Assembly: GCA_018396725.1 (NCBI GenBank) | Contig: JAGTRC010000007.1 | Span: 1 to 64,000, forward strand | From: Candidatus Bathyarchaeota archaeon | Lineage (GTDB): Archaea > Thermoproteota > Bathyarchaeia > 40CM-2-53-6 > DTGE01 | DNA length: 64,000 bases | Direction of reading: 5' to 3' | Notes under the pieces: model-generated | The model's input: the letters and a program-made list of their open reading frames with translations, nothing else | Databases searched by the model: none | What the model was told of the DNA's origin: nothing | Program-made: the position numbers and the translations under genes | Shown: positions 1 through 64,000 of the stretch, piece after piece | How positions within the stretch are numbered: the stretch's first letter is position 1 | Layout of the letters: every line of letters starts with the position of its first letter

Positions 1-2
1 CG

Positions 3-1154
3 GCTCCAACACCGGTAGCAACGCCGACAGCGACGCCAACGTGGACGCCCCCTGGAGGAAAGTACCCGTGGGAAGAGAGGCCCGCGGAATACTACCAACC
101 CATCACTCCGGGATTAGAGGCGCTAAACCTGATCATAGATTACGCTGCCTTCTCCTCGCCGACCATAGAGGCGGGTTTCCTGAAGTCTACAGGGATCAAG
201 AACATTAACGTTGATGTCTACACCGATGAATTAAAAATGTTTGCAAAAATCAAACCCGGGGGACACGGCTACGACCTAATCCACCTGCACTATGTGCCAG
301 ATCCTAAGGACCCGAAGAACAGACCCGGCCTCTGGAAGAGGCAGCAGATAGATCTAGGGGAAGGACCGTTCTTAGAACCGATAGATATGAGGGTGATGTC
401 CAATTTCAAGGACGGCCTCTACCCCAGCGTAGAATTCTGGGAGAAGATATGCAAATGGGACGGTAAATGGTATACTATCCCGCATGAACTATTCATAGAT
501 GCCCCGGCCAGCAACCGAGATTACGTTAGCGACGAAGAAGCGTCTACGATAGAGATGCTTTGGAACCCGAAGTTCAGGAACAGAATCGCTATGCCAGACT
601 TCATAATGTCGGTCGTCGTTGGCGGGATCTACACGGGCGCCAAGTTCCCCTGGAACCAGACCAAAGAAGAATTAGAAAAGACGAAGAAGGCACTACTGGA
701 ACAGAAAAAGTTAGTTAGAGCTTACTGGGCAAGCGCCGGCGATCTGGAGGCCTTATTCGCCGCAAAGGAGGTATACGCTGCTTTCAGCTGGTATGCCTGT
801 GTAGCTAAACTCATTAAAGAAGGCTTCCCAATCAGGTTCATGCCCCCGAAGGAAGGAACCATAGTGGGTGCCTGCCATCACGCGGTCGCTGCCGAATCGA
901 AATATAAGTATGAAGGTACGCTGTGGCTGAACTGGAACCTATCCGCAGAGCGCCAAACTCAAATGTTCAAAGAGGCAGGCTATCCTCCGTCGAGCAGGAA
1001 CCCATATAGGAACAAGGAAGTATTCACCGAAGAGGTCATGGAGCTGTGGCAGATCCCAAGGATAGAGAAGGTATTCAATGAAGGACATTACTACTCGCTC
1101 CCGGATCTAGTCGATGAATACGTGAAGTTATGGGCGGAGGTTAGAGCTGCATAA
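3..1154 (+). CDS. ABC transporter substrate-binding protein, PotD-like (5' end outside window)
   Basis: Extracellular solute-binding protein of the spermidine/putrescine (PotD/PotF) type, which would capture a small, probably cationic or amine-containing solute and deliver it to the membrane permeases. The frame is open from base 3, well upstream of the first internal ATG at 237, so that ATG is not the start and the N-terminus with its signal peptide lies left of the window. The first visible residues form a Thr/Pro/Ala-rich stretch, typical of the linker that tethers archaeal binding proteins to the membrane, followed by the mature domain. A PotA-like ATPase follows in the same direction; two permeases lie further on, on the other strand. 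The substrate cannot be read from sequence. Confidence 0.85.
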   Translation, partial: APTPVATPTATPTWTPPGGKYPWEERPAEYYQPITPGLEALNLIIDYAAFSSPTIEAGFLKSTGIKNINVDVYTDELKMFAKIKPGGHGYDLIHLHYVPDPKDPKNRPGLWKRQQIDLGEGPFLEPIDMRVMSNFKDGLYPSVEFWEKICKWDGKWYTIPHELFIDAPASNRDYVSDEEASTIEMLWNPKFRNRIAMPDFIMSVVVGGIYTGAKFPWNQTKEELEKTKKALLEQKKLVRAYWASAGDLEALFAAKEVYAAFSWYACVAKLIKEGFPIRFMPPKEGTIVGACHHAVAAESKYKYEGTLWLNWNLSAERQTQMFKEAGYPPSSRNPYRNKEVFTEEVMELWQIPRIEKVFNEGHYYSLPDLVDEYVKLWAEVRAA

Positions 1155-1180
1155 AAGCCAAGAAGTATTAACTCCCCATT

Positions 1181-1199
1181 TTTTATTTTAAATATTTTT
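1181..1199 (+). promoter_or_regulatory. AT-rich promoter and T-rich end between binding protein and ATPase
   Basis: A T-run followed by a TATA-like stretch (TTTTATTTTAAATATTTTT) fills the gap just after the binding-protein gene. It could serve both as its T-rich terminator and as the TATA element of the ATPase gene, whose ATG at 1213 lies at a distance compatible with a leaderless or very short-leader transcript. Confidence 0.4.
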
Positions 1200-1212
1200 G
1201 AGTGTTTTAAAA

Positions 1213-2289
1213 ATGGAGTATGATGTAGAGCTGGAAGGTGTGACGAAGGTCTTCGACGGCGTGGTGGCTGTTGATGACGTTACGATGAAGATTGAAAAGG
1301 GAAAGCTCACTTTCTTCCTCGGCCCAAGTGGATGCGGGAAGACGACGCTCCTGAGGCTAATAGGTGGCTTGGAGGAGCCCACCTCAGGCATAATAAAGAT
1401 TAAAGGAGAAGATATGACCAGGGTCCCGGCTTATAGGAGGCCTACCAGAACAGTTTTCCAGGAATGGCTGCTCTTCCCTCACATGTCAGTCTATGATAAT
1501 ATCGCTTACGGACTAAAAATACTGAAAGCCCCTAAAGCTGAAATAGAGAGGCGCGTTAAAGAGGCGCTTGAATTAGTCGGATTAACGGGATACGAGCGTA
1601 GAAGGCCCGATGAGCTCTCAGGCGGAGAGAAACAAAGGGTGGCATTAGCGAGGGCGATGGTATGCAAACCCGAGATCCTCCTTCTAGACGAGCCCATCGG
1701 ATCGCTGGATGCAAAGATGAGAAAACAAATGCAGATAGAATTAAAAAACATTCAAAAAGAGTTGGGGACGACGTTTATCTACGTTACTCACGATCAGGAG
1801 GAAGCCCTAACGATGGCCGACGTCATCGCGGTCATGAATAAGGGAAAAGTAGAGCAAGTTGGAAGCCCGAAAGAGATCTACGATGAGCCAAAAACAAGGT
1901 TTGTAGCGGAGTTCATAGGGGAGACCAATCTGCTACCCTGCCGAGTGGTAGAAGATGGGGAGGGGGTGGTTACAGTCTCATCGGATGGATTAAACATAAC
2001 CGCACGAAAAGTTGAGGGTATATCGTTAGGCGACGAGGCCTTCATTTCCATTAGACCGCGTAAAATTAAGATAAAGGGAGCGGAGGCTTTAGATAACGTC
2101 TATCCAGCGGTGGTCAGAGACGTGATATTTCATGGCGAGGAGATTCGATTCATAGTAGAACTTGAGGATGGGAGGAGATTGAATGTGGTTACGCCACGCA
2201 TAGGAGAATACGAGAAGATGGGCACCGGCCAGAGGATAGAGATAGGGTGGAGCGCAGCCGACAGCATGCTGGTTAAGAAATCCATATAA
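1213..2289 (+). CDS. potA: ABC transporter ATP-binding protein, PotA-like
   Basis: Energises import of the solute bound by the upstream protein. All ATPase motifs are visible: Walker A GPSGCGKTT, Q-loop (QEWLLFPHM), signature LSGGEKQR, Walker B ILLLDEP with the D-loop GSLDAK, and the switch histidine in THDQEEA. A TOBE-type regulatory domain occupies roughly the last 120 residues, as in PotA/MalK/CysA. I chose ATG 1213 (MEYDVELEG) because a TATA-like stretch ends about 14 bases before it; an in-frame TTG at 1198 would add five residues. The gene sits 58 bases after the binding protein. Substrate class (polyamine-like) is inferred from the permeases and binding protein. Confidence 0.9.
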   Translation: MEYDVELEGVTKVFDGVVAVDDVTMKIEKGKLTFFLGPSGCGKTTLLRLIGGLEEPTSGIIKIKGEDMTRVPAYRRPTRTVFQEWLLFPHMSVYDNIAYGLKILKAPKAEIERRVKEALELVGLTGYERRRPDELSGGEKQRVALARAMVCKPEILLLDEPIGSLDAKMRKQMQIELKNIQKELGTTFIYVTHDQEEALTMADVIAVMNKGKVEQVGSPKEIYDEPKTRFVAEFIGETNLLPCRVVEDGEGVVTVSSDGLNITARKVEGISLGDEAFISIRPRKIKIKGAEALDNVYPAVVRDVIFHGEEIRFIVELEDGRRLNVVTPRIGEYEKMGTGQRIEIGWSAADSMLVKKSI

Positions 2290-2321
2290 AAATCCATATT
2301 AATAATCGTCGTTATCTAAGA

Positions 2322-2900
2322 GTGACCTGTATGCTCGAGGGGCTACATAACAGGCTGACCGTCGTCCTAGCCGCCTTAACGCTCCTTCTGGGGCTACTTA
2401 TTATGGTAAGACCATTGGTAGCCTGCTCATTCGGCTGTCCAGTCTCCCGCCCACCATATATACTTGTTATCCATAACCAGCGGGTTATGATGATACCCGT
2501 TGCGACGGTAGTATTCATAGAATTTCTGATTCTGGTATCGGTGTATGCAGCGAGAACCTTATATAAGAAACGTGTAAGGATTAAAGATTATGGAAGAATT
2601 CTGATGGCTCTGGGAATATCAATGGCGCCCCTCTTCACGATAATAGGTTATACCATCGGCATCCTAATTCTAACGAACGGCCCCGCGCTCTATCCCAGGG
2701 TGACCGAGGGATTCTACGGGTTCGGCTATTTATCAGTGTTTAACGGTCTATACGAGTATAATCCATCCCAGGCCAAGATATGGCCCACACCATTAGTATT
2801 TGAAATATCGGGCGCAATCTTCCTTATCGGCCTCATAGTACATGCAGCGATAAGGCGGAGGAAAGAGGAAGACAAATCCGGATCTATCATTAAGCTATAG
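2322..2900 (+). CDS. Hypothetical four-helix membrane protein
   Basis: 192-residue integral membrane protein of no family I recognise. Hydrophobic segments are visible at about residues 12-34, 58-78, 94-118 and 160-180, with a CSFGCP motif just after the first and a charged Arg/Lys/Glu-rich C-terminal tail. It lies 32 bases downstream of the PotA-like ATPase in the same direction, so it is probably co-transcribed and may be an accessory subunit of the importer. GTG 2322 is used; an ATG at 2331 is an equally good start. Confidence 0.6.
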   Translation: MTCMLEGLHNRLTVVLAALTLLLGLLIMVRPLVACSFGCPVSRPPYILVIHNQRVMMIPVATVVFIEFLILVSVYAARTLYKKRVRIKDYGRILMALGISMAPLFTIIGYTIGILILTNGPALYPRVTEGFYGFGYLSVFNGLYEYNPSQAKIWPTPLVFEISGAIFLIGLIVHAAIRRRKEEDKSGSIIKL

Positions 2901-2935
2901 TGGCTCGTTTATGTTTGTTTAACTAAATAAAAGTT

Positions 2936-3733
2936 TTAAAATCGGAACTCCATCCTTTTCGGCAACAATACGACCACTACAATGAATAGAATCGCTACAA
3001 TCCCTATTATCGTCGTCGATATAACGTTCAACTCTGGGAGTGCGCACGTCCACCACATCCCCCACATATAGACTGGTAATGTGGTCGACCCTGGGCCCGA
3101 TGTAAATTCAGCTATAATAAATTCGTTAAACGATAGAAGGAAGCCTATTAGAGCCCCCGATATTATCCCATTTCTTATGAGCGGGAACGTTATCCTTCTA
3201 AAGGTTTGAAGCTCGTTTGCTCCGAGATCGCTCGATGCTTCCTCTAATTTTCTGTTAAATCCCCATAGAGTAGCGCTTATCATAAGGATTGAAAATGGCA
3301 ACGTCACAGCAATATGTCCAAGTATTATGGTCCACATTGAATAGTGGATTTTAAATAACGTATAGAATGTGAGGAGCGATACGGCGTAGAGGATATAGGG
3401 TACTATCAACGGGAGCAGCACGAGAATATTTATGATGGAGCGCGCCCTGAATCTGTACCTCACCAGCCCGAAAGAAGCCAGTGTTCCAAGTATGCATACA
3501 ATTAACCCTGTGACCGCTGCAACTTTAACACTCGTCCATAGAGTCCTCCTTATGTGAGATGATAATGGTCCAGTTGTTATCGTCTCAAACCACTTTAGCG
3601 TGAAGCCCCTCAGGGGGAAAACCGCGTATGGGAAGTCGTTAAATGTAAATAAGATCACTATAGCTATGGGCCCGAACAGGAATATGTAGAATAATGCTGC
3701 GTAGGCTTGGAGCAACCTATCTCTAAGGCTCAT
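2936..3733 (-). CDS. potC: ABC transporter permease, PotC-like
   Basis: One of the two membrane subunits of the importer. It has about six hydrophobic segments and the cytoplasmic EAA loop that contacts the ATPase (EASSDLGANELQTFRRITFP, near residues 180-200), in the position usual for binding-protein-dependent permeases. It is the second gene of a two-gene leftward unit, six bases after the PotB-like gene. The unit converges on the rightward binding protein/ATPase/membrane protein group, so the transporter genes are not one operon. Confidence 0.88.
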   Translation of the reverse strand: MSLRDRLLQAYAALFYIFLFGPIAIVILFTFNDFPYAVFPLRGFTLKWFETITTGPLSSHIRRTLWTSVKVAAVTGLIVCILGTLASFGLVRYRFRARSIINILVLLPLIVPYILYAVSLLTFYTLFKIHYSMWTIILGHIAVTLPFSILMISATLWGFNRKLEEASSDLGANELQTFRRITFPLIRNGIISGALIGFLLSFNEFIIAEFTSGPGSTTLPVYMWGMWWTCALPELNVISTTIIGIVAILFIVVVVLLPKRMEFRF

Positions 3734-3739
3734 TTGGTC

Positions 3740-4630
3740 TCAACCTCTAAATATCTTCTCTAACCCTACGAATTTAATGAAGATTATACAGAGCGTCATT
3801 ACTATTACTAGCATGGTGATCCCTATAGCCGCTCCCAAGGGCCATTGATTAGCCGCTCCGAATTGGACCTCTATCAAATTTGCGAGCAAAAATACATCCT
3901 TTCCGCCTATCAAGACCGGCTCAACGTAAACTCCACAAACAGATATGAAGACGAAGATCGCCCCCGCTAATACCCCCGGCATCGATAAGGGGAGGGTTAC
4001 CTTTAAAAACGTCTTTAATGGCGTAGCCCCTAGATCGGCGGACGCCTCTAGGAGGCGGGGATCGATCCTTTGCATCGAAAGGAATATCGGAAACACCATG
4101 AGCAGAATATAGTTATATATTAACACGATGTATAGTGCTGGTTCGCTGAAGAGGAGGATAGCGAGCGGCTCCTTTATAATCTTCGTGTAGAGTAGGAAAG
4201 AGTTAATAACTCCCTCCGAGCCTAAAAGCACCCTCCACGCGTAAGTTCTACATATTACACCTACTAAGAATGGGAAAACTAGTGATAAGGCCAGTATGGT
4301 CTGCTTATGCCCAGAAACTTTAAACGATAGATAATAAGCAAAAGGATATCCCAATATGAATGTGATGATCGTTATCGTTGCCGCTATCCTTATAGTGCTC
4401 AGCATTATTGAAAATACTTTAGGATAAGTGATAAATGATTTCCAGCTCTCTAAACTCCATGTGGGTATGAGGCTGAGAAATTCCACCCTCCAAAAACTTA
4501 TCCAAAAGAGGATGATAAAGGGAATTATAAAAAATACGGCAAGGTAGCATATGGGAGGTAATGTGAAAAATAATATTTTCACCCTATTACCGATCCTGAG
4601 GCGGTCGATCGCACGTTTTAGATGGCTCAT
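3740..4630 (-). CDS. potB: ABC transporter permease, PotB-like
   Basis: Membrane subunit paired with the PotC-like permease. It shows six hydrophobic segments and an EAA loop (EASADLGATPLKTFLKVTLP). The 296-residue length and long first periplasmic/extracellular loop match PotB/PotH proteins. It is first in the leftward unit; the 150 bases upstream are AT-rich (for example AATAAATATATAAG around 4682-4695) and can hold its promoter. Substrate unknown, probably a polyamine-like or other amine compound. Confidence 0.88.
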   Translation of the reverse strand: MSHLKRAIDRLRIGNRVKILFFTLPPICYLAVFFIIPFIILFWISFWRVEFLSLIPTWSLESWKSFITYPKVFSIMLSTIRIAATITIITFILGYPFAYYLSFKVSGHKQTILALSLVFPFLVGVICRTYAWRVLLGSEGVINSFLLYTKIIKEPLAILLFSEPALYIVLIYNYILLMVFPIFLSMQRIDPRLLEASADLGATPLKTFLKVTLPLSMPGVLAGAIFVFISVCGVYVEPVLIGGKDVFLLANLIEVQFGAANQWPLGAAIGITMLVIVMTLCIIFIKFVGLEKIFRG

Positions 4631-4782
4631 ATGCCTCGGTCACTTTTTGTTCGCTCTTAATGGTCTATTAGTTATCCGGCAATAAATATATAAGTTTAGC
4701 CTATGGTAAGTTAAAGGCCCATCTCAACACATCTGCAATGGAAAGTATACGCTCCTAGCAAAGGCAAGATCTGGGTTGTGGG

Positions 4783-5544
4783 ATGCTGAGGCTGAAAGAG
4801 GTCCACTTCAAGTATCCGGGGGATCCGAGGTTCTAAGGGGTGTGGACCTCTCCGTGGATAGAGGCGAGGGCGTGGCCGTCGTGGGGCCGAACGGATCCGG
4901 TAAGACCGCCCTCCTGATGATAGCGGCGGGCCTCCTGGAGCCTCTGAGGGGAACGGTCCTATTGGACGGGGAGGCCTTGAAGGATCAGCTCCCCCAAGCC
5001 CGGAGGAGGATAGGCCTAGTCTTCCAGGACCCGGACGACCAGATCTTCAACCCGACGGTCCACGATGAGATAGCATATGCGCCCCGCCAAATCCTAAGCC
5101 CGGAGGAGGCTGAGGAGAGGGCCTAGAGGTGGCGGACAGGTTCAACCTTAGAGGCCTCCTGTCCAAGCCCCCGTACAAGCTGAGCATGGGGGAGAAGCGC
5201 ATGGTAACCATAGCCTCCATACTAGCCTACGACCCCGAACTATTAATCCTCGACGAGCCCACCGCAAACCTGAGTTACGCGTCCACGATGGAGGTTAGGC
5301 GCATCGTCGCGGAGGCCAAGGAGAGGGGTAAGGCCGTGCTGGCCGCATCTCACGACCTAGAGTTCGTGGCTGAAACAGCTGACTGCGTCTACGTCCTCCA
5401 CGATGGCTTCATCCAGGGTGGATCTCCGTGGAATCCATGCTATCCAACGAGCACATGATGGAGCTGGCCGGCGTGAACCCGCGGATGATACAAGCCATAA
5501 GGCATATGGGGAAAGCCCCGCCCTACCTAAAGGCTAATATATAA
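4783..5544 (+). pseudogene. ECF-type (CbiO/EcfA-like) ATPase broken by three frameshifts
   Basis: Remnant or misassembled copy of an energy-coupling-factor ATPase of about 254 codons. The intact gene would start at ATG 4783 (MLRLKEVHFKYPGDP); the frame is lost near 4826 (one G missing before GTT CTA). It continues as VLRGVDLSVDRGEG with Walker A GPNGSGKT and Q-loop VFQDPDDQIF. The frame is lost again near 5115 (GCC TAG AGG), then continues EVADRF with signature LSMGEKRM and Walker B LLILDEP. It is lost a third time near 5430 and ends ESMLSNEHMMELAGVNP to the TAA at 5542-5544. Three one-base deletions cancel out, so the stop is back in the frame of the start. No EcfT or S-component gene is nearby. 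Confidence 0.85.
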
Positions 5545-5665
5545 TCCACGGTTGAATCCCTGAACCGCGGATACGTAGTTCGTAGTTTTGCAAACCTTAG
5601 CATAATATTTAATTAATGCCCTACATACCTGGGTGTATTAGTTAAGTGGTTGGGTGGATGGGTTT

Positions 5666-6442
5666 ATGGCGGCCCCTCTTAAAAGTTTTTTAAATGAAGC
5701 TCATAGAATAGTTGAAGCCTCGGAGGTTAAGGGGATCCCTCTGAGAGTTATAGGGGCTGTGGCGATACGTATTCACTGCCCCAATTTCGGGCACCTCCAG
5801 GACGCTCTAGGGAGAGCTTTCTCAGACATAGACTTCGTCTCCTATAGTCGATTTGGAGAAGATATAAAGGAGATTATGAAAAACCTGGGTTACGTATATG
5901 ACGAGGTTATGGCTAAAGTGTTTGAAGTCGAATTCGGCCATGTGAAAAGGATGATTTTCCTAGATGAGGAGAATAAGAGGCATTGCGACGTATTCTTCGA
6001 TAAACTTGAGTTCTCACATGATATTCCATTAGAGGGAAGGATAGAGGTGGACCGCCCAACCATACCCCTGGCTGAACTCCTACTTACTAAGATGCAGATA
6101 GTTAAAATAAATATGAAGGACCTAATCGACGCTGCCATCCTCCTCAGGGAGCACAGCGTGGGAGAAACTGATAGGGAGACCGTGAATGCCAAAATTGTGG
6201 CGGGGCTCTGTGCCAATGATTGGGGGTTATGGAAAACCGTGACGGATAACTTAAGGACGTTAAAGGATATCTCCCCGTCACTAGAGGCCTTGAATGAAAG
6301 GGATAGAGCCGACTTAGCTATCAAGATTGATAGGTTGTTAGGGTACATTGACAGGGAGCCTAAAAGCAGGAAGTGGAAGTTAAGGGCTGCTGTCGGGACT
6401 AGAAAGAAGTGGTATAGGGATGTTGAAGAGGTAAGTAGATAG
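5666..6442 (+). CDS. Nucleotidyltransferase-fold protein, module A copy
   Basis: Protein with the minimal features of the nucleotidyltransferase superfamily, probably near the AbiEii/DUF1814-like branch. A GAVAIR segment stands where the glycine-rich helix N-terminus lies, then SDIDFV supplies the two metal-binding aspartates, and CDVFFD a likely third. The rest is helical (LPLAELLLTKMQIV-like region, then KDLIDAAILL). No cognate partner gene of the toxin-antitoxin kind adjoins it. A clear paralogue lies at 25940-26692, and both copies converge on an APC permease gene. ATG 5666 aligns with the paralogue start; GTG 5654 is an alternative. Function unknown. Confidence 0.65.
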   Translation: MAAPLKSFLNEAHRIVEASEVKGIPLRVIGAVAIRIHCPNFGHLQDALGRAFSDIDFVSYSRFGEDIKEIMKNLGYVYDEVMAKVFEVEFGHVKRMIFLDEENKRHCDVFFDKLEFSHDIPLEGRIEVDRPTIPLAELLLTKMQIVKINMKDLIDAAILLREHSVGETDRETVNAKIVAGLCANDWGLWKTVTDNLRTLKDISPSLEALNERDRADLAIKIDRLLGYIDREPKSRKWKLRAAVGTRKKWYRDVEEVSR

Positions 6443-6492
6443 GTAAAGATGAATTTAATTTAATAAATAAATGTGGGGGTTTCAATTCAGCC

Positions 6493-8115
6493 TTATAGTG
6501 GTGGCACTTCCTTATAGGCTAGTAATATATCCATGCCTTCTTTCCTGAGCCTGTACGCCCTCATAGCTGAGAATATTATTAGACCGCCCAGTATGAAGCT
6601 TATGAACCATCCCACAGTGAGGCCGCTTATGAAGCCTCCAACGGCTGGGAAGAGGTAAGTGGATAGGATCATCCATATCAAGTAGCCCAGAGTTATAGCG
6701 CCTATGATTGAGATGCCCGGCACCCCGCCTACCCTGAAGTTCACCAGCTTAGGCGCCCTCTCAAACTCTTCCTTCCTTAGGAATGGATAGAGTATCGCGG
6801 CGGTCACGGGCACAAGCTGCACAACGGCCACGTAGAGCACGAAGTTAAACTGCACGAATATGACCGTGTAAACGCTGAGGGCTACCCCTATGGCGGCCAG
6901 TATCGCGCTCAGCGTCATGGCTACGATTGGGCTGTGGAGCCTCGGGTGGACGTAGGCTATGGATTCGGGCAGGCTTCTATCGAAGGCCATGGCGAAGAAT
7001 ATTCGGCTGTTATAGAAGAAGTACGTCATGGCCAGGTTGACTAAGGTGTATACGAAGCCCAACATTATCAGGAAGACCGGTATGGGATGAGGCCAAGATA
7101 TATTGGCATAGAAGGTTGAGAAGGGAAGGGCGAATTGATCCGTGTTGTAGTATAGGTATCCCTCAGCAGCCATCCATTCCAGGGACATGAGCCGTGGGTA
7201 TAGCATTACCGCCCCTAATGTGAACACCGCCCAAGTAACTATTAGGGCGCTCCAACCTCCTATGAGGAGGGTTCTAGGCGCCTCTTTTAACTCACCCGCG
7301 AAGAAGTTTGGAATGTAGTAGCCATAGTAGATCCAGAAGCCCATGATCAGCCCCGCCAGGCTCATTACATACCAGGGCGTTGGACCGTATTCCAGGCCGT
7401 ATTGCCGGGCTAACGGGATGATCTTATCGTAGGTCATGCCGATTGGCCCCATGAACTTATTCCAGGCCTCTACGAAGCCCGCGTGATCCACTCTGGCGTA
7501 GGAGATATACATGAGGATCCAGGAGAGCATCCCTAAGAAGAAGCCTAGATTTAGGATGCGAACGATGGTTCTCGTGGGCATGATCATACACACGTAGGTT
7601 ATGACCACGAATATTAGGCCTAGCACTAGAACTCCCGTAGGCGTCGCTACCCACTTAGCCCACTCCAAAGCCGAGGGATTATTGAAGATGGTGCCCCACG
7701 TCCACAGGAAGCTCGGCAGGACCGATGAGGGTATCCAAGCGATTAATGCACCAGCTGTGAGGCTGGTAAACACCGTGAAACTGAAGCTGAAAGCAAATTG
7801 CAAGTAGGGATTTATTGTCCTGCTGCCTAAAACGTAGTCGGCCCCAGACCGGGGATAGATTGATCCTATCTGTGCGTAGGTGGTGGCGTGGACCAGGCAG
7901 AGGAGCATGGATACCGTTAGGACTGCTACGAGGTCGCACCCAGGCCAGAGCCATGGGACCCACGCGTATGGTATTAGGCCTGAGGAGGATAGGCTTATAC
8001 AGTGTACGCCGAATACCATGGCTGAGAATGGCCCAATTATTCGGATGAGACCGGAGGCGCGTCTCACGAAGAGTTTCTTCTCTGACAAGTTTCCTCGTAT
8101 TAATTTTATATACAT
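6493..8115 (-). CDS. APC-family amino acid/amine permease, module A copy
   Basis: Polytopic secondary transporter (about 12 hydrophobic segments) of the amino acid-polyamine-organocation superfamily, expected to import an amino acid or related amine by ion coupling. The opening ASGLIR motif after a short basic N-tail and the cytoplasmic end RKEGMDILLAYKEVPP recur almost unchanged in the second copy at 26794-28404. It converges on the module A nucleotidyltransferase gene with 50 bases between stops. ATG 8115 is taken as start, but a TATATAAAA element overlaps it, so TTG 8088 (MSEKKLFVRR, preceded by CGAGGA) may be the real start. Confidence 0.82.
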   Translation of the reverse strand: MYIKLIRGNLSEKKLFVRRASGLIRIIGPFSAMVFGVHCISLSSSGLIPYAWVPWLWPGCDLVAVLTVSMLLCLVHATTYAQIGSIYPRSGADYVLGSRTINPYLQFAFSFSFTVFTSLTAGALIAWIPSSVLPSFLWTWGTIFNNPSALEWAKWVATPTGVLVLGLIFVVITYVCMIMPTRTIVRILNLGFFLGMLSWILMYISYARVDHAGFVEAWNKFMGPIGMTYDKIIPLARQYGLEYGPTPWYVMSLAGLIMGFWIYYGYYIPNFFAGELKEAPRTLLIGGWSALIVTWAVFTLGAVMLYPRLMSLEWMAAEGYLYYNTDQFALPFSTFYANISWPHPIPVFLIMLGFVYTLVNLAMTYFFYNSRIFFAMAFDRSLPESIAYVHPRLHSPIVAMTLSAILAAIGVALSVYTVIFVQFNFVLYVAVVQLVPVTAAILYPFLRKEEFERAPKLVNFRVGGVPGISIIGAITLGYLIWMILSTYLFPAVGGFISGLTVGWFISFILGGLIIFSAMRAYRLRKEGMDILLAYKEVPPL

Positions 8116-8131
8116 AAGTATTTAAAATTTT
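8104..8131 (-). promoter_or_regulatory. TATA-like promoter of the module A permease
   Basis: Read on the minus strand this holds AATTTTAAATACTTATG followed by TATATAAAA, two overlapping TATA-like elements directly before the permease coding region. The second favours initiation around 8085 and so the internal TTG start at 8088. Confidence 0.4.
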
Positions 8132-8335
8132 GTCATTATTAAGACTTTCCTTAACGCTCCTAACTCTAACCGTAATTATGCAATCATAGTTCGCGTAATT
8201 CGCCTCAGAAATAATGTACTATGCATACGACCTTATTTTAGGCGCCTCTAACCCCCTCCGATCGATTGAAACCTATAGTGGGGCGACGATTATCCTTGGA
8301 GAGACCCATGTTTAATCCTTATCTGTAAGCCGACT

Positions 8336-9289
8336 TTATCCTGTTATGAGCATGTATCCTTTCACAGAGTCTCTATCTAGGTTCACGATTGCACCGTGGA
8401 ATATTCCTTCAGCATATTCACTTCCCGGATTTAGACATAAGGTTCTTCCTATTCTGTCGAAAGCCCTACTTTCATGAATGTGGCCGTGGAGACCTAACAA
8501 GGGTTGATACTTCTCTATAGAATTCCTAACAGCTACACTACCCACCGACTCCATAACTATCTGTCCACCCTCATGGACTATCTGCAATTTATCGTCGAGC
8601 TTGGGTGCCAGATCTAATTTGGATCTATATGGAGGAACGTGGAAGCAGAAGATCGAGTTTCTGACATCTTTAAGCTGGGATGCCATCGCCTCTATCTTTT
8701 CAGCTAATTTATCCTCAGGTATATCCCTGGGGCAATTCCAAGGAGTTATGTTTGAGAAGCCTGTACTTATAATTTCATGATGGTCATCTATGTAGAGTAC
8801 CTTCCCTTCAGGATTTACAGCGAAGTCAGATTCCTCTAAAACTACATCTATCTCGAATCTGTCATCATTACCTGGGAGGAAGAGGAACTTATGCTTACCA
8901 TCCCCGAAATGCTCTTCAGCTAACTTTATCCATTTCCTGATTCTCTCCCTCATAAGCTCGACGAATATGCTGTCTAACTTTGCATCGTCCTTAGAGAGTT
9001 CTTCAAATTCTTCCTTGGTGAGCCTTAAGCTATAGAACCCAACACCGCTTATCTTCGCTTCTAAATCCTCCAGTTCTTTAGGGGTTCTAGCGTTATAATC
9101 CGAGTCGAAGAAGGATGCTTTGTAAGTTCCATCCTCCTCCTGTGTTATCGGAACTATAGCTTTCCCAGTGGTATCTCCCCCGACGATGAGGACATCCGCC
9201 TTATGGATCTTAGCTGCGCTTAAGAACTTCCTAAAGCATACATCAGAGCCGTGGAGATCCGTCGTAAAAAGTACCCGTGTAACCGCCAT
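8336..9289 (-). CDS. Calcineurin-like metallophosphoesterase, module A copy
   Basis: Binuclear metal phosphoesterase. The family motifs run in order: TDLHG (D-x-H) near the N-terminus, GGDTTGK (GD), PGNDD (GND in place of the usual GNH), FHVPPY (H) and LHGHIHES (GHxH). An insert of about 100 residues separates the second and third motifs. No signal peptide or membrane segment is seen, so it acts in the cytoplasm; the substrate is unknown. It resembles the protein at 24956-25906 over its whole length (shared STG.SNITPW.CPRD and CLNPGSEY-type blocks). ATG 9289 (MAVTRVLF) matches the paralogue start; GTG 9298 is possible. Confidence 0.8.
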   Translation of the reverse strand: MAVTRVLFTTDLHGSDVCFRKFLSAAKIHKADVLIVGGDTTGKAIVPITQEEDGTYKASFFDSDYNARTPKELEDLEAKISGVGFYSLRLTKEEFEELSKDDAKLDSIFVELMRERIRKWIKLAEEHFGDGKHKFLFLPGNDDRFEIDVVLEESDFAVNPEGKVLYIDDHHEIISTGFSNITPWNCPRDIPEDKLAEKIEAMASQLKDVRNSIFCFHVPPYRSKLDLAPKLDDKLQIVHEGGQIVMESVGSVAVRNSIEKYQPLLGLHGHIHESRAFDRIGRTLCLNPGSEYAEGIFHGAIVNLDRDSVKGYMLITG

Positions 9290-9341
9290 ATCTATCACAA
9301 TGCTTTGAAATGAATATGAGGTAAAAAACTTTTCTATAGGT

Positions 9342-10229
9342 TTACTTTATCGGGATCCCATGGCTAGGCTCTTTAGTTAACCTTCTAAACTCCTCTCTAA
9401 TCTTTTTTACGACAGGACCTATTTTGCCATTCCCTATCTTTCTACCGGACACCTCAACGATAGGAACTATCTCGGCTGCGGTTCCAGTTACGAACACCTC
9501 ATCCGCGTTAAACACCTCGTGGATGGTGATGTTCCTCTCCTCAACTTGGTAGCCGAGTCTACGGGATATATCGATCGCAACTCGCCTCGTTATGCCGTCC
9601 AAGACCCCCGCGGATGGGGGAGGTGTTATAACTTTTCCCTCCTTCACTATGAATATATTCTCGGTGGAGGCCTCGGCTACGTACCCCTCGTCATTCAGCA
9701 TTATTGCTTCCTCAACACCTGCCTCTATGGCCTCTATTTTAGCCAAAATATTGTTGAGGTAATTTAGGGATTTTATCCTAGGATCTAAAACATGTCTCGG
9801 CGTCCGTCTTAGGGATGAAATTATGGCCCTTATCCCTTCTTCACTGGCCCCGAATATGGGTTCTCTAGGCTCCGCCACGACAGCTATAGTGGGCGTAGGA
9901 CAATTCCTAGGATCTACCCCCATGGCCCCTACTCCTCTGGTGACAAGTATCCTAATATAAGCTTCTGTTAAACCATTCCTTCTAAGGGTCTCCGTTACTA
10001 TCCCTATCATTTCCTCTTTCGTAACTGGGATCTCAATCTTAATAGACTTAGCTGACTCGTAAAGCCTGTCTATATGCTCCCTAAGCTTGAATACCATCCC
10101 ATCGTATGCCCGTATAGCCTCGTATACGCCGTCCCCGTAAAGTAGACCGTGATCATAGATGGATATGGCAGCCTGATCCTTGGGCAAGTATTTTCCGTTC
10201 ACGTATATCTCTAGAGGTTTATCTGCCAA
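9342..10229 (-). CDS. ilvE: Class IV (branched-chain-type) aminotransferase
   Basis: PLP-dependent fold-type IV transaminase of the IlvE/D-amino-acid aminotransferase/aminodeoxychorismate lyase family, most like branched-chain aminotransferase. Family features: YDHGLLYGDGVYEAIRAY near the N-terminus, the catalytic lysine in RIKSLNYLNN, the EASTENIF phosphate-binding stretch and the VFVTGTAAEIVPI block. About 295 residues, the usual length. TTG 10229 is preferred because a CAGGAG Shine-Dalgarno lies about ten bases before it; an upstream TTG at 10250 adds seven residues. It lies 52 bases after the metallophosphoesterase region and 47 bases from the FGGY kinase, all leftward. Confidence 0.85.
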   Translation of the reverse strand: MADKPLEIYVNGKYLPKDQAAISIYDHGLLYGDGVYEAIRAYDGMVFKLREHIDRLYESAKSIKIEIPVTKEEMIGIVTETLRRNGLTEAYIRILVTRGVGAMGVDPRNCPTPTIAVVAEPREPIFGASEEGIRAIISSLRRTPRHVLDPRIKSLNYLNNILAKIEAIEAGVEEAIMLNDEGYVAEASTENIFIVKEGKVITPPPSAGVLDGITRRVAIDISRRLGYQVEERNITIHEVFNADEVFVTGTAAEIVPIVEVSGRKIGNGKIGPVVKKIREEFRRLTKEPSHGIPIK

Positions 10230-10297
10230 AGTGATGCGCTCCTGAAACAATACGCTGTATTCTTATTTATCTAAGTTTATCTATTTAAGAGTTTCTT

Positions 10298-11800
10298 TTA
10301 GCGGCTACCCTCCCAAGCTAAGATCCTTTTAACGGCTCTCCTCCAGCCGTTTAGCAGCTCTTCCCTGTGCCTCTCAGTCATCGTAGGTTGGTATATTACG
10401 GCTGGAGGGTTCAATCCCACAAGCTCATCTAAATTATTCCATAAATCGACCGCTAAGCCTGCCAGATATGCTGCTCCGAGGGCTGTCGTCTCAGATATCT
10501 TTGGCACCACTACAGGTATCCCCAATATATCTGCTTGGAACTGCATCAGGAACCTGTTGGCTGTAGGACCGCCGTCCACCTTCAATTTCCCGATGCTAAG
10601 TTCAGCATCTGCCTCCATACATTTGATAACCTCATATACTTGATAAGCTATAGCCTCAAGGGTGGCTCTGACTATGTGTTCCCTTCTAGTTCCTCCCGTG
10701 ATTCCTAAAATGGCCCCTCTAGCATAGGTATCCCAATAAGGTGCAGCCAGGCCCACGAAAGCAGGGACGAAGTATACTCCGCCGTTGTCCTCTACTCTGA
10801 GGGCGATTTCCTCCGTTTCTGAGGGGTTTGATATGATCCCTAAGCCATCTCTAAGCCACTGAACAGCCGCCCCAGCTATGTACACCCCCCCATCTATGGC
10901 GTAGGCTATCCCCGTATCTATGACCCAGGCTATGGTAGTTAATAGACCATGAGTTGAAAGTTTAGGCCGTTCCCCTATATTCATTAAAGCGAAGCAGCCC
11001 GTCCCGTAGGTGTTCTTTATATCTCCAGACTCGTAGCAGTTCTGTCCAAAGAGGGCCCCCTGTTGATCCACTATCACCCCGGCTATCGGCGTCTCTCTAT
11101 CGTAAAAAGTTTCGGGCTCCGTATAGCCTACCACCTGACTGTTCGATACTAATTTAGGCAACATTACCTCAGGTATGTCCAGCAAATCTAGTATATTTTT
11201 ATCCCATCTTAAAGTCTTTATGTTAAGCATCATAGTCCTGGAAGCAGTCGAGTAATCCGTTACAAAACATCTCCCTTTAGTGAAGTTCCATATGAGCCAT
11301 GTATCCGTAGTCCCAAAGAGAGCCTCCCCTCGCTCAGCCCGCCTCCTTACTCCTTTCACATTTTCCAGAATCCACCTCAATTTTGTAGCTGAAAAATATG
11401 GATCTATCAGGAGGCCTGTCCTCTCTCTTATGTCCTCCTCCAACCCCTTAGCTTTCAGATCCTCACACATTCTCTGGGTTCTTCTACACTGCCATACAAT
11501 AGCATTATATAATGGCTCACCAGTGTCTGAATCCCAAACTATAACGGTCTCTCCTTGGTCGGCTATCCCGACTGCCGCTATGTCTCCAGGGTTAATCTCA
11601 GCGATGGATATGGCTTCATCTATGGACTCCAGGGTACTCCTCCAAATAGCTTTAGGATCCTGCTCCACCCATCCAGGCCTGGGAAAATATCTAGGTAGCT
11701 CCCTAACCCCTGAAGCTATCAGTCTTCCCCCTCTATCGAATATGATCGCCTTAGTTCTAGTGGTCCCTTGGTCTATTCCCATGATATACTCCTGAGCCAT
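10298..11800 (-). CDS. FGGY carbohydrate kinase, glycerol-kinase-like with altered substrate motif
   Basis: ATP-dependent sugar/polyol kinase whose closest recognisable relatives are glycerol kinases: GIDQGTTRTKA phosphate-1 loop, YNAIVWQCRRT, the Asp of VDQQGALFGQ, TYGTGCF, and the C-terminal KVDGGPTANRFLMQ block. Glycerol kinases carry NQRE at the glycerol site; here the block reads DQGE, so with ATG 11800 as residue 1 the glycerol-binding Arg83 is Gly83 while Glu84 is kept. That start has a GGAGGG about ten bases upstream and gives 500 residues, the family norm; ATG 11836 would add 12. Specificity for another polyol or ketose, or relaxed glycerol binding, is likely. Confidence 0.82.
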   Translation of the reverse strand: MAQEYIMGIDQGTTRTKAIIFDRGGRLIASGVRELPRYFPRPGWVEQDPKAIWRSTLESIDEAISIAEINPGDIAAVGIADQGETVIVWDSDTGEPLYNAIVWQCRRTQRMCEDLKAKGLEEDIRERTGLLIDPYFSATKLRWILENVKGVRRRAERGEALFGTTDTWLIWNFTKGRCFVTDYSTASRTMMLNIKTLRWDKNILDLLDIPEVMLPKLVSNSQVVGYTEPETFYDRETPIAGVIVDQQGALFGQNCYESGDIKNTYGTGCFALMNIGERPKLSTHGLLTTIAWVIDTGIAYAIDGGVYIAGAAVQWLRDGLGIISNPSETEEIALRVEDNGGVYFVPAFVGLAAPYWDTYARGAILGITGGTRREHIVRATLEAIAYQVYEVIKCMEADAELSIGKLKVDGGPTANRFLMQFQADILGIPVVVPKISETTALGAAYLAGLAVDLWNNLDELVGLNPPAVIYQPTMTERHREELLNGWRRAVKRILAWEGSR

Positions 11801-11996
11801 TTTTGAGAAGCCCTCCATAGCATCTTCGAGATACAACCTATAATGAGTTTCCGAGTTTTAAACCTATTTTTCTCTCAAGCCATTTGACAGTACTTATAAA
11901 GTTATAATCAAACCTCTAAAATAGCCACGTATAGAATTCTCAATTTGTACTTGTTGAATACTTAAATACCGAGAAACATTTAATGCAGAATTAAGG

Positions 11997-12530
11997 ATGG
12001 TGGACTTGGAGCTTTCACTATTCTCGGTTTATAATCTTAAGGTGGAGTACCCATCAGATTGGAGGGTTAAGTTGAAGGATAACTCATCCCGAGCTCGAGG
12101 ACACGTAGCATTTTTGGCGTCTAATGGAAGCAGTGGCATCTTCATAACATGGGGAGAACTCCACGAAGCTAAGAAGAGGTTTAAAGATTCGAGAGAGCAG
12201 GCTGAAAATTCTCTTAAGAAGATGATGAAGGAGAGGCCCTATGGAGAAGAGGGCCTTAAAATCTTGGATCAAAGGGAACTGGAAGTAGGCGGCCATAAAG
12301 GATTCATGAACCATATGCATTTAAAGTCGCTCAGGTTCGGGGTAATACCGTTGTTCGCTAGGCCGAGGCTCAGGGATATATACGCTGTGTTCCTCCACTG
12401 CGATGAATCCCAGCGCTTCTTCGTCATAGTAGGGGACTTCGAGCCTAATGAATTGGATGATCCTTGGAAAAACCTAAATTACTACTTAAATTCCTTTGAC
12501 TGCCACCTAAAGGTTAGAGTTAAACCTTAG
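11997..12530 (+). CDS. Hypothetical protein, 177 residues
   Basis: Soluble protein with no signal peptide. The N-terminal VYNLKVEYPSDWRV and the central ITWGELHEAKKRF region recall small beta-rich PsbP/DUF1795-like proteins, a weak resemblance only. A TATA-like element (ACTTAAATACC, about 11959-11969) stands about 30 bases before the ATG, which suggests a leaderless transcript. It lies divergent from the FGGY kinase and alone; the next gene begins about 100 bases on. Function not recognised. Confidence 0.6.
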   Translation: MVDLELSLFSVYNLKVEYPSDWRVKLKDNSSRARGHVAFLASNGSSGIFITWGELHEAKKRFKDSREQAENSLKKMMKERPYGEEGLKILDQRELEVGGHKGFMNHMHLKSLRFGVIPLFARPRLRDIYAVFLHCDESQRFFVIVGDFEPNELDDPWKNLNYYLNSFDCHLKVRVKP

Positions 12531-12635
12531 TTATACAAGGAATGCTGATCCAATTTAAATTTATTAACCCTGGAAGAATAGTTATACTAACAGCCTATTC
12601 CGCTCAAGTCCATCATTTAAAGGGGATACCAATGT

Positions 12636-12920
12636 ATGGAGGTCACCGTTTACACTAAGAAGGGCTGCCGTAGATGCGAGGAATTGAAGAATTTCCTCGA
12701 TAGATACAAGGTCAAGTATACGGAGAAGGACGTTGAAGAGCCTGAGGTGGCCCGGGAGCTGCTCAAATCCAATTATATAGCTAAGAATTTCTGCGACGAG
12801 AAGGGATGCATAGTTATAACTCCCATAGTAAATTTGGATGGCAAATGGATGCACAGGGAGTTCTTCGACTTATACGGCTTCTCGGAGAGGAGGGCAAGAA
12901 AGATATTCGGGTTAGAATAG
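12636..12920 (+). CDS. Glutaredoxin/thioredoxin-like small redox protein
   Basis: 94-residue thioredoxin-fold protein. The N-terminal beta strand EVTVYTKKGCRRCEELKNFL carries a CxxC redox motif (CRRC), and the cis-proline stretch VITPIVNLDG follows in place, as in glutaredoxins. Two more cysteines (C..KGC around residues 53-58) are unusual and might bind metal or form a second disulfide. Probable role: thiol-disulfide exchange in the cytoplasm. Single gene. Confidence 0.75.
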   Translation: MEVTVYTKKGCRRCEELKNFLDRYKVKYTEKDVEEPEVARELLKSNYIAKNFCDEKGCIVITPIVNLDGKWMHREFFDLYGFSERRARKIFGLE

Positions 12921-13123
12921 CTTTCTCATCGTAGGCTTCGAGCCTTCAAAGCGGGGAACAGGTCCACCTAGTTTTTAGACAATCCTCCTTTTACAATCCC
13001 ATCGTTCTCTCCCTTACTCCTCTTCGGCTTATACCTCTGCCACGTCGGTCAAGTATCCATTTTGAACATCCACGCATTCCCACCCAGTTGGGCCGCGAAG
13101 GAAATGTTTCAACTGTCGGCTGA

Positions 13124-13372
13124 CGGGGGAGCGGGAGAAGAGTAGAAGCCTTCGACGTTTACATCTGTTTCGGAAGCATTGGACGGCATTTTAGAGGGGG
13201 AATGGGCAGCGACATCGATGTCTTAATTGAATTCGGAGCCCACAGGATTTTTCGAATACATGGACTTGAATATTTATCCGATTTGTCGACCATGAGGGTT
13301 GACCTCGTCTCAAAGGGGGCTTTAAAGCCGAGGATTGGATGGTATGTCTTAAATGAAGCGGTCTACACATGA
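13124..13372 (+). pseudogene. Remnant of an MNT-type nucleotidyltransferase gene
   Basis: A frame of 82 codons after a TGA at 13121 carries the core of a small antitoxin-type nucleotidyltransferase: YICFGSIGRHFRGG, then GSDIDVLIEF with both catalytic aspartates, MRVDLVSKGALKPRI and LNEAVYT before the stop. There is no start codon in a sensible place, and the usual N-terminal 20-30 residues are missing, so the gene is decayed or truncated. No HEPN partner remains beside it. The rest of the 12921-13557 stretch shows no gene; 13373-13557 holds the likely promoter of the following toxin-antitoxin pair. Confidence 0.7.
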
Positions 13373-13557
13373 GAAAGCGCGATTACCGGGATCACCATCT
13401 GAGAAGTATTTGATTCACCGTATTACCGATTTTTCGGATTAGGAACATTCTTTAATTTAAGGCGGATAAAATTTCAGGCTATCCTCTCGGGTTTCGAGAT
13501 GAAGGGCGACTGGAAATGTTTAAATTTGTGCTAACTTACGGATTAGATGGATCTGGT

Positions 13558-13740
13558 ATGTCTAACGTGGAGATGCTGCTGAGGGAAATCAGAGATGAGC
13601 TCAGGGAAATTAAGCTATTATATAAGGGGCTGGTTGAAAAACTCATTCCCACCGAAGAGCCTTCAAGCGATGAGAGGGAAGCTATAGAAAGCGACGATGA
13701 GGTAGTAGATGAAATAGAGCTCATGGAAGCTTTGAAGTGA
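13558..13740 (+). CDS. Probable antitoxin of RelE-type pair
   Basis: 60-residue acidic protein: MSNVEMLLREIRDELREIKLLYKGL forms a coiled-coil-like helix, followed by a Glu/Asp-rich tail ending ELMEALK. This composition is common among archaeal RelB-like antitoxins. The stop is one base before the toxin ATG, the usual coupled arrangement. ATG 13558 is preferred because TTTAAATT, a TATA-like element, lies at about 13519-13526; an upstream ATG at 13516 would add 14 residues that overlap this element. Confidence 0.65.
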   Translation: MSNVEMLLREIRDELREIKLLYKGLVEKLIPTEEPSSDEREAIESDDEVVDEIELMEALK

Positions 13741-13741
13741 T

Positions 13742-14113
13742 ATGTTTGAGGTGGAAGCTAAAAGAAAGACGTTAAAGATCCTAAAGATGCTTACCGTAGA
13801 AAAGAAGAATAAAATTAGAGAGTTAATAATCACCTTAAAGGATGATCCATTACCTTTTGAAAAGTTCGACGTTGCGAAACTTAAAGGCTATGAGAATGTA
13901 TACAGGGTCAGGATCGGAGACCTAAGAATAGTATACGAAGTGAAGTGGGACGTGAAGAGAGTACTGATTCACTTTTGTCGGGCCGAGGGGAAAAGCCTAC
14001 AAGTGAACATTTTCTTGTTTCCAGAGGTTCCACCTAGTTTAGACCAATGTTTGGAACATTCAGATATATTTGGGGAGTTCACGAGGAGCCCCCAGGTTCT
14101 TAAAATTCCCTGA
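13742..14113 (+). CDS. relE: RelE/ParE-family toxin with extended C-terminus
   Basis: mRNA interferase-type toxin, expected to cleave translated mRNA unless bound by the preceding antitoxin. Recognisable RelE blocks: LIITLKDDPLPFEKFDVAKLKGYENVYRVRIGDLRIVYEV and VLIHFCRAEGKS. Typical family members end a few residues after that point (about 85-95 aa); this one runs on for about 30 more residues of low-complexity character, perhaps by loss of the original stop. It is followed, in convergent orientation, by the Bax1 gene 11 bases on. Confidence 0.8.
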   Translation: MFEVEAKRKTLKILKMLTVEKKNKIRELIITLKDDPLPFEKFDVAKLKGYENVYRVRIGDLRIVYEVKWDVKRVLIHFCRAEGKSLQVNIFLFPEVPPSLDQCLEHSDIFGEFTRSPQVLKIP

Positions 14114-14124
14114 AATAGGTCCCT

Positions 14125-15690
14125 TTACAACTCAATATTTTCTTTATCTTTTTCTTCCACCTCTGCCGCGTCGGGGTTTATTCCACGCCATCTAACCCTG
14201 TATCCTAGGGCTTCCAATATTATGGTGGGTTTTACTCCTCCCAGCTCCTCTATGATGTTCGAGGCTTCGTTCAGGCTGAGCCTCCCATCGGCCATCCTCC
14301 GCCTAAGCGAATCCTCCATCTCCCTCAGCCTGTCCTCTCGGACCAGTAGTTCGGTTAGGATCTTGTATCCTGGGATCTCTTCGCCCTTTAGGAACTCCCT
14401 TAGGACGCTGCTGGCCACTCCTATCCTTTCAGCCAGCTCCTCCAGGCTCATCACCGGTTTGTCCAGGTTCATCAGTATGGCTTCCCTGGAGATCCTCCTC
14501 GCTTCCCTGCTCTTAAGCCTCTCCTCCGCCCCCCTTAAGCGCAGTAGTATCGGCCTTAGAGGTATCTTATCTTTGAAGTAGAGCAGGTGCAGGGTTTCTC
14601 CGAGCCTATCCATCCTATGGCAGGCCAGCCTCATATCGACGGCTACGATCATTTCAAGCCCCTTCAGCGTCTCGAGCTTCTCGATCTTACGCTTCAGGTA
14701 TTCCGGCGTCCAGAAGCCCACGATCTCCATGTATATCTTGGCCCCGTCCTTCTCGAAGCTGAAGTCAGGTATTAGGACGCCTCCCCCTACAGGTATGGGT
14801 TCAGGCTCCCTTCTAAGCCTCCAACCCGTCTTCAACGCCTCGAAGCGCTGGGCGAACTCCTTCTCGACCTCGCTGTCGTAGGTCTCCACAGCCTCGGGTT
14901 GGGCCTCATCCCCTAGGAGTCCCCCGTGTTCCCGCTCGTTGATCTTGAAGTCCATGAGCCTGCTGTATCCGGTGGGGCTGCTCCTGAGGATCTTAGCCTC
15001 CAGAGCCCATCCGCCTCCCTTGATCACCGGGGGGAGCAGCCGGGCCAGGGCTGTGCCATATCTCCTGTTGAGCCTGAAAAGGGATAATGGTCCATCCACC
15101 TTGACCCAGTATCGGTCCCCATCTCCCCTCCAGACCTCATGGATCAATCCGAGCCTCTTCACCTCGCGGAATATCTGCTGCCAATTCCCCAGTGTTGTGA
15201 ACCTTACCTCCGTGGAGTGGAAGAGCAGGGTCTGGGTGAGCGCCAGGTTGTACCATTTAACCAGCCTCTCCGCCTCTATTGGGTTGAAGGACTCCAGGAT
15301 CAACTCATCGTCCAAATCAGCGTAGAGGAGATCCTCCAATTCATCGATACGCAGCCCGAGCTCCGAGGCGGCCTCTTCCAATATGAGCCTCCTAGCCTCC
15401 AGGCTGATCGGAGCTTTCTCTCCACTGGCTAACTCGAATATTCTCTTTCTAACCTTTACGGGGTTGAGCTTCATCCTGGATTGAAATACGCTCCTCCTAT
15501 CCAATAGGGTTGATAATCCCCTGATGTACCTGTAGTCGTAGCCTAGGTCCTCCAGCTCTGAGACATGCTCCTTTAAGACCGCTTTCTTAGCCCCTACATG
15601 GCTCTTATAGGCTTGGATGAGCCTCTCAGCAGCCTCCAAGTTGTCCCTCGTCAGATCGGCGTAGACGGGGCTTATGAGGCCCCTCCTCAC
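14125..15690 (-). CDS. bax1: Bax1 nuclease, partner of XPB (DUF790)
   Basis: Structure-specific endonuclease that forms a complex with archaeal XPB and cuts bubble or fork DNA, proposed to act in nucleotide excision repair. The predicted nuclease core shows a PD-(D/E)xK-like arrangement: VLIPDFSFEKDG then KIYMEIVGFWTPEYLKRKIEK. The N-terminal half is helical, as in DUF790 proteins, and the 521-residue length is typical. It begins 16 bases after the XPB gene, a gene order widely conserved in archaea. The start is GTG 15690. Confidence 0.88.
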   Translation of the reverse strand: MRRGLISPVYADLTRDNLEAAERLIQAYKSHVGAKKAVLKEHVSELEDLGYDYRYIRGLSTLLDRRSVFQSRMKLNPVKVRKRIFELASGEKAPISLEARRLILEEAASELGLRIDELEDLLYADLDDELILESFNPIEAERLVKWYNLALTQTLLFHSTEVRFTTLGNWQQIFREVKRLGLIHEVWRGDGDRYWVKVDGPLSLFRLNRRYGTALARLLPPVIKGGGWALEAKILRSSPTGYSRLMDFKINEREHGGLLGDEAQPEAVETYDSEVEKEFAQRFEALKTGWRLRREPEPIPVGGGVLIPDFSFEKDGAKIYMEIVGFWTPEYLKRKIEKLETLKGLEMIVAVDMRLACHRMDRLGETLHLLYFKDKIPLRPILLRLRGAEERLKSREARRISREAILMNLDKPVMSLEELAERIGVASSVLREFLKGEEIPGYKILTELLVREDRLREMEDSLRRRMADGRLSLNEASNIIEELGGVKPTIILEALGYRVRWRGINPDAAEVEEKDKENIEL

Positions 15691-15706
15691 CCTCGCTACG
15701 AGCAGG

Positions 15707-17092
15707 TTACTCGGCAGCAGCCTCGGAGCCCTCCCAAGCCATCCTCGAGAGCTTACTTCTCCTTCTCCTCATGCTCATCCGGGCTTCAACGGTATCCCTT
15801 GCGACTATCTCTATGAGCCTGGCCTCCTTCCCCCTAACTTTTCTGAGGAGCCTTCCGAGGCGCTGAATATACTCCCTCGTGCTCCCCGTACCGCTTATTA
15901 TGATACCTATGGAGGCGTCCGGGACGTCTATCCCCTCATCCAATACCTGAGAGGTCGCTATGACCCTGTATTCTCCCCTGCGGAACCTCTCGAGGATCTC
16001 CCTCCTCTCCTCCTTCGCCGTCTGATAAGTTATCGCCGGGACCAGGAACCTCCTGCTTATCCTGTATACGAGCTGATTGTGCAGGGTGAATATCAGGATC
16101 TTCTCCCCCCTATACCTCTCGAGGAGGCTTTCCAGGAGGCTCATCTTCGCCTCCGAGTTCAAGGCGATCTTGACGGCCCTATTCCTGGCTAGGAGCGCCT
16201 CCCTAGCCTCCCTGTCGCCGCCGGACCGCATTATGAACCTCTGGAAATCCTCTATCGACCTGATCGCCAACCCTCTCCTCCTCAAATAGTCCCTGAAGAT
16301 CTCCAGGTGTTCATCGTATAGCCTCCTCTCCTCGGGGGTTAGGTCCACGAGGAGCTTCTCATGCCCGTAGGGGGCTAGGTGCTTCCCGGCTAACGCGTCG
16401 ACTTCGACCCTGTAGACGATGTCGCCGACGAGGCGGGGGAGCTCCCTATGCATTCCATCCTCCCTCTCGGGGGTGGCTGTCAACCCCATCCTGTAGGGCG
16501 CCACATACATCTCCCCGATCTGGCTGTAGCTAGGCGCGGGCAGGTGATGCACCTCATCGAAGACTATAAACATGAACTTGTTGCCGAGAAACCCTCCCTT
16601 CATGTAGGCTGAATCATAGGTGGCCACGGTGAGGCATCTTAAAACCTCCTCGCCTCCACCGTAGACGCCCACCTCCACATCGAACGCTTCCACTAATCGA
16701 CGCCGCCACTGCTCCATGAGATCCAAGGTGGGGACGATGACCAGGGTGGACACGCCCAGGAGCCTGATGGCCTCGAAGGCTATGAAGGTCTTGCCTGCCC
16801 CCGTGGGGAGTACTATGACCCCCCTCCTACCCGCCCTAAACCAGGCCTCCAAGCCCTCCCTCTGATAAGGTCTAAGCCTGACCCTGCAGGAGAGCCCCGG
16901 GCAGGGAGGCGGGTCGGGGACGGAGTCCCTGAACTCTACCCCGCTCCCCTCAAGGTATTCGAGGATCTCCCTGTAATGGAGGGCCATGGCCCTGAAAGCA
17001 TTGATCCTAGGATCCCATCTACCATAAGGGGTCCCCACCCCTCCATGGATCAGGATGCTGCCATTGTCGTAGGTGAGAGTAACCACGTCCAT
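15707..17092 (-). CDS. xpb: XPB/Rad25-type DNA helicase
   Basis: Superfamily 2 3'-5' helicase/translocase that opens damaged DNA for its Bax1 partner. An N-terminal damage-recognition-like domain (about residues 1-70) precedes helicase domain 1 with Walker A LPTGAGKTF, DEVHH as the DExH box and GLTATPERED. The last includes the RED motif characteristic of XPB. Domain 2 carries ILIFTLHNQ, TSQVLDEGIDVPDA and the arginine fingers of QRLGRLLRK. 461 residues, normal for archaeal XPB. ATG 17092 is the first gene of a two-gene unit. Confidence 0.92.
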   Translation of the reverse strand: MDVVTLTYDNGSILIHGGVGTPYGRWDPRINAFRAMALHYREILEYLEGSGVEFRDSVPDPPPCPGLSCRVRLRPYQREGLEAWFRAGRRGVIVLPTGAGKTFIAFEAIRLLGVSTLVIVPTLDLMEQWRRRLVEAFDVEVGVYGGGEEVLRCLTVATYDSAYMKGGFLGNKFMFIVFDEVHHLPAPSYSQIGEMYVAPYRMGLTATPEREDGMHRELPRLVGDIVYRVEVDALAGKHLAPYGHEKLLVDLTPEERRLYDEHLEIFRDYLRRRGLAIRSIEDFQRFIMRSGGDREAREALLARNRAVKIALNSEAKMSLLESLLERYRGEKILIFTLHNQLVYRISRRFLVPAITYQTAKEERREILERFRRGEYRVIATSQVLDEGIDVPDASIGIIISGTGSTREYIQRLGRLLRKVRGKEARLIEIVARDTVEARMSMRRRRSKLSRMAWEGSEAAAE

Positions 17093-17366
17093 GTCTGGAG
17101 CGACCCGTATATCCCCCTTATGTACGCCTATTCTATACTAATCCTAGCTAATTAACTTAAGAAAAAGCTTAGAGATGCTAATTGTCTCCGTAAATTGCTT
17201 GGGCCCTTCCTGATGCAGCCAATCTAAGCAGGCTGGGGCCATCCTAGCATCGGCACTTCCCCTACGGACCTATCTTGGAGCGGTTAGGTTGAGATACCTG
17301 CGTGGATCCCCATACGCTATCAATGGATCCATCCGTTCGCATATACGCCTATACGTATGACTGTGT

Positions 17367-18164
17367 TTAATAGTTTTTAGAGAGAGCCTGCTCCTCAAAT
17401 GGCTGATGATCATCCACTTCCTCGTAGTATATTTCTTCCTCCGCCGCGGGTTTGAACCTCCACATGAGTATTGAGGCTGCGGCCATCGACGCCGCGACCG
17501 CTAGTAGGGGTACTGCAAGCCAGATTTTCTGGGGGGTGGGGGCTTGCCTTGTAACCGTCTTATAGGTGGTCAGGGTTGAGGCTGAAACCCTTGTGCTCAC
17601 GTAGGTCTTGGTGACCGTCGTGCTCCACCTGTAGGTGGTGTAGGCTTCCCATGTCTCGGTGTAGGTTGCGTTGGGCCTCGATACCCCTATGAATACCTCC
17701 CTGGCCTCCTTGAGCTCCTCGGCCTTCAGCCAAACCTTGTACTCTCCATCTCCCCCGACTCGATGGGATACCTCGCCGGTGTCCGACTCAGCCTCCTTCT
17801 CCCCTGAGGGCCCCGTTATCCAAACCCTCACCTGGGGGCCCGCCTCGACGGTTATTATATCCCCAGCCTTCAAGCCTGGGAGCCTGTAATAGGTCTCCGC
17901 CGCCCGCTTTCCAGTTTTAAGGGTCGTGAAACCCTCCATGACGACCTCCACCTCTGTCCTCACCAGCGTCTGCGGACGGGTTTCCGTGGAGACCCATCCC
18001 TCGACGAAGGTTGAAGTCCCTGTCTCGGTCTCCGTGTAGGCCACTAGGACGGCTAAGGGCCTCGCCTCAACCTCCCTGTCCATGGGGTAGACTAGGATGA
18101 GGGCCGCCGCTGCCGCGAGGGCCAAGGCCAGCCCGGGGAGGAGAAGCCTCAATACCCTCTGCAT
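17367..18164 (-). CDS. Thr-rich membrane-anchored surface protein, hypothetical
   Basis: 265 residues. An N-terminal signal/anchor (LLLPGLALALAAAAALILVY) is followed by an extracellular region rich in Thr/Glu with repeated TYxxTRWSTTVTKT-like segments. A second membrane helix near residue 220-240 (IWLAVPLLAVAASMAAASI) and an acidic cytoplasmic tail follow. No enzyme motif is seen. Probably a cell-envelope protein. The 274 bases between it and the XPB gene hold no other gene that I can support. Confidence 0.55.
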   Translation of the reverse strand: MQRVLRLLLPGLALALAAAAALILVYPMDREVEARPLAVLVAYTETETGTSTFVEGWVSTETRPQTLVRTEVEVVMEGFTTLKTGKRAAETYYRLPGLKAGDIITVEAGPQVRVWITGPSGEKEAESDTGEVSHRVGGDGEYKVWLKAEELKEAREVFIGVSRPNATYTETWEAYTTYRWSTTVTKTYVSTRVSASTLTTYKTVTRQAPTPQKIWLAVPLLAVAASMAAASILMWRFKPAAEEEIYYEEVDDHQPFEEQALSKNY

Positions 18165-18406
18165 GGACTAGACAGCCTCCATTAGACGGTGGAGCTCAAA
18201 TCGAGGATTGATGCTGATCCACCGGTCATCCCTGTGATGGAGCTAGGATGGATATCTTAGATCTTTACATCTTCTAGCCTAGATCGCTGTCTCAAAGCTC
18301 CTGAGCTGTACGCATCTGTAGGGGGACATTTCCTCGGGAGGATCCATGCACTCCGTATCCCACCATGCCCCCCCGCCTATTTTTCTCCGCCCGTACCTTC
18401 TCCTGT

Positions 18407-19447
18407 TTAGGGGATTACCTCCCACCTCCCCCAGTATCTCTCCAACTTCTTAATGGTCTCCTCATCCGTGGCGTGGCTTCTCTCAGGTATCTTAATCTCC
18501 TTAATGGTGCCGCACAGCTCAGTTGTGAAGTACCTGTTGCCGGTATCGTTTATCATGGTCGCTATGGCTTCAAGCTCTGGATGCGCTTCAGCTATCTTTA
18601 AAGCCGCGGCAACGTTGCATCCCGAGGAGATCCCGCAGAATATCCCCTCCTCCACGGCGAGCCTTCTAGCCATCTCTACAGCCTCATCGGAGGAGACCGT
18701 TACCACACCTGTCAAAAGGTTTAGGTCGAGGTTTTCGGGTATGAAGCCGTCCCCTATCCCCTCTATCCTATGGGATCCCCAGCTTCCACGGGTCAGTATG
18801 GGGGCTTCAGCAGGCTCCACTGCGTATATCGGGATGTCCTTCCTCCTCTCCCTGAGGTATCTGCCCACCCCGGTGATGGTCCCGCCCGTACCCTGGGCTG
18901 CGACGAAGCAGTCCACTCCGCCTTTGCTCTGCATCCAGAGTTCAGGACCCGTACCCTTATAGTGGGCTCCAGGGTTGTTCAGGTTCGCGTACTGGTTGGG
19001 CCACCAGTATCTCTCGGGCTCCTCCAAGAGCTTCCTCTTTACAACATCCAGGCATAGGTCTACGTCGCTCTCCCCGCCCGGCGTGAGGAGAACTCTACCC
19101 CCGTACATCCTAATGGTTTCTCTGCGTTCGCGGCTCATGCCTTCAGGCATGACGACCGTAACCTTATGCCCGTAGAATCCCCCTATGAAAGCGCAGGATA
19201 TACCTGCGTTCCCTGTGGAGGCTTCGATTATCTCCATTCCAGGCCTCAGCTCTCCATCCTTGACGGCCTCCGATATCATCTCCAGGTATATCCTGTCCTT
19301 CAGGCTCCCCGTGGGGTTGAAGTATTCAACCTTTACGAGGACCTCCCCCTTCAAGCCCTCCTCCCTAGGGATCCTTCTAAGCCTGACTAGGGGGGTCCAT
19401 CCTATCGCCTGGATCAAGGATTCGAGGATATCCTTCTTCTTATCCAA
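18407..19447 (-). CDS. Cysteine synthase / cystathionine beta-synthase family enzyme
   Basis: PLP fold-type II enzyme that would make cysteine (or cystathionine) from an activated serine and a sulfur nucleophile. The PLP lysine is K50 in NPTGSLKDR; STGNAGISCAF is the substrate loop (TSGNTG in bacterial CysK), GTGGTITGVG binds the PLP phosphate, and GISSGCN is the C-terminal serine motif. 346 residues, with no CBS-domain tail. The gene starts six bases after a protein of unknown function, so both are probably one transcript. Whether O-acetylserine, O-phosphoserine or serine is used cannot be told. Confidence 0.85.
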   Translation of the reverse strand: MDKKKDILESLIQAIGWTPLVRLRRIPREEGLKGEVLVKVEYFNPTGSLKDRIYLEMISEAVKDGELRPGMEIIEASTGNAGISCAFIGGFYGHKVTVVMPEGMSRERRETIRMYGGRVLLTPGGESDVDLCLDVVKRKLLEEPERYWWPNQYANLNNPGAHYKGTGPELWMQSKGGVDCFVAAQGTGGTITGVGRYLRERRKDIPIYAVEPAEAPILTRGSWGSHRIEGIGDGFIPENLDLNLLTGVVTVSSDEAVEMARRLAVEEGIFCGISSGCNVAAALKIAEAHPELEAIATMINDTGNRYFTTELCGTIKEIKIPERSHATDEETIKKLERYWGRWEVIP

Positions 19448-19452
19448 TGTGG

Positions 19453-20403
19453 CTATCCCCTTTCGGCTTTACCTTTCCATACGAGCCTTCTAAGCCTCCT
19501 ACCCTGGCTTAGATAGTCATCTAGGAGTACGTATATTGCGAGCCTCATCTTTCTAAGCCTCCTAGGTTCCAGGAACTTCCGGACGTTGGGGCAATCCCTT
19601 ATATCCTTCAGGGTTCCATGTTCATCCCAGTGGGTGCAGAAGTTGTCTACGACCATGTTGGTCAGGGCTAGGTCTTCCTCCTCCTCGAGCTCATCCCTCT
19701 CGCTCCAGAAGTGGATCCTCTGAAGCCTGCCTATGAGGCTCTTAAGGTTCTCCACGTTCTCCCTGCCTATTCGATCCTCGATCCATCTTAGGGCGGCGGA
19801 CCTGTAGAGGTCCATTAATCCCCTAACCCTCCTGGCGGCCCTGACGGCGTCTGCTCCTAAGACTGTGCGGAACCTGGCTATCCATGGATGGCATTCCCCA
19901 ACCTCAGGGGATGGATAGGAGAAGACGGCCATCCAGGGCCAATAGACCCATTCCGGGAGGCTTAACCTATCGATCAGACCCCTCACCTGCGAGCCTATCT
20001 TCTCCTCTATGGAGGATATCAGGCTGTGCGGGTTCTCCTTGTCCAACCTCCTCCTGGCAGCGACCATTAATATCCCATACTTGGCTATCAGGGCATCCCT
20101 GTAGCCGATCCCGTTCAGTATCCTATCCATGAACCCCCTAGGATTCCTACGCTTATCCAGGAGGCCCCTTAGAACCTCCTTGGCGTAGGCTTTAATCGCC
20201 GCCACGGACTCCTCATCGCCGACCCCAAGATAGCGTCTATCGAGGAAGCCTACCCCGCCGGTCCCGCCCAGGTAACGGTCAAGCTCGTCGAAACTCCTGA
20301 CCCTTCCTGAATGACCAGTAGTACTCAAATTTTCCAGCCCTTCACGTAATACTCGAAACTTTCTCATCTTTAAGCTTAAGGTATGGCTCATCCAGGACCA
20401 CAA
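19453..20403 (-). CDS. Conserved-looking hypothetical protein, 316 residues
   Basis: Soluble, Arg/Leu-rich, mostly helical protein with three Cys (GECHPW, NFCTHW, RDCPNV) in its second half. These, with His residues nearby, could form a metal site. No family recognised. It is translated from the same strand as the cysteine-synthase-family gene and its stop is six bases before that start, so co-transcription is likely. It begins near 20403; the bases upstream also lead to the divergent VapBC pair. Confidence 0.55.
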   Translation of the reverse strand: MWSWMSHTLSLKMRKFRVLREGLENLSTTGHSGRVRSFDELDRYLGGTGGVGFLDRRYLGVGDEESVAAIKAYAKEVLRGLLDKRRNPRGFMDRILNGIGYRDALIAKYGILMVAARRRLDKENPHSLISSIEEKIGSQVRGLIDRLSLPEWVYWPWMAVFSYPSPEVGECHPWIARFRTVLGADAVRAARRVRGLMDLYRSAALRWIEDRIGRENVENLKSLIGRLQRIHFWSERDELEEEEDLALTNMVVDNFCTHWDEHGTLKDIRDCPNVRKFLEPRRLRKMRLAIYVLLDDYLSQGRRLRRLVWKGKAERG

Positions 20404-20546
20404 GTTACGATGGGGCTAAACCCTGGTCGGCATATAACCCGATCGTGAAAGCCTAAACGTCTTTCATGCAGGTCTGAAGACATGATAACGGAGAGGCCCC
20501 TCTAGAAATGTTCATGAAATTTTAAGCAGATAACACTTATAAGTAT

Positions 20547-20759
20547 ATGGTGAAAACGATAACCATCAGGGATGACGTCTACGAGGAATTAGCTAGGCTT
20601 AAAGGAGATGGGGAGAGCTTTAGCGAAGTCATAACGAGGGTTCTAAAAGGTAAGAAAATAGATCTCATGAATTTTTATGGGATATTTAATGATAAAGATT
20701 TATGGTTAAGTATTGAAAGGGAAATAATGGAAGAAAGAAAAAAGGCTGTAATAAGATGA
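20547..20759 (+). CDS. vapB: VapB-type antitoxin
   Basis: 70-residue DUF217-like antitoxin: the N-terminal ribbon-helix-helix-like segment MVKTITIRDDVYEELARLKGDGESFSEVITRVL is typical of archaeal VapB partners of PIN toxins. Its stop overlaps the VapC start by four bases (ATGA). A TTTTAAG element about 25 bases before the ATG suggests leaderless expression, and TTATAAGTATA lies directly at the start, where VapB itself could bind. Confidence 0.85.
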   Translation: MVKTITIRDDVYEELARLKGDGESFSEVITRVLKGKKIDLMNFYGIFNDKDLWLSIEREIMEERKKAVIR

Positions 20760-21157
20760 AACTACTAGATACCTCGGTTATAATAAGCATACTTAGGGGA
20801 GACGAGGAAATCAAGGATCTCGTTGAAAGACTTAATGAGGGGAGACTTTGCACAACCACTATAACTCAATTTGAGCTTTTTTCAAGGATATACCATAAAG
20901 GATTGATTAAGGAAGGAATAATAATTAAAAGGTTTATTAAAAGTTTAGCTCTTTTAATATTTGATGAAGACTCATCAGATAAAGCGGCTCAAATCATGGG
21001 CAGCCTTTTAAAGGCCGAGAAGACGGTTAATGTAATCGACATTTTAATAGCTGGCATCGCTCTAGCAAACGGCGTCGAAGATATAATAACTAAAGACGGG
21101 GATTTCAAAGTTATAGAGGAAGTCTACGGCTATCCAAAAGTGACACTACTTAGGTAA
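20756..21157 (+). CDS. vapC: VapC-type PIN-domain ribonuclease toxin
   Basis: 133-residue PIN domain toxin that would cleave RNA when free of VapB. The acidic active-site residues are in place: D5 in LLDTSVI, Glu in TTITQFELFSR, and the C-terminal pair VNVIDILIAGIAL and ITKDGDF. It overlaps vapB by four bases. The pair has lower GC than the flanking genes, consistent with transfer. Confidence 0.9.
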   Translation: MKLLDTSVIISILRGDEEIKDLVERLNEGRLCTTTITQFELFSRIYHKGLIKEGIIIKRFIKSLALLIFDEDSSDKAAQIMGSLLKAEKTVNVIDILIAGIALANGVEDIITKDGDFKVIEEVYGYPKVTLLR

Positions 21158-21355
21158 AGCCGCCAAATCGAGAATGTAGCAGATGCCTAGCTAATGATCA
21201 CAACGATAGGAAACATTTGAGCTCATGTTACATCGGGATAGGAAATGAATAAAAATTTCTTAATTCGTACACAGGGCTTTCATCTTAAGCATTAACATAA
21301 ATAAAATAAATGAATGCCCATTCAATATAAGTTACATCGCTGGGAGAGGCTACAT

Positions 21356-22054
21356 ATGGGATTTAACGTCGATGCAGCCCTTGTAGCCATCATATACTTA
21401 TATGTAGTCTCGTTGATAGCCCTAGCATATTTCCTCAGGAGCAAGCGCGGTCTGTCTTCTAAGACGACCAGGCATATGATCCATATATTCGCGGGGGATT
21501 CGATACTTTCGCTTCCCTTGTTCTCGTCTTGGTGGTATCCCTTCACGCTTCCATTAGGGTTATCCTTCATGGTGGGCTTAGGCTTGGCAAGGGGTGGAGC
21601 CCTCCGCAGACTGATGGTGGAGGAGTCCGGATACTCCCGCCTCCACGTCTTCGGTCCATTATACTATGTGATCTCCATAGGATTGCTGGTTCCCCTGACT
21701 TGGGATCTTAAACCTGTAGGCATGGCCGCGGTGATGATCATGGCCTGGGGGGATGGCGCCGCCGCAGCCTTAGCCCCTAGGATCCGTAACCGCCACAAGT
21801 ACCCCTTCTCCGATAAGAGCGTGGAGGGCAGCCTAATAATGCTCCTCTCCGCCTTTCTAGGATCATTGCTGGCGTGGGTGGTTGCAGCTTACGCTGGGGC
21901 GACCCTGATGGAGCCCCCTAGATTCTTAATGGTGGCCTTCGCCGGAGCCGCCGCGGGGACCGTGGTCGAAGCCCTATCCATAGGCCCGCTGAAACCCTTC
22001 GATAACTTCACGGTTCCATTAATATCGGCGTTAACCATGGGAGCCATGCTATAA
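21356..22054 (+). CDS. CTP-dependent polyprenol/phytol kinase family membrane protein
   Basis: Integral membrane protein with six to seven hydrophobic segments of the SEC59/DGK1/VTE5 family, which phosphorylates dolichol, phytol or diacylglycerol with CTP. The diagnostic block is AWGDGAAAALAPRIRNRHKYPFSDKSVEGS (positions split here as AWGDGAA, HKYPFSDKSVEGS). GDGAA and the KS.EGS motif match the predicted nucleotide site. In archaea such enzymes probably act on isoprenoid alcohols. ATG 21356 is preferred to 21314 because GGGAGAGG precedes it by about seven bases. Confidence 0.75.
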   Translation: MGFNVDAALVAIIYLYVVSLIALAYFLRSKRGLSSKTTRHMIHIFAGDSILSLPLFSSWWYPFTLPLGLSFMVGLGLARGGALRRLMVEESGYSRLHVFGPLYYVISIGLLVPLTWDLKPVGMAAVMIMAWGDGAAAALAPRIRNRHKYPFSDKSVEGSLIMLLSAFLGSLLAWVVAAYAGATLMEPPRFLMVAFAGAAAGTVVEALSIGPLKPFDNFTVPLISALTMGAML

Positions 22055-22338
22055 GCGAGCCCTCCACTCCTGGGATCGGGCTCCAGAATTCAGGATGGAC
22101 TTCACCTATCCTCAATCTCCGCCAGTTCTGAGGCACGCAGACTCCCCCTCTCAATGTCATCCTTTCCTTCTCGAAGCGGGGGCCTAAGGCAGATATGGGT
22201 AGATCCCCGTAGGCTGGACCACGACGGAGAATTTAAACCTCCATGGAGTCCCGCTTTTCCTTCTCCCGGCTACTGTCCTCCCAAAAAGCCTCCACTGAGG
22301 AAAGCCCTAGTGGAAGACCTCCGCCCATAGTACTTGAT

Positions 22339-22782
22339 CTACCCCCTGATTTTCTCCCTCCACCATTTAAACAATTTATTGCATAAATTGTATACCTTCT
22401 CCGCACCGTCCACCGCTTTTCTGGCATCTTCCCTCGTATAGAGCTGCATCGGCGGAATGAACGCCCCTTCGTCCCCGTAGAATGCCGGGCCCCTCGCCTC
22501 AGCCAATTCCTTGCTGATCGTGTTTACGACGTCGAGCTCGGATCTGAACCATCCCGGCAACTCCTTGTACTGGGCAACCTCGCTTAAAACGCCGCTGACA
22601 TCGTGTTCGCGCGGGTGCTCCACGCCGAGTAGCCTGAGCGCAGCCTTGAGGCTGAGTTCAACGCTCTCCTGAGCCCTCCTTACAGCCCTGTGATGCCTCT
22701 CCTCCGCGAGGGCCTCATATGCCTCCCTGAGGGAGTAGGCTGCATCCTCAAGGTATCCCCGCGCCATCGCCTCAGTATTCAT
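22339..22782 (-). CDS. HEPN-domain protein (first HEPN/MNT pair)
   Basis: 147-residue four-helix HEPN protein, the RNase-toxin half of a HEPN/MNT pair. The typical face RHHRAVRRAQESVELSLKAALRLLGVEHPREHD contains an R-x4-6-H-like arrangement (R..H) and the conserved E-S-x-E-x-x-x-K-A segment. Its ATG overlaps the stop of the MNT gene by four bases, so the nucleotidyltransferase is translated first. The 22055-22338 stretch to its right in the map holds nothing I can support. Confidence 0.8.
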   Translation of the reverse strand: MNTEAMARGYLEDAAYSLREAYEALAEERHHRAVRRAQESVELSLKAALRLLGVEHPREHDVSGVLSEVAQYKELPGWFRSELDVVNTISKELAEARGPAFYGDEGAFIPPMQLYTREDARKAVDGAEKVYNLCNKLFKWWREKIRG

Positions 22783-23327
22783 ATCTCAACGACTTCCCCA
22801 CGTTTGATGTCCGGCTTCAGGTCCCAGAACCACGACCCGTCCCGGAGGTAGACCCGCTTCGCCTTGAGCTCCCCCAACCTCTTTTTAAGCCCCTTGAGGA
22901 TGGCCTCGATGAATCCATCCCTGTCCAGCAGGATGACGGCGTCATCCACCATATCCAAGTATATGGGTCTATGAAGCTTAGCCTCCTCTGACCAAAGTGG
23001 ATGGAGCTGCACCCATGTAGAGACCCCCCTCTCCCTCAGCTTACGGCACGCATCGGTTCCCTCAAGTTTAATCATGAGCTTAGCCATCAACTCCATCCTC
23101 TCCATCATGCTCTTAGGCATGTTCCGGGCGACGACGAGCACGTCGATGTCGCTGCTCGGCTTAGCGTCCCCTCTCGCAACGGATCCAAATACTACTACGC
23201 TCATTAGGCCTTCACCGAAAGTCTCCTTCAGGAGCCTGAGGAGCCCCTCGAGAAGCCCCCTCCTATCTGGATCTGCTATCCTCCCCAACCGATCCTCCGG
23301 AGAAATCGATGATCCATGTTCTCCCAT
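22779..23327 (-). CDS. MNT-type nucleotidyltransferase (first HEPN/MNT pair)
   Basis: 182-residue minimal nucleotidyltransferase, the antitoxin half of the pair; family members AMPylate or otherwise neutralise the HEPN toxin. The catalytic segment is VVVFGSVARGDAKPSSDIDVLVV (GS...R then DxD). It starts with ATG 23327; AATATATATTTTTCCGG-type sequence on the minus strand at about 23350-23372 is a good TATA candidate. Confidence 0.82.
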   Translation of the reverse strand: MGEHGSSISPEDRLGRIADPDRRGLLEGLLRLLKETFGEGLMSVVVFGSVARGDAKPSSDIDVLVVARNMPKSMMERMELMAKLMIKLEGTDACRKLRERGVSTWVQLHPLWSEEAKLHRPIYLDMVDDAVILLDRDGFIEAILKGLKKRLGELKAKRVYLRDGSWFWDLKPDIKRGEVVEI

Positions 23328-23656
23328 GTTTTATCGTGATCTCAAGATCCTATGCTTAATATATATTTTTCCGGAGGGGCTTCGTAACGAATTTACGCAT
23401 GCTCGAAGAAGGAGAGAAATTCATCTTGAGAGGCTGCCCCCAGCCATGGGCGAGGCTTAATCCTCATATAAATTAGCTGAGGCCTCCCTATCATGGCCAT
23501 GTACAACCGCTCCGTAAAGATGCCTCCATAGGGGAAGCACCATAAAGCTGATCAGTGGATAGAATATTTCCATTTATACTTGCTCCCCATTATCCATGAA
23601 TAATGAAAAATTTAGGGGTTAATGCGGTTGATCGTTTACCTGGTCGCACCGGTCTT
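23328..23656. other. Intergenic region, 329 bases
   Basis: Between divergent-to-tandem leftward genes. The right part (23350-23372) has the AT-rich promoter of the MNT gene on the minus strand. The remainder carries no ORF with family features, no tRNA and no repeat that I can see. Confidence 0.4.
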
Positions 23657-24442
23657 TCACTGTTTGGCGCCGCATTTCGGGCAGTATTCCGCTTCCGCTG
23701 GGATCCTGGCGCCGCATTCCATGCAGAACTTATATCCTTCGCTTGGGGCCTCTGCCAGCTCCTCGGCCGCGGATGGTTTTCTCCCGGCTTCGTAGGTTAA
23801 GGCCGCTGACCTGGCGGTGAAGACCAGGAATAAAGGCGATAAGACCAGTGTTACGAGCCATCCAATGTATGGTATCCCGCCGATGAGGCTGTATATAATG
23901 GAGATCACGAATAATACTATGAGCCATAGGATGTAGCTTCCCCACCCTATCCTGCCGATTGTGGCGAGTATTTCGCTCACCGCGAAGGCTTTGGTGAACC
24001 TGTCCTGCTTGATCATATGTACGATGCCCATGACGGCTATTATCGCTATGAGGAAGGAGACCACAACGGCAACGGTGAACATTACGAGCGCTAAACCGCT
24101 GAGGAATGGGAAAGCGGTTAACCCCGCCATCGGCCTCCGCATCATCCCCCAAGGGATGGCTGTAGCCAATCCGGCGACGATTAAGGCTATAGGTATGATC
24201 ATGTAGATTATTCCTGCGACGATTATCTTGATGCCTTGAACCCACATGGATCCGTAACCCTCAAGTCTGGGGGGCTCCTCCGAGGCGGGGGTCTCCTTCA
24301 CCACCCTAGCCCAGTATCCCATGACGATCCAGTTCACTATAGGGATCACCCCTAATACTATGAGGAGGACCCACCTCCCCGCGTCCCTAGCCATCTTCTT
24401 GGCATACTCCAAACTGTTACTCAGGTTCTCCCCTAAATCCAT
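23657..24442 (-). CDS. DUF4013-like membrane protein with C-terminal zinc ribbon
   Basis: About 261 residues with five to six hydrophobic segments in the DUF4013 arrangement (VLLIVLGVIPIVNWIVMGYWARV; YGSMWVQGIKIIVAGIIYMI; and others). It ends in a cytoplasmic zinc ribbon, CMECGARIPAEAEYCPKCG (two CxxC pairs). Function unknown; the fold is common in archaeal genomes. ATG 24442 (MDLGENLSN) fits a leaderless transcript from the TATA-like CATATTTAG on the minus strand; ATG 24454 adds four residues. Confidence 0.7.
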   Translation of the reverse strand: MDLGENLSNSLEYAKKMARDAGRWVLLIVLGVIPIVNWIVMGYWARVVKETPASEEPPRLEGYGSMWVQGIKIIVAGIIYMIIPIALIVAGLATAIPWGMMRRPMAGLTAFPFLSGLALVMFTVAVVVSFLIAIIAVMGIVHMIKQDRFTKAFAVSEILATIGRIGWGSYILWLIVLFVISIIYSLIGGIPYIGWLVTLVLSPLFLVFTARSAALTYEAGRKPSAAEELAEAPSEGYKFCMECGARIPAEAEYCPKCGAKQ

Positions 24443-24955
24443 ATTAAACACCATAAACTAAATATGCAACTCCTGAATAAAAATCTTTACCAAACTGATC
24501 CCATCAACTTATTATAGATAACTATTATTTTAACTGAAAATAAAATTCCGAGGCCTAAAGTAGATCTACAAGTTTCAACGTCTTTATTCGCTACATCCAC
24601 GTAAATTTGGGTGGTTTTCAAATCCTTGCATTATATCAGCTAACAAATAATTATCTTTTCAATTGTCCCAATAACTATGGGACTTGATTTCCGGTACTCC
24701 AACTAGCGATATGGGATGTTCAACATGGTATTATGTATCTTAATGATGCGGTTCTGGAGTTATCCGAGGATGCCTGCCATATTCGGGAGGAGGATGGCAT
24801 TAGCTTAAAACATTAAGATTTTAGATGTTTTTATTTAAATTAATTAAACTTATATCTCATACCTAAAGTAAGCTTCCATCTTAGTTTTATGAGAGGTTAA
24901 ATTTTTATCTTTGATCTTAATATTACATGGCGATGGATCTAATGAGGGAGAGACC
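24443..24955. other. AT-rich intergenic region, about 510 bases
   Basis: No gene recognised on either strand. Marks the left edge of an AT-richer block. The right end (about 24825-24860, TTTTTATTTAAATTAATTAAACTTATATC) is a strong TATA-region candidate for the module B phosphoesterase. GAGGGAG at about 24944-24950 is a Shine-Dalgarno for its GTG start at 24956. Confidence 0.45.
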
Positions 24956-25906
24956 GTGTTAACTAGAATTTTCTACGCTACAGATCTACATGGTTCAGAA
25001 AAGGCTTTCATGAAACTGCTAAGGGCAGGAGAGTTTTATGAGGCAAGTGTCGTTATAGTAGGCGGAGACATTACTGGAAAGATGGTTGTTCCAATAATTA
25101 GACAAAATGACGGAACATATAGAGTCAATTTCCTTGGAGAGGATAAAATACTTAAAAATGAAGGTGAAGTTGAGAAGATTCAGCAGTTCATCAGGGATGG
25201 CGGCAACTATCCTTACCTGACGGATGATAGGGAAATGGAGGAATTGGCCGCTAATAAGGACTTGGTTGATAAGTTATTTTCTAAATTGATGATAGAGAGG
25301 CTGCATGAATGGTTTAAAAAAGCTGAAGAAAAACTTGCAAAAAGAAATATAAAAATGTTTATCACACCAGGAAATGATGATAGCTTCGATATAGATCCTA
25401 TATTTGATAAATTTAATTTAGTGATAAATCCTGAAGGAAAGGTGATAGAGATAGATGGATACCATGAGATGATCAGTACAGGATACTCCAATATAACTCC
25501 ATGGAGATGTCCGCGAGATGTTCCGGAAGAGCAATTAGCTGAGAAGATCGAGGACATGGTCTCACAAATTAAAGATATTAAAAATGCGGTGTTCAATTTC
25601 CATTGCCCTCCATTTGATTCAGGCCTAGATATAGCACCTAAATTGGATGAGAATTTCAAGCCTGTGACTGGCGCTGACGGCTTTAAAATGATCCCGGTAG
25701 GCTCAACAGCTATACGTAAGGCTATAGAAACGCATCAACCTTTACTCAGCTTACATGGACACATACACGAATCCAGAGGGGCACGGCTAATCGGCCGTAC
25801 TTTATGCATAAATCCTGGAAGCGAGTATGGGGAGGGAATACTTAGAGGAGCTATTATAAATCTTGAGCAAGATAAAGTGAAAGGATACATGTTGACTTCC
25901 GGTTAA
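24956..25906 (+). CDS. Calcineurin-like metallophosphoesterase, module B copy
   Basis: Paralogue of the protein at 8336-9289, similar from end to end. Motifs in order: TDLHG, GGDITGK, PGNDD, FHCPPF and LHGHIHES. The long insert between the second and third motif is kept but differs most. Shared blocks include STGYSNITPWRCPRD and INPGSEYGEG. It is a cytoplasmic binuclear metal phosphoesterase of unknown substrate. GTG 24956 is chosen (GAGGGAG six bases upstream, start aligned with the paralogue); an upstream in-frame ATG at 24911 lacks such support. The nucleotidyltransferase gene follows by 33 bases, so the two are probably one transcript. Confidence 0.82.
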   Translation: MLTRIFYATDLHGSEKAFMKLLRAGEFYEASVVIVGGDITGKMVVPIIRQNDGTYRVNFLGEDKILKNEGEVEKIQQFIRDGGNYPYLTDDREMEELAANKDLVDKLFSKLMIERLHEWFKKAEEKLAKRNIKMFITPGNDDSFDIDPIFDKFNLVINPEGKVIEIDGYHEMISTGYSNITPWRCPRDVPEEQLAEKIEDMVSQIKDIKNAVFNFHCPPFDSGLDIAPKLDENFKPVTGADGFKMIPVGSTAIRKAIETHQPLLSLHGHIHESRGARLIGRTLCINPGSEYGEGILRGAIINLEQDKVKGYMLTSG

Positions 25907-25939
25907 AGTTAATGAAATATTACTGATGAGGGTTAAAAA

Positions 25940-26692
25940 TTGAACCTTATCGAAGAAGCCACTAAGATTTTAAATGAGGCAGAAAACCGTAATATAATAG
26001 TTAGAGTTATGGGGGCTATAGCTTTCAGGCTACACTCACCCAATTTCTCGTGGATTCATGAGAAATTTAATCGAGAAATTTCAGATGTGGATTTTGTAAC
26101 GTATAGCAAGTACTCCGCAGAGGTTACGAAGCTCCTTGAGGAATTCGGTTATAGAATGGAAAGAGCTCTGGCAGTATACGAGACTAAAAGGCGCATTTTT
26201 TATCCAAATAATAGAAAATACGTGGTTGATGTCTTCTTAGATGAGCTTAACATGTGTCATAAAATAAACTTTAAACATAGGTTGGAAGTTGACTATCCCA
26301 CGATCCCCCTAGCGGAGTTACTTCTAGAAAAACTACAAATAATAGAGTTCACCAAAAAGGATTTCATAGACGTAATAATGTTGTTGAGAGAGCATGAAGT
26401 GGCCAATAACGACTCTGAGGCAATAAATAGAGAAGTCATCACCAATTTGCTGTCCGACGATTGGGGATTCTACTATACAGCCACGAATAATTTAAAGAAG
26501 TTAAAGGGCTTCCTAGTCGAGCATTGCGATATATCAGGTGTCTTGAGCGATTCTGATATTAAAAATATAGATGAAAAAATTGGTTTTATACTCAAAGCTA
26601 TCGATGAGGCACCCAAAACCATGAAATGGAAGATGAGGGCAAAAATTGGAGATAGAAAAAAGTGGTATCAGGAAGTAGAATCTAAAAGATAA
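25940..26692 (+). CDS. Nucleotidyltransferase-fold protein, module B copy
   Basis: Paralogue of the 5666-6442 protein. Conserved points: VMGAIAFRLHSPNF, ISDVDFVTYSK (DxD), VVDVFLDEL (third acid), DYPTIPLAELLLEKLQI, KDFIDVIMLLREHE, DDWGFYYT and the C-terminal PKTMKWKMRAKIGDRKKWY. The last resembles PKSRKWKLRAAVGTRKKWY of copy A, so the C-terminal basic segment is probably functional. TTG 25940 is the start, with GAGGG about nine bases before. It converges with the APC permease, as copy A does. Confidence 0.68.
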   Translation: MNLIEEATKILNEAENRNIIVRVMGAIAFRLHSPNFSWIHEKFNREISDVDFVTYSKYSAEVTKLLEEFGYRMERALAVYETKRRIFYPNNRKYVVDVFLDELNMCHKINFKHRLEVDYPTIPLAELLLEKLQIIEFTKKDFIDVIMLLREHEVANNDSEAINREVITNLLSDDWGFYYTATNNLKKLKGFLVEHCDISGVLSDSDIKNIDEKIGFILKAIDEAPKTMKWKMRAKIGDRKKWYQEVESKR

Positions 26693-26754
26693 GTTGCTCC
26701 TTTAAATAGATTCAGATAATAAATACTAATAATACAAACGCAATCTCTACTTAA

Positions 26755-26785
26755 ATTAGATAAAAAATTAAATAAAAATTGTGGC
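26755..26785 (-). terminator. T-rich terminator of the module B permease
   Basis: Read on the minus strand just past the permease stop: AATTTTTATTTAATTTTTTATC, two T-runs with no hairpin, the usual archaeal form. It lies in the 101-base gap where the permease and nucleotidyltransferase genes converge. Confidence 0.4.
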
Positions 26786-26793
26786 GTTAATGT

Positions 26794-28404
26794 TTAACCT
26801 GGCGGTAGTTCCTTAAATGCCCACATTATGTCTATGCCTTCCTTCCTCTTATGGTATACTCGAGCGGCGTAGAATATGAGCACGGAGACTATGAATATGG
26901 CGATGATGAGTACTGCTACGCTTGGGGATATTGAGAGCTCTCTGAGTCCTGGGTGGACTAGATACATTCCTATCATTATGCACATATAGACTGTGGCTAT
27001 TATGCCCGCTATTGTTATCGCGGGGATTCCGAGTATTTCTTTTTTCGCTGGAGATGCCTCATAGAGATCCCTCCTCAAGTATGGGAAAGCTATGCCTGCT
27101 ATGGATGTCACGATAAATGTTATTGAGACCCCTATGGTTACCGCTGCAATTAGAGCATACATGCCGGAATATAGGTAGAACCACCACCAGAAGATACCTA
27201 TCAAAGTGAATAATGCTATGGTTTTCACCGGTGTATGAAATCGAGGATTGACATCGGACAAGAACTGGGGGGCGATTCTGTCGAACGACCATGCGAAAGC
27301 GCATCTGGTGAATAGTAGGATGTCCATGGGGATTAATATGAAAGCAGCCGCAGCGAATCCGAGGTCTATTAATGTTAGCAGTGCAGGATTCGTCTCGATA
27401 ATTCTCATTATGTTAGGCCACTCAGCAGTTATCGGGATCGCCCAGCCCTCAGGCGGATAGAGCGTAAGGTATCCGAATGCAGTATAGAATCTCCAACCTG
27501 TCACCCCCATTATTAAGGCAGTGAATATGGCGCATATTATCCCTGCTAAAATAGCGGTTCCTCCCATAGCCGTCATATGTGTTTTTACGGCATCCGCCCT
27601 CTTTATCTCTCCGGCGACCCAGTTGCTCCATACTGGTATCGTCATCAAGAACCATAGTACTGCTAGAGATCCGAGGAAGCCCGTCCCTGTCCAACCTTTA
27701 AATCCTTCTCCTAACCCTTCAGCAGTTCCGATGATGTAGCCGTATGAGTCGCTCATCCCCGTATATTCTGCTGCCCATGAATTAAAAACAGTTTTGAAGC
27801 CGTCAACTCCTAAATGTGCTGCGAATACTCCGAGTGCTAGGGCTGTGGCTATGAAGCCTAGAATTCCTGCTATGAGTTGGATCTTTGTGTAAACCTTCAT
27901 CCCCAGAACCATCATTATCCCCATTAGGATTATGTATATAATCCCAGCGATGAAGAAAGGCGTGGGTTGTGTCCAAAAGTCATATACTCCAGAGAAGCCC
28001 ATGCTTTTAGCAAGGGAAAATGAAAAAGTTAAAGTAAGCCATGCATTTAGCGGGTACCATGCTAAGCCGACCCAGAAGATATAGTTAAAGTTCATGAAGA
28101 AGCCTAGAACTGGGTGGAGGACCCTGCTTACGAAAATGTAGTCCCCTCCTGAGCGGGGCATCGCCGAGCAGAAATAGGCGTATACTGCGGCGAGCGCCAG
28201 GCTGAACGGTATGGAGACCAAAGATGCTAGGGGTAAGTGTCCTCCCGGGAAGACCGCTGCCGAAAACCAGAATATGAAGACTCCTCCGAGGAGTGGACTT
28301 AGAGCCCAGAAGCTTAGGAAGAAGGCATCCAGAGTGCTTACTGTCCTTATGAGCCCTGAGGCAGTTCTTACGAATACTCTTGGTTTTTCCAACTTATTCC
28401 CCAA
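26794..28404 (-). CDS. APC-family amino acid/amine permease, module B copy
   Basis: 536-residue polytopic transporter (about 12 hydrophobic segments) of the APC superfamily. It shares with copy A the N-terminal FVRTASGLIR motif and the cytoplasmic end RKEGIDIMWAFKELPP; overall similarity is clearly lower than between the phosphoesterases. TM1 reads SFWALSPLLGG, and a PRSGGDYIFVSRVLHP block marks TM2/TM3. It is transcribed away from the amine-oxidation/methyltransferase operon at 28718, across a shared promoter region, so it is a candidate importer for that pathway's substrate. TTG 28404 is the only plausible start near the conserved N-terminus. Confidence 0.83.
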   Translation of the reverse strand: MGNKLEKPRVFVRTASGLIRTVSTLDAFFLSFWALSPLLGGVFIFWFSAAVFPGGHLPLASLVSIPFSLALAAVYAYFCSAMPRSGGDYIFVSRVLHPVLGFFMNFNYIFWVGLAWYPLNAWLTLTFSFSLAKSMGFSGVYDFWTQPTPFFIAGIIYIILMGIMMVLGMKVYTKIQLIAGILGFIATALALGVFAAHLGVDGFKTVFNSWAAEYTGMSDSYGYIIGTAEGLGEGFKGWTGTGFLGSLAVLWFLMTIPVWSNWVAGEIKRADAVKTHMTAMGGTAILAGIICAIFTALIMGVTGWRFYTAFGYLTLYPPEGWAIPITAEWPNIMRIIETNPALLTLIDLGFAAAAFILIPMDILLFTRCAFAWSFDRIAPQFLSDVNPRFHTPVKTIALFTLIGIFWWWFYLYSGMYALIAAVTIGVSITFIVTSIAGIAFPYLRRDLYEASPAKKEILGIPAITIAGIIATVYMCIMIGMYLVHPGLRELSISPSVAVLIIAIFIVSVLIFYAARVYHKRKEGIDIMWAFKELPPG

Positions 28405-28717
28405 CCTACACTTATTTTACGGCACCTTTTATTTCATATATTTACCTTAAAAAACTTTCGATTCAGTATGGATCATCTCAAACATATTAAAGCCCACTCC
28501 GGTTAAGTTAATATTATTAACATTAAATTACTGAACGTTAAAGCGATGTCCTCCGAGCTCTCCTGTAATTGGCTGCACTAACTCTCGAGGTCATAATCAG
28601 CCGACTGTCATAAAACAGGTTTTGACGTGATATAAAAGATGGTTCATAAATGAATTAAATTTAAATATATTAACATATTGTAGGAATATACGTAATTTAA
28701 TTAATGGAGAGATTGGG
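28405..28717. promoter_or_regulatory. Divergent promoter region, permease B / amine operon
   Basis: 313 bases without a gene. Rightward: GATATAAAAG at 28629-28638 and TTAAATTTAAATATATTAAC at about 28655-28673 are TATA candidates. A GGAGAGATTGGG stretch (about 28705-28716) provides the ribosome site for ATG 28718. Leftward: TAAATATATGAAATAAAAGG on the minus strand (about 28428-28447) suits the permease. A shared regulator would explain the pairing but no clear operator was seen. Confidence 0.45.
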
Positions 28718-29923
28718 ATGACGCTACCTTCCGCATGCGATGTATTAGTCATAGGCGGTGGCATGATGGGCCTCTCTATAGCTTATAGGATCGCTGAAGG
28801 GGGCTGCGATGTGACGGTGTTTGAGCAGAGGAATATCGCTTCAGGATCGTCCGGTAGAAATGGTGGGCAGATAATTCAACTTGATGGTAGGGATAAAGAC
28901 CCTGAATCTATAGCCCGAAGATTGCTTTACGCCAAGGAGAACAATAAAATCCTTGATGATTTACCTCATGAGCTGGGCTGCGATTTTGAGCTGAATAGAT
29001 GCGGAAGCTTCGATGTGGCATTTACCGATGAAGAGGCCGAGGAATTAAACAATCTCGTTGAGATCCAAAAGAAGGCGGGAGATAGAGAGGTAGAATTTTT
29101 AGATGGAGAGGAAGTTAGGAGGCTATTCCCCGTGCTGAGAGAAGGCGTATGCGGTGCGAGATACCGCCCAACTGATGGGAACCTCGATCCGTTTAAGTTA
29201 ACCTACGGTTTAGCCATGGCGGCTAAAAAGCATAAGGCGAAGATATTCACACACTCCAAGGTAGATAAAATTCTGATAGAGAATGGGGAGGTTTTAGGAG
29301 TAAGTGTAATGGGGAAAATCGTTAAAGCTAAATGGGTTGTTAACGCCGCTAACGCCTGGGCCCCGATCCTAACGCCAGAGATAGATATATTGCCCCTGAG
29401 GCAGGTAGCTATGTTAACCGAGCCGATCGCCCCAATTACCCCCTCACCCATAGAAACTGTAATCGATGGAGACGTCATTTACACAACTACTCAAACCAAG
29501 AGTGGAAACATTATAGTAGGAGGATTAAGGACCCAGGCTAGATTTAGATCTGACCACTATAGGGAGGACGTATCGCCGGAGGAAATACAGGGAAGTACAA
29601 GCATAATCTCCAGGCTATTCCCATCGCTATCCCATGTCAATATAATTCGTACGTGGGCGGGGACCATGGGCTTTACAGCCGATGGCCTGCCATGCATAGG
29701 ATTACTCCCCGACGTAAGAGGATTAGTCATAGCTGCCGGCTTCTCTAATGGAATGGCTAATGTAGCAATAGTTGGTAAACTGGTTTCAGAGCTTATCCTC
29801 TGCAATGGGAAAACTTCCCTACCATTAGATCCATTTGATCCATCGCGCTTTTATAAAAAGAAAGTTGATTGGCCTGAGCCCTACAATTACACAGTTCTAG
29901 CCGAATTCCTAAAGAAGCTATGA
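28718..29923 (+). CDS. FAD-dependent oxidoreductase, DAO family (sarcosine/proline dehydrogenase beta type)
   Basis: Flavoprotein that would oxidise a secondary amine or amino acid (sarcosine, proline, dimethylglycine and the like). Visible: the Rossmann dinucleotide motif VIGGGMMGLS near residue 10-19, the E of VTVFEQ, SGSSGRNGGQ (the FAD-flanking loop of the family) and the C-terminal TWAGTMGFTADGLPCIG. Length 401 fits HcnC/SoxB/PdhB. It heads a seven-gene operon and overlaps or abuts the next genes, which supply the electron-transfer subunits of a heteromeric enzyme. Exact substrate unknown. Confidence 0.85.
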   Translation: MTLPSACDVLVIGGGMMGLSIAYRIAEGGCDVTVFEQRNIASGSSGRNGGQIIQLDGRDKDPESIARRLLYAKENNKILDDLPHELGCDFELNRCGSFDVAFTDEEAEELNNLVEIQKKAGDREVEFLDGEEVRRLFPVLREGVCGARYRPTDGNLDPFKLTYGLAMAAKKHKAKIFTHSKVDKILIENGEVLGVSVMGKIVKAKWVVNAANAWAPILTPEIDILPLRQVAMLTEPIAPITPSPIETVIDGDVIYTTTQTKSGNIIVGGLRTQARFRSDHYREDVSPEEIQGSTSIISRLFPSLSHVNIIRTWAGTMGFTADGLPCIGLLPDVRGLVIAAGFSNGMANVAIVGKLVSELILCNGKTSLPLDPFDPSRFYKKKVDWPEPYNYTVLAEFLKKL

Positions 29924-29940
29924 TATGGCGAGGGGCAATG

Positions 29941-30255
29941 ATGAGAATATATGATCACCCTATCTTGGGAGGTTTAAGAGAGAAAAGGAAGGTCTCCATA
30001 GAAGTTGACGGTGAAATAATAGAGGCATATGAGGGTGAACCGATCGCAGCGGCCTTATTAGCTGCGGGGATAAGGACGTTCCGCCATACACTAAGGGAAA
30101 ATAAACCTAGAGGGCTCTTCTGCGCCATCGGACGATGCACAGACTGCGTTATGACGGTCGATGGGATTCCGAATATTAGGACCTGTGTAACTCCAGTGAG
30201 GGAGGGTATGAGGGTGGAGACTCAGGTTGGATTAGGGAAGTGGAGGCGAATTTAA
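29941..30255 (+). CDS. Small 2Fe-2S protein (HcnA/SoxA N-terminal type)
   Basis: About 104 residues, ferredoxin-fold subunit that passes electrons between flavins. The cluster cysteines are in FCAIGRCTDCVMTVDGIP and IRTC (C-x4-C-x2-C-x12-C). The N-terminal VSIEVDGEIIEAYEGEPIAAALLAAG is the signature of 2Fe-2S domains in heterotetrameric sarcosine oxidase and HcnA. ATG 29941 (or ATG 29938) is preferred; an upstream ATG at 29920 overlaps the flavoprotein stop. Confidence 0.85.
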   Translation: MRIYDHPILGGLREKRKVSIEVDGEIIEAYEGEPIAAALLAAGIRTFRHTLRENKPRGLFCAIGRCTDCVMTVDGIPNIRTCVTPVREGMRVETQVGLGKWRRI

Positions 30256-31376
30256 TGGATGCAGAACTAAGCGTAATAGGATCAGGTCCAGCCGGATTAT
30301 CCGCAGCCATAGAATCTGCCAAATATGGCGTTAGAGTTGAGCTAATCGATGAAAACATTCTTCCGGGAGGACAACTTTTCAAGCAGATCCATAAATTCTT
30401 CGGTTCTAAAAAGCATTACGCCGGAGTTAGAGGTTATGATATAGGATGGAGGCTGCTAAGAGAGGCTGAGGATGCGAAAGTGAATATAAGGTTAAACACT
30501 ACGGTATGGGGAATCTTCCAATCCAGTAATAATCGGATTGGATTATTTGATCAGCAAAGAGTTTTCTTCTCAAAACCTAAGAGGCTCGTAATAGCTACCG
30601 GAGCAACGGAGAATCCTTTATCTTTCCCTGGAAGCACCCTCCCAGGTGTCATGGGTGCTGGAGCTGTTCAGACGATGATGAATATTCATAGGGTACTTCC
30701 AGGAAGGAGGGTGTTAATGGTCGGCGCTGGTAATGTTGGACTGATAGTTTCTTATCAGTTGCTCCAGGCTGGGGCTGAAGTCGCCGCAGTAGTTGAGGCG
30801 ATGCCTAAGATAGGGGGATACTTGGTTCATGCCCTTAAATTGATGAGGACAGGCGTACCTATATTAACTTCTCATACGGTGCTGGAAGCCAGAGGTGACA
30901 AAGAGGTGGAAAGCGCTGTGATAGCTTCCCTAGACAAAGACTGTCGTATAGTAAAGGGGAGTGAAAAAGAGCTTGACGTAGACCTGGTTTGCCTCGCCGT
31001 AGGATTAAAGCCCGATGCAGAACTATGTCGGATGTTAGGTTGCGGGTTTACGTACGTACCCTTCCTAGGAGGGCGCGTACCCATCCACAATGAGGATATG
31101 GAAACGACCATCCCAGGAGTATACGTAGCGGGAGATGTCTCGGGAGTGGAGGAGGCTTCGGTCGCGATGGAAGAAGGGAGGCTCGCCGGCATAAGCGTAG
31201 CGGAATCCCTAGGCTATATATCTGAGGGAGAGGCTGAAAAGGAGAAAGACGAGATTAAAGAAAGACTTAGAGATTTCAGGATAGGCCCCTTCGGCTCCCC
31301 CAGACAGGAAGGAAAGGACAAGATACTAACCGAGTATAAAAGGTGGTTTTCAAATGAGGGAAAGCGAGATTCTTGA
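30255..31376 (+). CDS. FAD/NAD(P)-dependent oxidoreductase (HcnB / PdhA-like)
   Basis: Second flavoprotein of the complex. It has two nucleotide-binding motifs, VIGSGPAGLSAA at the N-terminus (FAD) and VLMVGAGNVGLIVS near residue 160 (second dinucleotide), plus VYVAGDVSGVEEASVAMEEG typical of the pyridine nucleotide-disulfide family end. Relatives serve as the alpha subunit of hyperthermophile proline dehydrogenase or as HcnB. Its ATG overlaps the preceding TAA (TAATG). About 373 residues; the BFD-like domain that is fused here in many homologues is a separate gene 31848-32183. Confidence 0.87.
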   Translation: MDAELSVIGSGPAGLSAAIESAKYGVRVELIDENILPGGQLFKQIHKFFGSKKHYAGVRGYDIGWRLLREAEDAKVNIRLNTTVWGIFQSSNNRIGLFDQQRVFFSKPKRLVIATGATENPLSFPGSTLPGVMGAGAVQTMMNIHRVLPGRRVLMVGAGNVGLIVSYQLLQAGAEVAAVVEAMPKIGGYLVHALKLMRTGVPILTSHTVLEARGDKEVESAVIASLDKDCRIVKGSEKELDVDLVCLAVGLKPDAELCRMLGCGFTYVPFLGGRVPIHNEDMETTIPGVYVAGDVSGVEEASVAMEEGRLAGISVAESLGYISEGEAEKEKDEIKERLRDFRIGPFGSPRQEGKDKILTEYKRWFSNEGKRDS

Positions 31377-31845
31377 GAAGATAAGATCATCCCCGGGGTA
31401 TCCTTCGCGTGAGAGATTTATTAAGGGCCCCGTTTGTGTGATAGAATGCCCCGAGGAGATCCCATGCGATCCTTGCAGTCAGGTTTGTCCTTTTGAGGCA
31501 ATTGATGTTGGGAGACCGATCACGAATCTTCCGAAGCTCATTGAGGATAGATGTACCGGCTGTGGCTTATGTATAACAGCTTGCCCTGGTTTAGCGATCT
31601 TTGTGGTAAATCTTAACTATTCCCCCGGGGAGGCCTCCATATCCATGCCCTACGAGTTTCTCCCATTGCCGGATGTCGGCCAACAAGTGGAGATGCTTAA
31701 CCGGGAAGGATCATACGTATGCAAAGGGAGAATTGTTAGGGTAAATGAGGGAGAAGATCATACACGGGTGGTTACAGTAGCTGTTCCAAAGGAGTTCTAC
31801 GAGCATGCCAGGGGCATCAAGTTAATTTCAGGTAAGGTGAGGTAA
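31354..31845 (+). CDS. 4Fe-4S ferredoxin-domain subunit
   Basis: 163-residue protein with two cysteine clusters: CPEEIPCDPCSQVCPF and RCTGCGLCITACPG, so probably two 4Fe-4S clusters, then a beta-rich C-terminal domain of about 70 residues. The same domain order occurs in the ferredoxin-like subunit of archaeal amine/proline dehydrogenase gene sets. It overlaps the previous gene by 23 bases (31354-31376), so translation is coupled. Expected role: electron exit from the flavin complex to a soluble or membrane acceptor. Confidence 0.82.
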   Translation: MRESEILEKIRSSPGYPSRERFIKGPVCVIECPEEIPCDPCSQVCPFEAIDVGRPITNLPKLIEDRCTGCGLCITACPGLAIFVVNLNYSPGEASISMPYEFLPLPDVGQQVEMLNREGSYVCKGRIVRVNEGEDHTRVVTVAVPKEFYEHARGIKLISGKVR

Positions 31846-31847
31846 TA

Positions 31848-32183
31848 ATGAATGAAAACAATGAGGGGCTTAAGACAAATAATAGTGGGAATGTGGATGT
31901 TAATATGAAGAGGAGAATCATATGTCGCTGTGAAGAAGTGTCCGAGGAGGAGATATTAAAGGCAGTTAGGCAAGGTGCCACCGACCTAGATGCTGTGAAG
32001 AGAATGACCAGGGCGGGTATGGGGCTATGCCAAGGAAGGACCTGCTCTCGACTAATAGAAAATATTATTCATTATACTTTAGGTGTCCCATATGAGGACA
32101 TCGCTCCAGTAACAGTTCGAGCTCCCATAAGGCCTATTCCAGTAAAATTTCTATCCGATATGGATTTAGATCAAAAAGATTAA
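31848..32183 (+). CDS. BFD-like 2Fe-2S protein
   Basis: 111 residues. The domain is bacterioferritin-associated-ferredoxin type: CRCEEVSEEEILKAVRQG followed by GMGLCQGRTCSRLIENII (C-x-C ... C-x4-C), which binds a 2Fe-2S cluster. In many homologues this domain is fused to the HcnB/PdhA-like flavoprotein; here it is separate, with a 25-residue low-complexity N-terminus. It sits two bases after the ferredoxin gene. Confidence 0.85.
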   Translation: MNENNEGLKTNNSGNVDVNMKRRIICRCEEVSEEEILKAVRQGATDLDAVKRMTRAGMGLCQGRTCSRLIENIIHYTLGVPYEDIAPVTVRAPIRPIPVKFLSDMDLDQKD

Positions 32184-32199
32184 TGGAAGTACTAGGGGT

Positions 32200-33654
32200 A
32201 TGCCTCTTTCAGGAATTAAAGGAGGACAACTCAGATTCTTTACGAAAGATCAGATTTATAGTTTACACCTTACAAGTTTGAATGTCCTCGAGCAGATTGG
32301 GGTCATGATGGATCATGATGCCGCTTTAAAGCTCATGGAGGAGGCTGGAGCCGAAGTAGACTATAAAGATCGTATAGTTAAGATCCCCCAATACCTAGTA
32401 TTAGAAGCCCTCAGGAAAGTCCCCCGAAACATTACATTGTACGGGAGAAATTCCGAGAATGATGTAGCCTTAACTAGAGACATGATTTACAATGGCTCAG
32501 CAAACAATGCAATAGCAATCCTAGACTTCAATGGTACGCGAAGACCAGCTACATTTAAGGACCTTGAAGATTTCACTCGACTCCAAGACGCACTGGAGAA
32601 CATCCATATAATGTCTACCCCAATCACCGCTTTCAACGACGTATCCCCCAAAGGAGTTTACAAGAGATGCTACGAAGGAGTCGTAAAGAATACCGAGAAG
32701 CACGTCATCAATCAAGCAGATGGAGCAAAGGAGGTTAGAGACGAGGCGAGGATGGCCGCTGCAATAATGGATATTGAATTAGAAGAAGTGGGGAGGAGAC
32801 CTATATTCTCCGTGATAGCAGATTTAGCCCCTCCATTGAAATTTCCAAGAACTATCATAGAGGTAATAATGGAATGCGCTAAATATAGGATTCCGATATT
32901 ATTGGAGTCGGATCCATACGCGGGTGGAACGGCCCCGATTACCACTGCAGGGATAATCTTACAGCAGAATGCAGAAATATTAGCTGGAATAACTTTAACT
33001 GAGCTCGCTAAGCCTAATACACCCATAATTTATACATGTGCTCCTATGGTGTTAGACATGAGATTAGGGGTAGCCTCGTTGGGGGCACCTGAACGTGGGG
33101 TATATCATGTAGCCACCGCCCAGCTATGCCGTTACTATGGGGTACCCCTCTGCGGCGTCGCCGGTACAACTGACTCAAAGGTAGTTGATGTTCAAGCGGG
33201 ATATGAAAAAGCCATATCGTACTTAATGGCTGCCTTGAGCGGCGTTAACATAATAACCTCACATACAGGTACCCTTGAGAGCGTTCTAACGATAAGTTAC
33301 GAACAAAGCGTTATAGATAACGAAATTTATGGCATGGTATTCAGAATATTGAGGGGAGGGGACATCTCCGATGATAGCCTATATGAGGCGTTCAAGGTTA
33401 TCGGAAAAGTCGGCCCTCTTGGAAGCCATTACCTCAGCCAAGAACATACAAGAAAATATTTCCCTGTGGAGGAGTGGTTGCCGACAGTTTCGGATAGAAA
33501 TAAATGGGATGCCTGGGTAAGAAAAGGGAAGAAAACCGCTTTAAAAATGGCTAGAGAGAAGGCAAAGAAAATCTTAAAAGAGCACAGACCTGAACCACTC
33601 CCCAGAGAAACTTTAGAAGAGATCGCTCGAATAGCCGAGGAACCCATATATTAG
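32200..33654 (+). CDS. mttB: MttB-family (COG5598) methyltransferase without pyrrolysine
   Basis: Moves a methyl group from a quaternary or tertiary amine to the Co(I) of the partner corrinoid protein. It is a full-length (484 aa) TIM-barrel member of the trimethylamine methyltransferase superfamily. There is no in-frame TAG, so it belongs to the non-pyrrolysine group that includes glycine betaine, proline betaine, carnitine and gamma-butyrobetaine methyltransferases. Recognisable blocks: LLESDPYAGGTAPITTAG, YTCAPMVLDMRLGVASLG and CGVAGTTDSKVVDVQAG. ATG 32200 has AGGGG about two to six bases before. The corrinoid protein follows by 15 bases. Substrate unknown; the adjacent amine dehydrogenase suggests an N-methylated amino acid. 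Confidence 0.85.
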   Translation: MPLSGIKGGQLRFFTKDQIYSLHLTSLNVLEQIGVMMDHDAALKLMEEAGAEVDYKDRIVKIPQYLVLEALRKVPRNITLYGRNSENDVALTRDMIYNGSANNAIAILDFNGTRRPATFKDLEDFTRLQDALENIHIMSTPITAFNDVSPKGVYKRCYEGVVKNTEKHVINQADGAKEVRDEARMAAAIMDIELEEVGRRPIFSVIADLAPPLKFPRTIIEVIMECAKYRIPILLESDPYAGGTAPITTAGIILQQNAEILAGITLTELAKPNTPIIYTCAPMVLDMRLGVASLGAPERGVYHVATAQLCRYYGVPLCGVAGTTDSKVVDVQAGYEKAISYLMAALSGVNIITSHTGTLESVLTISYEQSVIDNEIYGMVFRILRGGDISDDSLYEAFKVIGKVGPLGSHYLSQEHTRKYFPVEEWLPTVSDRNKWDAWVRKGKKTALKMAREKAKKILKEHRPEPLPRETLEEIARIAEEPIY

Positions 33655-33669
33655 AGGAGGTGCGCATCC

Positions 33670-34332
33670 ATGTCATCTAAGGAGAAACTATTCAATAATT
33701 TAGTTGAGGCCGTTCTTACATTCGATGAAAAGATAATTGTAGAAAAGACCAAAGAAGCGTTATCCAGCGGGGTAGATCCGTTAGATATCATTGAGAAGGG
33801 ATTGGCTAAAGGTTTGAAAGCGGTTGGGGAGAAATATGAAGCGGGAGAATTTTTCTTAATGCATCTAATAGCAGCAGCGGAGCCAGTACAATCAGTAATT
33901 AAAGAATTACTAGAACCGGAGATTCGGAAGAAAGGTGGCGGAAGAAAGCCCCTAGGTAAAGTCGTCCTCGGCACTGTAGAGGGAGATATCCATGATATTG
34001 GCAAGAACATCGTCGGAGCTATGCTTACAGCTGCTAACTTCGAAGTTTACGATATTGGAAAGGATGTACCAGCGGAGAAGTTTGTAGAGAAGGCGAAAGA
34101 GATTCAAGCGGACATCATCGGCGCATCAGCCCTGCTAACTACTACACTACCCGGCCAGGAGAGGATCATAGAAATTTTAAAAAGGGAAGGAATAAGGGAC
34201 AGGTTCAAGGTCATTTTAGGAGGTGCACCGGTTACCGAGGAGTGGGTTAAGAAGGTTGGGGGAGACGGATACGCCGGAGACGCTGTCGAGGCCGTTAAAT
34301 TGGTTAAAAGGTTGTTAGGTGAGGGGGAATAA
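33670..34332 (+). CDS. mttC: Corrinoid protein, MttC/MtbC-like
   Basis: 220-residue methyl carrier. A helical cap domain (about residues 1-90) precedes the cobalamin-binding Rossmann domain with D106-x-H108-x-x-G111 in EGDIHDIGKNIV, where His108 is the lower cobalt ligand. SALLTTTL and LGGAPV are the other B12-binding motifs. GGAGGTG Shine-Dalgarno before ATG. It accepts the methyl group from the MttB-like enzyme; no methyl acceptor enzyme (MtaA/MtbA- or MtrH-like) or reductive activator (RamA-like) is in the window. Confidence 0.92.
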   Translation: MSSKEKLFNNLVEAVLTFDEKIIVEKTKEALSSGVDPLDIIEKGLAKGLKAVGEKYEAGEFFLMHLIAAAEPVQSVIKELLEPEIRKKGGGRKPLGKVVLGTVEGDIHDIGKNIVGAMLTAANFEVYDIGKDVPAEKFVEKAKEIQADIIGASALLTTTLPGQERIIEILKREGIRDRFKVILGGAPVTEEWVKKVGGDGYAGDAVEAVKLVKRLLGEGE

Positions 34333-34399
34333 AAAAATAGCTCTTATTTGGAAACAAAAAATAATAATGGTTTGAAAAATTTTAAGGCGGTTAAATCCC
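34333..34399 (-). terminator. T-rich terminator of the TRAM gene
   Basis: In the convergent gap the minus strand reads several T-runs (AAATTTTTC, ATTTTTTGTTTCC, CTATTTTTTTATTC), suitable for archaeal termination of the leftward TRAM gene. The plus strand is A-rich here and offers no clear terminator for the rightward operon. Confidence 0.4.
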
Positions 34400-34621
34400 T
34401 TAACCCACTACTTCAGCCACGGCGAACCTCGGCCTTACGGATACGATCTTAACTTTCACGTTGTCGCCCGGCTTCGTGTTCGGCACGAATATTATGTAGC
34501 CTTCCACCTTAGCTATTCCGTCGCCTCTCCTGCTGGTGTCGGTTATCTGCACGTTATATTCCTTGCCTTCCTCGACAGGCTTGGAGAAGCCTCTGCTGAA
34601 GCTACGCCTCTGGTAGCCCAT
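34400..34621 (-). CDS. TRAM-domain protein
   Basis: 73-residue single TRAM domain (EEGKEYNVQITDTSRRGDGIAKVEGYIIFVPNTKPGDNVKVKI), a small beta-barrel that binds RNA. Stand-alone archaeal TRAM proteins act as RNA chaperones, including at low temperature. The basic N-terminal tail (YQRRSFSRGF) would aid RNA binding. ATG 34621 is chosen because GAGGTG lies about six bases before; GTG 34630 is in the same frame. A minus-strand TATA candidate (CTTTTTATACGG) is near 34730-34741, implying a leader of about 90 bases. Confidence 0.85.
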   Translation of the reverse strand: MGYQRRSFSRGFSKPVEEGKEYNVQITDTSRRGDGIAKVEGYIIFVPNTKPGDNVKVKIVSVRPRFAVAEVVG

Positions 34622-35065
34622 ACTTTTCACCTCACTTCCAGTAGTTTACGGTTAGCCTGGGAAAAGCAGGGCCTGAACATGGGCGGCTGCCATCCCATGA
34701 GCCTAACCCATCTATCTCCTTCCCCCAGCCGTATAAAAAGCTTCCGCTGAGAGAAAGGATGAGGAGACACGCCTAAAGCCTTTCAATCCATGGCACGTCA
34801 CTCCACCATAAATCGGATTGAGTCCCTCCGGGCAAGCTGGTCCACCGGGGATCGATCCATCCAACTATCGGCGGACCGCCTAGCCGCTCGGCTCAGCTGA
34901 AGCACAGGATCGGGAGATCCATCTCCCGTCGGCTTAAGGATTTCTCCATTCCATGATTTTTAAGAGTTTCCGAGGCCATCGAAGTATCCGGGTGGCGGCC
35001 TCTCAGCGTTCCATGGATTAAGTGAAACCTTATTAGCGGCTTCTTCGGCTTCTAAACCGTTTAAG
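34622..35065. other. Intergenic region with GC-rich hairpins, about 440 bases
   Basis: No ORF with family features. It holds the TRAM promoter and leader (34622-34741). It also holds a GC-rich part with close inverted repeats: GGCGGACCGCC at 34870-34880 and CGGGAGATCCATCTCCCG at 34911-34928 (a seven-base stem with a TCCA loop). Could be a structured leader or small RNA; no known RNA family recognised. Confidence 0.35.
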
Positions 35066-35548
35066 GTGCTGAATATGAGGATCCCTGTGAGGAAGGGGGT
35101 TGGCTTCGGCCTCACCTCTGGGATAATAACTACGCTAGGCTTGATAGTGGGATTGCACTCCGGCACCCACTCCAAGCCCGTCGTAATGGGCGGCGTGCTG
35201 GTCATAGCTATAGCGGATGCCTTATCGGATTCCACGGCCATGCACGTCTCAGAGGAGTCGGAGGCAGCCCACTCCGTGAGGGAGGTTTGGGAGTCAGCCG
35301 TGTACACCTTCGCCTCCAAACTCCTCTTCGCCCTGACTTTCCTCGTCCCCATCCTGCTCCTAGATCTATCGCTCGCGATCCTAGCCAGCATAGGCTGGGG
35401 TTTATTCCTAATAACCCTGTTCAGCATCTACATAGCGAGGGAGACTAAGGCTAAAGCCTACAAGGTGATCCTGGAGCATATGGTCATAGCCGTCGCCGTG
35501 GTATTGGCCACCCATTACATAGGCGACTTGATCGCCCTATACACCTAA
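35066..35548 (+). CDS. VIT1/CCC1-like small membrane transporter
   Basis: 160-residue protein with four to five hydrophobic segments in the pattern of the vacuolar iron transporter family: GLTSGIITTLGLIVGL, VVMGGVLVIAIADALSDSTAMHVSEESE, then two C-terminal helices. The Asp/Ser/Met-rich second segment and the Glu cluster after it fit metal sites. Bacterial and eukaryotic VIT members have longer cytoplasmic metal-binding domains; this is a short archaeal form. Probably moves Fe2+ or Mn2+, inferred. GTG 35066 is used; ATG 35075 is also possible. Confidence 0.65.
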   Translation: MLNMRIPVRKGVGFGLTSGIITTLGLIVGLHSGTHSKPVVMGGVLVIAIADALSDSTAMHVSEESEAAHSVREVWESAVYTFASKLLFALTFLVPILLLDLSLAILASIGWGLFLITLFSIYIARETKAKAYKVILEHMVIAVAVVLATHYIGDLIALYT

Positions 35549-35808
35549 TCTCCATCCTCATCTAATATGAACCCCGCCGAATATTGAGAACCGTTGTAAC
35601 TCGTATCTCCTCGTTTGAGTATCCCAGTTCTCCCTTAACGGGCTCCTCCGTTTGTTTCGGGTTCCAAGGCGCCTTTACGCGTTATCTAACCGTAACCGGG
35701 TGGTTGATATCCACGGCGATCCGGGATCCCGGCGATGGCTCCGAGATCTTTCATGGGAGACGAGGAGCCCTGGGGATAGTATCTGGCTCCCCATCCAGTT
35801 GAAGGTTT

Positions 35809-36522
35809 TTATCCCCCACTTTTCCTCGGCTCTCCGGAGCGGATTAGAATTTGCTTTAGGCTTCTCATCCTCCCCCTAAGGGTTAGGATCAGCCATACCG
35901 TGTATGCGGCGGCCGCTATGGCTATCAGGGTTAATCCCAGGAGGAGGGCTATGGGGATCTGCGGCGCCTCGGCGATCAATGCGGCTTCTCCGGCGAGCCT
36001 CGCCTTAGGTATGGGCTGCGCATATTCCCTTAGGAGTATGAGCGCGCCCGCGAGGCCTACGCCGGACCCCACGGCGGCTGCGGCCTCCCTCAGGGGCATC
36101 CCCTTAACCTTGGCCTCCACCCCCCTCATCCTTTCAGGGATCAGGATTACCCCCTCCTTCACGGGCAGGAAGAGCTTCTCCCCCGAGATCCTGGCCCTCC
36201 TTATCCTCTCCGCCTCCGTCCTGGATAGGCCCAGCCTCGCAGCCTCGCCCCAGAACTTTTTCCAGTCGATGTCCCTCCGGATTAGGGGGTTGACCTCGAC
36301 GATCCCGGCCTCCATGAGCTTGTATAGGTGGTGGAGGATGGTGGTCCTCGGGGCTCCGATCCTCTCCGAGAGCTCAGACGCGGATAATCCAACCCTGCCA
36401 GCATACCTGTACAGGATCTCCATCACCCTGCTCCCGGTCTTCGAGGAGATGACCTCGCCGAGGCTCACGCTCCTCTCATCAAGGTATATGACTTGGAACC
36501 TTTCCTCCAACCCTCCCATCAA
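35809..36522 (-). CDS. Membrane-anchored winged-helix (HTH) regulator
   Basis: 237 residues. An N-terminal ArsR-like winged helix (VMEILYRYAGRVGLSASELSERIGAPRTTILHHLYKLMEAGIVEVN, about 34-80) is followed by a linker and two membrane helices (AAAVGSGVGLAGALILL and IALLLGLTLIAIAAAAYTVWLIL). The HTH is thus held at the membrane. It is divergent from the SIMPL-protein gene, and the 170 bases between hold repeated TTAAACCCT motifs, a likely operator for it. Confidence 0.72.
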   Translation of the reverse strand: MMGGLEERFQVIYLDERSVSLGEVISSKTGSRVMEILYRYAGRVGLSASELSERIGAPRTTILHHLYKLMEAGIVEVNPLIRRDIDWKKFWGEAARLGLSRTEAERIRRARISGEKLFLPVKEGVILIPERMRGVEAKVKGMPLREAAAAVGSGVGLAGALILLREYAQPIPKARLAGEAALIAEAPQIPIALLLGLTLIAIAAAAYTVWLILTLRGRMRSLKQILIRSGEPRKSGG

Positions 36523-36542
36523 AGGCGATCCCTCCGGATCGG

Positions 36543-36635
36543 TTAAACCCTTCTATTATTAGAATCGGATGGATCAGCTAATTAAACCCTTTTAAACCCT
36601 GTCGAACGGGATCGTCAAATCCTGGAAAGGGTTAA
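36543..36635. promoter_or_regulatory. Repeated TTAAACCCT motif, candidate operator
   Basis: Between the membrane-anchored regulator and the SIMPL gene: TTAAACCCTT at 36543-36552, TTAAACCCTT at 36582-36591, TTAAACCCT at 36592-36600, and the inverted form AAGGGTTAA at 36627-36635. Three direct and one inverted copy in under 100 bases is more than expected by chance and fits a binding site for the adjacent HTH protein. Confidence 0.45.
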
Positions 36636-36691
36636 ATCTCACCCATAGAACTATGACAAGCTAGAAAAAATAGAGGTTTGGTGAGTCAGAT

Positions 36692-37453
36692 TTGAAGACT
36701 TCCATTAAGCTCTTAACAGTGGGGATCCTATTGCTCGCAGCCCTCCTAGGAGTGACCGTCGCAGCAGTCTACCTTGAAAGGCAGGATCGGGTGGGGACCA
36801 CCTCCACGATCCCGCAGCCATCGGGAAACCCCCTGCAGGAGCATGTGATAAGGGTGTCAGGCTTCGGGGTTGCATCTGCAACCTCTGACATGGCCTACGT
36901 GACCTTAGCCGTTGAAACCATAGCTGAGACCGCCAGCGAAGCCCAAGCCTTGAACGCCGACAGGATGGGGAGGGTGATCTCAGCCTTGAAGGCGATGGGG
37001 ATAGCCGAGGACGACATGGAGACCACCGGATACTACCTGAACCCTAACGTCGACTATGAATCGAAGCCCCCTAGGATAGTGGGATATACGTGCCGCAACG
37101 AGCTCAGGGTGGCCGTCGAGGTGTCACGTGCGGGGGCTATAATCGATGCGGCCGTGGGGGCGGGGGCAAACCAGGTAGTCTACATAGAGTTCACGTTATC
37201 CCCTCGTCTAAGGGAGGAGCTGGCCGAGAAAGCCCTGGAATCGGCTGCGAGGGACGCGGAGGTCAAAGCCCGAAAAATAGCTGAGACCCTGAATCTCAAG
37301 TTGAAGGGGCCGATCCAGGTGGAGCTCCAGTCCTCGATGCCGACCCGACCCTACGAAGTATATACTTTAAAGGCTTGGGAGGCGGAGACCCCGATAACGC
37401 CGGGGGAGGTCCAGGTAACCGCCACCGTAACGGTAGCCTTCGCCTACGAGTAA
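36692..37453 (+). CDS. SIMPL (DUF541) domain exported protein
   Basis: 253 residues with a signal/anchor helix (LLTVGILLLAALLGVTVAAVYL), a short Ser/Thr/Pro linker, then the SIMPL domain: VIRVSGFGVASATSDMAYVTLAVET, MGIAEDDMETTGYYLNP and ELRVAVEVSRAGAIIDAAVGAGAN. Bacterial relatives (for example BP26-type) form oligomeric channels or envelope-stress proteins. TTG 36692 start with GGTGAG upstream. Divergent from the membrane-anchored regulator, which probably controls it. Confidence 0.82.
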   Translation: MKTSIKLLTVGILLLAALLGVTVAAVYLERQDRVGTTSTIPQPSGNPLQEHVIRVSGFGVASATSDMAYVTLAVETIAETASEAQALNADRMGRVISALKAMGIAEDDMETTGYYLNPNVDYESKPPRIVGYTCRNELRVAVEVSRAGAIIDAAVGAGANQVVYIEFTLSPRLREELAEKALESAARDAEVKARKIAETLNLKLKGPIQVELQSSMPTRPYEVYTLKAWEAETPITPGEVQVTATVTVAFAYE

Positions 37454-37542
37454 AGGAGAAAGGCGCCTACACCGACCGAGGATGCCGTAGGGGTATACCT
37501 GTACCGTCATGGAATCCATATATGGGCTGACCCGCCCCCAAC

Positions 37543-38313
37543 CTATTTGAGCCGGGGTTTGATCTTACCGGTGAAGCGGAACCTCTCCATGTCCGGCTTA
37601 TAGGCTGAGATGCTGGCCGTCTTAAGCATCGATCTCAGGGCTTCAGCCGCCTCCGCCCCGTCTTCGCATAGCCTCAACGCCAATACATGCGTGGCTAGGG
37701 TCAAGGACTCCAATCCTACCGTTTTACCTGTGAGGCCCAGGCTCCTCAGGGCCTCCTCCAACTCCGATCTCAGAGGCCCCGAGACGACGATCCTGGGGAA
37801 GCCCATCCTATCCCAGTCCCAGTAGTATTCCACCTGCCTGCTCGAGAGCTCAACCGTGATCCTAGGCTCCGTCCCATGGACATCCACCTCCAAGGCTAGG
37901 AAGGGTATCAGGCAGAACCTCTCCACCAGCTCCTTGACGGTTAGGTGGCCGCCGTCCGCCAGCTGGGCGTTTAAAACCTTCCTGGGAAGCACCGCGTACT
38001 CCCTACGAGGCCTCCTCACGCCCAAGTCTAGGAGTAAACCGTGCTTTGAATGGCCTATGATTATCCCCCGGATCCCATCCCCTTCCTTGACGCTTCCCCT
38101 CTCGACGTGGGCTTCCCCAAACCTCTCCTTTAGGAGGCGCCTATAGACCACTTCATCCTCTCCCTCGTATTCCAGGTGGATTAGGCCGGGTGAGAACTCG
38201 ACTCCTATTACCTTTACGTTTAATCCTTCAGCCATCCCCTTCAGGAGGTTGTACGCCTCCCCCCGGAGTCTATCATCCCAGTCATATATGCCTGAGAGGA
38301 GGGGGGATCTCAA
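37543..38313 (-). CDS. DUF2110 family protein
   Basis: 256-residue archaeal protein of unknown biochemical role, seen next to the transcription factor E gene in other archaea, which supports a role in gene expression. It begins with a 4-base overlap of the HD gene stop. A possible RNA-binding S1-like stretch (GIIIGHSKHGLLLDLGVRRP) lies near residue 85-105. Third gene of the TFE/HD/DUF2110 leftward unit. Confidence 0.75.
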   Translation of the reverse strand: MRSPLLSGIYDWDDRLRGEAYNLLKGMAEGLNVKVIGVEFSPGLIHLEYEGEDEVVYRRLLKERFGEAHVERGSVKEGDGIRGIIIGHSKHGLLLDLGVRRPRREYAVLPRKVLNAQLADGGHLTVKELVERFCLIPFLALEVDVHGTEPRITVELSSRQVEYYWDWDRMGFPRIVVSGPLRSELEEALRSLGLTGKTVGLESLTLATHVLALRLCEDGAEAAEALRSMLKTASISAYKPDMERFRFTGKIKPRLK

Positions 38314-38861
38314 CCCTCATCCCCAACCATCTCGAGGATCTCCCCGTGAAGCCTCCTGAAGCGCTTCACAGCGGGATGTCCCCTCCCTAGATCCCCTATG
38401 AGGTCCCTGAGGGCCTCCTCGTAGGTTATCCTCCGGGATCCCCTGGCGAGCTTATCGGCGTAGCATACGATCTTCTCCTCCGGGGTGGAGGGCATGTAAT
38501 CCCTCTTTGGAAGGCCCAGCTCGGCAGCCTCCTCGGCCGGTATCCCCGCCCCGACATGCCTCTCCACTATCCTAGCTATGTCCTCATCCAGTCCGATGGA
38601 CCTGATCATGTCAGCCCCTACGGCTCCATGCTCGACTCCATGGGTGATGGATCTCCCTACATCGTGGAGCAGGGCCCCCGCCTCCACGAGGCTTAAATCC
38701 ACAGGGAACCCCCTATCCGAGGCTTTAAGGGCGAGTTCGACGGCTATATCCGCTACGCGCCTGCAATGAGCTATCACCTGAGGGGGGCATCCCAGCCTCT
38801 GAAGGATCCTTAGGGCCTCAACCCTGGGAGGAGCCAGCTTCCCCTTTAATCTCCCCTTCAA
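38310..38861 (-). CDS. HD-domain protein (TIGR00295 family)
   Basis: Predicted metal-dependent phosphohydrolase. HD motifs are present: HCRRVADIAVELALK, GALLHDVGRS (the HD pair), then RHVGAGIPAEEAAELG and EEKIVCYADKLA. Family TIGR00295 is archaeal with unknown substrate, probably a nucleotide. ATG 38882 would overlap the TFE gene by 65 bases; TTG 38861, preceded by GGAGGAG, gives the usual family length (183 residues) and a shorter overlap of 44 bases. Confidence 0.78.
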   Translation of the reverse strand: MKGRLKGKLAPPRVEALRILQRLGCPPQVIAHCRRVADIAVELALKASDRGFPVDLSLVEAGALLHDVGRSITHGVEHGAVGADMIRSIGLDEDIARIVERHVGAGIPAEEAAELGLPKRDYMPSTPEEKIVCYADKLARGSRRITYEEALRDLIGDLGRGHPAVKRFRRLHGEILEMVGDEG

Positions 38862-39393
38862 TCTCCTCCACCTTCCTCTCAAGGTATGCGATGATGCGGG
38901 AGTTATCCACGCTCTCCAGGTGGCCCCCGCACTTGCTGCACATGAAGGCGGTCTCTAGGGCCTCCTCGAAGGTGAACCTCTCCGAGGGGCACTTCCCGCA
39001 CTCAAAGAAGGAATGCGACCTCTCGTACTCAAGCCTCTGCTTAAGCTTCTCCAGAACCCTCATCTTCCTGCTCTTTATGAACGCCTCCAGCTGATCCGGC
39101 TGAAGCCTCCAATAGAAGATGAACCAGCCCTGCTTGGGGTCCCTGCCCCTATTGGAGGAGATTAAGGCGTGGTCATAGAGCCTGTAGAGTATCTTCCTTA
39201 CATCGTTCAGTTTAACCCCGGTCTCAGCGGCTATAACGTCATCCGTGGCCTCGCCCAGCTTCAACAGGGCCTTTATAACCTTCACGGCATCCTCTCCTCC
39301 GAAGAGGGGCGCAACCTTGATGAGCTCATCCTCCTGAATAGACAACGCCTTAATCACCCGGATCCTAGATGCAGCCTGTACGACGCCTAACAC
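38818..39393 (-). CDS. tfe: Transcription factor E (TFE alpha)
   Basis: Archaeal homologue of TFIIE alpha; stabilises the open promoter complex of RNA polymerase. An extended winged helix (VIKALLKLGEATDDVIAAETGVKLNDVRKILYRLYDHALI, about 35-75) is followed by a coiled region and a zinc ribbon with CGKC and CSKC (FFECGKCPSERF, FMCSKCGGHL). 191 residues, normal. First gene of the TFE/HD/DUF2110 unit. CAGCTATAAAATCC near 39420 is a TATA candidate on the plus strand, with the complementary AT-stretch usable leftward. Confidence 0.92.
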   Translation of the reverse strand: MLGVVQAASRIRVIKALSIQEDELIKVAPLFGGEDAVKVIKALLKLGEATDDVIAAETGVKLNDVRKILYRLYDHALISSNRGRDPKQGWFIFYWRLQPDQLEAFIKSRKMRVLEKLKQRLEYERSHSFFECGKCPSERFTFEEALETAFMCSKCGGHLESVDNSRIIAYLERKVEEIEGEIKGEAGSSQG

Positions 39394-39540
39394 TCCACCA
39401 TATACTATTTAGTGCATTACAGCTATAAAATCCTCTCCCCAAGATGGCCCGAAGGGGGTGCCGCAGCCTCACGGGTGGATGCGTGGGCTTAGGGGATCCG
39501 AGGTCATGCTGGAAATCCATGTAGGAGGGCTGGAGGCGTC

Positions 39541-40146
39541 TCAGGAGGGACACCCCAATGGATCCTGGAGGCGTATCACCCGCTTCCCCCTCTCCGAGGG
39601 TATCACTTTTATCCTTGCATCTTTAAACTCCGATCTGAGCTCCTCCCCCTTGAAGAGCCTATCCAGGAAAACTGCTAGGGCGGCCACCTCCGAGTGGGGC
39701 TGGTTCCCCACCGCCACGTTATAGTCTGAGACCTTGGGGGAGAAGAATTCTCCGGGAACCTTCCTGCTCCCCACCAGTATGAGGAGGCCGCCCCTTCTCT
39801 CCCTTATCTCGGAGAGGACCCCCTCCTCGAGGCTCAGCCCATACATGGTTAGGTGCACGGTGAATCCCCCCCTGCCACGCCACTCCTCCACGGTCCTCCT
39901 CCACGGCAGACCCATCTCAAAGCTGAAGGGCCCACCCCAAGCCTCGACGACCTTCTCTATGGAGCCTTTAACATTCCAATCCTCCACGTCTGAGAGGATG
40001 AACCCCCTGGCCCCGAAAGCCCTGGCGACCAGGGCCACATGGGTTGTGACCCTGAGATCCCTTGGGCGATGCCCCCATCTCAGGACGTAGACCTCATCCA
40101 TGACCATCAGCCCGTGGAGCCTATAGGGATATTGAGGATCCGTCAA
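39541..40146 (-). CDS. trm56: tRNA (cytidine(56)-2'-O)-methyltransferase Trm56
   Basis: Archaea-specific SPOUT methyltransferase that methylates the 2'-O of C56 in the T-loop. Signature blocks: VYVLRWGHRPRDLRVTTHVALVARAFGA at the N-terminus, VHLTMYG, GSRKVPGEFF and the knot region DYNVAVGNQPHSEVAALAVFLDRL. It overlaps the MBF1 stop by four bases. The conserved domain begins at MDEVYVLRWG, so a start after ATG 40146 (internal ATG near 40107 or 40101) is possible and would shorten the N-terminus by 13-15 residues. Confidence 0.92.
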   Translation of the reverse strand: MTDPQYPYRLHGLMVMDEVYVLRWGHRPRDLRVTTHVALVARAFGARGFILSDVEDWNVKGSIEKVVEAWGGPFSFEMGLPWRRTVEEWRGRGGFTVHLTMYGLSLEEGVLSEIRERRGGLLILVGSRKVPGEFFSPKVSDYNVAVGNQPHSEVAALAVFLDRLFKGEELRSEFKDARIKVIPSERGKRVIRLQDPLGCPS

Positions 40147-40652
40147 GGTCCCTCTAGGAACGGTTCACTCCTCCTCTTGATGCGTACCACGTCCCCTAAG
40201 GTGCGTTCAACCCCTCCAGCCGTGGTCTTAGGCGCCTCCAGATCCTCCTCTCGGGTGATCAGGCTCACCCTGAGGATCTTCTCAAGCTTCCTAGCCAACC
40301 TCAGGTCCGGGGTGAGCTTCCCAACTTCAACCTTCTGTATCACGGAGACCCTCTCATTGATTTTAGCAGCCAACTCCTTCTGGGTGAACCCGAGCGTGAG
40401 CCGGGCGTCCCTCACCATCTTGGGGAAGTCCCCAACCACTTCGAACCTCGGGATCTCCGGGGGGCCCGGCCTTCGAATCCTCCCCACCACGGGTTTAACC
40501 CCGGGCGGCCGCTGCGCCTTAGCATCCATATCTGAGCCTATGTAGGGGGATCCATGATCCCTGCAATGCTCGCAGACCAGTAAACGTACACCATCCATGA
40601 CTATCCTGAACCCGCCTCCACGGATGGCCCTACCGCAAATCTCACAGTCCAA
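40143..40652 (-). CDS. mbf1: Multiprotein bridging factor 1 (MBF1)
   Basis: 169 residues: N-terminal zinc ribbon CEICG ... CEHC and a Cro/CI-type HTH (DFPKMVRDARLTLGFTQKELAAKINERVSVIQKVEVGKLTPDLRLARKLEKIL). Archaeal MBF1 binds the small ribosomal subunit and links translation with transcription. It is first in a two-gene unit with Trm56. Confidence 0.92.
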   Translation of the reverse strand: MDCEICGRAIRGGGFRIVMDGVRLLVCEHCRDHGSPYIGSDMDAKAQRPPGVKPVVGRIRRPGPPEIPRFEVVGDFPKMVRDARLTLGFTQKELAAKINERVSVIQKVEVGKLTPDLRLARKLEKILRVSLITREEDLEAPKTTAGGVERTLGDVVRIKRRSEPFLEGP

Positions 40653-40801
40653 GCTTTTACCCTCCCTCCCCTTTAACCTCCTGGGGGACTGAGATTATTG
40701 GAAGTCTTGGGTTCCTCCATCCAACCCGCCTATTATAAGGATGCACCATGGGATAAAAATTTAATCAAACCCTGAAATAGTGAGGGTTGAGGGCGGAGAC
40801 C

Positions 40802-41305
40802 ATGGAGGCGAGGCCCCCTACCCTATACGAGCTCCGCAAAATCAGGATGATCGCCGATTACCAGCTCGGCAGGGGTGCAGGGGAGGCCCTATTCCCAAGC
40901 CAGGGGCTGACGATTGCTCATTCCAGGAGCACCGGGAGGATACGCCACATATACCTGGATGGCAAGTTGATAGCAACCCTGAGGCCTAGAGACGGGATGC
41001 TCGCCCTGACGATCCATGGAGGAGAACAACTCCTAAGGAGGGCATCCCTAGATGAGCTGCCTGTGGTTGTCGTGAGGAGCGATGTAGCCCGATTCGTAGG
41101 GGAGGGGAGGAGCCTCTTCTGCAGACACGTGGTCAGGGCATCCCCCATGATAAGGCCTGGAGACGAGGTCATAGTCCTAGATGAGGATCGCAGGCTTATA
41201 GCGTTGGGAAGGGCCTTCCTAGGAGCCGATGAGATGAGAACCTCCAAGACGGGCATAGCTGTGAAGACCAGATGGGGGCTTCGAAAACCCCTAGAGGAAG
41301 CCTAA
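40802..41305 (+). CDS. PUA-domain RNA-binding protein
   Basis: About 167 residues. The N-terminal part has the pre-PUA look of archaeal tRNA-modifying enzymes (LYELRKIRMIADYQLGRGAGEALFP). The C-terminal PUA domain (PVVVVRSDVARFVGEGRSLFCRHVVRASPMIRPGDEVIVLDEDRRLIALGRAF) is classical. Proteins of this type sit beside the NAC gene in many archaea, as here. ATG 40802 is preferred; TTG 40787 would add five residues. Confidence 0.8.
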   Translation: MEARPPTLYELRKIRMIADYQLGRGAGEALFPSQGLTIAHSRSTGRIRHIYLDGKLIATLRPRDGMLALTIHGGEQLLRRASLDELPVVVVRSDVARFVGEGRSLFCRHVVRASPMIRPGDEVIVLDEDRRLIALGRAFLGADEMRTSKTGIAVKTRWGLRKPLEEA

Positions 41306-41443
41306 AAAGTTAGTGGACGATCATGCAATGGAGGTGGAGGAGGTAAACCCCGCCGACCAGGTGAACATTTAACCATAAAGGGTAAATAGGTAAGGATGAG
41401 TTTAACCATTTGATCCGTCTCCGGAGATGAATGTGGAGGGTAC

Positions 41444-41809
41444 GTGGAAGCCTTGAAGGGTTTCAGGGTTCCTGGGGGGCGCGACATGACGCGGCTGATG
41501 AGACGGATGGGCGTCGAGCTGGAGAACTTGGAGGGGGTGGAGGAAGTCTTGATAAAGCATCCGTCAAGGAGCATCGTGATCAGAAAACCCGAGGTATCGG
41601 TGATGAGGGTTGGGGGGCAGAGGATCTTCCAGATCACCGGGGAGGTATCAGAGGCCCCGGCGGAAGCGCTGGAGCTCGACGAGGGGGATGTGGAGATAGT
41701 GGCTGAGCGGTCGGGGGTTACCATGGAGGAGGCCAGGGAGGCCCTGAGGCTCGCAGGAGGAGACCTGGCTAAGGCGATACTCAGCCTGAAGTCGCGGAGG
41801 AAGGACTAG
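41444..41809 (+). CDS. nac: Nascent polypeptide-associated complex protein (alpha-NAC)
   Basis: 121-residue archaeal NAC, a homodimeric chaperone at the ribosomal tunnel exit. The NAC beta-barrel (VEEVLIKHPSRSIVIRKPEVSVMRVGGQRIFQITGE) and C-terminal UBA domain (DVEIVAERSGVTMEEAREALRLAGGDLAKAI) are both complete. GTG 41444 start. Downstream of the PUA gene by 138 bases, same direction. Confidence 0.92.
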   Translation: MEALKGFRVPGGRDMTRLMRRMGVELENLEGVEEVLIKHPSRSIVIRKPEVSVMRVGGQRIFQITGEVSEAPAEALELDEGDVEIVAERSGVTMEEAREALRLAGGDLAKAILSLKSRRKD

Positions 41810-41978
41810 CCCCCATGTCGGATTGATGGATGCCGCTGAGCCCGCCGGTTCCAGCTCCCAGCGAAGGATATACCGTCTGGTAGGGGATGGAGCGGCTCGA
41901 CGCCCGCATAGGGAGCCGTTTAAGTGGGATGGGAAAGTTTTTAATCCCCTGAGGCTAATCAGGTTAGGGGAGGCTTGG

Positions 41979-43154
41979 ATGTACCTGGTCGGTGAGGCCT
42001 TGGTGGGGGAAGGGGCTGAGCTGGCCCATGTGGATGTTATAGTCGGCGATCTAGATGGGATCGTTGGGTCGTCGCTGGCGCTGGGCATGGTGAGGGGTAG
42101 GATGGGGCATGCACCGCTCCCAGGGATCATACGCCCAAACCTCCTGGTTAAGCCCTTCACGCTCATGGTTCCGAAGGTGGATCTTAAAAGCTACAGCGAC
42201 TTAGCCAGGGTTTACGGCCCCGTCCAATACGCGGTCGCCAAGGCTGTAGCCGACGCCGTGGAGGAGGGCATTATACCCAGTGGAGACCTGGACAGGTTGG
42301 CTGTAATATGCGGCGTCTACGTGGATCCCAGGGCTGAGGACGTTAAAAGGCTCTTCCATTACAATTATTCAGCTGTTAAGCTCGCCTTGAAGAGGGCGAT
42401 CAGCCAATATCCATCCCTGGATAAGCTGTTCTCCGAGAAGGACCGGTCAAAGCATCCGTTGAGCCGGTTTAGGACACCGAGGCTCTGGATGCCCCCATAC
42501 CTCCAGGTAGCCCTGGATAACCCAGATATGGAATCCATAAGACGTGTGGTAAGCCAGCTTCCCAGAAGCGACAGGATAATCCTGGAGGCCGGCACCCCCC
42601 TCATTAAACGGTGCGGCTTAGACTCCGTGAGGGAGCTGAGATCCATGGCGAAGGATAACTTCCTCATAGCCGATTTAAAGACGTTGGACACCGGCCGCGT
42701 AGAGGTGGATGAGGCCATGGAGGCGGGCGCCGACGGCGTGGTCGTGTCAGGACTAGCCCCTAAAGATGTCATAGAGGAGTTCATATACGAGGCTGAGAGG
42801 ATAGGGGTTTACCCGATCCTGGATATGACGGATGTGCCCGATCCCGTGGAGCTCCTCAGCGGTTTAAAGGTTTTACCTAGGGTGGTGATCCTTCACAGGG
42901 GCATAGACCAGGAGGCATCTACCCGGATAAGATGGGAGTTTATCAGAGACTTGAAAGCCAAGTTCAGCCGGGTGCTCGTGGCGGTTGCGGGGAGGATGAC
43001 CCCTGAATCCATCCCGGTAGCCTTGGATTCGGGCGCGGATATATTGATCGTGGGCCGGTACATAACCCAGGCCCGAGACCCCCGCCGGGCAGCCCTGGAG
43101 TTCCTGAGTAGAATAGGGCTAGACATGGATCAGCTTAGGATCCACGTGGAGTGA
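41979..43154 (+). CDS. fae-hps: Fae-Hps: formaldehyde-activating enzyme fused to hexulose-6-phosphate synthase
   Basis: 391-residue bifunctional enzyme. Residues 1-165 are Fae (formaldehyde + tetrahydromethanopterin to methylene-H4MPT) with the active histidine at His17 in AELAHVDVIVGDLDG. Residues about 170-391 are Hps (ribulose-5-phosphate + formaldehyde to hexulose-6-phosphate, reversible) with LQVALDNPDMESIRRVV, DLKTLDTG and GADGVVVSG. ATG 41979 places the histidine at 17 as in studied Fae, has GGGGAGG just upstream and gives the normal Fae-Hps length; an ATG at 41823 would add 52 unrelated residues. Archaea use it for pentose synthesis; it also handles formaldehyde from methylamine oxidation. 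Confidence 0.93.
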   Translation: MYLVGEALVGEGAELAHVDVIVGDLDGIVGSSLALGMVRGRMGHAPLPGIIRPNLLVKPFTLMVPKVDLKSYSDLARVYGPVQYAVAKAVADAVEEGIIPSGDLDRLAVICGVYVDPRAEDVKRLFHYNYSAVKLALKRAISQYPSLDKLFSEKDRSKHPLSRFRTPRLWMPPYLQVALDNPDMESIRRVVSQLPRSDRIILEAGTPLIKRCGLDSVRELRSMAKDNFLIADLKTLDTGRVEVDEAMEAGADGVVVSGLAPKDVIEEFIYEAERIGVYPILDMTDVPDPVELLSGLKVLPRVVILHRGIDQEASTRIRWEFIRDLKAKFSRVLVAVAGRMTPESIPVALDSGADILIVGRYITQARDPRRAALEFLSRIGLDMDQLRIHVE

Positions 43155-43226
43155 CCGCGTATCCGTGGAAACCCCGCGAAGGGAGATGGCTGCCTCCCTC
43201 CCCCCTCTCCCCCCGGCCCAGCTCAT

Positions 43227-44036
43227 TCACGATTCTAGGAGTCTTAGGAGCCATTTCAGCCTCTCATCGGAGTCTGCAGCCACTATCCCGTATCTGTGGT
43301 TGATTCTGAGGTTTAGAGGCTTCCCATATCCGTCGGATATTACGCATCCCGCCTCCTCCAAGATGAGCTTCCCCGCGGCGATGTCCTGGAGCCTGAGCAT
43401 CCCCCTTATATCGACGATGCCGTCCAGCCTCGAGGAGGCTAGATAGCAGAGCTCCAAGGCCATGCTCCCCAGGGTTCGCAGGTTGCAGTGGCTGTTAAGC
43501 CTTATCGTATGTAGGGCTGTCTCCTCGCCGTCGCCTCCACCGTAGGTGTAGAGGCTTATAAGGGGCTTATCCTGGATGTCCCTACTGGATCTATAAAGCT
43601 TAGAGCCGTTGAGGTATGCCCCCCTCCCCTTCTCGGCGTAGTAGACATCCCCCTTGGCGATGTCCTTGACGACCCCTATGAAAGGATCTACGGTTCCATC
43701 ATCCCCCTGGATGGCTAACGCTACGGAGACGCTTGAGAAGGGGATCCCCTTCACGAAGTTCGTCGATCCATCCAGGGGGTCCAGTATTACGACGAGCTTA
43801 GGGTTTAAACCTATTTTCATGGGAGGGGATTCCTCGCCTATGAAGAGGGCTTCCACGCCTTCCTCTCTTACATGTCTAACTGCCTCGTCCTCGGCGGCCC
43901 TATCCACCCTCCTCGTAACATCCAGCTCCGTGAACCCCACTATCTCGGCGGCCTCAGACCTACCTTCAGCCTCCTTGACCACTTCCCATACGCTATCAGC
44001 CAATCCCAAGGCGAAATCCAATAGTTTAACGTTCAA
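43227..44036 (-). CDS. Inositol-monophosphatase-family phosphatase
   Basis: 269-residue Mg-dependent, Li-sensitive sugar/nucleotide phosphatase. Motifs: FIGEESP (metal-binding GEE), VILDPLDGSTNFVKGIP (DPxDGST) and LQDIAAGKLILEEAGC (the WD-like element). Archaeal members act on inositol-1-phosphate, fructose-1,6-bisphosphate or PAP. It lies divergent from an adenylylsulfate-kinase-like gene, so a PAP/PAPS (CysQ-like) role is possible but not shown. Confidence 0.85.
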   Translation of the reverse strand: MNVKLLDFALGLADSVWEVVKEAEGRSEAAEIVGFTELDVTRRVDRAAEDEAVRHVREEGVEALFIGEESPPMKIGLNPKLVVILDPLDGSTNFVKGIPFSSVSVALAIQGDDGTVDPFIGVVKDIAKGDVYYAEKGRGAYLNGSKLYRSSRDIQDKPLISLYTYGGGDGEETALHTIRLNSHCNLRTLGSMALELCYLASSRLDGIVDIRGMLRLQDIAAGKLILEEAGCVISDGYGKPLNLRINHRYGIVAADSDERLKWLLRLLES

Positions 44037-44123
44037 AGATGTTGCACCTGGATATCTCTCCTGTTATGATGCAAGAAATTAATTTATCCTCTGCATGGAT
44101 TAACCTCATCCTGGGCGGCCTCT

Positions 44124-44690
44124 ATGGCTTGGACGGTGTGGATAACGGGTCTACCCGGCTCAGGTAAATCCACAATAACTGAAGCTTTATCTGAGATTTT
44201 GAGGAGGGAAGGCGTAAAATTCGATGTGCTCAGGATGGATGAGCTGCGGAGGATTGTCACGCCGAACCCCACCTACAGCGAGGAGGAGCGTGAAATCGTA
44301 TATGCCGCCCTAGTGTATACGGCTCTCGCCTTGAACAGGAACGGCGTAAATGTGGTGATAGATGCCACCGGGAACCGTAGGAGATACCGCGAGAAGGCTC
44401 GGATCCTCCTATCCGCCTTCATGGAGGTCTACGTGAAATGCCCCATCGAGCTATGCGTGGAGCGCGAGGAGGGCAGGAGGGAGCGCTGGGGCGCCCCTGA
44501 AGCCATATACGATAAAGGGTTTAAAGGGGTCAGCGGGACGGTCCCCGGCTTAGGCGTACCCTATGAGGAGCCCTTGAACCCGGAGGTCACCGTGGATTCC
44601 AGCAGGCTGAAGCCATCCGAATCCGCCCAGATTATATATAGAGCCATGAAGGAGAAGCTCTATAGGGATGAGGATGGAGATAGCCCTTAG
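44124..44690 (+). CDS. Adenylylsulfate-kinase-like P-loop kinase
   Basis: 188-residue P-loop kinase of the APS-kinase (CysC) family: WITGLPGSGKSTITEAL (Walker A), VLRMDELRRIV where CysC has DGDNxR, VVIDATGNRRRYREKAR, and VYVKCPIELCVERE. The family KGLY and FISP(Y) motifs are changed or missing, so the acceptor may not be APS. It starts 3 bases before a phosphotransferase-family gene (stop 44690, next start 44694): a two-kinase operon. Confidence 0.72.
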   Translation: MAWTVWITGLPGSGKSTITEALSEILRREGVKFDVLRMDELRRIVTPNPTYSEEEREIVYAALVYTALALNRNGVNVVIDATGNRRRYREKARILLSAFMEVYVKCPIELCVEREEGRRERWGAPEAIYDKGFKGVSGTVPGLGVPYEEPLNPEVTVDSSRLKPSESAQIIYRAMKEKLYRDEDGDSP

Positions 44691-44693
44691 GGG

Positions 44694-45812
44694 GTGGTCC
44701 CTGCCTTGTCGGAGTTGAGGTCCAGCCTGGAGAAAGTTAAGAGGTACCTGGAAGGCCTATACGGTGGAAGGGTCGAGTTAAAGGGTATATCCAGGATGGG
44801 GGATTTGGCGCTGGGTGGGGTCGAGGACTTTAAAGGGTTCGGGTATGGAGCCCCTTACCTCATCGAGTTCGAGGGGGACGGGAGATCCCATAGACTCGTA
44901 TTCAATACGATGAGGGGAGACATGTTCGGCCATGAGCATCCATGGGATAGGGCTCAATCGCTGCTGATGGCCTATTCCACCTTCAACAGGCTTCCAAGGC
45001 ATGTGAAGGCCTTAGACGTGGGGATCCTCATGGAGGATGGATCCCTGAAATCCCTGAGGGGGTTCAGGGAGTTCTTCCTAGCCACGGAGTTCATCGAAGG
45101 AACCGAGTATTGGAGGGACTTGGACAGGATCGGGAGGACTGGGGAGCTAACCGAGCTGGACGTGGAGCGCTGCCACGCCTTATCACGTTACCTAGCCGAG
45201 ATCCACTCCGAGAAGTTGAATGCCCCCCAACTTTATAGGCGTAGGATACGGGAGCTGATAGGCCACGGCGAATGCATAATGGGCCTGATAGATAGCTATC
45301 CTGGGGATGTGGATTTGCCCTCCCAGCGGGACCTCCAATCCATCGAGGAGAAATGCCTTAAGTGGAGGTGGAGGCTCAAGGATAGGTGTCATAGGCTCTC
45401 CCAGGTCCACGGGGATTACCATCCATGGAACATCCTCTTCCGCGATGGGGTGGACTTCACAGTACTGGATAGAAGCAGGGGTGAATGGGGGGAGCCGGCC
45501 GACGACATCGCAGCCATGACCATAAATTACATCTTCTTCTCGCTAAGGTATAACGATGGGGAGTTCACGGAGCCTTTCACGAGGCTCGTTGAAGCCTTCC
45601 TGGACACCTATATAGGAGAGACCGATGATGAAGAAATCCTAGAGGTCATACAGCCCTTCTATGCTTGGCGCGCTCTGGTGTTGGCGAGCCCGTTATGGTA
45701 TCCCGACCTCCCCGAAGGGGTGAGGAGAAGGCTGATAAACTTCATATTCCAGGTATTGGAGAGGCCTAGGATCGAGGTGGCCGAGATCCCTTACCTATTT
45801 CAAGCCCAATGA
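44694..45812 (+). CDS. Aminoglycoside-phosphotransferase-family kinase
   Basis: 372-residue protein-kinase-fold small-molecule kinase. The catalytic HGDYHPWNILF (Brenner motif H-x-D-x4-N) is intact and the metal aspartate follows in FTVLDRSRGEWGEPADDIA. N-terminal about 170 residues hold the ATP lobe and an insert with LATEFIEGTEYW, the hinge. Family members phosphorylate homoserine, choline, methylthioribose, fructosamine or drugs; here it pairs with the CysC-like kinase. GTG 44694 start. Substrate unknown. Confidence 0.75.
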   Translation: MVPALSELRSSLEKVKRYLEGLYGGRVELKGISRMGDLALGGVEDFKGFGYGAPYLIEFEGDGRSHRLVFNTMRGDMFGHEHPWDRAQSLLMAYSTFNRLPRHVKALDVGILMEDGSLKSLRGFREFFLATEFIEGTEYWRDLDRIGRTGELTELDVERCHALSRYLAEIHSEKLNAPQLYRRRIRELIGHGECIMGLIDSYPGDVDLPSQRDLQSIEEKCLKWRWRLKDRCHRLSQVHGDYHPWNILFRDGVDFTVLDRSRGEWGEPADDIAAMTINYIFFSLRYNDGEFTEPFTRLVEAFLDTYIGETDDEEILEVIQPFYAWRALVLASPLWYPDLPEGVRRRLINFIFQVLERPRIEVAEIPYLFQAQ

Positions 45813-45887
45813 AATAATTATAAAGCTTGGCTGCCCATATAGTATAGTGGGGTTATGTGGGTTTCACGGCGACAAGGTAAATGAGGG

Positions 45888-47315
45888 ATGGATGAGGGGA
45901 AAGTAGAGACAGGTAATGAAGTATTCGATCACGTATCGGCCTTGAGGGAGGGGTGTTCCCTCCTAATACTAGATTCAACCTTGTTCGGAGCCTTGATCTT
46001 CTCAAACGTTCTGTTCAGGAAGGCGGATAGGCCAGTTGTAATCCTCTCGAGCGAGCCGTTGGATTCCCCCCTCGCGGTGCACAGGCTTGACCTGGGTAAA
46101 CTCTCGGATATGACATCGCTGAGCGTGGAGGTTGAACGCGTGAGGAAGTCCATGAGGGAGAGGGCCATCATCATCCACGCTTATCTCCCCCAGGTCCTAG
46201 TCAGGGAGGAGGAGGACAGGGTGCTTAAGATGGTCCAGCACTGGCAGGAGAGGGTTCAAAGCTCGAGGATCCTGGATGTATATCTGCTCCCGAAGGGCTC
46301 CTTCCCGTACTTCGAGAAGAAGATGGAGGCCTTGGCTGGCGGAAGCCTGGAGATAAAGAGGGATCATAGGACGCCCACCTTCACGTTGCTGGGGAAGTGT
46401 AAGCCCGATTATCATCTGGTGGATTTCCCCTTTATCATCAGCGGAGATAGGCTCCTGATAAAGTGGGGCGACGAGTTCACGGACATCCTTCCAAAGGAGA
46501 CCCCTGAAGAGATAAAGGAGCGTAGAGACTATATTCTAGGGAACATCCCATCATTGAGGATCCGGAGGAGCGGCGTGGAGCCCACCAGGCTCACAGTGGC
46601 GGATAGATGGCTCTTCTCCCAGCTCTCCGATATGCACCTCCAAGACGTGGCGGTGCTCTTCCCCGAGAGGCTCCACGAAGTCGCTGAGAAATTGGCTTTA
46701 TGGAGCCTTAGAGGCTATATCCGCTTGGAGAAGGAGGCGGCGGAGAAGACCCCTGTATTGAACGAACGGCTCACGTTGAAATCGAGGATAGGCCTCGCCG
46801 TCCCTACAACGCTGGCGCTGAGCCTCTTAACGGAGGCCCCCAGAACCATACCCATCGACGTATATCACGCCCTGAGGAGGTCCGTGGCGGCGTTCGCTAG
46901 GGAGGCCCCCGCCTCCATGGTGGAGCTGGACCGGTCCCTGGAGGAGCTTGAGAGGAGCTTCCAGGACTTCGCAGCCAGGGTCACGGCCGTGAAGAAGCTG
47001 ATCAGGAACAAGGAGAGCCCCGACTTGAAGTTCGACCTGAAGTATCTGCCGAAGCTCCTCTCCATAACCCTATTCTACGGCTACCGCTTGAAGCCCAAGT
47101 TTAGGAGGGTAAACGAGGACGTATACGAGATGACGGTGCCCGACTGCTTCATATGCCAGGGGATTAAGAGCGCCCATCCCGTATGCCACATCTTGGAGGG
47201 GACCGTAACCGGGGCCTGCGGGGTGCTCCTCAAGGAGAAATTCGAGTGCCGCGAGGTCCAATGCAAAGCCTTAGGCGGCGAGGCCTGCACGTTCAGGATA
47301 GAGAGGAAGAGGTGA
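45888..47315 (+). CDS. V4R-domain protein with degenerate RecA-like N-terminus
   Basis: 475 residues. The C-terminal about 65 residues form a V4R (4-vinyl reductase) small-molecule-binding domain, seen in CFICQGIKSAHPVCHILEGT, GACGVLL and CREVQCKALGGEACTF, whose cysteines suggest a metal or cofactor. The N-terminal about 180 residues (SLLILDSTLFGALIFSNVL, VVILSSEP) look like a KaiC/DUF7504-type RecA fold without a Walker A. The helical middle (about 230-400) is unassigned. AATTATAAAG about 70 bases before the start is a TATA candidate. Probably a signal-sensing regulator. Confidence 0.6.
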   Translation: MDEGKVETGNEVFDHVSALREGCSLLILDSTLFGALIFSNVLFRKADRPVVILSSEPLDSPLAVHRLDLGKLSDMTSLSVEVERVRKSMRERAIIIHAYLPQVLVREEEDRVLKMVQHWQERVQSSRILDVYLLPKGSFPYFEKKMEALAGGSLEIKRDHRTPTFTLLGKCKPDYHLVDFPFIISGDRLLIKWGDEFTDILPKETPEEIKERRDYILGNIPSLRIRRSGVEPTRLTVADRWLFSQLSDMHLQDVAVLFPERLHEVAEKLALWSLRGYIRLEKEAAEKTPVLNERLTLKSRIGLAVPTTLALSLLTEAPRTIPIDVYHALRRSVAAFAREAPASMVELDRSLEELERSFQDFAARVTAVKKLIRNKESPDLKFDLKYLPKLLSITLFYGYRLKPKFRRVNEDVYEMTVPDCFICQGIKSAHPVCHILEGTVTGACGVLLKEKFECREVQCKALGGEACTFRIERKR

Positions 47316-47349
47316 ACGGGGAACTGCCCCGGGATGGGGTGAGCCTCCC

Positions 47350-48036
47350 GTGGATGACCAGCTCATAAGGGTCTTCGAGCTCTCGTCCATATCCCTCACG
47401 GCGATCCTCCTACTAACCGGCATGTCCAGGATCCAGATATTATACCTCTTCGCCGCGTCGACTAGCCAAGGCTTAACCTTGGAGTACCTATTCCATAGAC
47501 TCGGTAAGTACAGGTATCCCATGGAGAAGTTCATGCTTAAACTACCCCTGGAGGGTTACCCCCCATTGTCCGTGGTGTTGGGGTACTTCTGGTTCTACTC
47601 CATACCCTTCCATCTATCAGCCGGAATCATCGAGAAATTCAGGTTGGGATCCCCAGCTCTGATAATTTCTTTGATGCTGCTGAGCTCCCTAGCCGCTGAG
47701 CTGATCATAGATAACCTATTCACCCGGATCGGATTATGGCGCTACGATGGACGGCGGCGTATGATAGGCCTCATCCCTGTAGGCGTGGCCTCCACGGTGC
47801 CCGCCTTCATGACGGTAAGCCTCTTCCTGGCCTATTATTCACCCCTCATCTCGGCGGGGATAGGCTTCGTTCAGGGGTTGATCCTAGCCGCCGCCGCCGC
47901 AGTGCTAGGAGGGCTAGCCGTATGCGGCTTAAGGATGCTTAAGGGGTTGCCTGGATGGGCTAGGCTGATAATGCCCTGCACCGCAGCCTATGCAACCCTC
48001 AACCTGTGCTACCTAGCCTTAAGGGGCCCGGGCTGA
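47350..48036 (+). CDS. Polytopic membrane protein, hypothetical
   Basis: 228 residues with six to seven hydrophobic segments and short loops; charged residues in DNLFTRIGLWRYDGRRRM and LEYLFHRLGKYRYPMEKF may mark a membrane-face site. It broadly recalls small polytopic enzymes of carotenoid metabolism (CruF-like), but I cannot assign it. It follows the V4R gene by 34 bases in the same direction and converges on the isoprenoid-synthase-like gene, 31 bases away. Confidence 0.5.
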   Translation: MDDQLIRVFELSSISLTAILLLTGMSRIQILYLFAASTSQGLTLEYLFHRLGKYRYPMEKFMLKLPLEGYPPLSVVLGYFWFYSIPFHLSAGIIEKFRLGSPALIISLMLLSSLAAELIIDNLFTRIGLWRYDGRRRMIGLIPVGVASTVPAFMTVSLFLAYYSPLISAGIGFVQGLILAAAAAVLGGLAVCGLRMLKGLPGWARLIMPCTAAYATLNLCYLALRGPG

Positions 48037-48067
48037 CCCCAGGCTCCCTATCCCCGGAGCGGTCCTC

Positions 48068-49303
48068 CTACCTGATATACTTTGAGTATTCCATGATTGA
48101 ATCCGAGACCCTGGGCGAAGCCACCTTCAACAATAGTAGAGGGTTGCGCTGCTTCTCCAGCCATTTCCTCATGGCGAACAACCTGAGGATATGGGCGCAG
48201 AACTTCAATCCCTCCACGTCCATCAGGCTGGTGTAATCCCCGGCTTTCTCGAGCCTCCTTAAACCCTCCAGGAAGATCAGGTCGCCCAGCTGTACCGCGG
48301 GATATAGGCCGCCGCCAGTTTCAATCTTGGCTTTCAGGGAGGAGGGGTTACCGTGCAGGTCCTCCTCGCCGCATAGCCCCTTATCCAACGCCAAGTATAC
48401 TACGCTGTTTATTATCCCCTCTTTGAGGTCCGCTTCGAGATCCGCCACGTCGTCGTATACGTTGCATCCCTTGAATATCAGGTCTATCGCCTCCCTAACC
48501 AGGTTGATGGCCTCCAATTCGCCTCCGTCCAAGGCGTTGAAGGAGTTCAGAAAGCAGAAGTCGACGCTCACCCAGACTCGTCCAACCCCTTTCTCGTTCA
48601 CCTTCGAGAGGAAACTCCTTATATCCACCTTGACGTCGCTGTCCGCCTTCTGGTCCATGGAGCTCATCTGCCCCCTGATGTAACGATGGAAGTCCTCAAG
48701 GTATATCTGGAAGGCAGGTCCCATCCTGCCCGTGGCGGCGCTCACAAGCCTGTTCGTGAACCACGCCAGCTGGTACATGGAGTTCTCCATCCTAGCGATC
48801 TCGTCGAAGTCCTCCTCTAATTGGAAGGCCTCGGACGTAAACGCCTTGTGCTGCCTCTCCAGGGATCTCAGGGCCCTCTCCCGGGTGTGCAGGGCGTCGT
48901 TCACGTTATCCAGGGATTTTATACTCACGATCTCAGCCACCTTAGCGGTGACCGCCTTGATAACCCCTTCCATGGGGACGACCCTCCTTAACACCGGGAA
49001 GGAGCTCAGCACCCCGAGGTATGCGCCGTAGACGTAGTGTTTCCTCTTCATCAACCTGCGGTTTAAAAGCTCCCTGGGATTCATGCATCTCGCATCGCTC
49101 AGGAGCAGCTCGAGGGCGTCCTCGAAGAGGGCTATCGACCTCTTAAGGGCCTCCATGGTCTCCTTGAATGGCATAGACCTGTACCTTCCAGCGTAGGCTA
49201 GGGAGGCTAAACCCGCCATCCTGTAGAGGGAGCCAAGCCCCTCTCTATCCGTTCCAAACGTGTGGTTTATACCCCCCTCTAGGGAGGAAGCCCTTAACCA
49301 CAT
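48068..49303 (-). CDS. Divergent class I isoprenoid-synthase-fold protein
   Basis: 411 residues, all-helical. The C-terminal part carries YDDVADLEADLKEGIINSVV, resembling the second aspartate-rich motif region of prenyl/terpene synthases (DDxxD followed by a K-E-G block), preceded by LVREAIDLIFKGCN. The N-terminal first aspartate-rich motif is not evident (a RMENSMYQLAW region may substitute). This suggests a class I isoprenoid enzyme or a sequence-divergent relative that has lost catalysis. ATG 49303; the TATA region lies near 49340-49365. Confidence 0.5.
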   Translation of the reverse strand: MWLRASSLEGGINHTFGTDREGLGSLYRMAGLASLAYAGRYRSMPFKETMEALKRSIALFEDALELLLSDARCMNPRELLNRRLMKRKHYVYGAYLGVLSSFPVLRRVVPMEGVIKAVTAKVAEIVSIKSLDNVNDALHTRERALRSLERQHKAFTSEAFQLEEDFDEIARMENSMYQLAWFTNRLVSAATGRMGPAFQIYLEDFHRYIRGQMSSMDQKADSDVKVDIRSFLSKVNEKGVGRVWVSVDFCFLNSFNALDGGELEAINLVREAIDLIFKGCNVYDDVADLEADLKEGIINSVVYLALDKGLCGEEDLHGNPSSLKAKIETGGGLYPAVQLGDLIFLEGLRRLEKAGDYTSLMDVEGLKFCAHILRLFAMRKWLEKQRNPLLLLKVASPRVSDSIMEYSKYIR

Positions 49304-49419
49304 TTTAAAACACCCCCTTCAACTTTATCCATTTAAAGCGTATCCTGCGTAAGAATATTAATGTTACCTATGGATTACCCTTGAAATACTAGAGATAACT
49401 TATGCACTAGGATGGGGGC

Positions 49420-52086
49420 TTAAATACGCCGCGGATGCCTTGGGCGATGCATCCTCCGGAGGATCACCGCCGCGAGCCCCGCTGCTAACCCCAGTATCGT
49501 CGAGGAGGGCTGGAAGCCCGGTATCCTCCAAGCTTGCAGCGTGATCTTGCCCTCCGCGGCGTGGCCTTGGAACACCGCTTTAACTGTTACCTCCAGGTCG
49601 GCCTCGGCCCCCCTCCCTATCCTCAAGGTTAACACAGCGGTTCCCGGGGGCCGGATCCTATCGGGGGTTATCTCAGCCTCCACCCCAGGCGGGGCCTCAA
49701 CCATGAGGGATACCTCTCCGTCGAACCCATTCATAGGTTTTACATGGACGGTGAAGTTCAATTCCTGGCCTGGGATGAACACTATCCTCGCAGGCTCAGC
49801 GGCCACCGTGAACCCTGCCTCCCCAACGGTTAAAGGCTCAAGATAGGCTACCACGGCTACACTACCATTACCCTTAACGGATACTTGAACGGTTTCATCC
49901 ATGGTGGATCCCCCGCCGGCGACTTCCCAGCCACGCCAGGCATAGCCGTCGGGGACCCCTATAGCCGACAGGGTGGAGGTGGAGTTTTGATCCAGCGTTA
50001 TCTTCAGCGGATTCGGCCCTATGAGAGCCTCATCCCTGCGCATCGTACGGTTGAAAACGTATGAGACGCTTACTTTTAGGGGGAGCTCCTCGGAGGGTTC
50101 ATTCGGATACTCGACGTCTAAGGGGTGGGCGTGCACCTCCAGGGTTGCGAAGCCGCCGGGGCTCGGCGGATTAACAACCGTGTTATTGTCGAGGATCTCC
50201 GTGAAGTATGCTATTGCCACGTGGTCCCCTTTTATGGTCAGCTCCAGGGTTTTGGAGGCGGTCCTCCCATAGCCGTAGTTGTCCCATTCATGCCATATGT
50301 ATCCTGGTGGTGTGGATTCCACGGTGATGGATGCGGGACTGCCCATGTCCACATGGATTTGAAGCGGGGTCACGGCTGAGAGGGAGACCGCCATTCCATC
50401 ATATATGTATGAGGCTGAGATTTTGACCTGCAGCTCCTGAGGGGGTTCGCTGGGATACTGATATCCGTCCGGATGCGCATGTATGGATATCGATGCCTTC
50501 GCGACGGTCCTGTATGCCGCCCCTAAAGCCCTATAGGCGTCTATTAGGCCCGCTCCGTATAGGTTATCTTTACCTGGCGCCCCTTTATCGGAGGCTGTGG
50601 ATTCCAGTATCTCCCTCAGCCCATCCAGGGTGAGGGATCTGTTGGCGCTTAGGAGGAGGGCCGCCACCCCCGCGACGTGGGGCGTCGAAGCCGATGTGCC
50701 GTGGAAGGCTAGGCTCCCATAGGAGGACGTGGATACGCCATCCGGGGCTGCGAGGTCCGGCTTCACCCTGCCGTCGTCGGTGGGCCCCCTGGAGCTGTAG
50801 GGTTCCACCATCCCGTCCGGGATGGATACGGCCCCAACTGCCAAGGCCCCTACGGCGTCCGCCGGGGGCGTTACGCTCCCCTCCTCCACGTGGTGCTCCA
50901 GCTCCCTTGAGAAACAGAACAGGTGGAGGTTATTCATCCCTGAGGCCTTCGACCTTGCCACCACTATCCGGTAGACGCCCGGGGCGGGTGCTGTGAAGGA
51001 TATGGATTCGGTTGGGGGCTGGAAACCCGTCTGGGGGTTGGTTGACGATGCTAAAAGGTTTAAACCCTCATCGTAGAGGTATAGGTCGTAGTCCTGGGTT
51101 GAGGAGGGCCAGTCGTCCCAGCTGAGATAGATCCTTACAGCCTCCCCCCCATCCAGTTCTAAGTCGTTAGTCTCGTCCCCGGGAGTGAAGTTATGGAGCC
51201 CGTCCCCATCATCGTCCCTGAAGGCCCCCATCCAATGGGAGAGGGCCGCGTTACCCGCGGATGCTACGAAGAGGATCCCATGCTGCGCCGCCTCATCAGC
51301 CGCCTCGGATATGTAGCTTCTACCGTTGTAGGGTCCGACGTTCACGAATCCTATGGATGTCGTTATGATCCTCACTCCCTTCGAAACGGCGTAGTCCACA
51401 GCCTCAAGAAATTCCAGATCCGTCTCAAAATTTATCAGGCGTAGGCGGGCTTCAGGGGCCACGTCGACCACTATCTCGGCGCATCCGGTTCCATGGGCCT
51501 CGTACTCGCCGCCTCCGCCCCTTATGTCCTTGTCGATCCTGAAGGATTTAACCTCCACCACGTTACCCGCTATCTCAGGGTTTGAGGGGTCGAACCCCAC
51601 ATCTATCACTGCGACATCCACACCCTCGCCTAGGAAGCCCTGGGAGTGAACCAGGTCGGCCCTGATGAACTCGACGCCCTCGCTGGTGAAACCGTATAAT
51701 ATAGGGGTGGCTGGCCTCCTCACCCCCAATACGATGGGATCGCCGGCCAAATCCCTCAAGAGCTGGGGGTTAACCATCACCTGTAAAAGGTTCCCATGCA
51801 CCCCTTCGATCACGCCTCCCATATTGGAGATCCTCTTAACGAAAGAGTCCACGTGGGCCCCGTCCAGCTCCAGGATCACCCTGAACTCCCCCTCATTCGG
51901 GAAGCCCTCGAGGAGGCTCATCTCCCTATTGGCGGCGCCCCCGAGCGTGGATGGATGAGACGGCAGATCTAAAGCTCCTACGCCTGGCAATCCCCCTCCA
52001 AAGCCGAGCTGAGGAGACAAATGAGAAGGGGACAGGGATAATACTAGGATTAATATGAGAGTGAGGGGGAGATGCATATTCTTCAC
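49420..52086 (-). CDS. Exported subtilisin-family serine protease
   Basis: 888 residues. Signal peptide (LTLILILVLSLSP), an I9-like propeptide (about 65-125), and the S8 catalytic domain with Asp162 (VAVIDVGFD), His198 (EAHGTGCAEIV), Asn279 (SAGN) and Ser465 (HGTSASTPHVAG). A beta-rich insert around 310-390 fits a P/CBM-like domain. Two related repeats (SIHAHPDGYQYPSEPPQEL and EVHAHPLDVEYPNEPSEEL) follow, then an Ig-like domain and a C-terminal membrane anchor (STILGLAAGLAAVIL). Cell-surface protease. A small propeptide-like gene lies directly upstream in the same transcript. Confidence 0.88.
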   Translation of the reverse strand: MKNMHLPLTLILILVLSLSPSHLSPQLGFGGGLPGVGALDLPSHPSTLGGAANREMSLLEGFPNEGEFRVILELDGAHVDSFVKRISNMGGVIEGVHGNLLQVMVNPQLLRDLAGDPIVLGVRRPATPILYGFTSEGVEFIRADLVHSQGFLGEGVDVAVIDVGFDPSNPEIAGNVVEVKSFRIDKDIRGGGGEYEAHGTGCAEIVVDVAPEARLRLINFETDLEFLEAVDYAVSKGVRIITTSIGFVNVGPYNGRSYISEAADEAAQHGILFVASAGNAALSHWMGAFRDDDGDGLHNFTPGDETNDLELDGGEAVRIYLSWDDWPSSTQDYDLYLYDEGLNLLASSTNPQTGFQPPTESISFTAPAPGVYRIVVARSKASGMNNLHLFCFSRELEHHVEEGSVTPPADAVGALAVGAVSIPDGMVEPYSSRGPTDDGRVKPDLAAPDGVSTSSYGSLAFHGTSASTPHVAGVAALLLSANRSLTLDGLREILESTASDKGAPGKDNLYGAGLIDAYRALGAAYRTVAKASISIHAHPDGYQYPSEPPQELQVKISASYIYDGMAVSLSAVTPLQIHVDMGSPASITVESTPPGYIWHEWDNYGYGRTASKTLELTIKGDHVAIAYFTEILDNNTVVNPPSPGGFATLEVHAHPLDVEYPNEPSEELPLKVSVSYVFNRTMRRDEALIGPNPLKITLDQNSTSTLSAIGVPDGYAWRGWEVAGGGSTMDETVQVSVKGNGSVAVVAYLEPLTVGEAGFTVAAEPARIVFIPGQELNFTVHVKPMNGFDGEVSLMVEAPPGVEAEITPDRIRPPGTAVLTLRIGRGAEADLEVTVKAVFQGHAAEGKITLQAWRIPGFQPSSTILGLAAGLAAVILRRMHRPRHPRRI

Positions 52087-52122
52087 TAGGTATCACCGGA
52101 GGAGGTATCACCGTGTTAGAGG

Positions 52123-52533
52123 TTACTCGGCTAAGGCCTCCCCTGGAGCCCTGATGTACTTCACGTGAGGGGCTTGAGCCAGCTCATGGAGCTTCTCCAC
52201 GGGCACCCAGGCCTGGACGAGGGAGCCGCGCCGCGCCTCGACCTGGATGCCCTCCACATCTGGGATCGGTGAATCCGCCGCATCCAGCTCTATTATGACC
52301 CGGACCCGGCCGTCCACGCAGCGGACGCCGTACCTCTCAGCTATGCCCGCCACCTCATCGGCTGAGCCTTGGGCGTCCGCGAGCTCCCTCAACCTGGATT
52401 CAAGCCTCTCGGGTTGCTTGGATGACTGGAGGGTCATTGATGGAAGACCACCCGTGGCTATGAGCGAAGCCAATATACATGATAACAAGGCCACTCCTAT
52501 GAGGAGGTATATGAATTTATACTTGCTGCTCAT
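52123..52533 (-). CDS. Stand-alone propeptide-like (I9-type) exported protein
   Basis: 136 residues with an N-terminal membrane/signal helix (YLLIGVALLSCILASLIA) and a small domain RVIIELDAAD ... IQVEARRGSLVQAWVPVEKLHELAQAPHVKYIRAP. This aligns with the propeptide of the adjacent subtilase (RVILELDGAHVD ... HGNLLQVMVNPQLLRDLAGDPIVLGVRRP). It ends 36 bases before the protease start. It may fold, target or inhibit the protease from the membrane. Confidence 0.65.
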   Translation of the reverse strand: MSSKYKFIYLLIGVALLSCILASLIATGGLPSMTLQSSKQPERLESRLRELADAQGSADEVAGIAERYGVRCVDGRVRVIIELDAADSPIPDVEGIQVEARRGSLVQAWVPVEKLHELAQAPHVKYIRAPGEALAE

Positions 52534-52806
52534 CTCTTATCACGTTTATCCCTGAACTTTCTAATCCAGCTTCCTACACAGTTCCCTTATTCCCTTACTT
52601 TATCTTAACTTTAACTGCTTCATAGCTTAACTCTTTCTCTCCGCGTTAAGGGATGGGGATTTCGCCGATGGCGGATCGCTAAGCTATATACATTATCTAT
52701 ATGATGTGTTCATTTGAGTATTTATTCGCCCTCGTTCCGGTTAAGCCGTTAAGGCCTCGATGAGAAATCTTATATGTAAGAAAAATATTATTTATAAGAG
52801 ATTGTT

Positions 52807-53184
52807 ATGAGCGACTCCGAGATCCATGTTAGGGCCGCCCGCGAAAAGAGGTCGGCGACATTAGAGGAATTCGACAAGAAACGGTATATGGTCGTCGGAG
52901 ATTTAGCTATCAAAACCGTTGAACAGGCGATTGAAGCCTTAGCCGCTTTGGAAGGCTTACATTTTCACCTGCATCCAAGGAGCGCTCACAGTGCCAGGCT
53001 GCGTTGGGCGAAGGAGAACTTCCCGCATTTATCGAAGGATATAGATGAGCTGTGGGGAGCCTACGGCGCCCTCGGATACGAAGGCATCAACGGGGAGAGG
53101 GCGGAGAAGATTATAGCCGCTATGGAGCGTGTTTTAAGTGAATTTGAAGATAAATCAGGTGTCAAACTTAAGGAAAATCGTTGA
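52807..53184 (+). CDS. HEPN-like helical protein (second pair)
   Basis: 125-residue helical protein, probably HEPN class (KTVEQAIEALAALEGLHFHLHPRSAHSARLRWAKENFPHL). The Arg/His cluster (HLHPRSAHSARLR) would be the active face. Downstream is an MNT-type nucleotidyltransferase whose start overlaps it by 47 bases, the expected toxin-antitoxin layout. The AT-rich stretch before the ATG (GTAAGAAAAATATTATTTATAAG, ending about 52798) is a good TATA region. Confidence 0.6.
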   Translation: MSDSEIHVRAAREKRSATLEEFDKKRYMVVGDLAIKTVEQAIEALAALEGLHFHLHPRSAHSARLRWAKENFPHLSKDIDELWGAYGALGYEGINGERAEKIIAAMERVLSEFEDKSGVKLKENR

Positions 53185-53740
53185 GACGATATCCAGGTTT
53201 GGGGGCGTCGTGGGGATCTTACTCTTCGGGAGCATGGCTAGAGGAGACTACGATGAATACTCGGATTATGACTTGCTCGTCGTTTTCGAGGACAAATCTG
53301 CGATGTGGAGGGAATGGGATGAATTATTTAAAGCTGTTGGCAGTTTCGGATTAAATATCCATGTAATTCCTATAAGCTTAGAAGAGCTTAAAGAGGTCAA
53401 CCCAGTGTTTTTAGAGGAACTTTCCAAAAATGGAAGGGTTCTCTTCGCCCGCCTCCCCATGGAGGCCTCCCTAAAGCCCATACCATTGAAGCCTTTCAGC
53501 CTTATCGTTTACAGCATGGCTGGCTTAAACTATAAAGATAAGATGAAGATTTCATATTTCCTTTATAGAAAGGGCGGTGAAGGGTTCGTCGCTAAAGCTG
53601 GGGGAGCCAAACTTAACGAAGGCTGCATTTTAGTCCCGAAGGATGCAGCCAATGAAATCTTAGGATTCCTAAGCGAGTTCGGCATCAAAGCTAGAAAGCT
53701 TGAAGTAGAGTTAAGAGAGGAGTCCCTCAAGCGTTTTTAA
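53138..53740 (+). CDS. MNT-type nucleotidyltransferase with C-terminal extension
   Basis: 200 residues. Residues 1-100 are an MNT domain: GILLFGSMARGDYDEYSDYDLLVVFED (GS...R, DxD). Residues about 105-200 form an additional domain (LKPFSLIVYSMAGLNYKDKMKISYFLYRKGG, AGGAKLNEGCILVPKDAA) not found in minimal MNTs. GTG 53138 overlaps the HEPN-like gene by 47 bases; GTG 53159 (MSNLRKIVETI) is an alternative that still overlaps. Confidence 0.78.
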   Translation: MNLKINQVSNLRKIVETISRFGGVVGILLFGSMARGDYDEYSDYDLLVVFEDKSAMWREWDELFKAVGSFGLNIHVIPISLEELKEVNPVFLEELSKNGRVLFARLPMEASLKPIPLKPFSLIVYSMAGLNYKDKMKISYFLYRKGGEGFVAKAGGAKLNEGCILVPKDAANEILGFLSEFGIKARKLEVELREESLKRF

Positions 53741-54038
53741 GCGCCTTCCATACTTGGAGCATCCAATTTAGAACAATTGGCGCTCTCCAGGATTAAAGTT
53801 GGGGATTCCCGATTCCGAGATTTTCAAGTCCCGGGTTCATGGCCTTTTGGGTTCCGATCATCCATTCCATTCAAAACGCATAGGGATGCGCTACTAACCC
53901 TCCTTAACGGCTCTCAAAGGAGGCCCCATCCTGAGCCATCGCTATTGTCCGCTGATTGCCCCGGCTCCTTAACACGGCTTATTCGAGGGCCTGCACCTTC
54001 CCTCTTCCAGCCGGCTTTACATCTTGCCTATTCTTATC

Positions 54039-55154
54039 CTATAGGTCTCCTAAGCCTAGGAGCTGCAGGTTACCCACATGGACATGTCTGAGATATTTCG
54101 AGGCGGCTTCGAGGCATTCCTCCACTTGCCTCCTAGGCGTGACCGGTAGATCGTACATGTAGTAGTCTGGATGGAATATGAGCAGGGAGTAAGGTATCTC
54201 AGGGTTGAGGGAGGCTATGAACTCGGCTATCCCTTCGACCTCCCGTTTATCCACGTATCCGGGGACTAGGAGGGTCGTAGCCGTGAGCACCGGTAGATCC
54301 GGTCTGTCGTCGTAGTATCTCTCCGCTATCCTCTGAAAGTTCTCGTATGCCCTCCTGTTGGATACGCCGCTCAGGGCGAGGCTCAGGGTTGGATCATAGC
54401 ATTTCAAGTCGAATTTTATGTTTCCCCCGCTCCTCAATGCTATTTCAGCGGCTCTATCCACGAGGCTGGGGTGGCCGCACCCATTCCATTCGAAGCATAT
54501 CCTTAAGACCCTGTCTCCCCCAACGGTTTCGATGAGCCTCCTGCTAGCTTCTAGGGCGAATGGGAGCTGGGGCTCCGGGGAGCCCCCGAAGAAGCATATG
54601 CATGAGATCCTCCGGTTCCTTGAGATCCCCCCCACGAACCTTTCGATGTCCACGCTCTGCGCCTCGCGGAGGCTCTTATGGGATGCGTTCTGGCAGTAGA
54701 GGCAGTCGAAGTTGCATCCATAGAAGAAGACCGCGTAGTTGTAGTAGCCGAGTTCAGGGCCCTCCCTATAGGAGTATCTCGGGTATCCAGCGCCTGTGCC
54801 GGCTGGACAGAACCATGCAGCGCAGCAATTGGTTACATGAGGGTCTAAATACGCATGCAATAGGGCTTTACTGGGGGATGAGGAGCTTATGAGCCTTCCC
54901 TCCCTGTTCCAGCGGAGGCCGCAGTACCCTCGGTCTCCTTCCCCGATCCGACATTCGTTGGCGCATAGATCGCATCCGATCCCGTTAGGAGTCCTCGGAG
55001 GCTTACCCGGTAAGCCGTAGGACCTCCTTATGGAGGCGTGGACTTCCTCAATCACGGGTTTAGCCTCCTCAGGCCTGGATCTGATGCATTCCAGGCATAC
55101 GCCGAGGACCTCAGATAGAAGCCTGCCCCCTCCACCGCACAATTTACATTTCAT
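54039..55154 (-). CDS. Radical SAM protein, PflA-like activase family
   Basis: 371 residues. The radical SAM cluster is in FYGCNFDCLYCQNASHKS (CxxxxxCxxC variant as C-N-F-D-C-L-Y-C, that is CxxxCxxC). N-terminal zinc-finger-like CKLCGGGGRLL ... CLECI and CDLCANECRIGEGDRGYCG precede it, as in archaeal COG1313/COG1180-type members. The target glycyl-radical or other substrate is not in the window. ATG 55154 (MKCKLCG) is preferred to TTG 55184. The 298 bases to the left (53741-54038) hold no gene I can support. Confidence 0.78.
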   Translation of the reverse strand: MKCKLCGGGGRLLSEVLGVCLECIRSRPEEAKPVIEEVHASIRRSYGLPGKPPRTPNGIGCDLCANECRIGEGDRGYCGLRWNREGRLISSSSPSKALLHAYLDPHVTNCCAAWFCPAGTGAGYPRYSYREGPELGYYNYAVFFYGCNFDCLYCQNASHKSLREAQSVDIERFVGGISRNRRISCICFFGGSPEPQLPFALEASRRLIETVGGDRVLRICFEWNGCGHPSLVDRAAEIALRSGGNIKFDLKCYDPTLSLALSGVSNRRAYENFQRIAERYYDDRPDLPVLTATTLLVPGYVDKREVEGIAEFIASLNPEIPYSLLIFHPDYYMYDLPVTPRRQVEECLEAASKYLRHVHVGNLQLLGLGDL

Positions 55155-55632
55155 CTTATTGGCTGGGCTGAGCCTATAATCCAACTTGAAGGATTTATCC
55201 CCCTTAGGCCGAGAGGCCTAAGACTAGAAATCTAAAGGGGTGGACGGGGAATTAACCTTTTCCCCGGCCTTAGAGAATAAGCCCCCTGAGGCTTAATTAA
55301 CTAATCCCCCACCCTGCTCAGCCCGGATACTGCCCACACATGTTATGAGATGGAAGGATTTCAGGTAATGTTTCCAATTCGCCTTTAAATTACCCGTACG
55401 AAATGGACATAAGGCATATTCAGTAGGCTCCGCAAGGCCGGACCCGCTCTTGATGGGATGCCTTTAGCGATTATTCCATCACCGACTCTAGGCCTTACCA
55501 GGCCCTGCCTTTGAAGGAGGCCTAGTAAGCTCCTCAACGCTGAGGACTTTCCAAACTCCCTGAGCTTTTAAGCTGGAGACTTGTTTTCAGTCAAGTTTTA
55601 AATATATGTAGCAGGTTGGATTAATCGGAGGG
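55155..55632. other. Intergenic region, about 480 bases
   Basis: No ORF with family features and no tRNA recognised. Contains small inverted repeats (for example CCTCAACGCTGAGG near 55540) and, at 55590-55612, AGTTTTAAATATATGTAG, a TATA candidate for the SDH-type protease, whose ATG 55633 is preceded by CGGAGGG. Confidence 0.4.
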
Positions 55633-56505
55633 ATGGAGGTGCCTGAAGGCAGTCTGCTGGGTTTTATCATCTGGTTGGTCTTCCTCTCCTTCTTCATATG
55701 GCCCCAAATGAGGCAGAAAATGCTACAGTCCGCGAGGCTCAGCCTGATCAATAGACTAGAGAAGACGATTGGCTCAAGAGTCATTACATTAATCCATAGG
55801 CAGGAGCGGATTTCACTATTTGGCATCCCTTTTTACAGGTACATAGACATAGAAGACTCTGAGCAGATCCTGAGAGCTATAAAGATGACCTCTCCTGACA
55901 CGCCAATAACGTTAATCATCCACACGCCTGGGGGGCTCGTGCTAGCCGCAGCCCAGATCGCCTTGGCATTGAAGGGGCATCCAGCCAAGACGACGGTCAT
56001 CGTGCCGCATTTCGCGATGAGCGGAGGAACCCTGATAGCTTTAGCGGCTGATGAGATAATAATGGATCCATATGCCGTGCTCGGCCCAGTCGATCCCCAG
56101 CTCACAGATCAGGGAGGCAGAGCGATCCCGGCGGTTTCCGTCCTGAGGGCGGTTAGGGAGAAGGGGATTAAGAAGGTTGAGGATGAAACTTTGATTAAAG
56201 CCGATGTGGCTGAAAAGGCTATCCGCCAATTAGAGGAGCTACTAATCGAGCTGACTGAGGCTAGAATGGGGAGGGAGAAAGCGGAAGAGCTCGCCAAGTC
56301 CTTGGTGCATGGCAAGTGGACGCATGATTATCCAATTACACCTACGAAGCTTAGAGAGCTCGGTCTACAAGTTAAAACTGAGGTGCCGGTGGAGGTGTAT
56401 AAGTTGATGGACTTGTATCCTCAGCCTCCCCAAGCCAGGCCCAGCGTTGAATTCATTCCGGGACCTTACATGCCACCGGAGAGGAGGACGGCAGAACGTA
56501 GGTAA
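55633..56505 (+). CDS. SDH-type (ClpP/crotonase fold) membrane serine protease
   Basis: 290 residues of the serine dehydrogenase proteinase family (SppA/ClpP relatives). One N-terminal membrane helix (LGFIIWLVFLSFFIWP) is followed by a domain with IIHTPGG (oxyanion glycines at 100-101) and FAMSGGT with catalytic Ser130. VLGPVDPQL is a conserved family element. Probably degrades membrane-associated or misfolded proteins. Standalone gene. Confidence 0.82.
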   Translation: MEVPEGSLLGFIIWLVFLSFFIWPQMRQKMLQSARLSLINRLEKTIGSRVITLIHRQERISLFGIPFYRYIDIEDSEQILRAIKMTSPDTPITLIIHTPGGLVLAAAQIALALKGHPAKTTVIVPHFAMSGGTLIALAADEIIMDPYAVLGPVDPQLTDQGGRAIPAVSVLRAVREKGIKKVEDETLIKADVAEKAIRQLEELLIELTEARMGREKAEELAKSLVHGKWTHDYPITPTKLRELGLQVKTEVPVEVYKLMDLYPQPPQARPSVEFIPGPYMPPERRTAERR

Positions 56506-56649
56506 CGGCTGTGGAAGCCAAAGGTGTCATCTATAAAAGGGCTGATAGGCCGAAGGATCATCCCGCTATTTAATATTTAGAAAAAGAGGCTGTAGCAAAA
56601 ATGGAACCCATATGCTCTAGGAGGCCTCAGAGAAAAGACGAGCGCCTAG

Positions 56650-56973
56650 GAAGGAATCCACGATCCGGAACTCCTCAGCAAGGATATATATTATGCTGGG
56701 AATTATATCAGAATAAAGCACATAGATAGTTTATATGATAATATTTATTCTTATTATGAACATTTATTGATTGTATTTGTAGGGCAAGGTGACAAAGTGA
56801 AAAGAGGTCAGTTAATAGGGAAATGTGGTTCTAGTGGAAGAAAACCAGTAGAACCTCATTTACATTTTGAATTACATAATAGAGATTGGAGCCCTATAAA
56901 TCCATATCGCAACATAAATAACCCGAATTCCAGGTGCTATTGGACCAAGGATAATGATCCCCAATATCCCTAA
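56650..56973 (+). pseudogene. Remnant of an M23-type peptidase
   Basis: Open frame of 107 codons after a TAG at 56647, without a start codon. It encodes GNYIRIKH, YYEHLLIVFVGQGDKVKRGQLIGKCG and EPHLHFELHNRDWSPINPY, the C-terminal half of a lysostaphin/M23 domain with the HLHFE zinc ligand but without the first HxxxD half. The AT content is well above the neighbours (for example GATAATATTTATTCTTATTATG). M23 enzymes cut peptidoglycan and are rare in archaea, so transfer followed by decay is likely. Confidence 0.7.
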
Positions 56974-57114
56974 AAATTTTTGTAAAAGTCGATTTAACCT
57001 GAATGTTTTCATTTAGAAGAGAAGAATTAAGGGAATGAGATATGGCTGGAAGGGTAGATGAAGGGGAAACCACATGGTGGAGTCGGAGTTAAAGCGGCCC
57101 CTTAGGGAATGCCT

Positions 57115-58539
57115 CTAGGCTTGTACGGCTGTTATCTCCTTCACCGATTCCAGGGCTTTCAGGTATGCTTCCTCGTTGTTTATGCAGCCCGGGTCTGGGG
57201 CCAGGTGATCCCCGAAATATGCGTAGGCCCTGGCCCTGCAGCCGCCACAGTTGTACCGGTATGGGCATTCGCCGCAGTGGCCTTGGAGGAGGTCCTTATC
57301 CCTGAGCTCGAGCAGCACCTTGTTTTTACGCCACATCTCGTCAAGGTTCGTCTCCTTTATGTTGCCCAGCTTCAATGGGAAGAATACGCATGGCTGCAGG
57401 TCCCCGTTGGGCTTCATGGCGAAGTAGAACCTGCCGGCTCCGCATCCCCCTATGAACTCGGCCAGCTGCTCTATACGCCCCTTCGTCTCGATGTTGTAGA
57501 AGTGGGTGGGGATCACGGCGGCCTCCCTGCACCCCTCCACCTGCAGGGCCACCCTCGCGAACTGGGGCGCTGTGGATAGGAGTTTCATCGGCGACTCCTT
57601 ATTCCTCTCGTATAGGGTCTTCAGGAGCTCCTCCCTCTCCCTAGGGGTTAGGTCCAGGTCCACGATGTCCCTGCCGCGCCCTGTGGGTATGAAGTTGTAG
57701 AACATGAACCAGTCCACCCTTAAGCCTTCGCATAGCTCTATGATCCTTGGGACCTCCCGGTAGTTGAGCCTCGTCACGGTGGTGGAGATGTTCACGAAGA
57801 AATCCCTCTCGACAGCTCTCCGTATACCCTCTATTGTACGCTGGAAGGATCCGGGGATCCCTCTGAAGCTGTCATGGGTTTCGGGGCTGGCGCCGTCCAG
57901 ACTTATCTGCAGATATTCCACGCCCACCTCTTTAAGCTTATCCGCCACGGCGTCGGTTATGAGGGTTCCATTGGTGGCCATGGCCACGTATACTCCGTGG
58001 TCTGCCGCGGCCCGGGCGAGCTGGAATATATCCCTGCGGATTAGGGGTTCCCCCCCGGAGAACGCTATGATTGTGACGCCCATATCAGCCAGCTTCTCAA
58101 CGGCGTCCAAGGCCTCCCCGGTGGATAAGTCCCCGGCCGTGGAGCCGGCGCTCGCGGAGCAATGCTTACACCTCAGGTTGCATACGCCTGTGACCTCCCA
58201 TACGACCTGGAAGGGCGCCCCTGGGACGAAGGGCTTCCGAACCCCGAAGTAGGCTAAGCCCTTTACGACGCTGGCTAAGCCACGCCTCCAGTAGGGATCC
58301 CTGAAGGTCCGGCGCATCTCATCCATCGAGACGTTGAAGGCCTTAGCGCCCGCCCCTAACACGGGGTTTAAAAGCTTGGCGGCGAGCCTGCACCTGAGGC
58401 AGGCGTCTCTCTTCTCCCTGACGCCGGAGAACAACTCCAGGGCGACCTCGAGCCTGCTCTTACCGTCTCTAACGCAGAAGCCCGAAGCCCCTCCTAGCAG
58501 GCTCCTGGCCACGGGGTTCTCCACGAAGCCCTTGAACAT
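57115..58539 (-). CDS. Radical SAM/SPASM protein
   Basis: About 474 residues. The radical SAM motif TGVCNLRCKHCSASAG follows an N-terminal about 115-residue region. The C-terminal SPASM part has CGAGRFYFAMKPNGDLQPCVFFPLKLGN, GHCGECPYRYNCGGCRARAYAYFGD and DPGC, for one or two extra 4Fe-4S clusters. Such enzymes modify peptides or mature enzymes (heme d1/AhbD-like and peptide-maturase types). A TATA-like TTATAAATTA on the minus strand near 58613-58622 lies inside the longest frame (start 58647), so ATG 58539 is preferred; no precursor peptide gene was recognised nearby. Confidence 0.8.
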   Translation of the reverse strand: MFKGFVENPVARSLLGGASGFCVRDGKSRLEVALELFSGVREKRDACLRCRLAAKLLNPVLGAGAKAFNVSMDEMRRTFRDPYWRRGLASVVKGLAYFGVRKPFVPGAPFQVVWEVTGVCNLRCKHCSASAGSTAGDLSTGEALDAVEKLADMGVTIIAFSGGEPLIRRDIFQLARAAADHGVYVAMATNGTLITDAVADKLKEVGVEYLQISLDGASPETHDSFRGIPGSFQRTIEGIRRAVERDFFVNISTTVTRLNYREVPRIIELCEGLRVDWFMFYNFIPTGRGRDIVDLDLTPREREELLKTLYERNKESPMKLLSTAPQFARVALQVEGCREAAVIPTHFYNIETKGRIEQLAEFIGGCGAGRFYFAMKPNGDLQPCVFFPLKLGNIKETNLDEMWRKNKVLLELRDKDLLQGHCGECPYRYNCGGCRARAYAYFGDHLAPDPGCINNEEAYLKALESVKEITAVQA

Positions 58540-58932
58540 CTGGATATTCTCTATCAAGAACCCACGCCCCAGCTTTCTCAGGCATCCAAACGGTAATACA
58601 AGGCTAACACCTAATTTATAACACTTACTATGATCCCCAGGAGACACCTGTACCCCTCTTAGGGGCGGAGGGACAGGTAGAGATCATCCATTTCAAGATA
58701 AGAATAAATATGCATAACTGCTATTTTCCTGAGGCGGATGATGGCGGGAGCGAACATCGTTGAGTCCATCTGGGGACCTTGACCCTCATCGACCCGGGAA
58801 GAGAGAAAGGCGATATTAAGGTCCGCGTGGAGGTAGAGGGGATGGATGGTAGAGGGGTAGGGATAAGCCCCATCGTTGAGGCGTGGGGATCCATGGGTTC
58901 CTAGCTGCGGATAGCCTTGCCGGTTTGGAGGC

Positions 58933-59814
58933 TTGGAGTTGGAGGCGGCTAGGATAGGATACCTGGAGATAGCTGCGGCGGCGGTGCTATGGGGCTCCAA
59001 CGGCGTAATCGTCACAGTTCTTCCTCTGGCATCCTATGGGATAGCTTTCCTAAGGCTTACCGTGGGCTGCGCCGCTTTACTCTTGGGCTTGGCGGCCACG
59101 GGGAGGCTCAGCCTCCTAAAGACCTCGCATATGAGGGGGTTATCCCTTCTAGGCCTGCTTTTAGCTTTGGGCTGGGTCCTCCTCTTCGAGTCCATGAAGC
59201 GTCTAACCATCTCGGAGGCCGTCCTCCTAAACTATAATGCCCCGATATTCGTGGCGTTGCTGTCCCCTCCGCTCCTCGGGGAGAGGCTGGAGAAGGGCAC
59301 CTACACCGCCGTAGCCCTGGCCAGCGTAGGGGTCGCCCTCATGGCTTTGTCCCGTGGCGGCCTAGGTGCCTCAAGGAGCATCACCGGAGTACTCCTAGGA
59401 TTGGCGGCGGGCCTAGCCTACGCCCTATTCGTCATATTATCCAAGCATATGCTTGAAAAGGTTCCAAGCCTCACAGTCTCCTTCTACTCCTACCTCTTAG
59501 CAGCCGCCTGGATTACGCCTCTGATAATAGGTTTGGACTTCGCGTTGCCGAGGTATTCCTGGATTCTGGTCCTCGTGTTAGGCGTTGTGAACACGGCTTT
59601 AGCCGTATCCGTGTATCTTCACGGCTTGAAGCAGGTTAAGGCGCAGGATGCAGCAGTCCTAGCCTACTTGGAGCCTGCAAGCGCCACCGCCTTCGGCTAC
59701 GTGTTCCTCAGGGAGACCCTGAATTACACAGCCATCCTAGGGGGAATCCTAATAATCCTGGGAGGATACATAACATTATCGAAGGCTCGTCGACATCCCC
59801 TTAGGGGAGCCTGA
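58933..59814 (+). CDS. EamA/DMT-family transporter
   Basis: 293 residues with ten hydrophobic segments in two EamA repeats (AAAAVLWGSNGVIVTVLPLA at the start; GVLLGLAAGLAYALFVILSK at the second). Family members export or import amino acids, nucleotide sugars or metabolites. Both halves carry the usual LEP..A (AYLEPASATAFGYVFLRE) block near the end. TTG 58933 start, purine-rich sequence upstream. Substrate unknown. Confidence 0.83.
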   Translation: MELEAARIGYLEIAAAAVLWGSNGVIVTVLPLASYGIAFLRLTVGCAALLLGLAATGRLSLLKTSHMRGLSLLGLLLALGWVLLFESMKRLTISEAVLLNYNAPIFVALLSPPLLGERLEKGTYTAVALASVGVALMALSRGGLGASRSITGVLLGLAAGLAYALFVILSKHMLEKVPSLTVSFYSYLLAAAWITPLIIGLDFALPRYSWILVLVLGVVNTALAVSVYLHGLKQVKAQDAAVLAYLEPASATAFGYVFLRETLNYTAILGGILIILGGYITLSKARRHPLRGA

Positions 59815-59932
59815 AGACGATCCGCTAGCTGGAGATCGAGGGATCGAGGTCAATCCGGGGGCTGCTTCGTCCTGGAGGAGGGGTAGCCCACCTCCAAGAT
59901 GTAGGAGGGAAGCCTGAGGGGGGATGGAGTTA

Positions 59933-60400
59933 TCACTCGAACAAACCTCCTGTCCATGGGTTGGGTTTCCGCCTTCCCCGTTTCTCCCATGGTTCGATGC
60001 CACCTTCCACCACGTAGAATAGGGGATGGACTTCGGCTCCTCCATCGTCCATTATGTATGCGGGGCATCTGACCTTGAGTTTCCGCCTCAGATGGTTGAA
60101 TTCGAATCTGACCTGCCCCTTCTTAATGGGGATCTTGATTCCCCTGCTTACACAGCTTAGATCTATTTTACTCTTGTCGAAGTTATAGCCTCTCCTGTGG
60201 GCTTCCATCCATACATGGTATAGGTAGAGGTTTATCGCCGCTTTGGGGTCCCTGGCTTCCCTGAACCTCTCGATCTGCGGATGATTCCTATAGCCTTCCG
60301 ATCTTCCTTCAAGGACAACCTTGGCTAGCAAGGCTTCCCGCCACAGTGCAACTAAGCCTTTCGCATCCAGATATTTCGGGTGGATGCTCCACAGCCTCAC
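59933..60400 (-). CDS. Pyrimidine dimer DNA glycosylase family protein
   Basis: 155 residues of the pyrimidine dimer DNA glycosylase/endonuclease V (T4 DenV-like) family: MRLWSIHPKYLDAKGLVALWREALLAKVV, GYRNHPQIERF and AAINLYLYHVWMEAHRRGYNFDKSKI. The N-terminal residues (Met1 removed leaves an amine nucleophile) and the early R/H residues are the catalytic region in the family. Repairs UV dimers. It overlaps the TspO stop by four bases, giving a TspO-glycosylase operon. Confidence 0.75.
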   Translation of the reverse strand: MRLWSIHPKYLDAKGLVALWREALLAKVVLEGRSEGYRNHPQIERFREARDPKAAINLYLYHVWMEAHRRGYNFDKSKIDLSCVSRGIKIPIKKGQVRFEFNHLRRKLKVRCPAYIMDDGGAEVHPLFYVVEGGIEPWEKRGRRKPNPWTGGLFE

Positions 60401-60858
60401 ACGTTAAGCCTCCAGAGGTAGAAGTTTAGAGTGGCCGCGATGGTAACCCAGGCGAGGTACGGTATGAGCAGCACAGCCGCAAGCCTACTAATCTTAGAGG
60501 CCTCAACTATGGTGATGAGTATCGTGACCCATAGGAGTATTATCCCTACTAACCCGTACAGGGGATTTCTTAAGCCGAAGAAGAGGTAAGACCATAAGCC
60601 GTTCAGGAACAATTGTACGGCGAAGATGGATAAGGCTGGCTTCAACCTCCCTTTCTCTCCCCCCTTAATCAGTATCAGGAATAGGGATAAGCCCATCAAC
60701 AGGTATAGGATCGTCCAGACTGGGGCGAAAACCCAGTTCGGAGGCGTGAATGCAGGCTTTACAAGGCTGGGATACCATGTGGAGATGGATGAAGAGGTGA
60801 AGATCGAACCTATCACCCCTACAACTTGGCATAGTATAATCGAAAGGATGAGCTTCAT
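60397..60858 (-). CDS. tspO: TspO/MBR family membrane protein
   Basis: About 153 residues with five hydrophobic segments. Family marks: SSSISTWYPSLVKPAFTPPNWVFAPVWTILYLLMGLSL (the PxWxFxPVWTxLYxxMG core), LNGLWSYLFFGLRNPLYG and VPYL-type LIPYLAWVTIAATLNFYLWRLN. TspO binds and photodegrades porphyrins and responds to light and oxygen in bacteria. ATG 60858 is chosen (GAGGAG five bases before); GTG 60918 would add 20 hydrophilic residues. Confidence 0.9.
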   Translation of the reverse strand: MKLILSIILCQVVGVIGSIFTSSSISTWYPSLVKPAFTPPNWVFAPVWTILYLLMGLSLFLILIKGGEKGRLKPALSIFAVQLFLNGLWSYLFFGLRNPLYGLVGIILLWVTILITIVEASKISRLAAVLLIPYLAWVTIAATLNFYLWRLNV

Positions 60859-61085
60859 TGCAGCTCCTCGACGCCTCAATAAATGGCTTCCCATATCTTC
60901 CACATCTCCTCTCGCCACATAATAGCCAGGCCTTTATATATATCTAATTGGAGTTGTTGGACCTGCTTAAACGATTTAGTTATTCTCTCCACCCATATTC
61001 TATTATGGCCGAGGCATGGACAAACCAGAGGTTCATGGAAAAATCTTATTTGAAGGTTTCCCGTAGAGAAGGATGGAGGTCGGCC

Positions 61086-61457
61086 ATGGGATACGTTAAA
61101 GTCTTAGGGGTTTTAAGCGATCCGGCCAAGAGGAAGAGCGTGGAGGTTGAGTTCTTATCAGATACGGGTGCAGGATACATGGTTGTTCCGCCGAGCTTAG
61201 CTGAGGAGATAGGGTTGCTGCCCGTTGAAAAGATGAAGGTTACTTTGGCGGATAGACGCGAAGTTGAAGCATTATATAGTTTCGCGTATGTGAAGGTTCT
61301 CGGCAGAGAAGCGCCGGTGCCAGTGCTTATAATGGATACACCCATGCCGCTTATAGGTTCATTCACGCTTCAAGTTCTGGGGCTTCTAGTCGACCCCGTT
61401 AAAGAGGAGGTGAGGCCGAGCCGACCCTTCGCGGTGGGGCTCCTCTCAACGAATTGA
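61086..61457 (+). CDS. Retropepsin-like aspartic protease
   Basis: 123 residues of clan AA: GYVKVLGVLSDP, VEFLSDTGAGYMVVPPSLAEEIGL (the DTGA catalytic motif) and a C-terminal PMPLIGSFTLQVLGLLVDP. The single-domain form would work as a dimer. ATG 61086 has GGAGG ten bases upstream; an upstream TTG at 60948 would add 46 residues without family features. Substrate unknown. Confidence 0.75.
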   Translation: MGYVKVLGVLSDPAKRKSVEVEFLSDTGAGYMVVPPSLAEEIGLLPVEKMKVTLADRREVEALYSFAYVKVLGREAPVPVLIMDTPMPLIGSFTLQVLGLLVDPVKEEVRPSRPFAVGLLSTN

Positions 61458-61678
61458 AATGTAATATTTTCTGAAATCCCCGTCTTGGACATCTTGATTT
61501 TAGGCTTTTCAGGGCAAGATGGGGCGGAGCCTCACGTTAGCTAACGGCTTCACCTGTAGGCGTCGATCCGATATCTTAAAGGCTTTCTGGCCGCCGTTCT
61601 GCAGCCGTGCATCTTTATCGAAGGGATCCCGTGGAGCTGTGCCCATAGAAGATCCTGGAGGGGTCTCCTAGTTTCGCT

Positions 61679-63505
61679 TTAGCTTCTACGCGTTCCACAG
61701 GATGGGCAGAATTCATCTTCGGCACCTAGTGGTTCTCCGCAGTTCCGGCAGTATACGGGGCCCTGCGTAGGGGCGGGTTTAGCTCTCTTCCCCTTCCTAA
61801 ACTTGGTGATGGCGCCCGCTGCTATGACGGCTGCTATCAAAGGCAGGGCTAGGAGTAGAGGGTTCCTCGCCGCTAGGAGCTTCAGCTCGTTCATGGGGGA
61901 CTTCTCGATCGTGAAGTATTCGATCTCGCTCACAGCGATTACGTTGTCTCCCTCGTCTCTGAGGAAAGCCCTTACATCCCATTCCCCTAGGGTTCCAGGG
62001 GAGAATTCGTCGCTGAAGCTTCCGTCAGGTTTAACCTCCACTTCACGGGTGACGACTTCCCCCTCCCCCTCTTCATCTTCGGGATGGGTATGGTATTGGA
62101 GGGTTATCCTGGCCCCCGGCGCCGGCATCGGCGGCGTCAAGGTCCCGGACACCTTGGCTTTTATCCCCTCAACCCCTACATCCAGTGAGAGCGCGAAGGG
62201 TTTCTTCTCTATGTTTAAGGTGACACTGATGGAATGGCTTCTCCCTCCCCCTTCTCCCTTGACGGTTAAAGTATAGGCGCCTTCAGGCGTTGAAAATGGT
62301 ATATTCAAGTTTAGGTTCGTGGTGAATGGAGGAACCCCCGATGGAACGGTGAACTTTGAATCGACTCCGCTGGGGATCCCTGAAACAGTCAGGCTTACAG
62401 GATCGTCGAATGCCCCTACAGGTTCCACCTTGACTTGGAGGCTTGCGGAGTCTCCCTGCTCCACCGTGATGGTCCCCGGGGACGGGGACAACTTGAAGTC
62501 CTTCTCGTTGATCGTAAGGGTTGCTGTAGCGGTCCTGGTGAGTCCTCCACCGGTGGCGGTAACCGTTAAAGTATAGGTTCCAGGTGATGAAGAGGATCCT
62601 GCGTCGACCGTTAGGGTCGAGGTGAAGGAGGGGGTTCCCGAGGCTGGCGTGAAGACGTAGGATACGCCGCTCGGGAGACCTGAGAGGGTTAGCGACACCG
62701 GCTGCGCCGCGCCGCCTATGAGATCAGCTGCGACTGTGTAGGAGATCTTCTCGCCTATGTTCACGGTCTGGCTGCCGGGGGAGATCGAAAGGGAATAATC
62801 GAATAAAGCCTCAACTATTAATGTAGCTGTCGCGGAGCGTGTCACCCCCCTGGCCGAGAGTGTGAAGGTGAAGAGGTAAGATCCCGGCGGGGTTGTATCC
62901 GAGGTCACGAGGGTGATGACCCCCCTATCCACTTTCTTCTGGATGCTCGGATCTAAGCCGGAGATATCCCATGTGAACCTGGTTCCCTGATAGGAGGGAT
63001 CGCTGTACGTCACCGCCCAATTAAACCGCGCCGTCTCCCCCTTCTTAACGGTCAGGCTCTGGGGGGATATCGAGACCGTGAAGTCGAAGGGGGTTCTTTG
63101 AACCACCTGGAAAGAAGTAGATCCCTGATATGTTTCGATGACTATATCCACGATCACCGTCACCGTGTAGTACCCGGGTATGCTCAGGAAGGAGCCGCTT
63201 ATAGTGGTCGAGTATACTACTCCACCCATTACGTTCATGGTCCCGGCTGTAACCGTCCCCGCGGGGCCGCTTACGATTATCTTCGCGGTACCCATTATGT
63301 CCGCGGGGTGGCTTGACTGGAAGATCACGACGACAGGTTCGCCGGCATAGTATACTGGGCGGCTAGTACTCACCATCACGCCGTCGAAGCCCCTCGCAGC
63401 CGGGACGACCAAGGTAACTAGGGCTATCATGAGGAAAACTTTTAATGAAACAGCCAAGAACATGGAGTATTCTCTAAAGTTAATCGGTTTTATAACAAAT
63501 TTCAT
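61679..63505 (-). CDS. Large exported Ig-like-repeat protein with membrane anchor and zinc ribbon
   Basis: 608 residues. A signal peptide (FLMIALVTLVVPAARG), then about five Ig-like/beta-sandwich domains with recurrent FDYSLSISPGSQTVNIGEKISYTV-type and SLTLSGLPSGVSYVFTP-type blocks (repeat spacing about 90). A C-terminal membrane helix (LLLALPLIAAVIAAGAI), a basic linker and a cytoplasmic zinc ribbon CRNCGEPLGAEDEFCPSCG follow. Probably a surface or adhesion protein. The 5'-flanking 63506-63748 stretch has a small hairpin (GCCCG...CGGGC at 63672-63690) but no gene. Confidence 0.75.
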   Translation of the reverse strand: MKFVIKPINFREYSMFLAVSLKVFLMIALVTLVVPAARGFDGVMVSTSRPVYYAGEPVVVIFQSSHPADIMGTAKIIVSGPAGTVTAGTMNVMGGVVYSTTISGSFLSIPGYYTVTVIVDIVIETYQGSTSFQVVQRTPFDFTVSISPQSLTVKKGETARFNWAVTYSDPSYQGTRFTWDISGLDPSIQKKVDRGVITLVTSDTTPPGSYLFTFTLSARGVTRSATATLIVEALFDYSLSISPGSQTVNIGEKISYTVAADLIGGAAQPVSLTLSGLPSGVSYVFTPASGTPSFTSTLTVDAGSSSSPGTYTLTVTATGGGLTRTATATLTINEKDFKLSPSPGTITVEQGDSASLQVKVEPVGAFDDPVSLTVSGIPSGVDSKFTVPSGVPPFTTNLNLNIPFSTPEGAYTLTVKGEGGGRSHSISVTLNIEKKPFALSLDVGVEGIKAKVSGTLTPPMPAPGARITLQYHTHPEDEEGEGEVVTREVEVKPDGSFSDEFSPGTLGEWDVRAFLRDEGDNVIAVSEIEYFTIEKSPMNELKLLAARNPLLLALPLIAAVIAAGAITKFRKGKRAKPAPTQGPVYCRNCGEPLGAEDEFCPSCGTRRS

Positions 63506-63748
63506 ATACGACGCCTTTTAAACTATTATACGGTAAATTCACTCTCCCTGAATATAAACATTTCTAAATCTCAACGGGAAACAAAGACTATGTGAGGATT
63601 ACCCTGCTATTTTTATTATAGTCCGGGAGAGCGATAGATGCCGGGTATGCGGTGTCTCACATGGGGGAATAGCCCGCCCAAACTCCGGGCATAAGTTTAG
63701 CGGTACGATTTTCAATTCGTTATCAAGTCCTCTTTTTATCAAAGGAAT

Positions 63749-64000
63749 CTAAGGCACCCCTAGGAGATCCGCTGGCTCCTTCCTCGTTACATCTAACTTA
63801 TCGAAGTGTCTGTCGTAGCTGATTATCGCCTCTACACCTAATTTCTTAGCGACATAATATTGCAGGGCATCACCAAAATCAAGTTTTACACTGTTCATTA
63901 GCATCGATGAGGCCAGCTCATCTTCTAAACTAGTCTCATATATGTTTAACCCTAGCGAATTTTGTAAATTTCTTATGAAGGCGAGGATTAGTGAAGAATC
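63749..64000 (-). CDS. vapC: VapC-type PIN-domain toxin, N-terminal part outside window
   Basis: The last 83 codons of a PIN-domain ribonuclease read off the right edge of the window. The PIN acidic core is visible in VKLDFGDALQYYVAKKLGVEAIISYDRHFD (the DFGDA and SYDRHFD aspartates), followed by LDVTRKEPADLLGVP and a TAG. The N-terminal DxS aspartate and the antitoxin partner lie beyond base 64000. Confidence 0.82.
   Translation of the reverse strand, partial: DSSLILAFIRNLQNSLGLNIYETSLEDELASSMLMNSVKLDFGDALQYYVAKKLGVEAIISYDRHFDKLDVTRKEPADLLGVP

Follow-up and report, generated by a model that had tools for sequence, protein, structure and literature searches.

Organisation of the gene cluster

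The window (the whole stretch of 64,000 nucleotides analysed here) contains a cluster of seven ORFs on the + strand at positions 28718 to 34332, with gaps of -4, -16, -23, +2, +16 and +15 bases between neighbouring ORFs. This agrees with the preliminary description of the locus, which had reported rightward, close-set and in several cases overlapping genes. The protein types it had assigned to all seven genes were likewise recovered in the matches to Pfam and NCBIfam profiles, on which the family calls are based. The first gene (28718-29923) encodes a DAO-family flavoprotein (PF01266, 242 bits; best PDB match 1y56_B, 3e-51), the putative catalytic, PDH1-beta/SoxB-like subunit of an amine dehydrogenase. 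It is followed by a [2Fe-2S] subunit of the Fer2_4 type, which corresponds to the N-terminal domain of SoxA/PDH-alpha as a separate protein (29920-30255; PF13510, 107.6 bits; C68, C73, C76 and C89), a flavoprotein subunit resembling HcnB and the middle part of SoxA with two Rossmann motifs (30240-31376; PF07992, TIGR01372), a PDH1-gamma-like ferredoxin subunit with two [4Fe-4S] clusters (31354-31845; Fer4 families, CxxCxxCxxxCP motif) and a BFD-like [2Fe-2S] subunit (31848-32183; PF04324 and PF17806, Fer2_BFD/SO_alpha_A3; CxC...CxxxxC motif). The last two genes encode a non-pyrrolysine corrinoid methyltransferase of the MttB superfamily (32200-33654; PF06253, 322 bits with a cut-off of 25) and, adjoining it, the cognate corrinoid protein (33670-34332), a two-domain, B12-binding protein similar to MtgC/MttC, which scores above the cut-off of TIGR02370 and, with 231.9 bits, below the cut-off of 310 of NF047995. 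The cysteine motifs for the cluster ligands and the DxHxxG corrinoid motif (here DIHDIG) are all intact in the proteins of the operon.

Upstream, a divergent APC-type amino-acid/amine permease (PF13520) is encoded on the - strand (26794-28404), next to + strand genes for a calcineurin-like phosphoesterase (24911-25906; PF00149) and a nucleotidyltransferase-like protein (25940-26692; weak matches to PF08843 and PF14907), both of which go with APC permeases. The source assembly has a size of 1.75 Mb, is 98.9% complete with 4.1% contamination, and contains a single MttB. A gene for TFIIE-alpha on the contig of the operon marks this contig as archaeal.

Distribution in archaea and bacteria

MttB was found in 41 of 300 genomes of the phylum, and among about 40 MttB-bearing stretches with their flanks, the dehydrogenase genes occur in one other, from an archaeon of the same order and a different family (G043). 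Both loci share the order APC-DAO-Fer2-HcnB-Fd-BFD-MttB with the permease gene divergent, and the sequence identities are 77% for the DAO protein, 76% each for the Fer2 and HcnB proteins, 69% each for the ferredoxin and the BFD protein, 65% for MttB and 80% for the permease, with 62% for the nucleotidyltransferase-like protein and 75% for the phosphoesterase. No corrinoid gene adjoins the G043 cluster, and among the G043 loci examined, the protein closest to the window's corrinoid protein (67%) is encoded next to a different MttB. The corrinoid gene, described previously as part of the operon, thus belongs to it in the window and is not an obligate part. In G043, a gene for an aldehyde:ferredoxin oxidoreductase is located just past the permease. 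Within the order, the DAO subfamily is present in 2 of 38 genomes and any MttB in 12 of 38; this patchy distribution suggests horizontal transfer.

The matches of a contig search with MttB were all distant, reaching 39% at best; their flanks led to cases in spirochaetes and Anaerolineales, while a plasmid search yielded only general DAO proteins of about 30% identity. The spirochaete G394 contains the full set including the corrinoid gene in the order MttC-MttB-DAO-Fer2-HcnB-Fd-BFD; next come genes for a zinc alcohol dehydrogenase and a transporter of the PotABCD type. The HcnB-type flavoprotein of G394 is 59% identical to that of the window. Since two archaeal families share the gene order and a spirochaete has the set as well, the association of the seven genes is more than chance, and the overlaps together with the synteny suggest a single transcript. 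A second spirochaete, G332, has MttB-DAO-Fer2-HcnB-Fd-BFD, additional dehydrogenase sets without MttB (L170, L171, L172), and an MttB gene adjoining a DAO gene that is interrupted by an internal stop. The DAO subfamily exceeds 400 bits in only three of 149 spirochaete genomes, and hits elsewhere remain below 132. Less closely related dehydrogenase sets lie beside MttB in the cultured Ca. Formimonas warabiya DCMF (L217, in the order Fer2-HcnB-Fd-BFD-DAO-MttB), a Syntrophomonadaceae member (L215), an Anaerolineales member (L103) and the spirochaete G336 (L199), and a further set without MttB was found at L197.

The dehydrogenases of G394 and G332 are 70% (DAO) and 72% (HcnB) identical, whereas their MttBs are only 31% identical. 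The MttBs of G332 fall into a clade other than that of the window, G043 and G394, and a single clade for all five MttBs of both pairings was rejected (p-AU 0.001). Closely similar dehydrogenases are therefore paired with two different MttBs, and the coupling has been rebuilt at least twice. This repeated pairing is the strongest sign that both activities share one pathway, and together with the conserved gene order it supports the view, already put forward in the preliminary description, that the MttB/corrinoid pair and the heteromeric amine dehydrogenase form one functional unit.

Phylogenetic position and active site of the methyltransferase

The family match of 322 bits and the fold agree in placing the methyltransferase in the MttB superfamily (PF06253/COG5598). 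The predicted model has a pLDDT of 89 and superimposes on MtgB (9yce) with a TM-score of 0.91. The reading frame contains no TAG before its stop codon, a TAG at 33652-33654, and in the alignment Thr323 takes the position of Pyl334. This rules out a pyrrolysine enzyme, as had been supposed from the missing TAG. The further assignment to the betaine-type methyltransferases did not hold. In the tree, the window MttB clusters with those of G043, G394 and L033 and is separate from the MtgB clade, and the sequences of the window, G043 and G394 form a clade with a support of 100/99. In MtgB, glycine-betaine contacts were predicted by docking for Y94, N199, R309, H345 and F/Y353 (PMC6855144); the equivalent residues here are N102, D208, C318, S354 and V362, so that none of these five docking-predicted contacts is kept. 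Tree position and loss of these contacts together rule out membership in MtgB. In addition, Asp238 occupies the pocket position of Met249, a mobile residue in MttB of M. barkeri (PMC9842639), and of the 73 MttBs aligned, only those of the window, G043 and G394 have an Asp at this position.

The replaced contacts and Asp238 suggest that the substrate is not glycine betaine and may lack an acid group. As the pocket lacks the predicted acid-binding residues of MtgB and carries Asp238 where the cation would sit, we consider it possible, if doubtful, that the clade formed by the MttBs of the window, G043 and G394 acts on a quaternary amine bearing neither carboxylate nor phosphate and is tied to a dedicated tertiary-amine dehydrogenase. 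If this is true, the clade would be a substrate class of the MttB superfamily that is new to description.

Subfamily of the dehydrogenase

The likeness of the flavin proteins to archaeal proline dehydrogenases, noted previously, is supported by the best PDB match (1y56_B) and by the subunit set, which matches the PDH1 subunit types DAO, SoxA/HcnB-type flavoprotein, two-cluster ferredoxin and BFD, with alpha split in two; the ferredoxin and BFD types are those which we take to be gamma and delta of PDH1. However, nine DAO proteins of the operon's subfamily, including the spirochaete copies, group with a support of 100/100 apart from PH1364, which sits in another group, so that the catalytic subunit does not place the enzyme among the PDH1 type. 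The dehydrogenase is thus nearest to PDH1 in its subunit set, yet forms a subfamily of its own. Two other enzyme types were considered and rejected: heterotetrameric sarcosine oxidase (SoxBDAG), as neither a folate-binding GcvT domain nor SoxD or SoxG is found among the seven proteins, and the three-gene alpha-beta-gamma make-up of HcnABC/opine dehydrogenases, as the present set comprises five individual proteins, a two-cluster ferredoxin among them. Met317 of the DAO subunit aligns with an Arg of the glycine oxidases compared, which presumably has a carboxylate-related role, a comparison to which we give no evidential weight.

Proposed pathway and alternatives

We propose, with a probability of about 0.7, that the operon serves to break down a methylated quaternary amine in two stages. 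Since a quaternary nitrogen lacks a lone pair, amine oxidation by a flavin needs prior demethylation, through which the lone pair is gained and the resulting tertiary amine becomes oxidisable. The substrate would be imported by the permease, and MttB would pass one methyl group to the Co(I) centre of the corrinoid protein, with a tertiary amine as the other product. From the methyl-corrinoid, an MtrH-type methyltransferase whose gene lies elsewhere would transfer the methyl group to a pterin, and an AcsV/RamA-type activase would keep the corrinoid active. The tertiary amine would then be dehydrogenated, at a second methyl group or at another C-N bond, by the five-subunit PDH1-type complex, in which the electrons would pass from the substrate to the FAD in the DAO subunit, an interface flavin and the Fe-S clusters; this subunit assembly, the electron path and the order of the two reactions are what we infer from the genes. 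A secondary amine had been named previously as the product of MttB; a quaternary amine demethylated once gives a tertiary amine. The underlying logic of demethylation followed by oxidation is supported by the conserved order and the recurrent pairing.

When the genome of the window was probed family by family for pathway genes, two MtrH, one AcsV/RamA-type corrinoid activase and Mch were found, the MtrH and activase genes being located on a different contig from the operon. These genes make an exit of the methyl group from the methyl-corrinoid to tetrahydromethanopterin plausible. A parallel for such a route with an MtrH-type acceptor has been published for Culexarchaeia (PMC9723716). In E. 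limosum, choline is activated by the kinase MthK (PMC12155760). A role of the phosphoesterase and the nucleotidyltransferase as substrate activators was considered for the present locus and dropped, because the phosphoesterase family is far commoner in the phylum than MttB (matches, many of them weak, in 180 of the 300 genomes as opposed to 41) and is thus tied to the APC permeases rather than to MttB.

Two alternatives assign a known betaine to the cluster. If MttB were a functional MtgB and the dehydrogenase acted on dimethylglycine or sarcosine, the substrate would be glycine betaine, which would fit MtgB 9yce as the closest solved structure, the best scores of the corrinoid protein against MtgC models (albeit under their cut-offs), and L199 and L103, in which an MttB of the MtgB type that keeps all five contacts adjoins dehydrogenase genes. 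We regard this as unlikely, given that the window MttB does not fall into the MtgB clade and has none of the five docking-predicted contacts (PMC6855144), and that G043 has a separate MttB (L035:11239-12684) in which all five are kept. Proline betaine is unlikely to the same degree: MttB would release N-methylproline, and the PDH1-like complex would oxidise the ring C-N bond, in line with the L-proline dehydrogenase beta subunit of P. horikoshii as best PDB match of the DAO protein and with the ferredoxin and BFD subunits of the PDH1 set. However, the DAO subfamily is separated from PH1364 (100/100), the predicted carboxylate contacts of MttB are lost, and no gene of the P5C/glutamate pathway was recognised in the cluster.

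The five dehydrogenase genes also exist without MttB in archaea and bacteria, and the transcript could combine two unrelated functions, an amino-acid dehydrogenase operon and a downstream methyltransferase pair. This is quite improbable, since MttBs of different clades are found in the pairing, in both gene orders and in two domains. The two-stage unit for a methylated quaternary amine hence remains our preferred reading.

Relation to known systems

The system MtgB/MtgC of Desulfitobacterium hafniense (PDB 9yce, 2qne) shares with the window pair the TIM barrel of the MttB superfamily, the lack of pyrrolysine and the paired corrinoid protein, with 32-33% identity and a TM-score of 0.91 between the methyltransferases. 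The window MttB differs in its clade, the five replaced docking-predicted contacts and the Asp at the Met249 position. The dye-linked L-proline dehydrogenase PDH1 of Thermococcus/Pyrococcus (1y56) shares the DAO-type beta subunit, the SoxA/HcnB-type alpha subunit and the small Fe-S subunits, whereas in the operon the DAO subfamily is separate, alpha is split into the Fer2 and HcnB proteins, and MttB adjoins.

Glycine betaine use by marine bacteria already provides a precedent for the co-location of mtgB with genes for later demethylation, as mtgBCD of Proteobacteria lie near such genes (PMC12478193), and the figure legend for cold-seep contigs with mtgB/grdH names soxB and DMGDH (PMC8547467). 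As in the marine clusters, a corrinoid methyltransferase would remove the first methyl group and oxidative enzymes would act later. Unlike these marine and cold-seep loci, the operon described here is archaeal, has a five-subunit dehydrogenase, no folate (GcvT) domain in the cluster and an MttB that does not belong to the betaine clade. MttB homologues accompanied by corrinoid proteins are known from other archaea too, namely from the mtrH-mttB-mttC loci of Culexarchaeia, where an MtrH-type acceptor gene lies alongside (PMC9723716), and from Brockarchaeota (PMC8065059); in contrast to the operon, the excerpts of both sources describe no dehydrogenase cluster. In the literature searched, largely outside subscription journals, no description of an operon of the five subunits and MttB was found, nor any of the five-subunit version, of its presence in archaea or of a partner other than MtgB.

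Only six members of the MttB superfamily have been reported with an identified physiological substrate, and those identified for members without pyrrolysine are acidic quaternary amines (PMC12155760). The conserved operon offers a way to trace a substrate, as it names its own second enzyme: the compound must donate a methyl group to MttB and, once demethylated, feed the dehydrogenase. Archaea and bacteria would have rebuilt the same demethylate-then-oxidise route, which would carry methylated nitrogen compounds further than the removal of methyl groups alone.

Gene neighbourhoods of the operon and of related MttB loci

The APC permease, the calcineurin-like phosphoesterase and the nucleotidyltransferase-like protein form a trio that is present twice in the window, at 24911-28404 and at 5654-9298. 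The same trio is found among the neighbours of MttB in five archaeal loci (L034, L036, L037, L048 and L049), but MttB is much rarer than the phosphoesterase family of the trio. The second copy lies within window 5654-12530, which also encodes an aminotransferase IV, an FGGY kinase and a 177-aa protein, and to which a locus of G043, an archaeon of the same order and another family, is orthologous (L035 and L161). The G043 locus contains the additional genes MttC, MttB and MtrH, which are absent from window 5654-12530, and its MttC matches the corrinoid protein of the window operon at 67%. In the operon copy of G043, the permease is adjoined by a 400-aa protein, for which no Pfam match was found, a ferredoxin-like protein and an aldehyde:ferredoxin oxidoreductase (L032:14562-18000).

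In bacteria, dehydrogenase-type genes were also found beside MttB. Ca. Formimonas warabiya DCMF, which exists in culture, carries Fer2-HcnB-Fd-BFD-DAO followed directly by MttB (L217:7169-12019), and this MttB lacks the five docking-predicted glycine-betaine contacts of MtgB. On a Desulfocapsaceae contig (L089:1001-4958), an MttB frame, which appears to be broken in two near the pyrrolysine site, lies immediately downstream of a dimethylglycine-dehydrogenase-like protein. A spirochaete DAO gene next to MttB contains one internal TAA (L108:11234-12427) and may be a decayed copy.

ABC transporter genes of the PotD/PotA/PotBC-like type are located at window 3-4630, and a transporter of this type also lies 3' of the operon copy in another spirochaete locus, L196.
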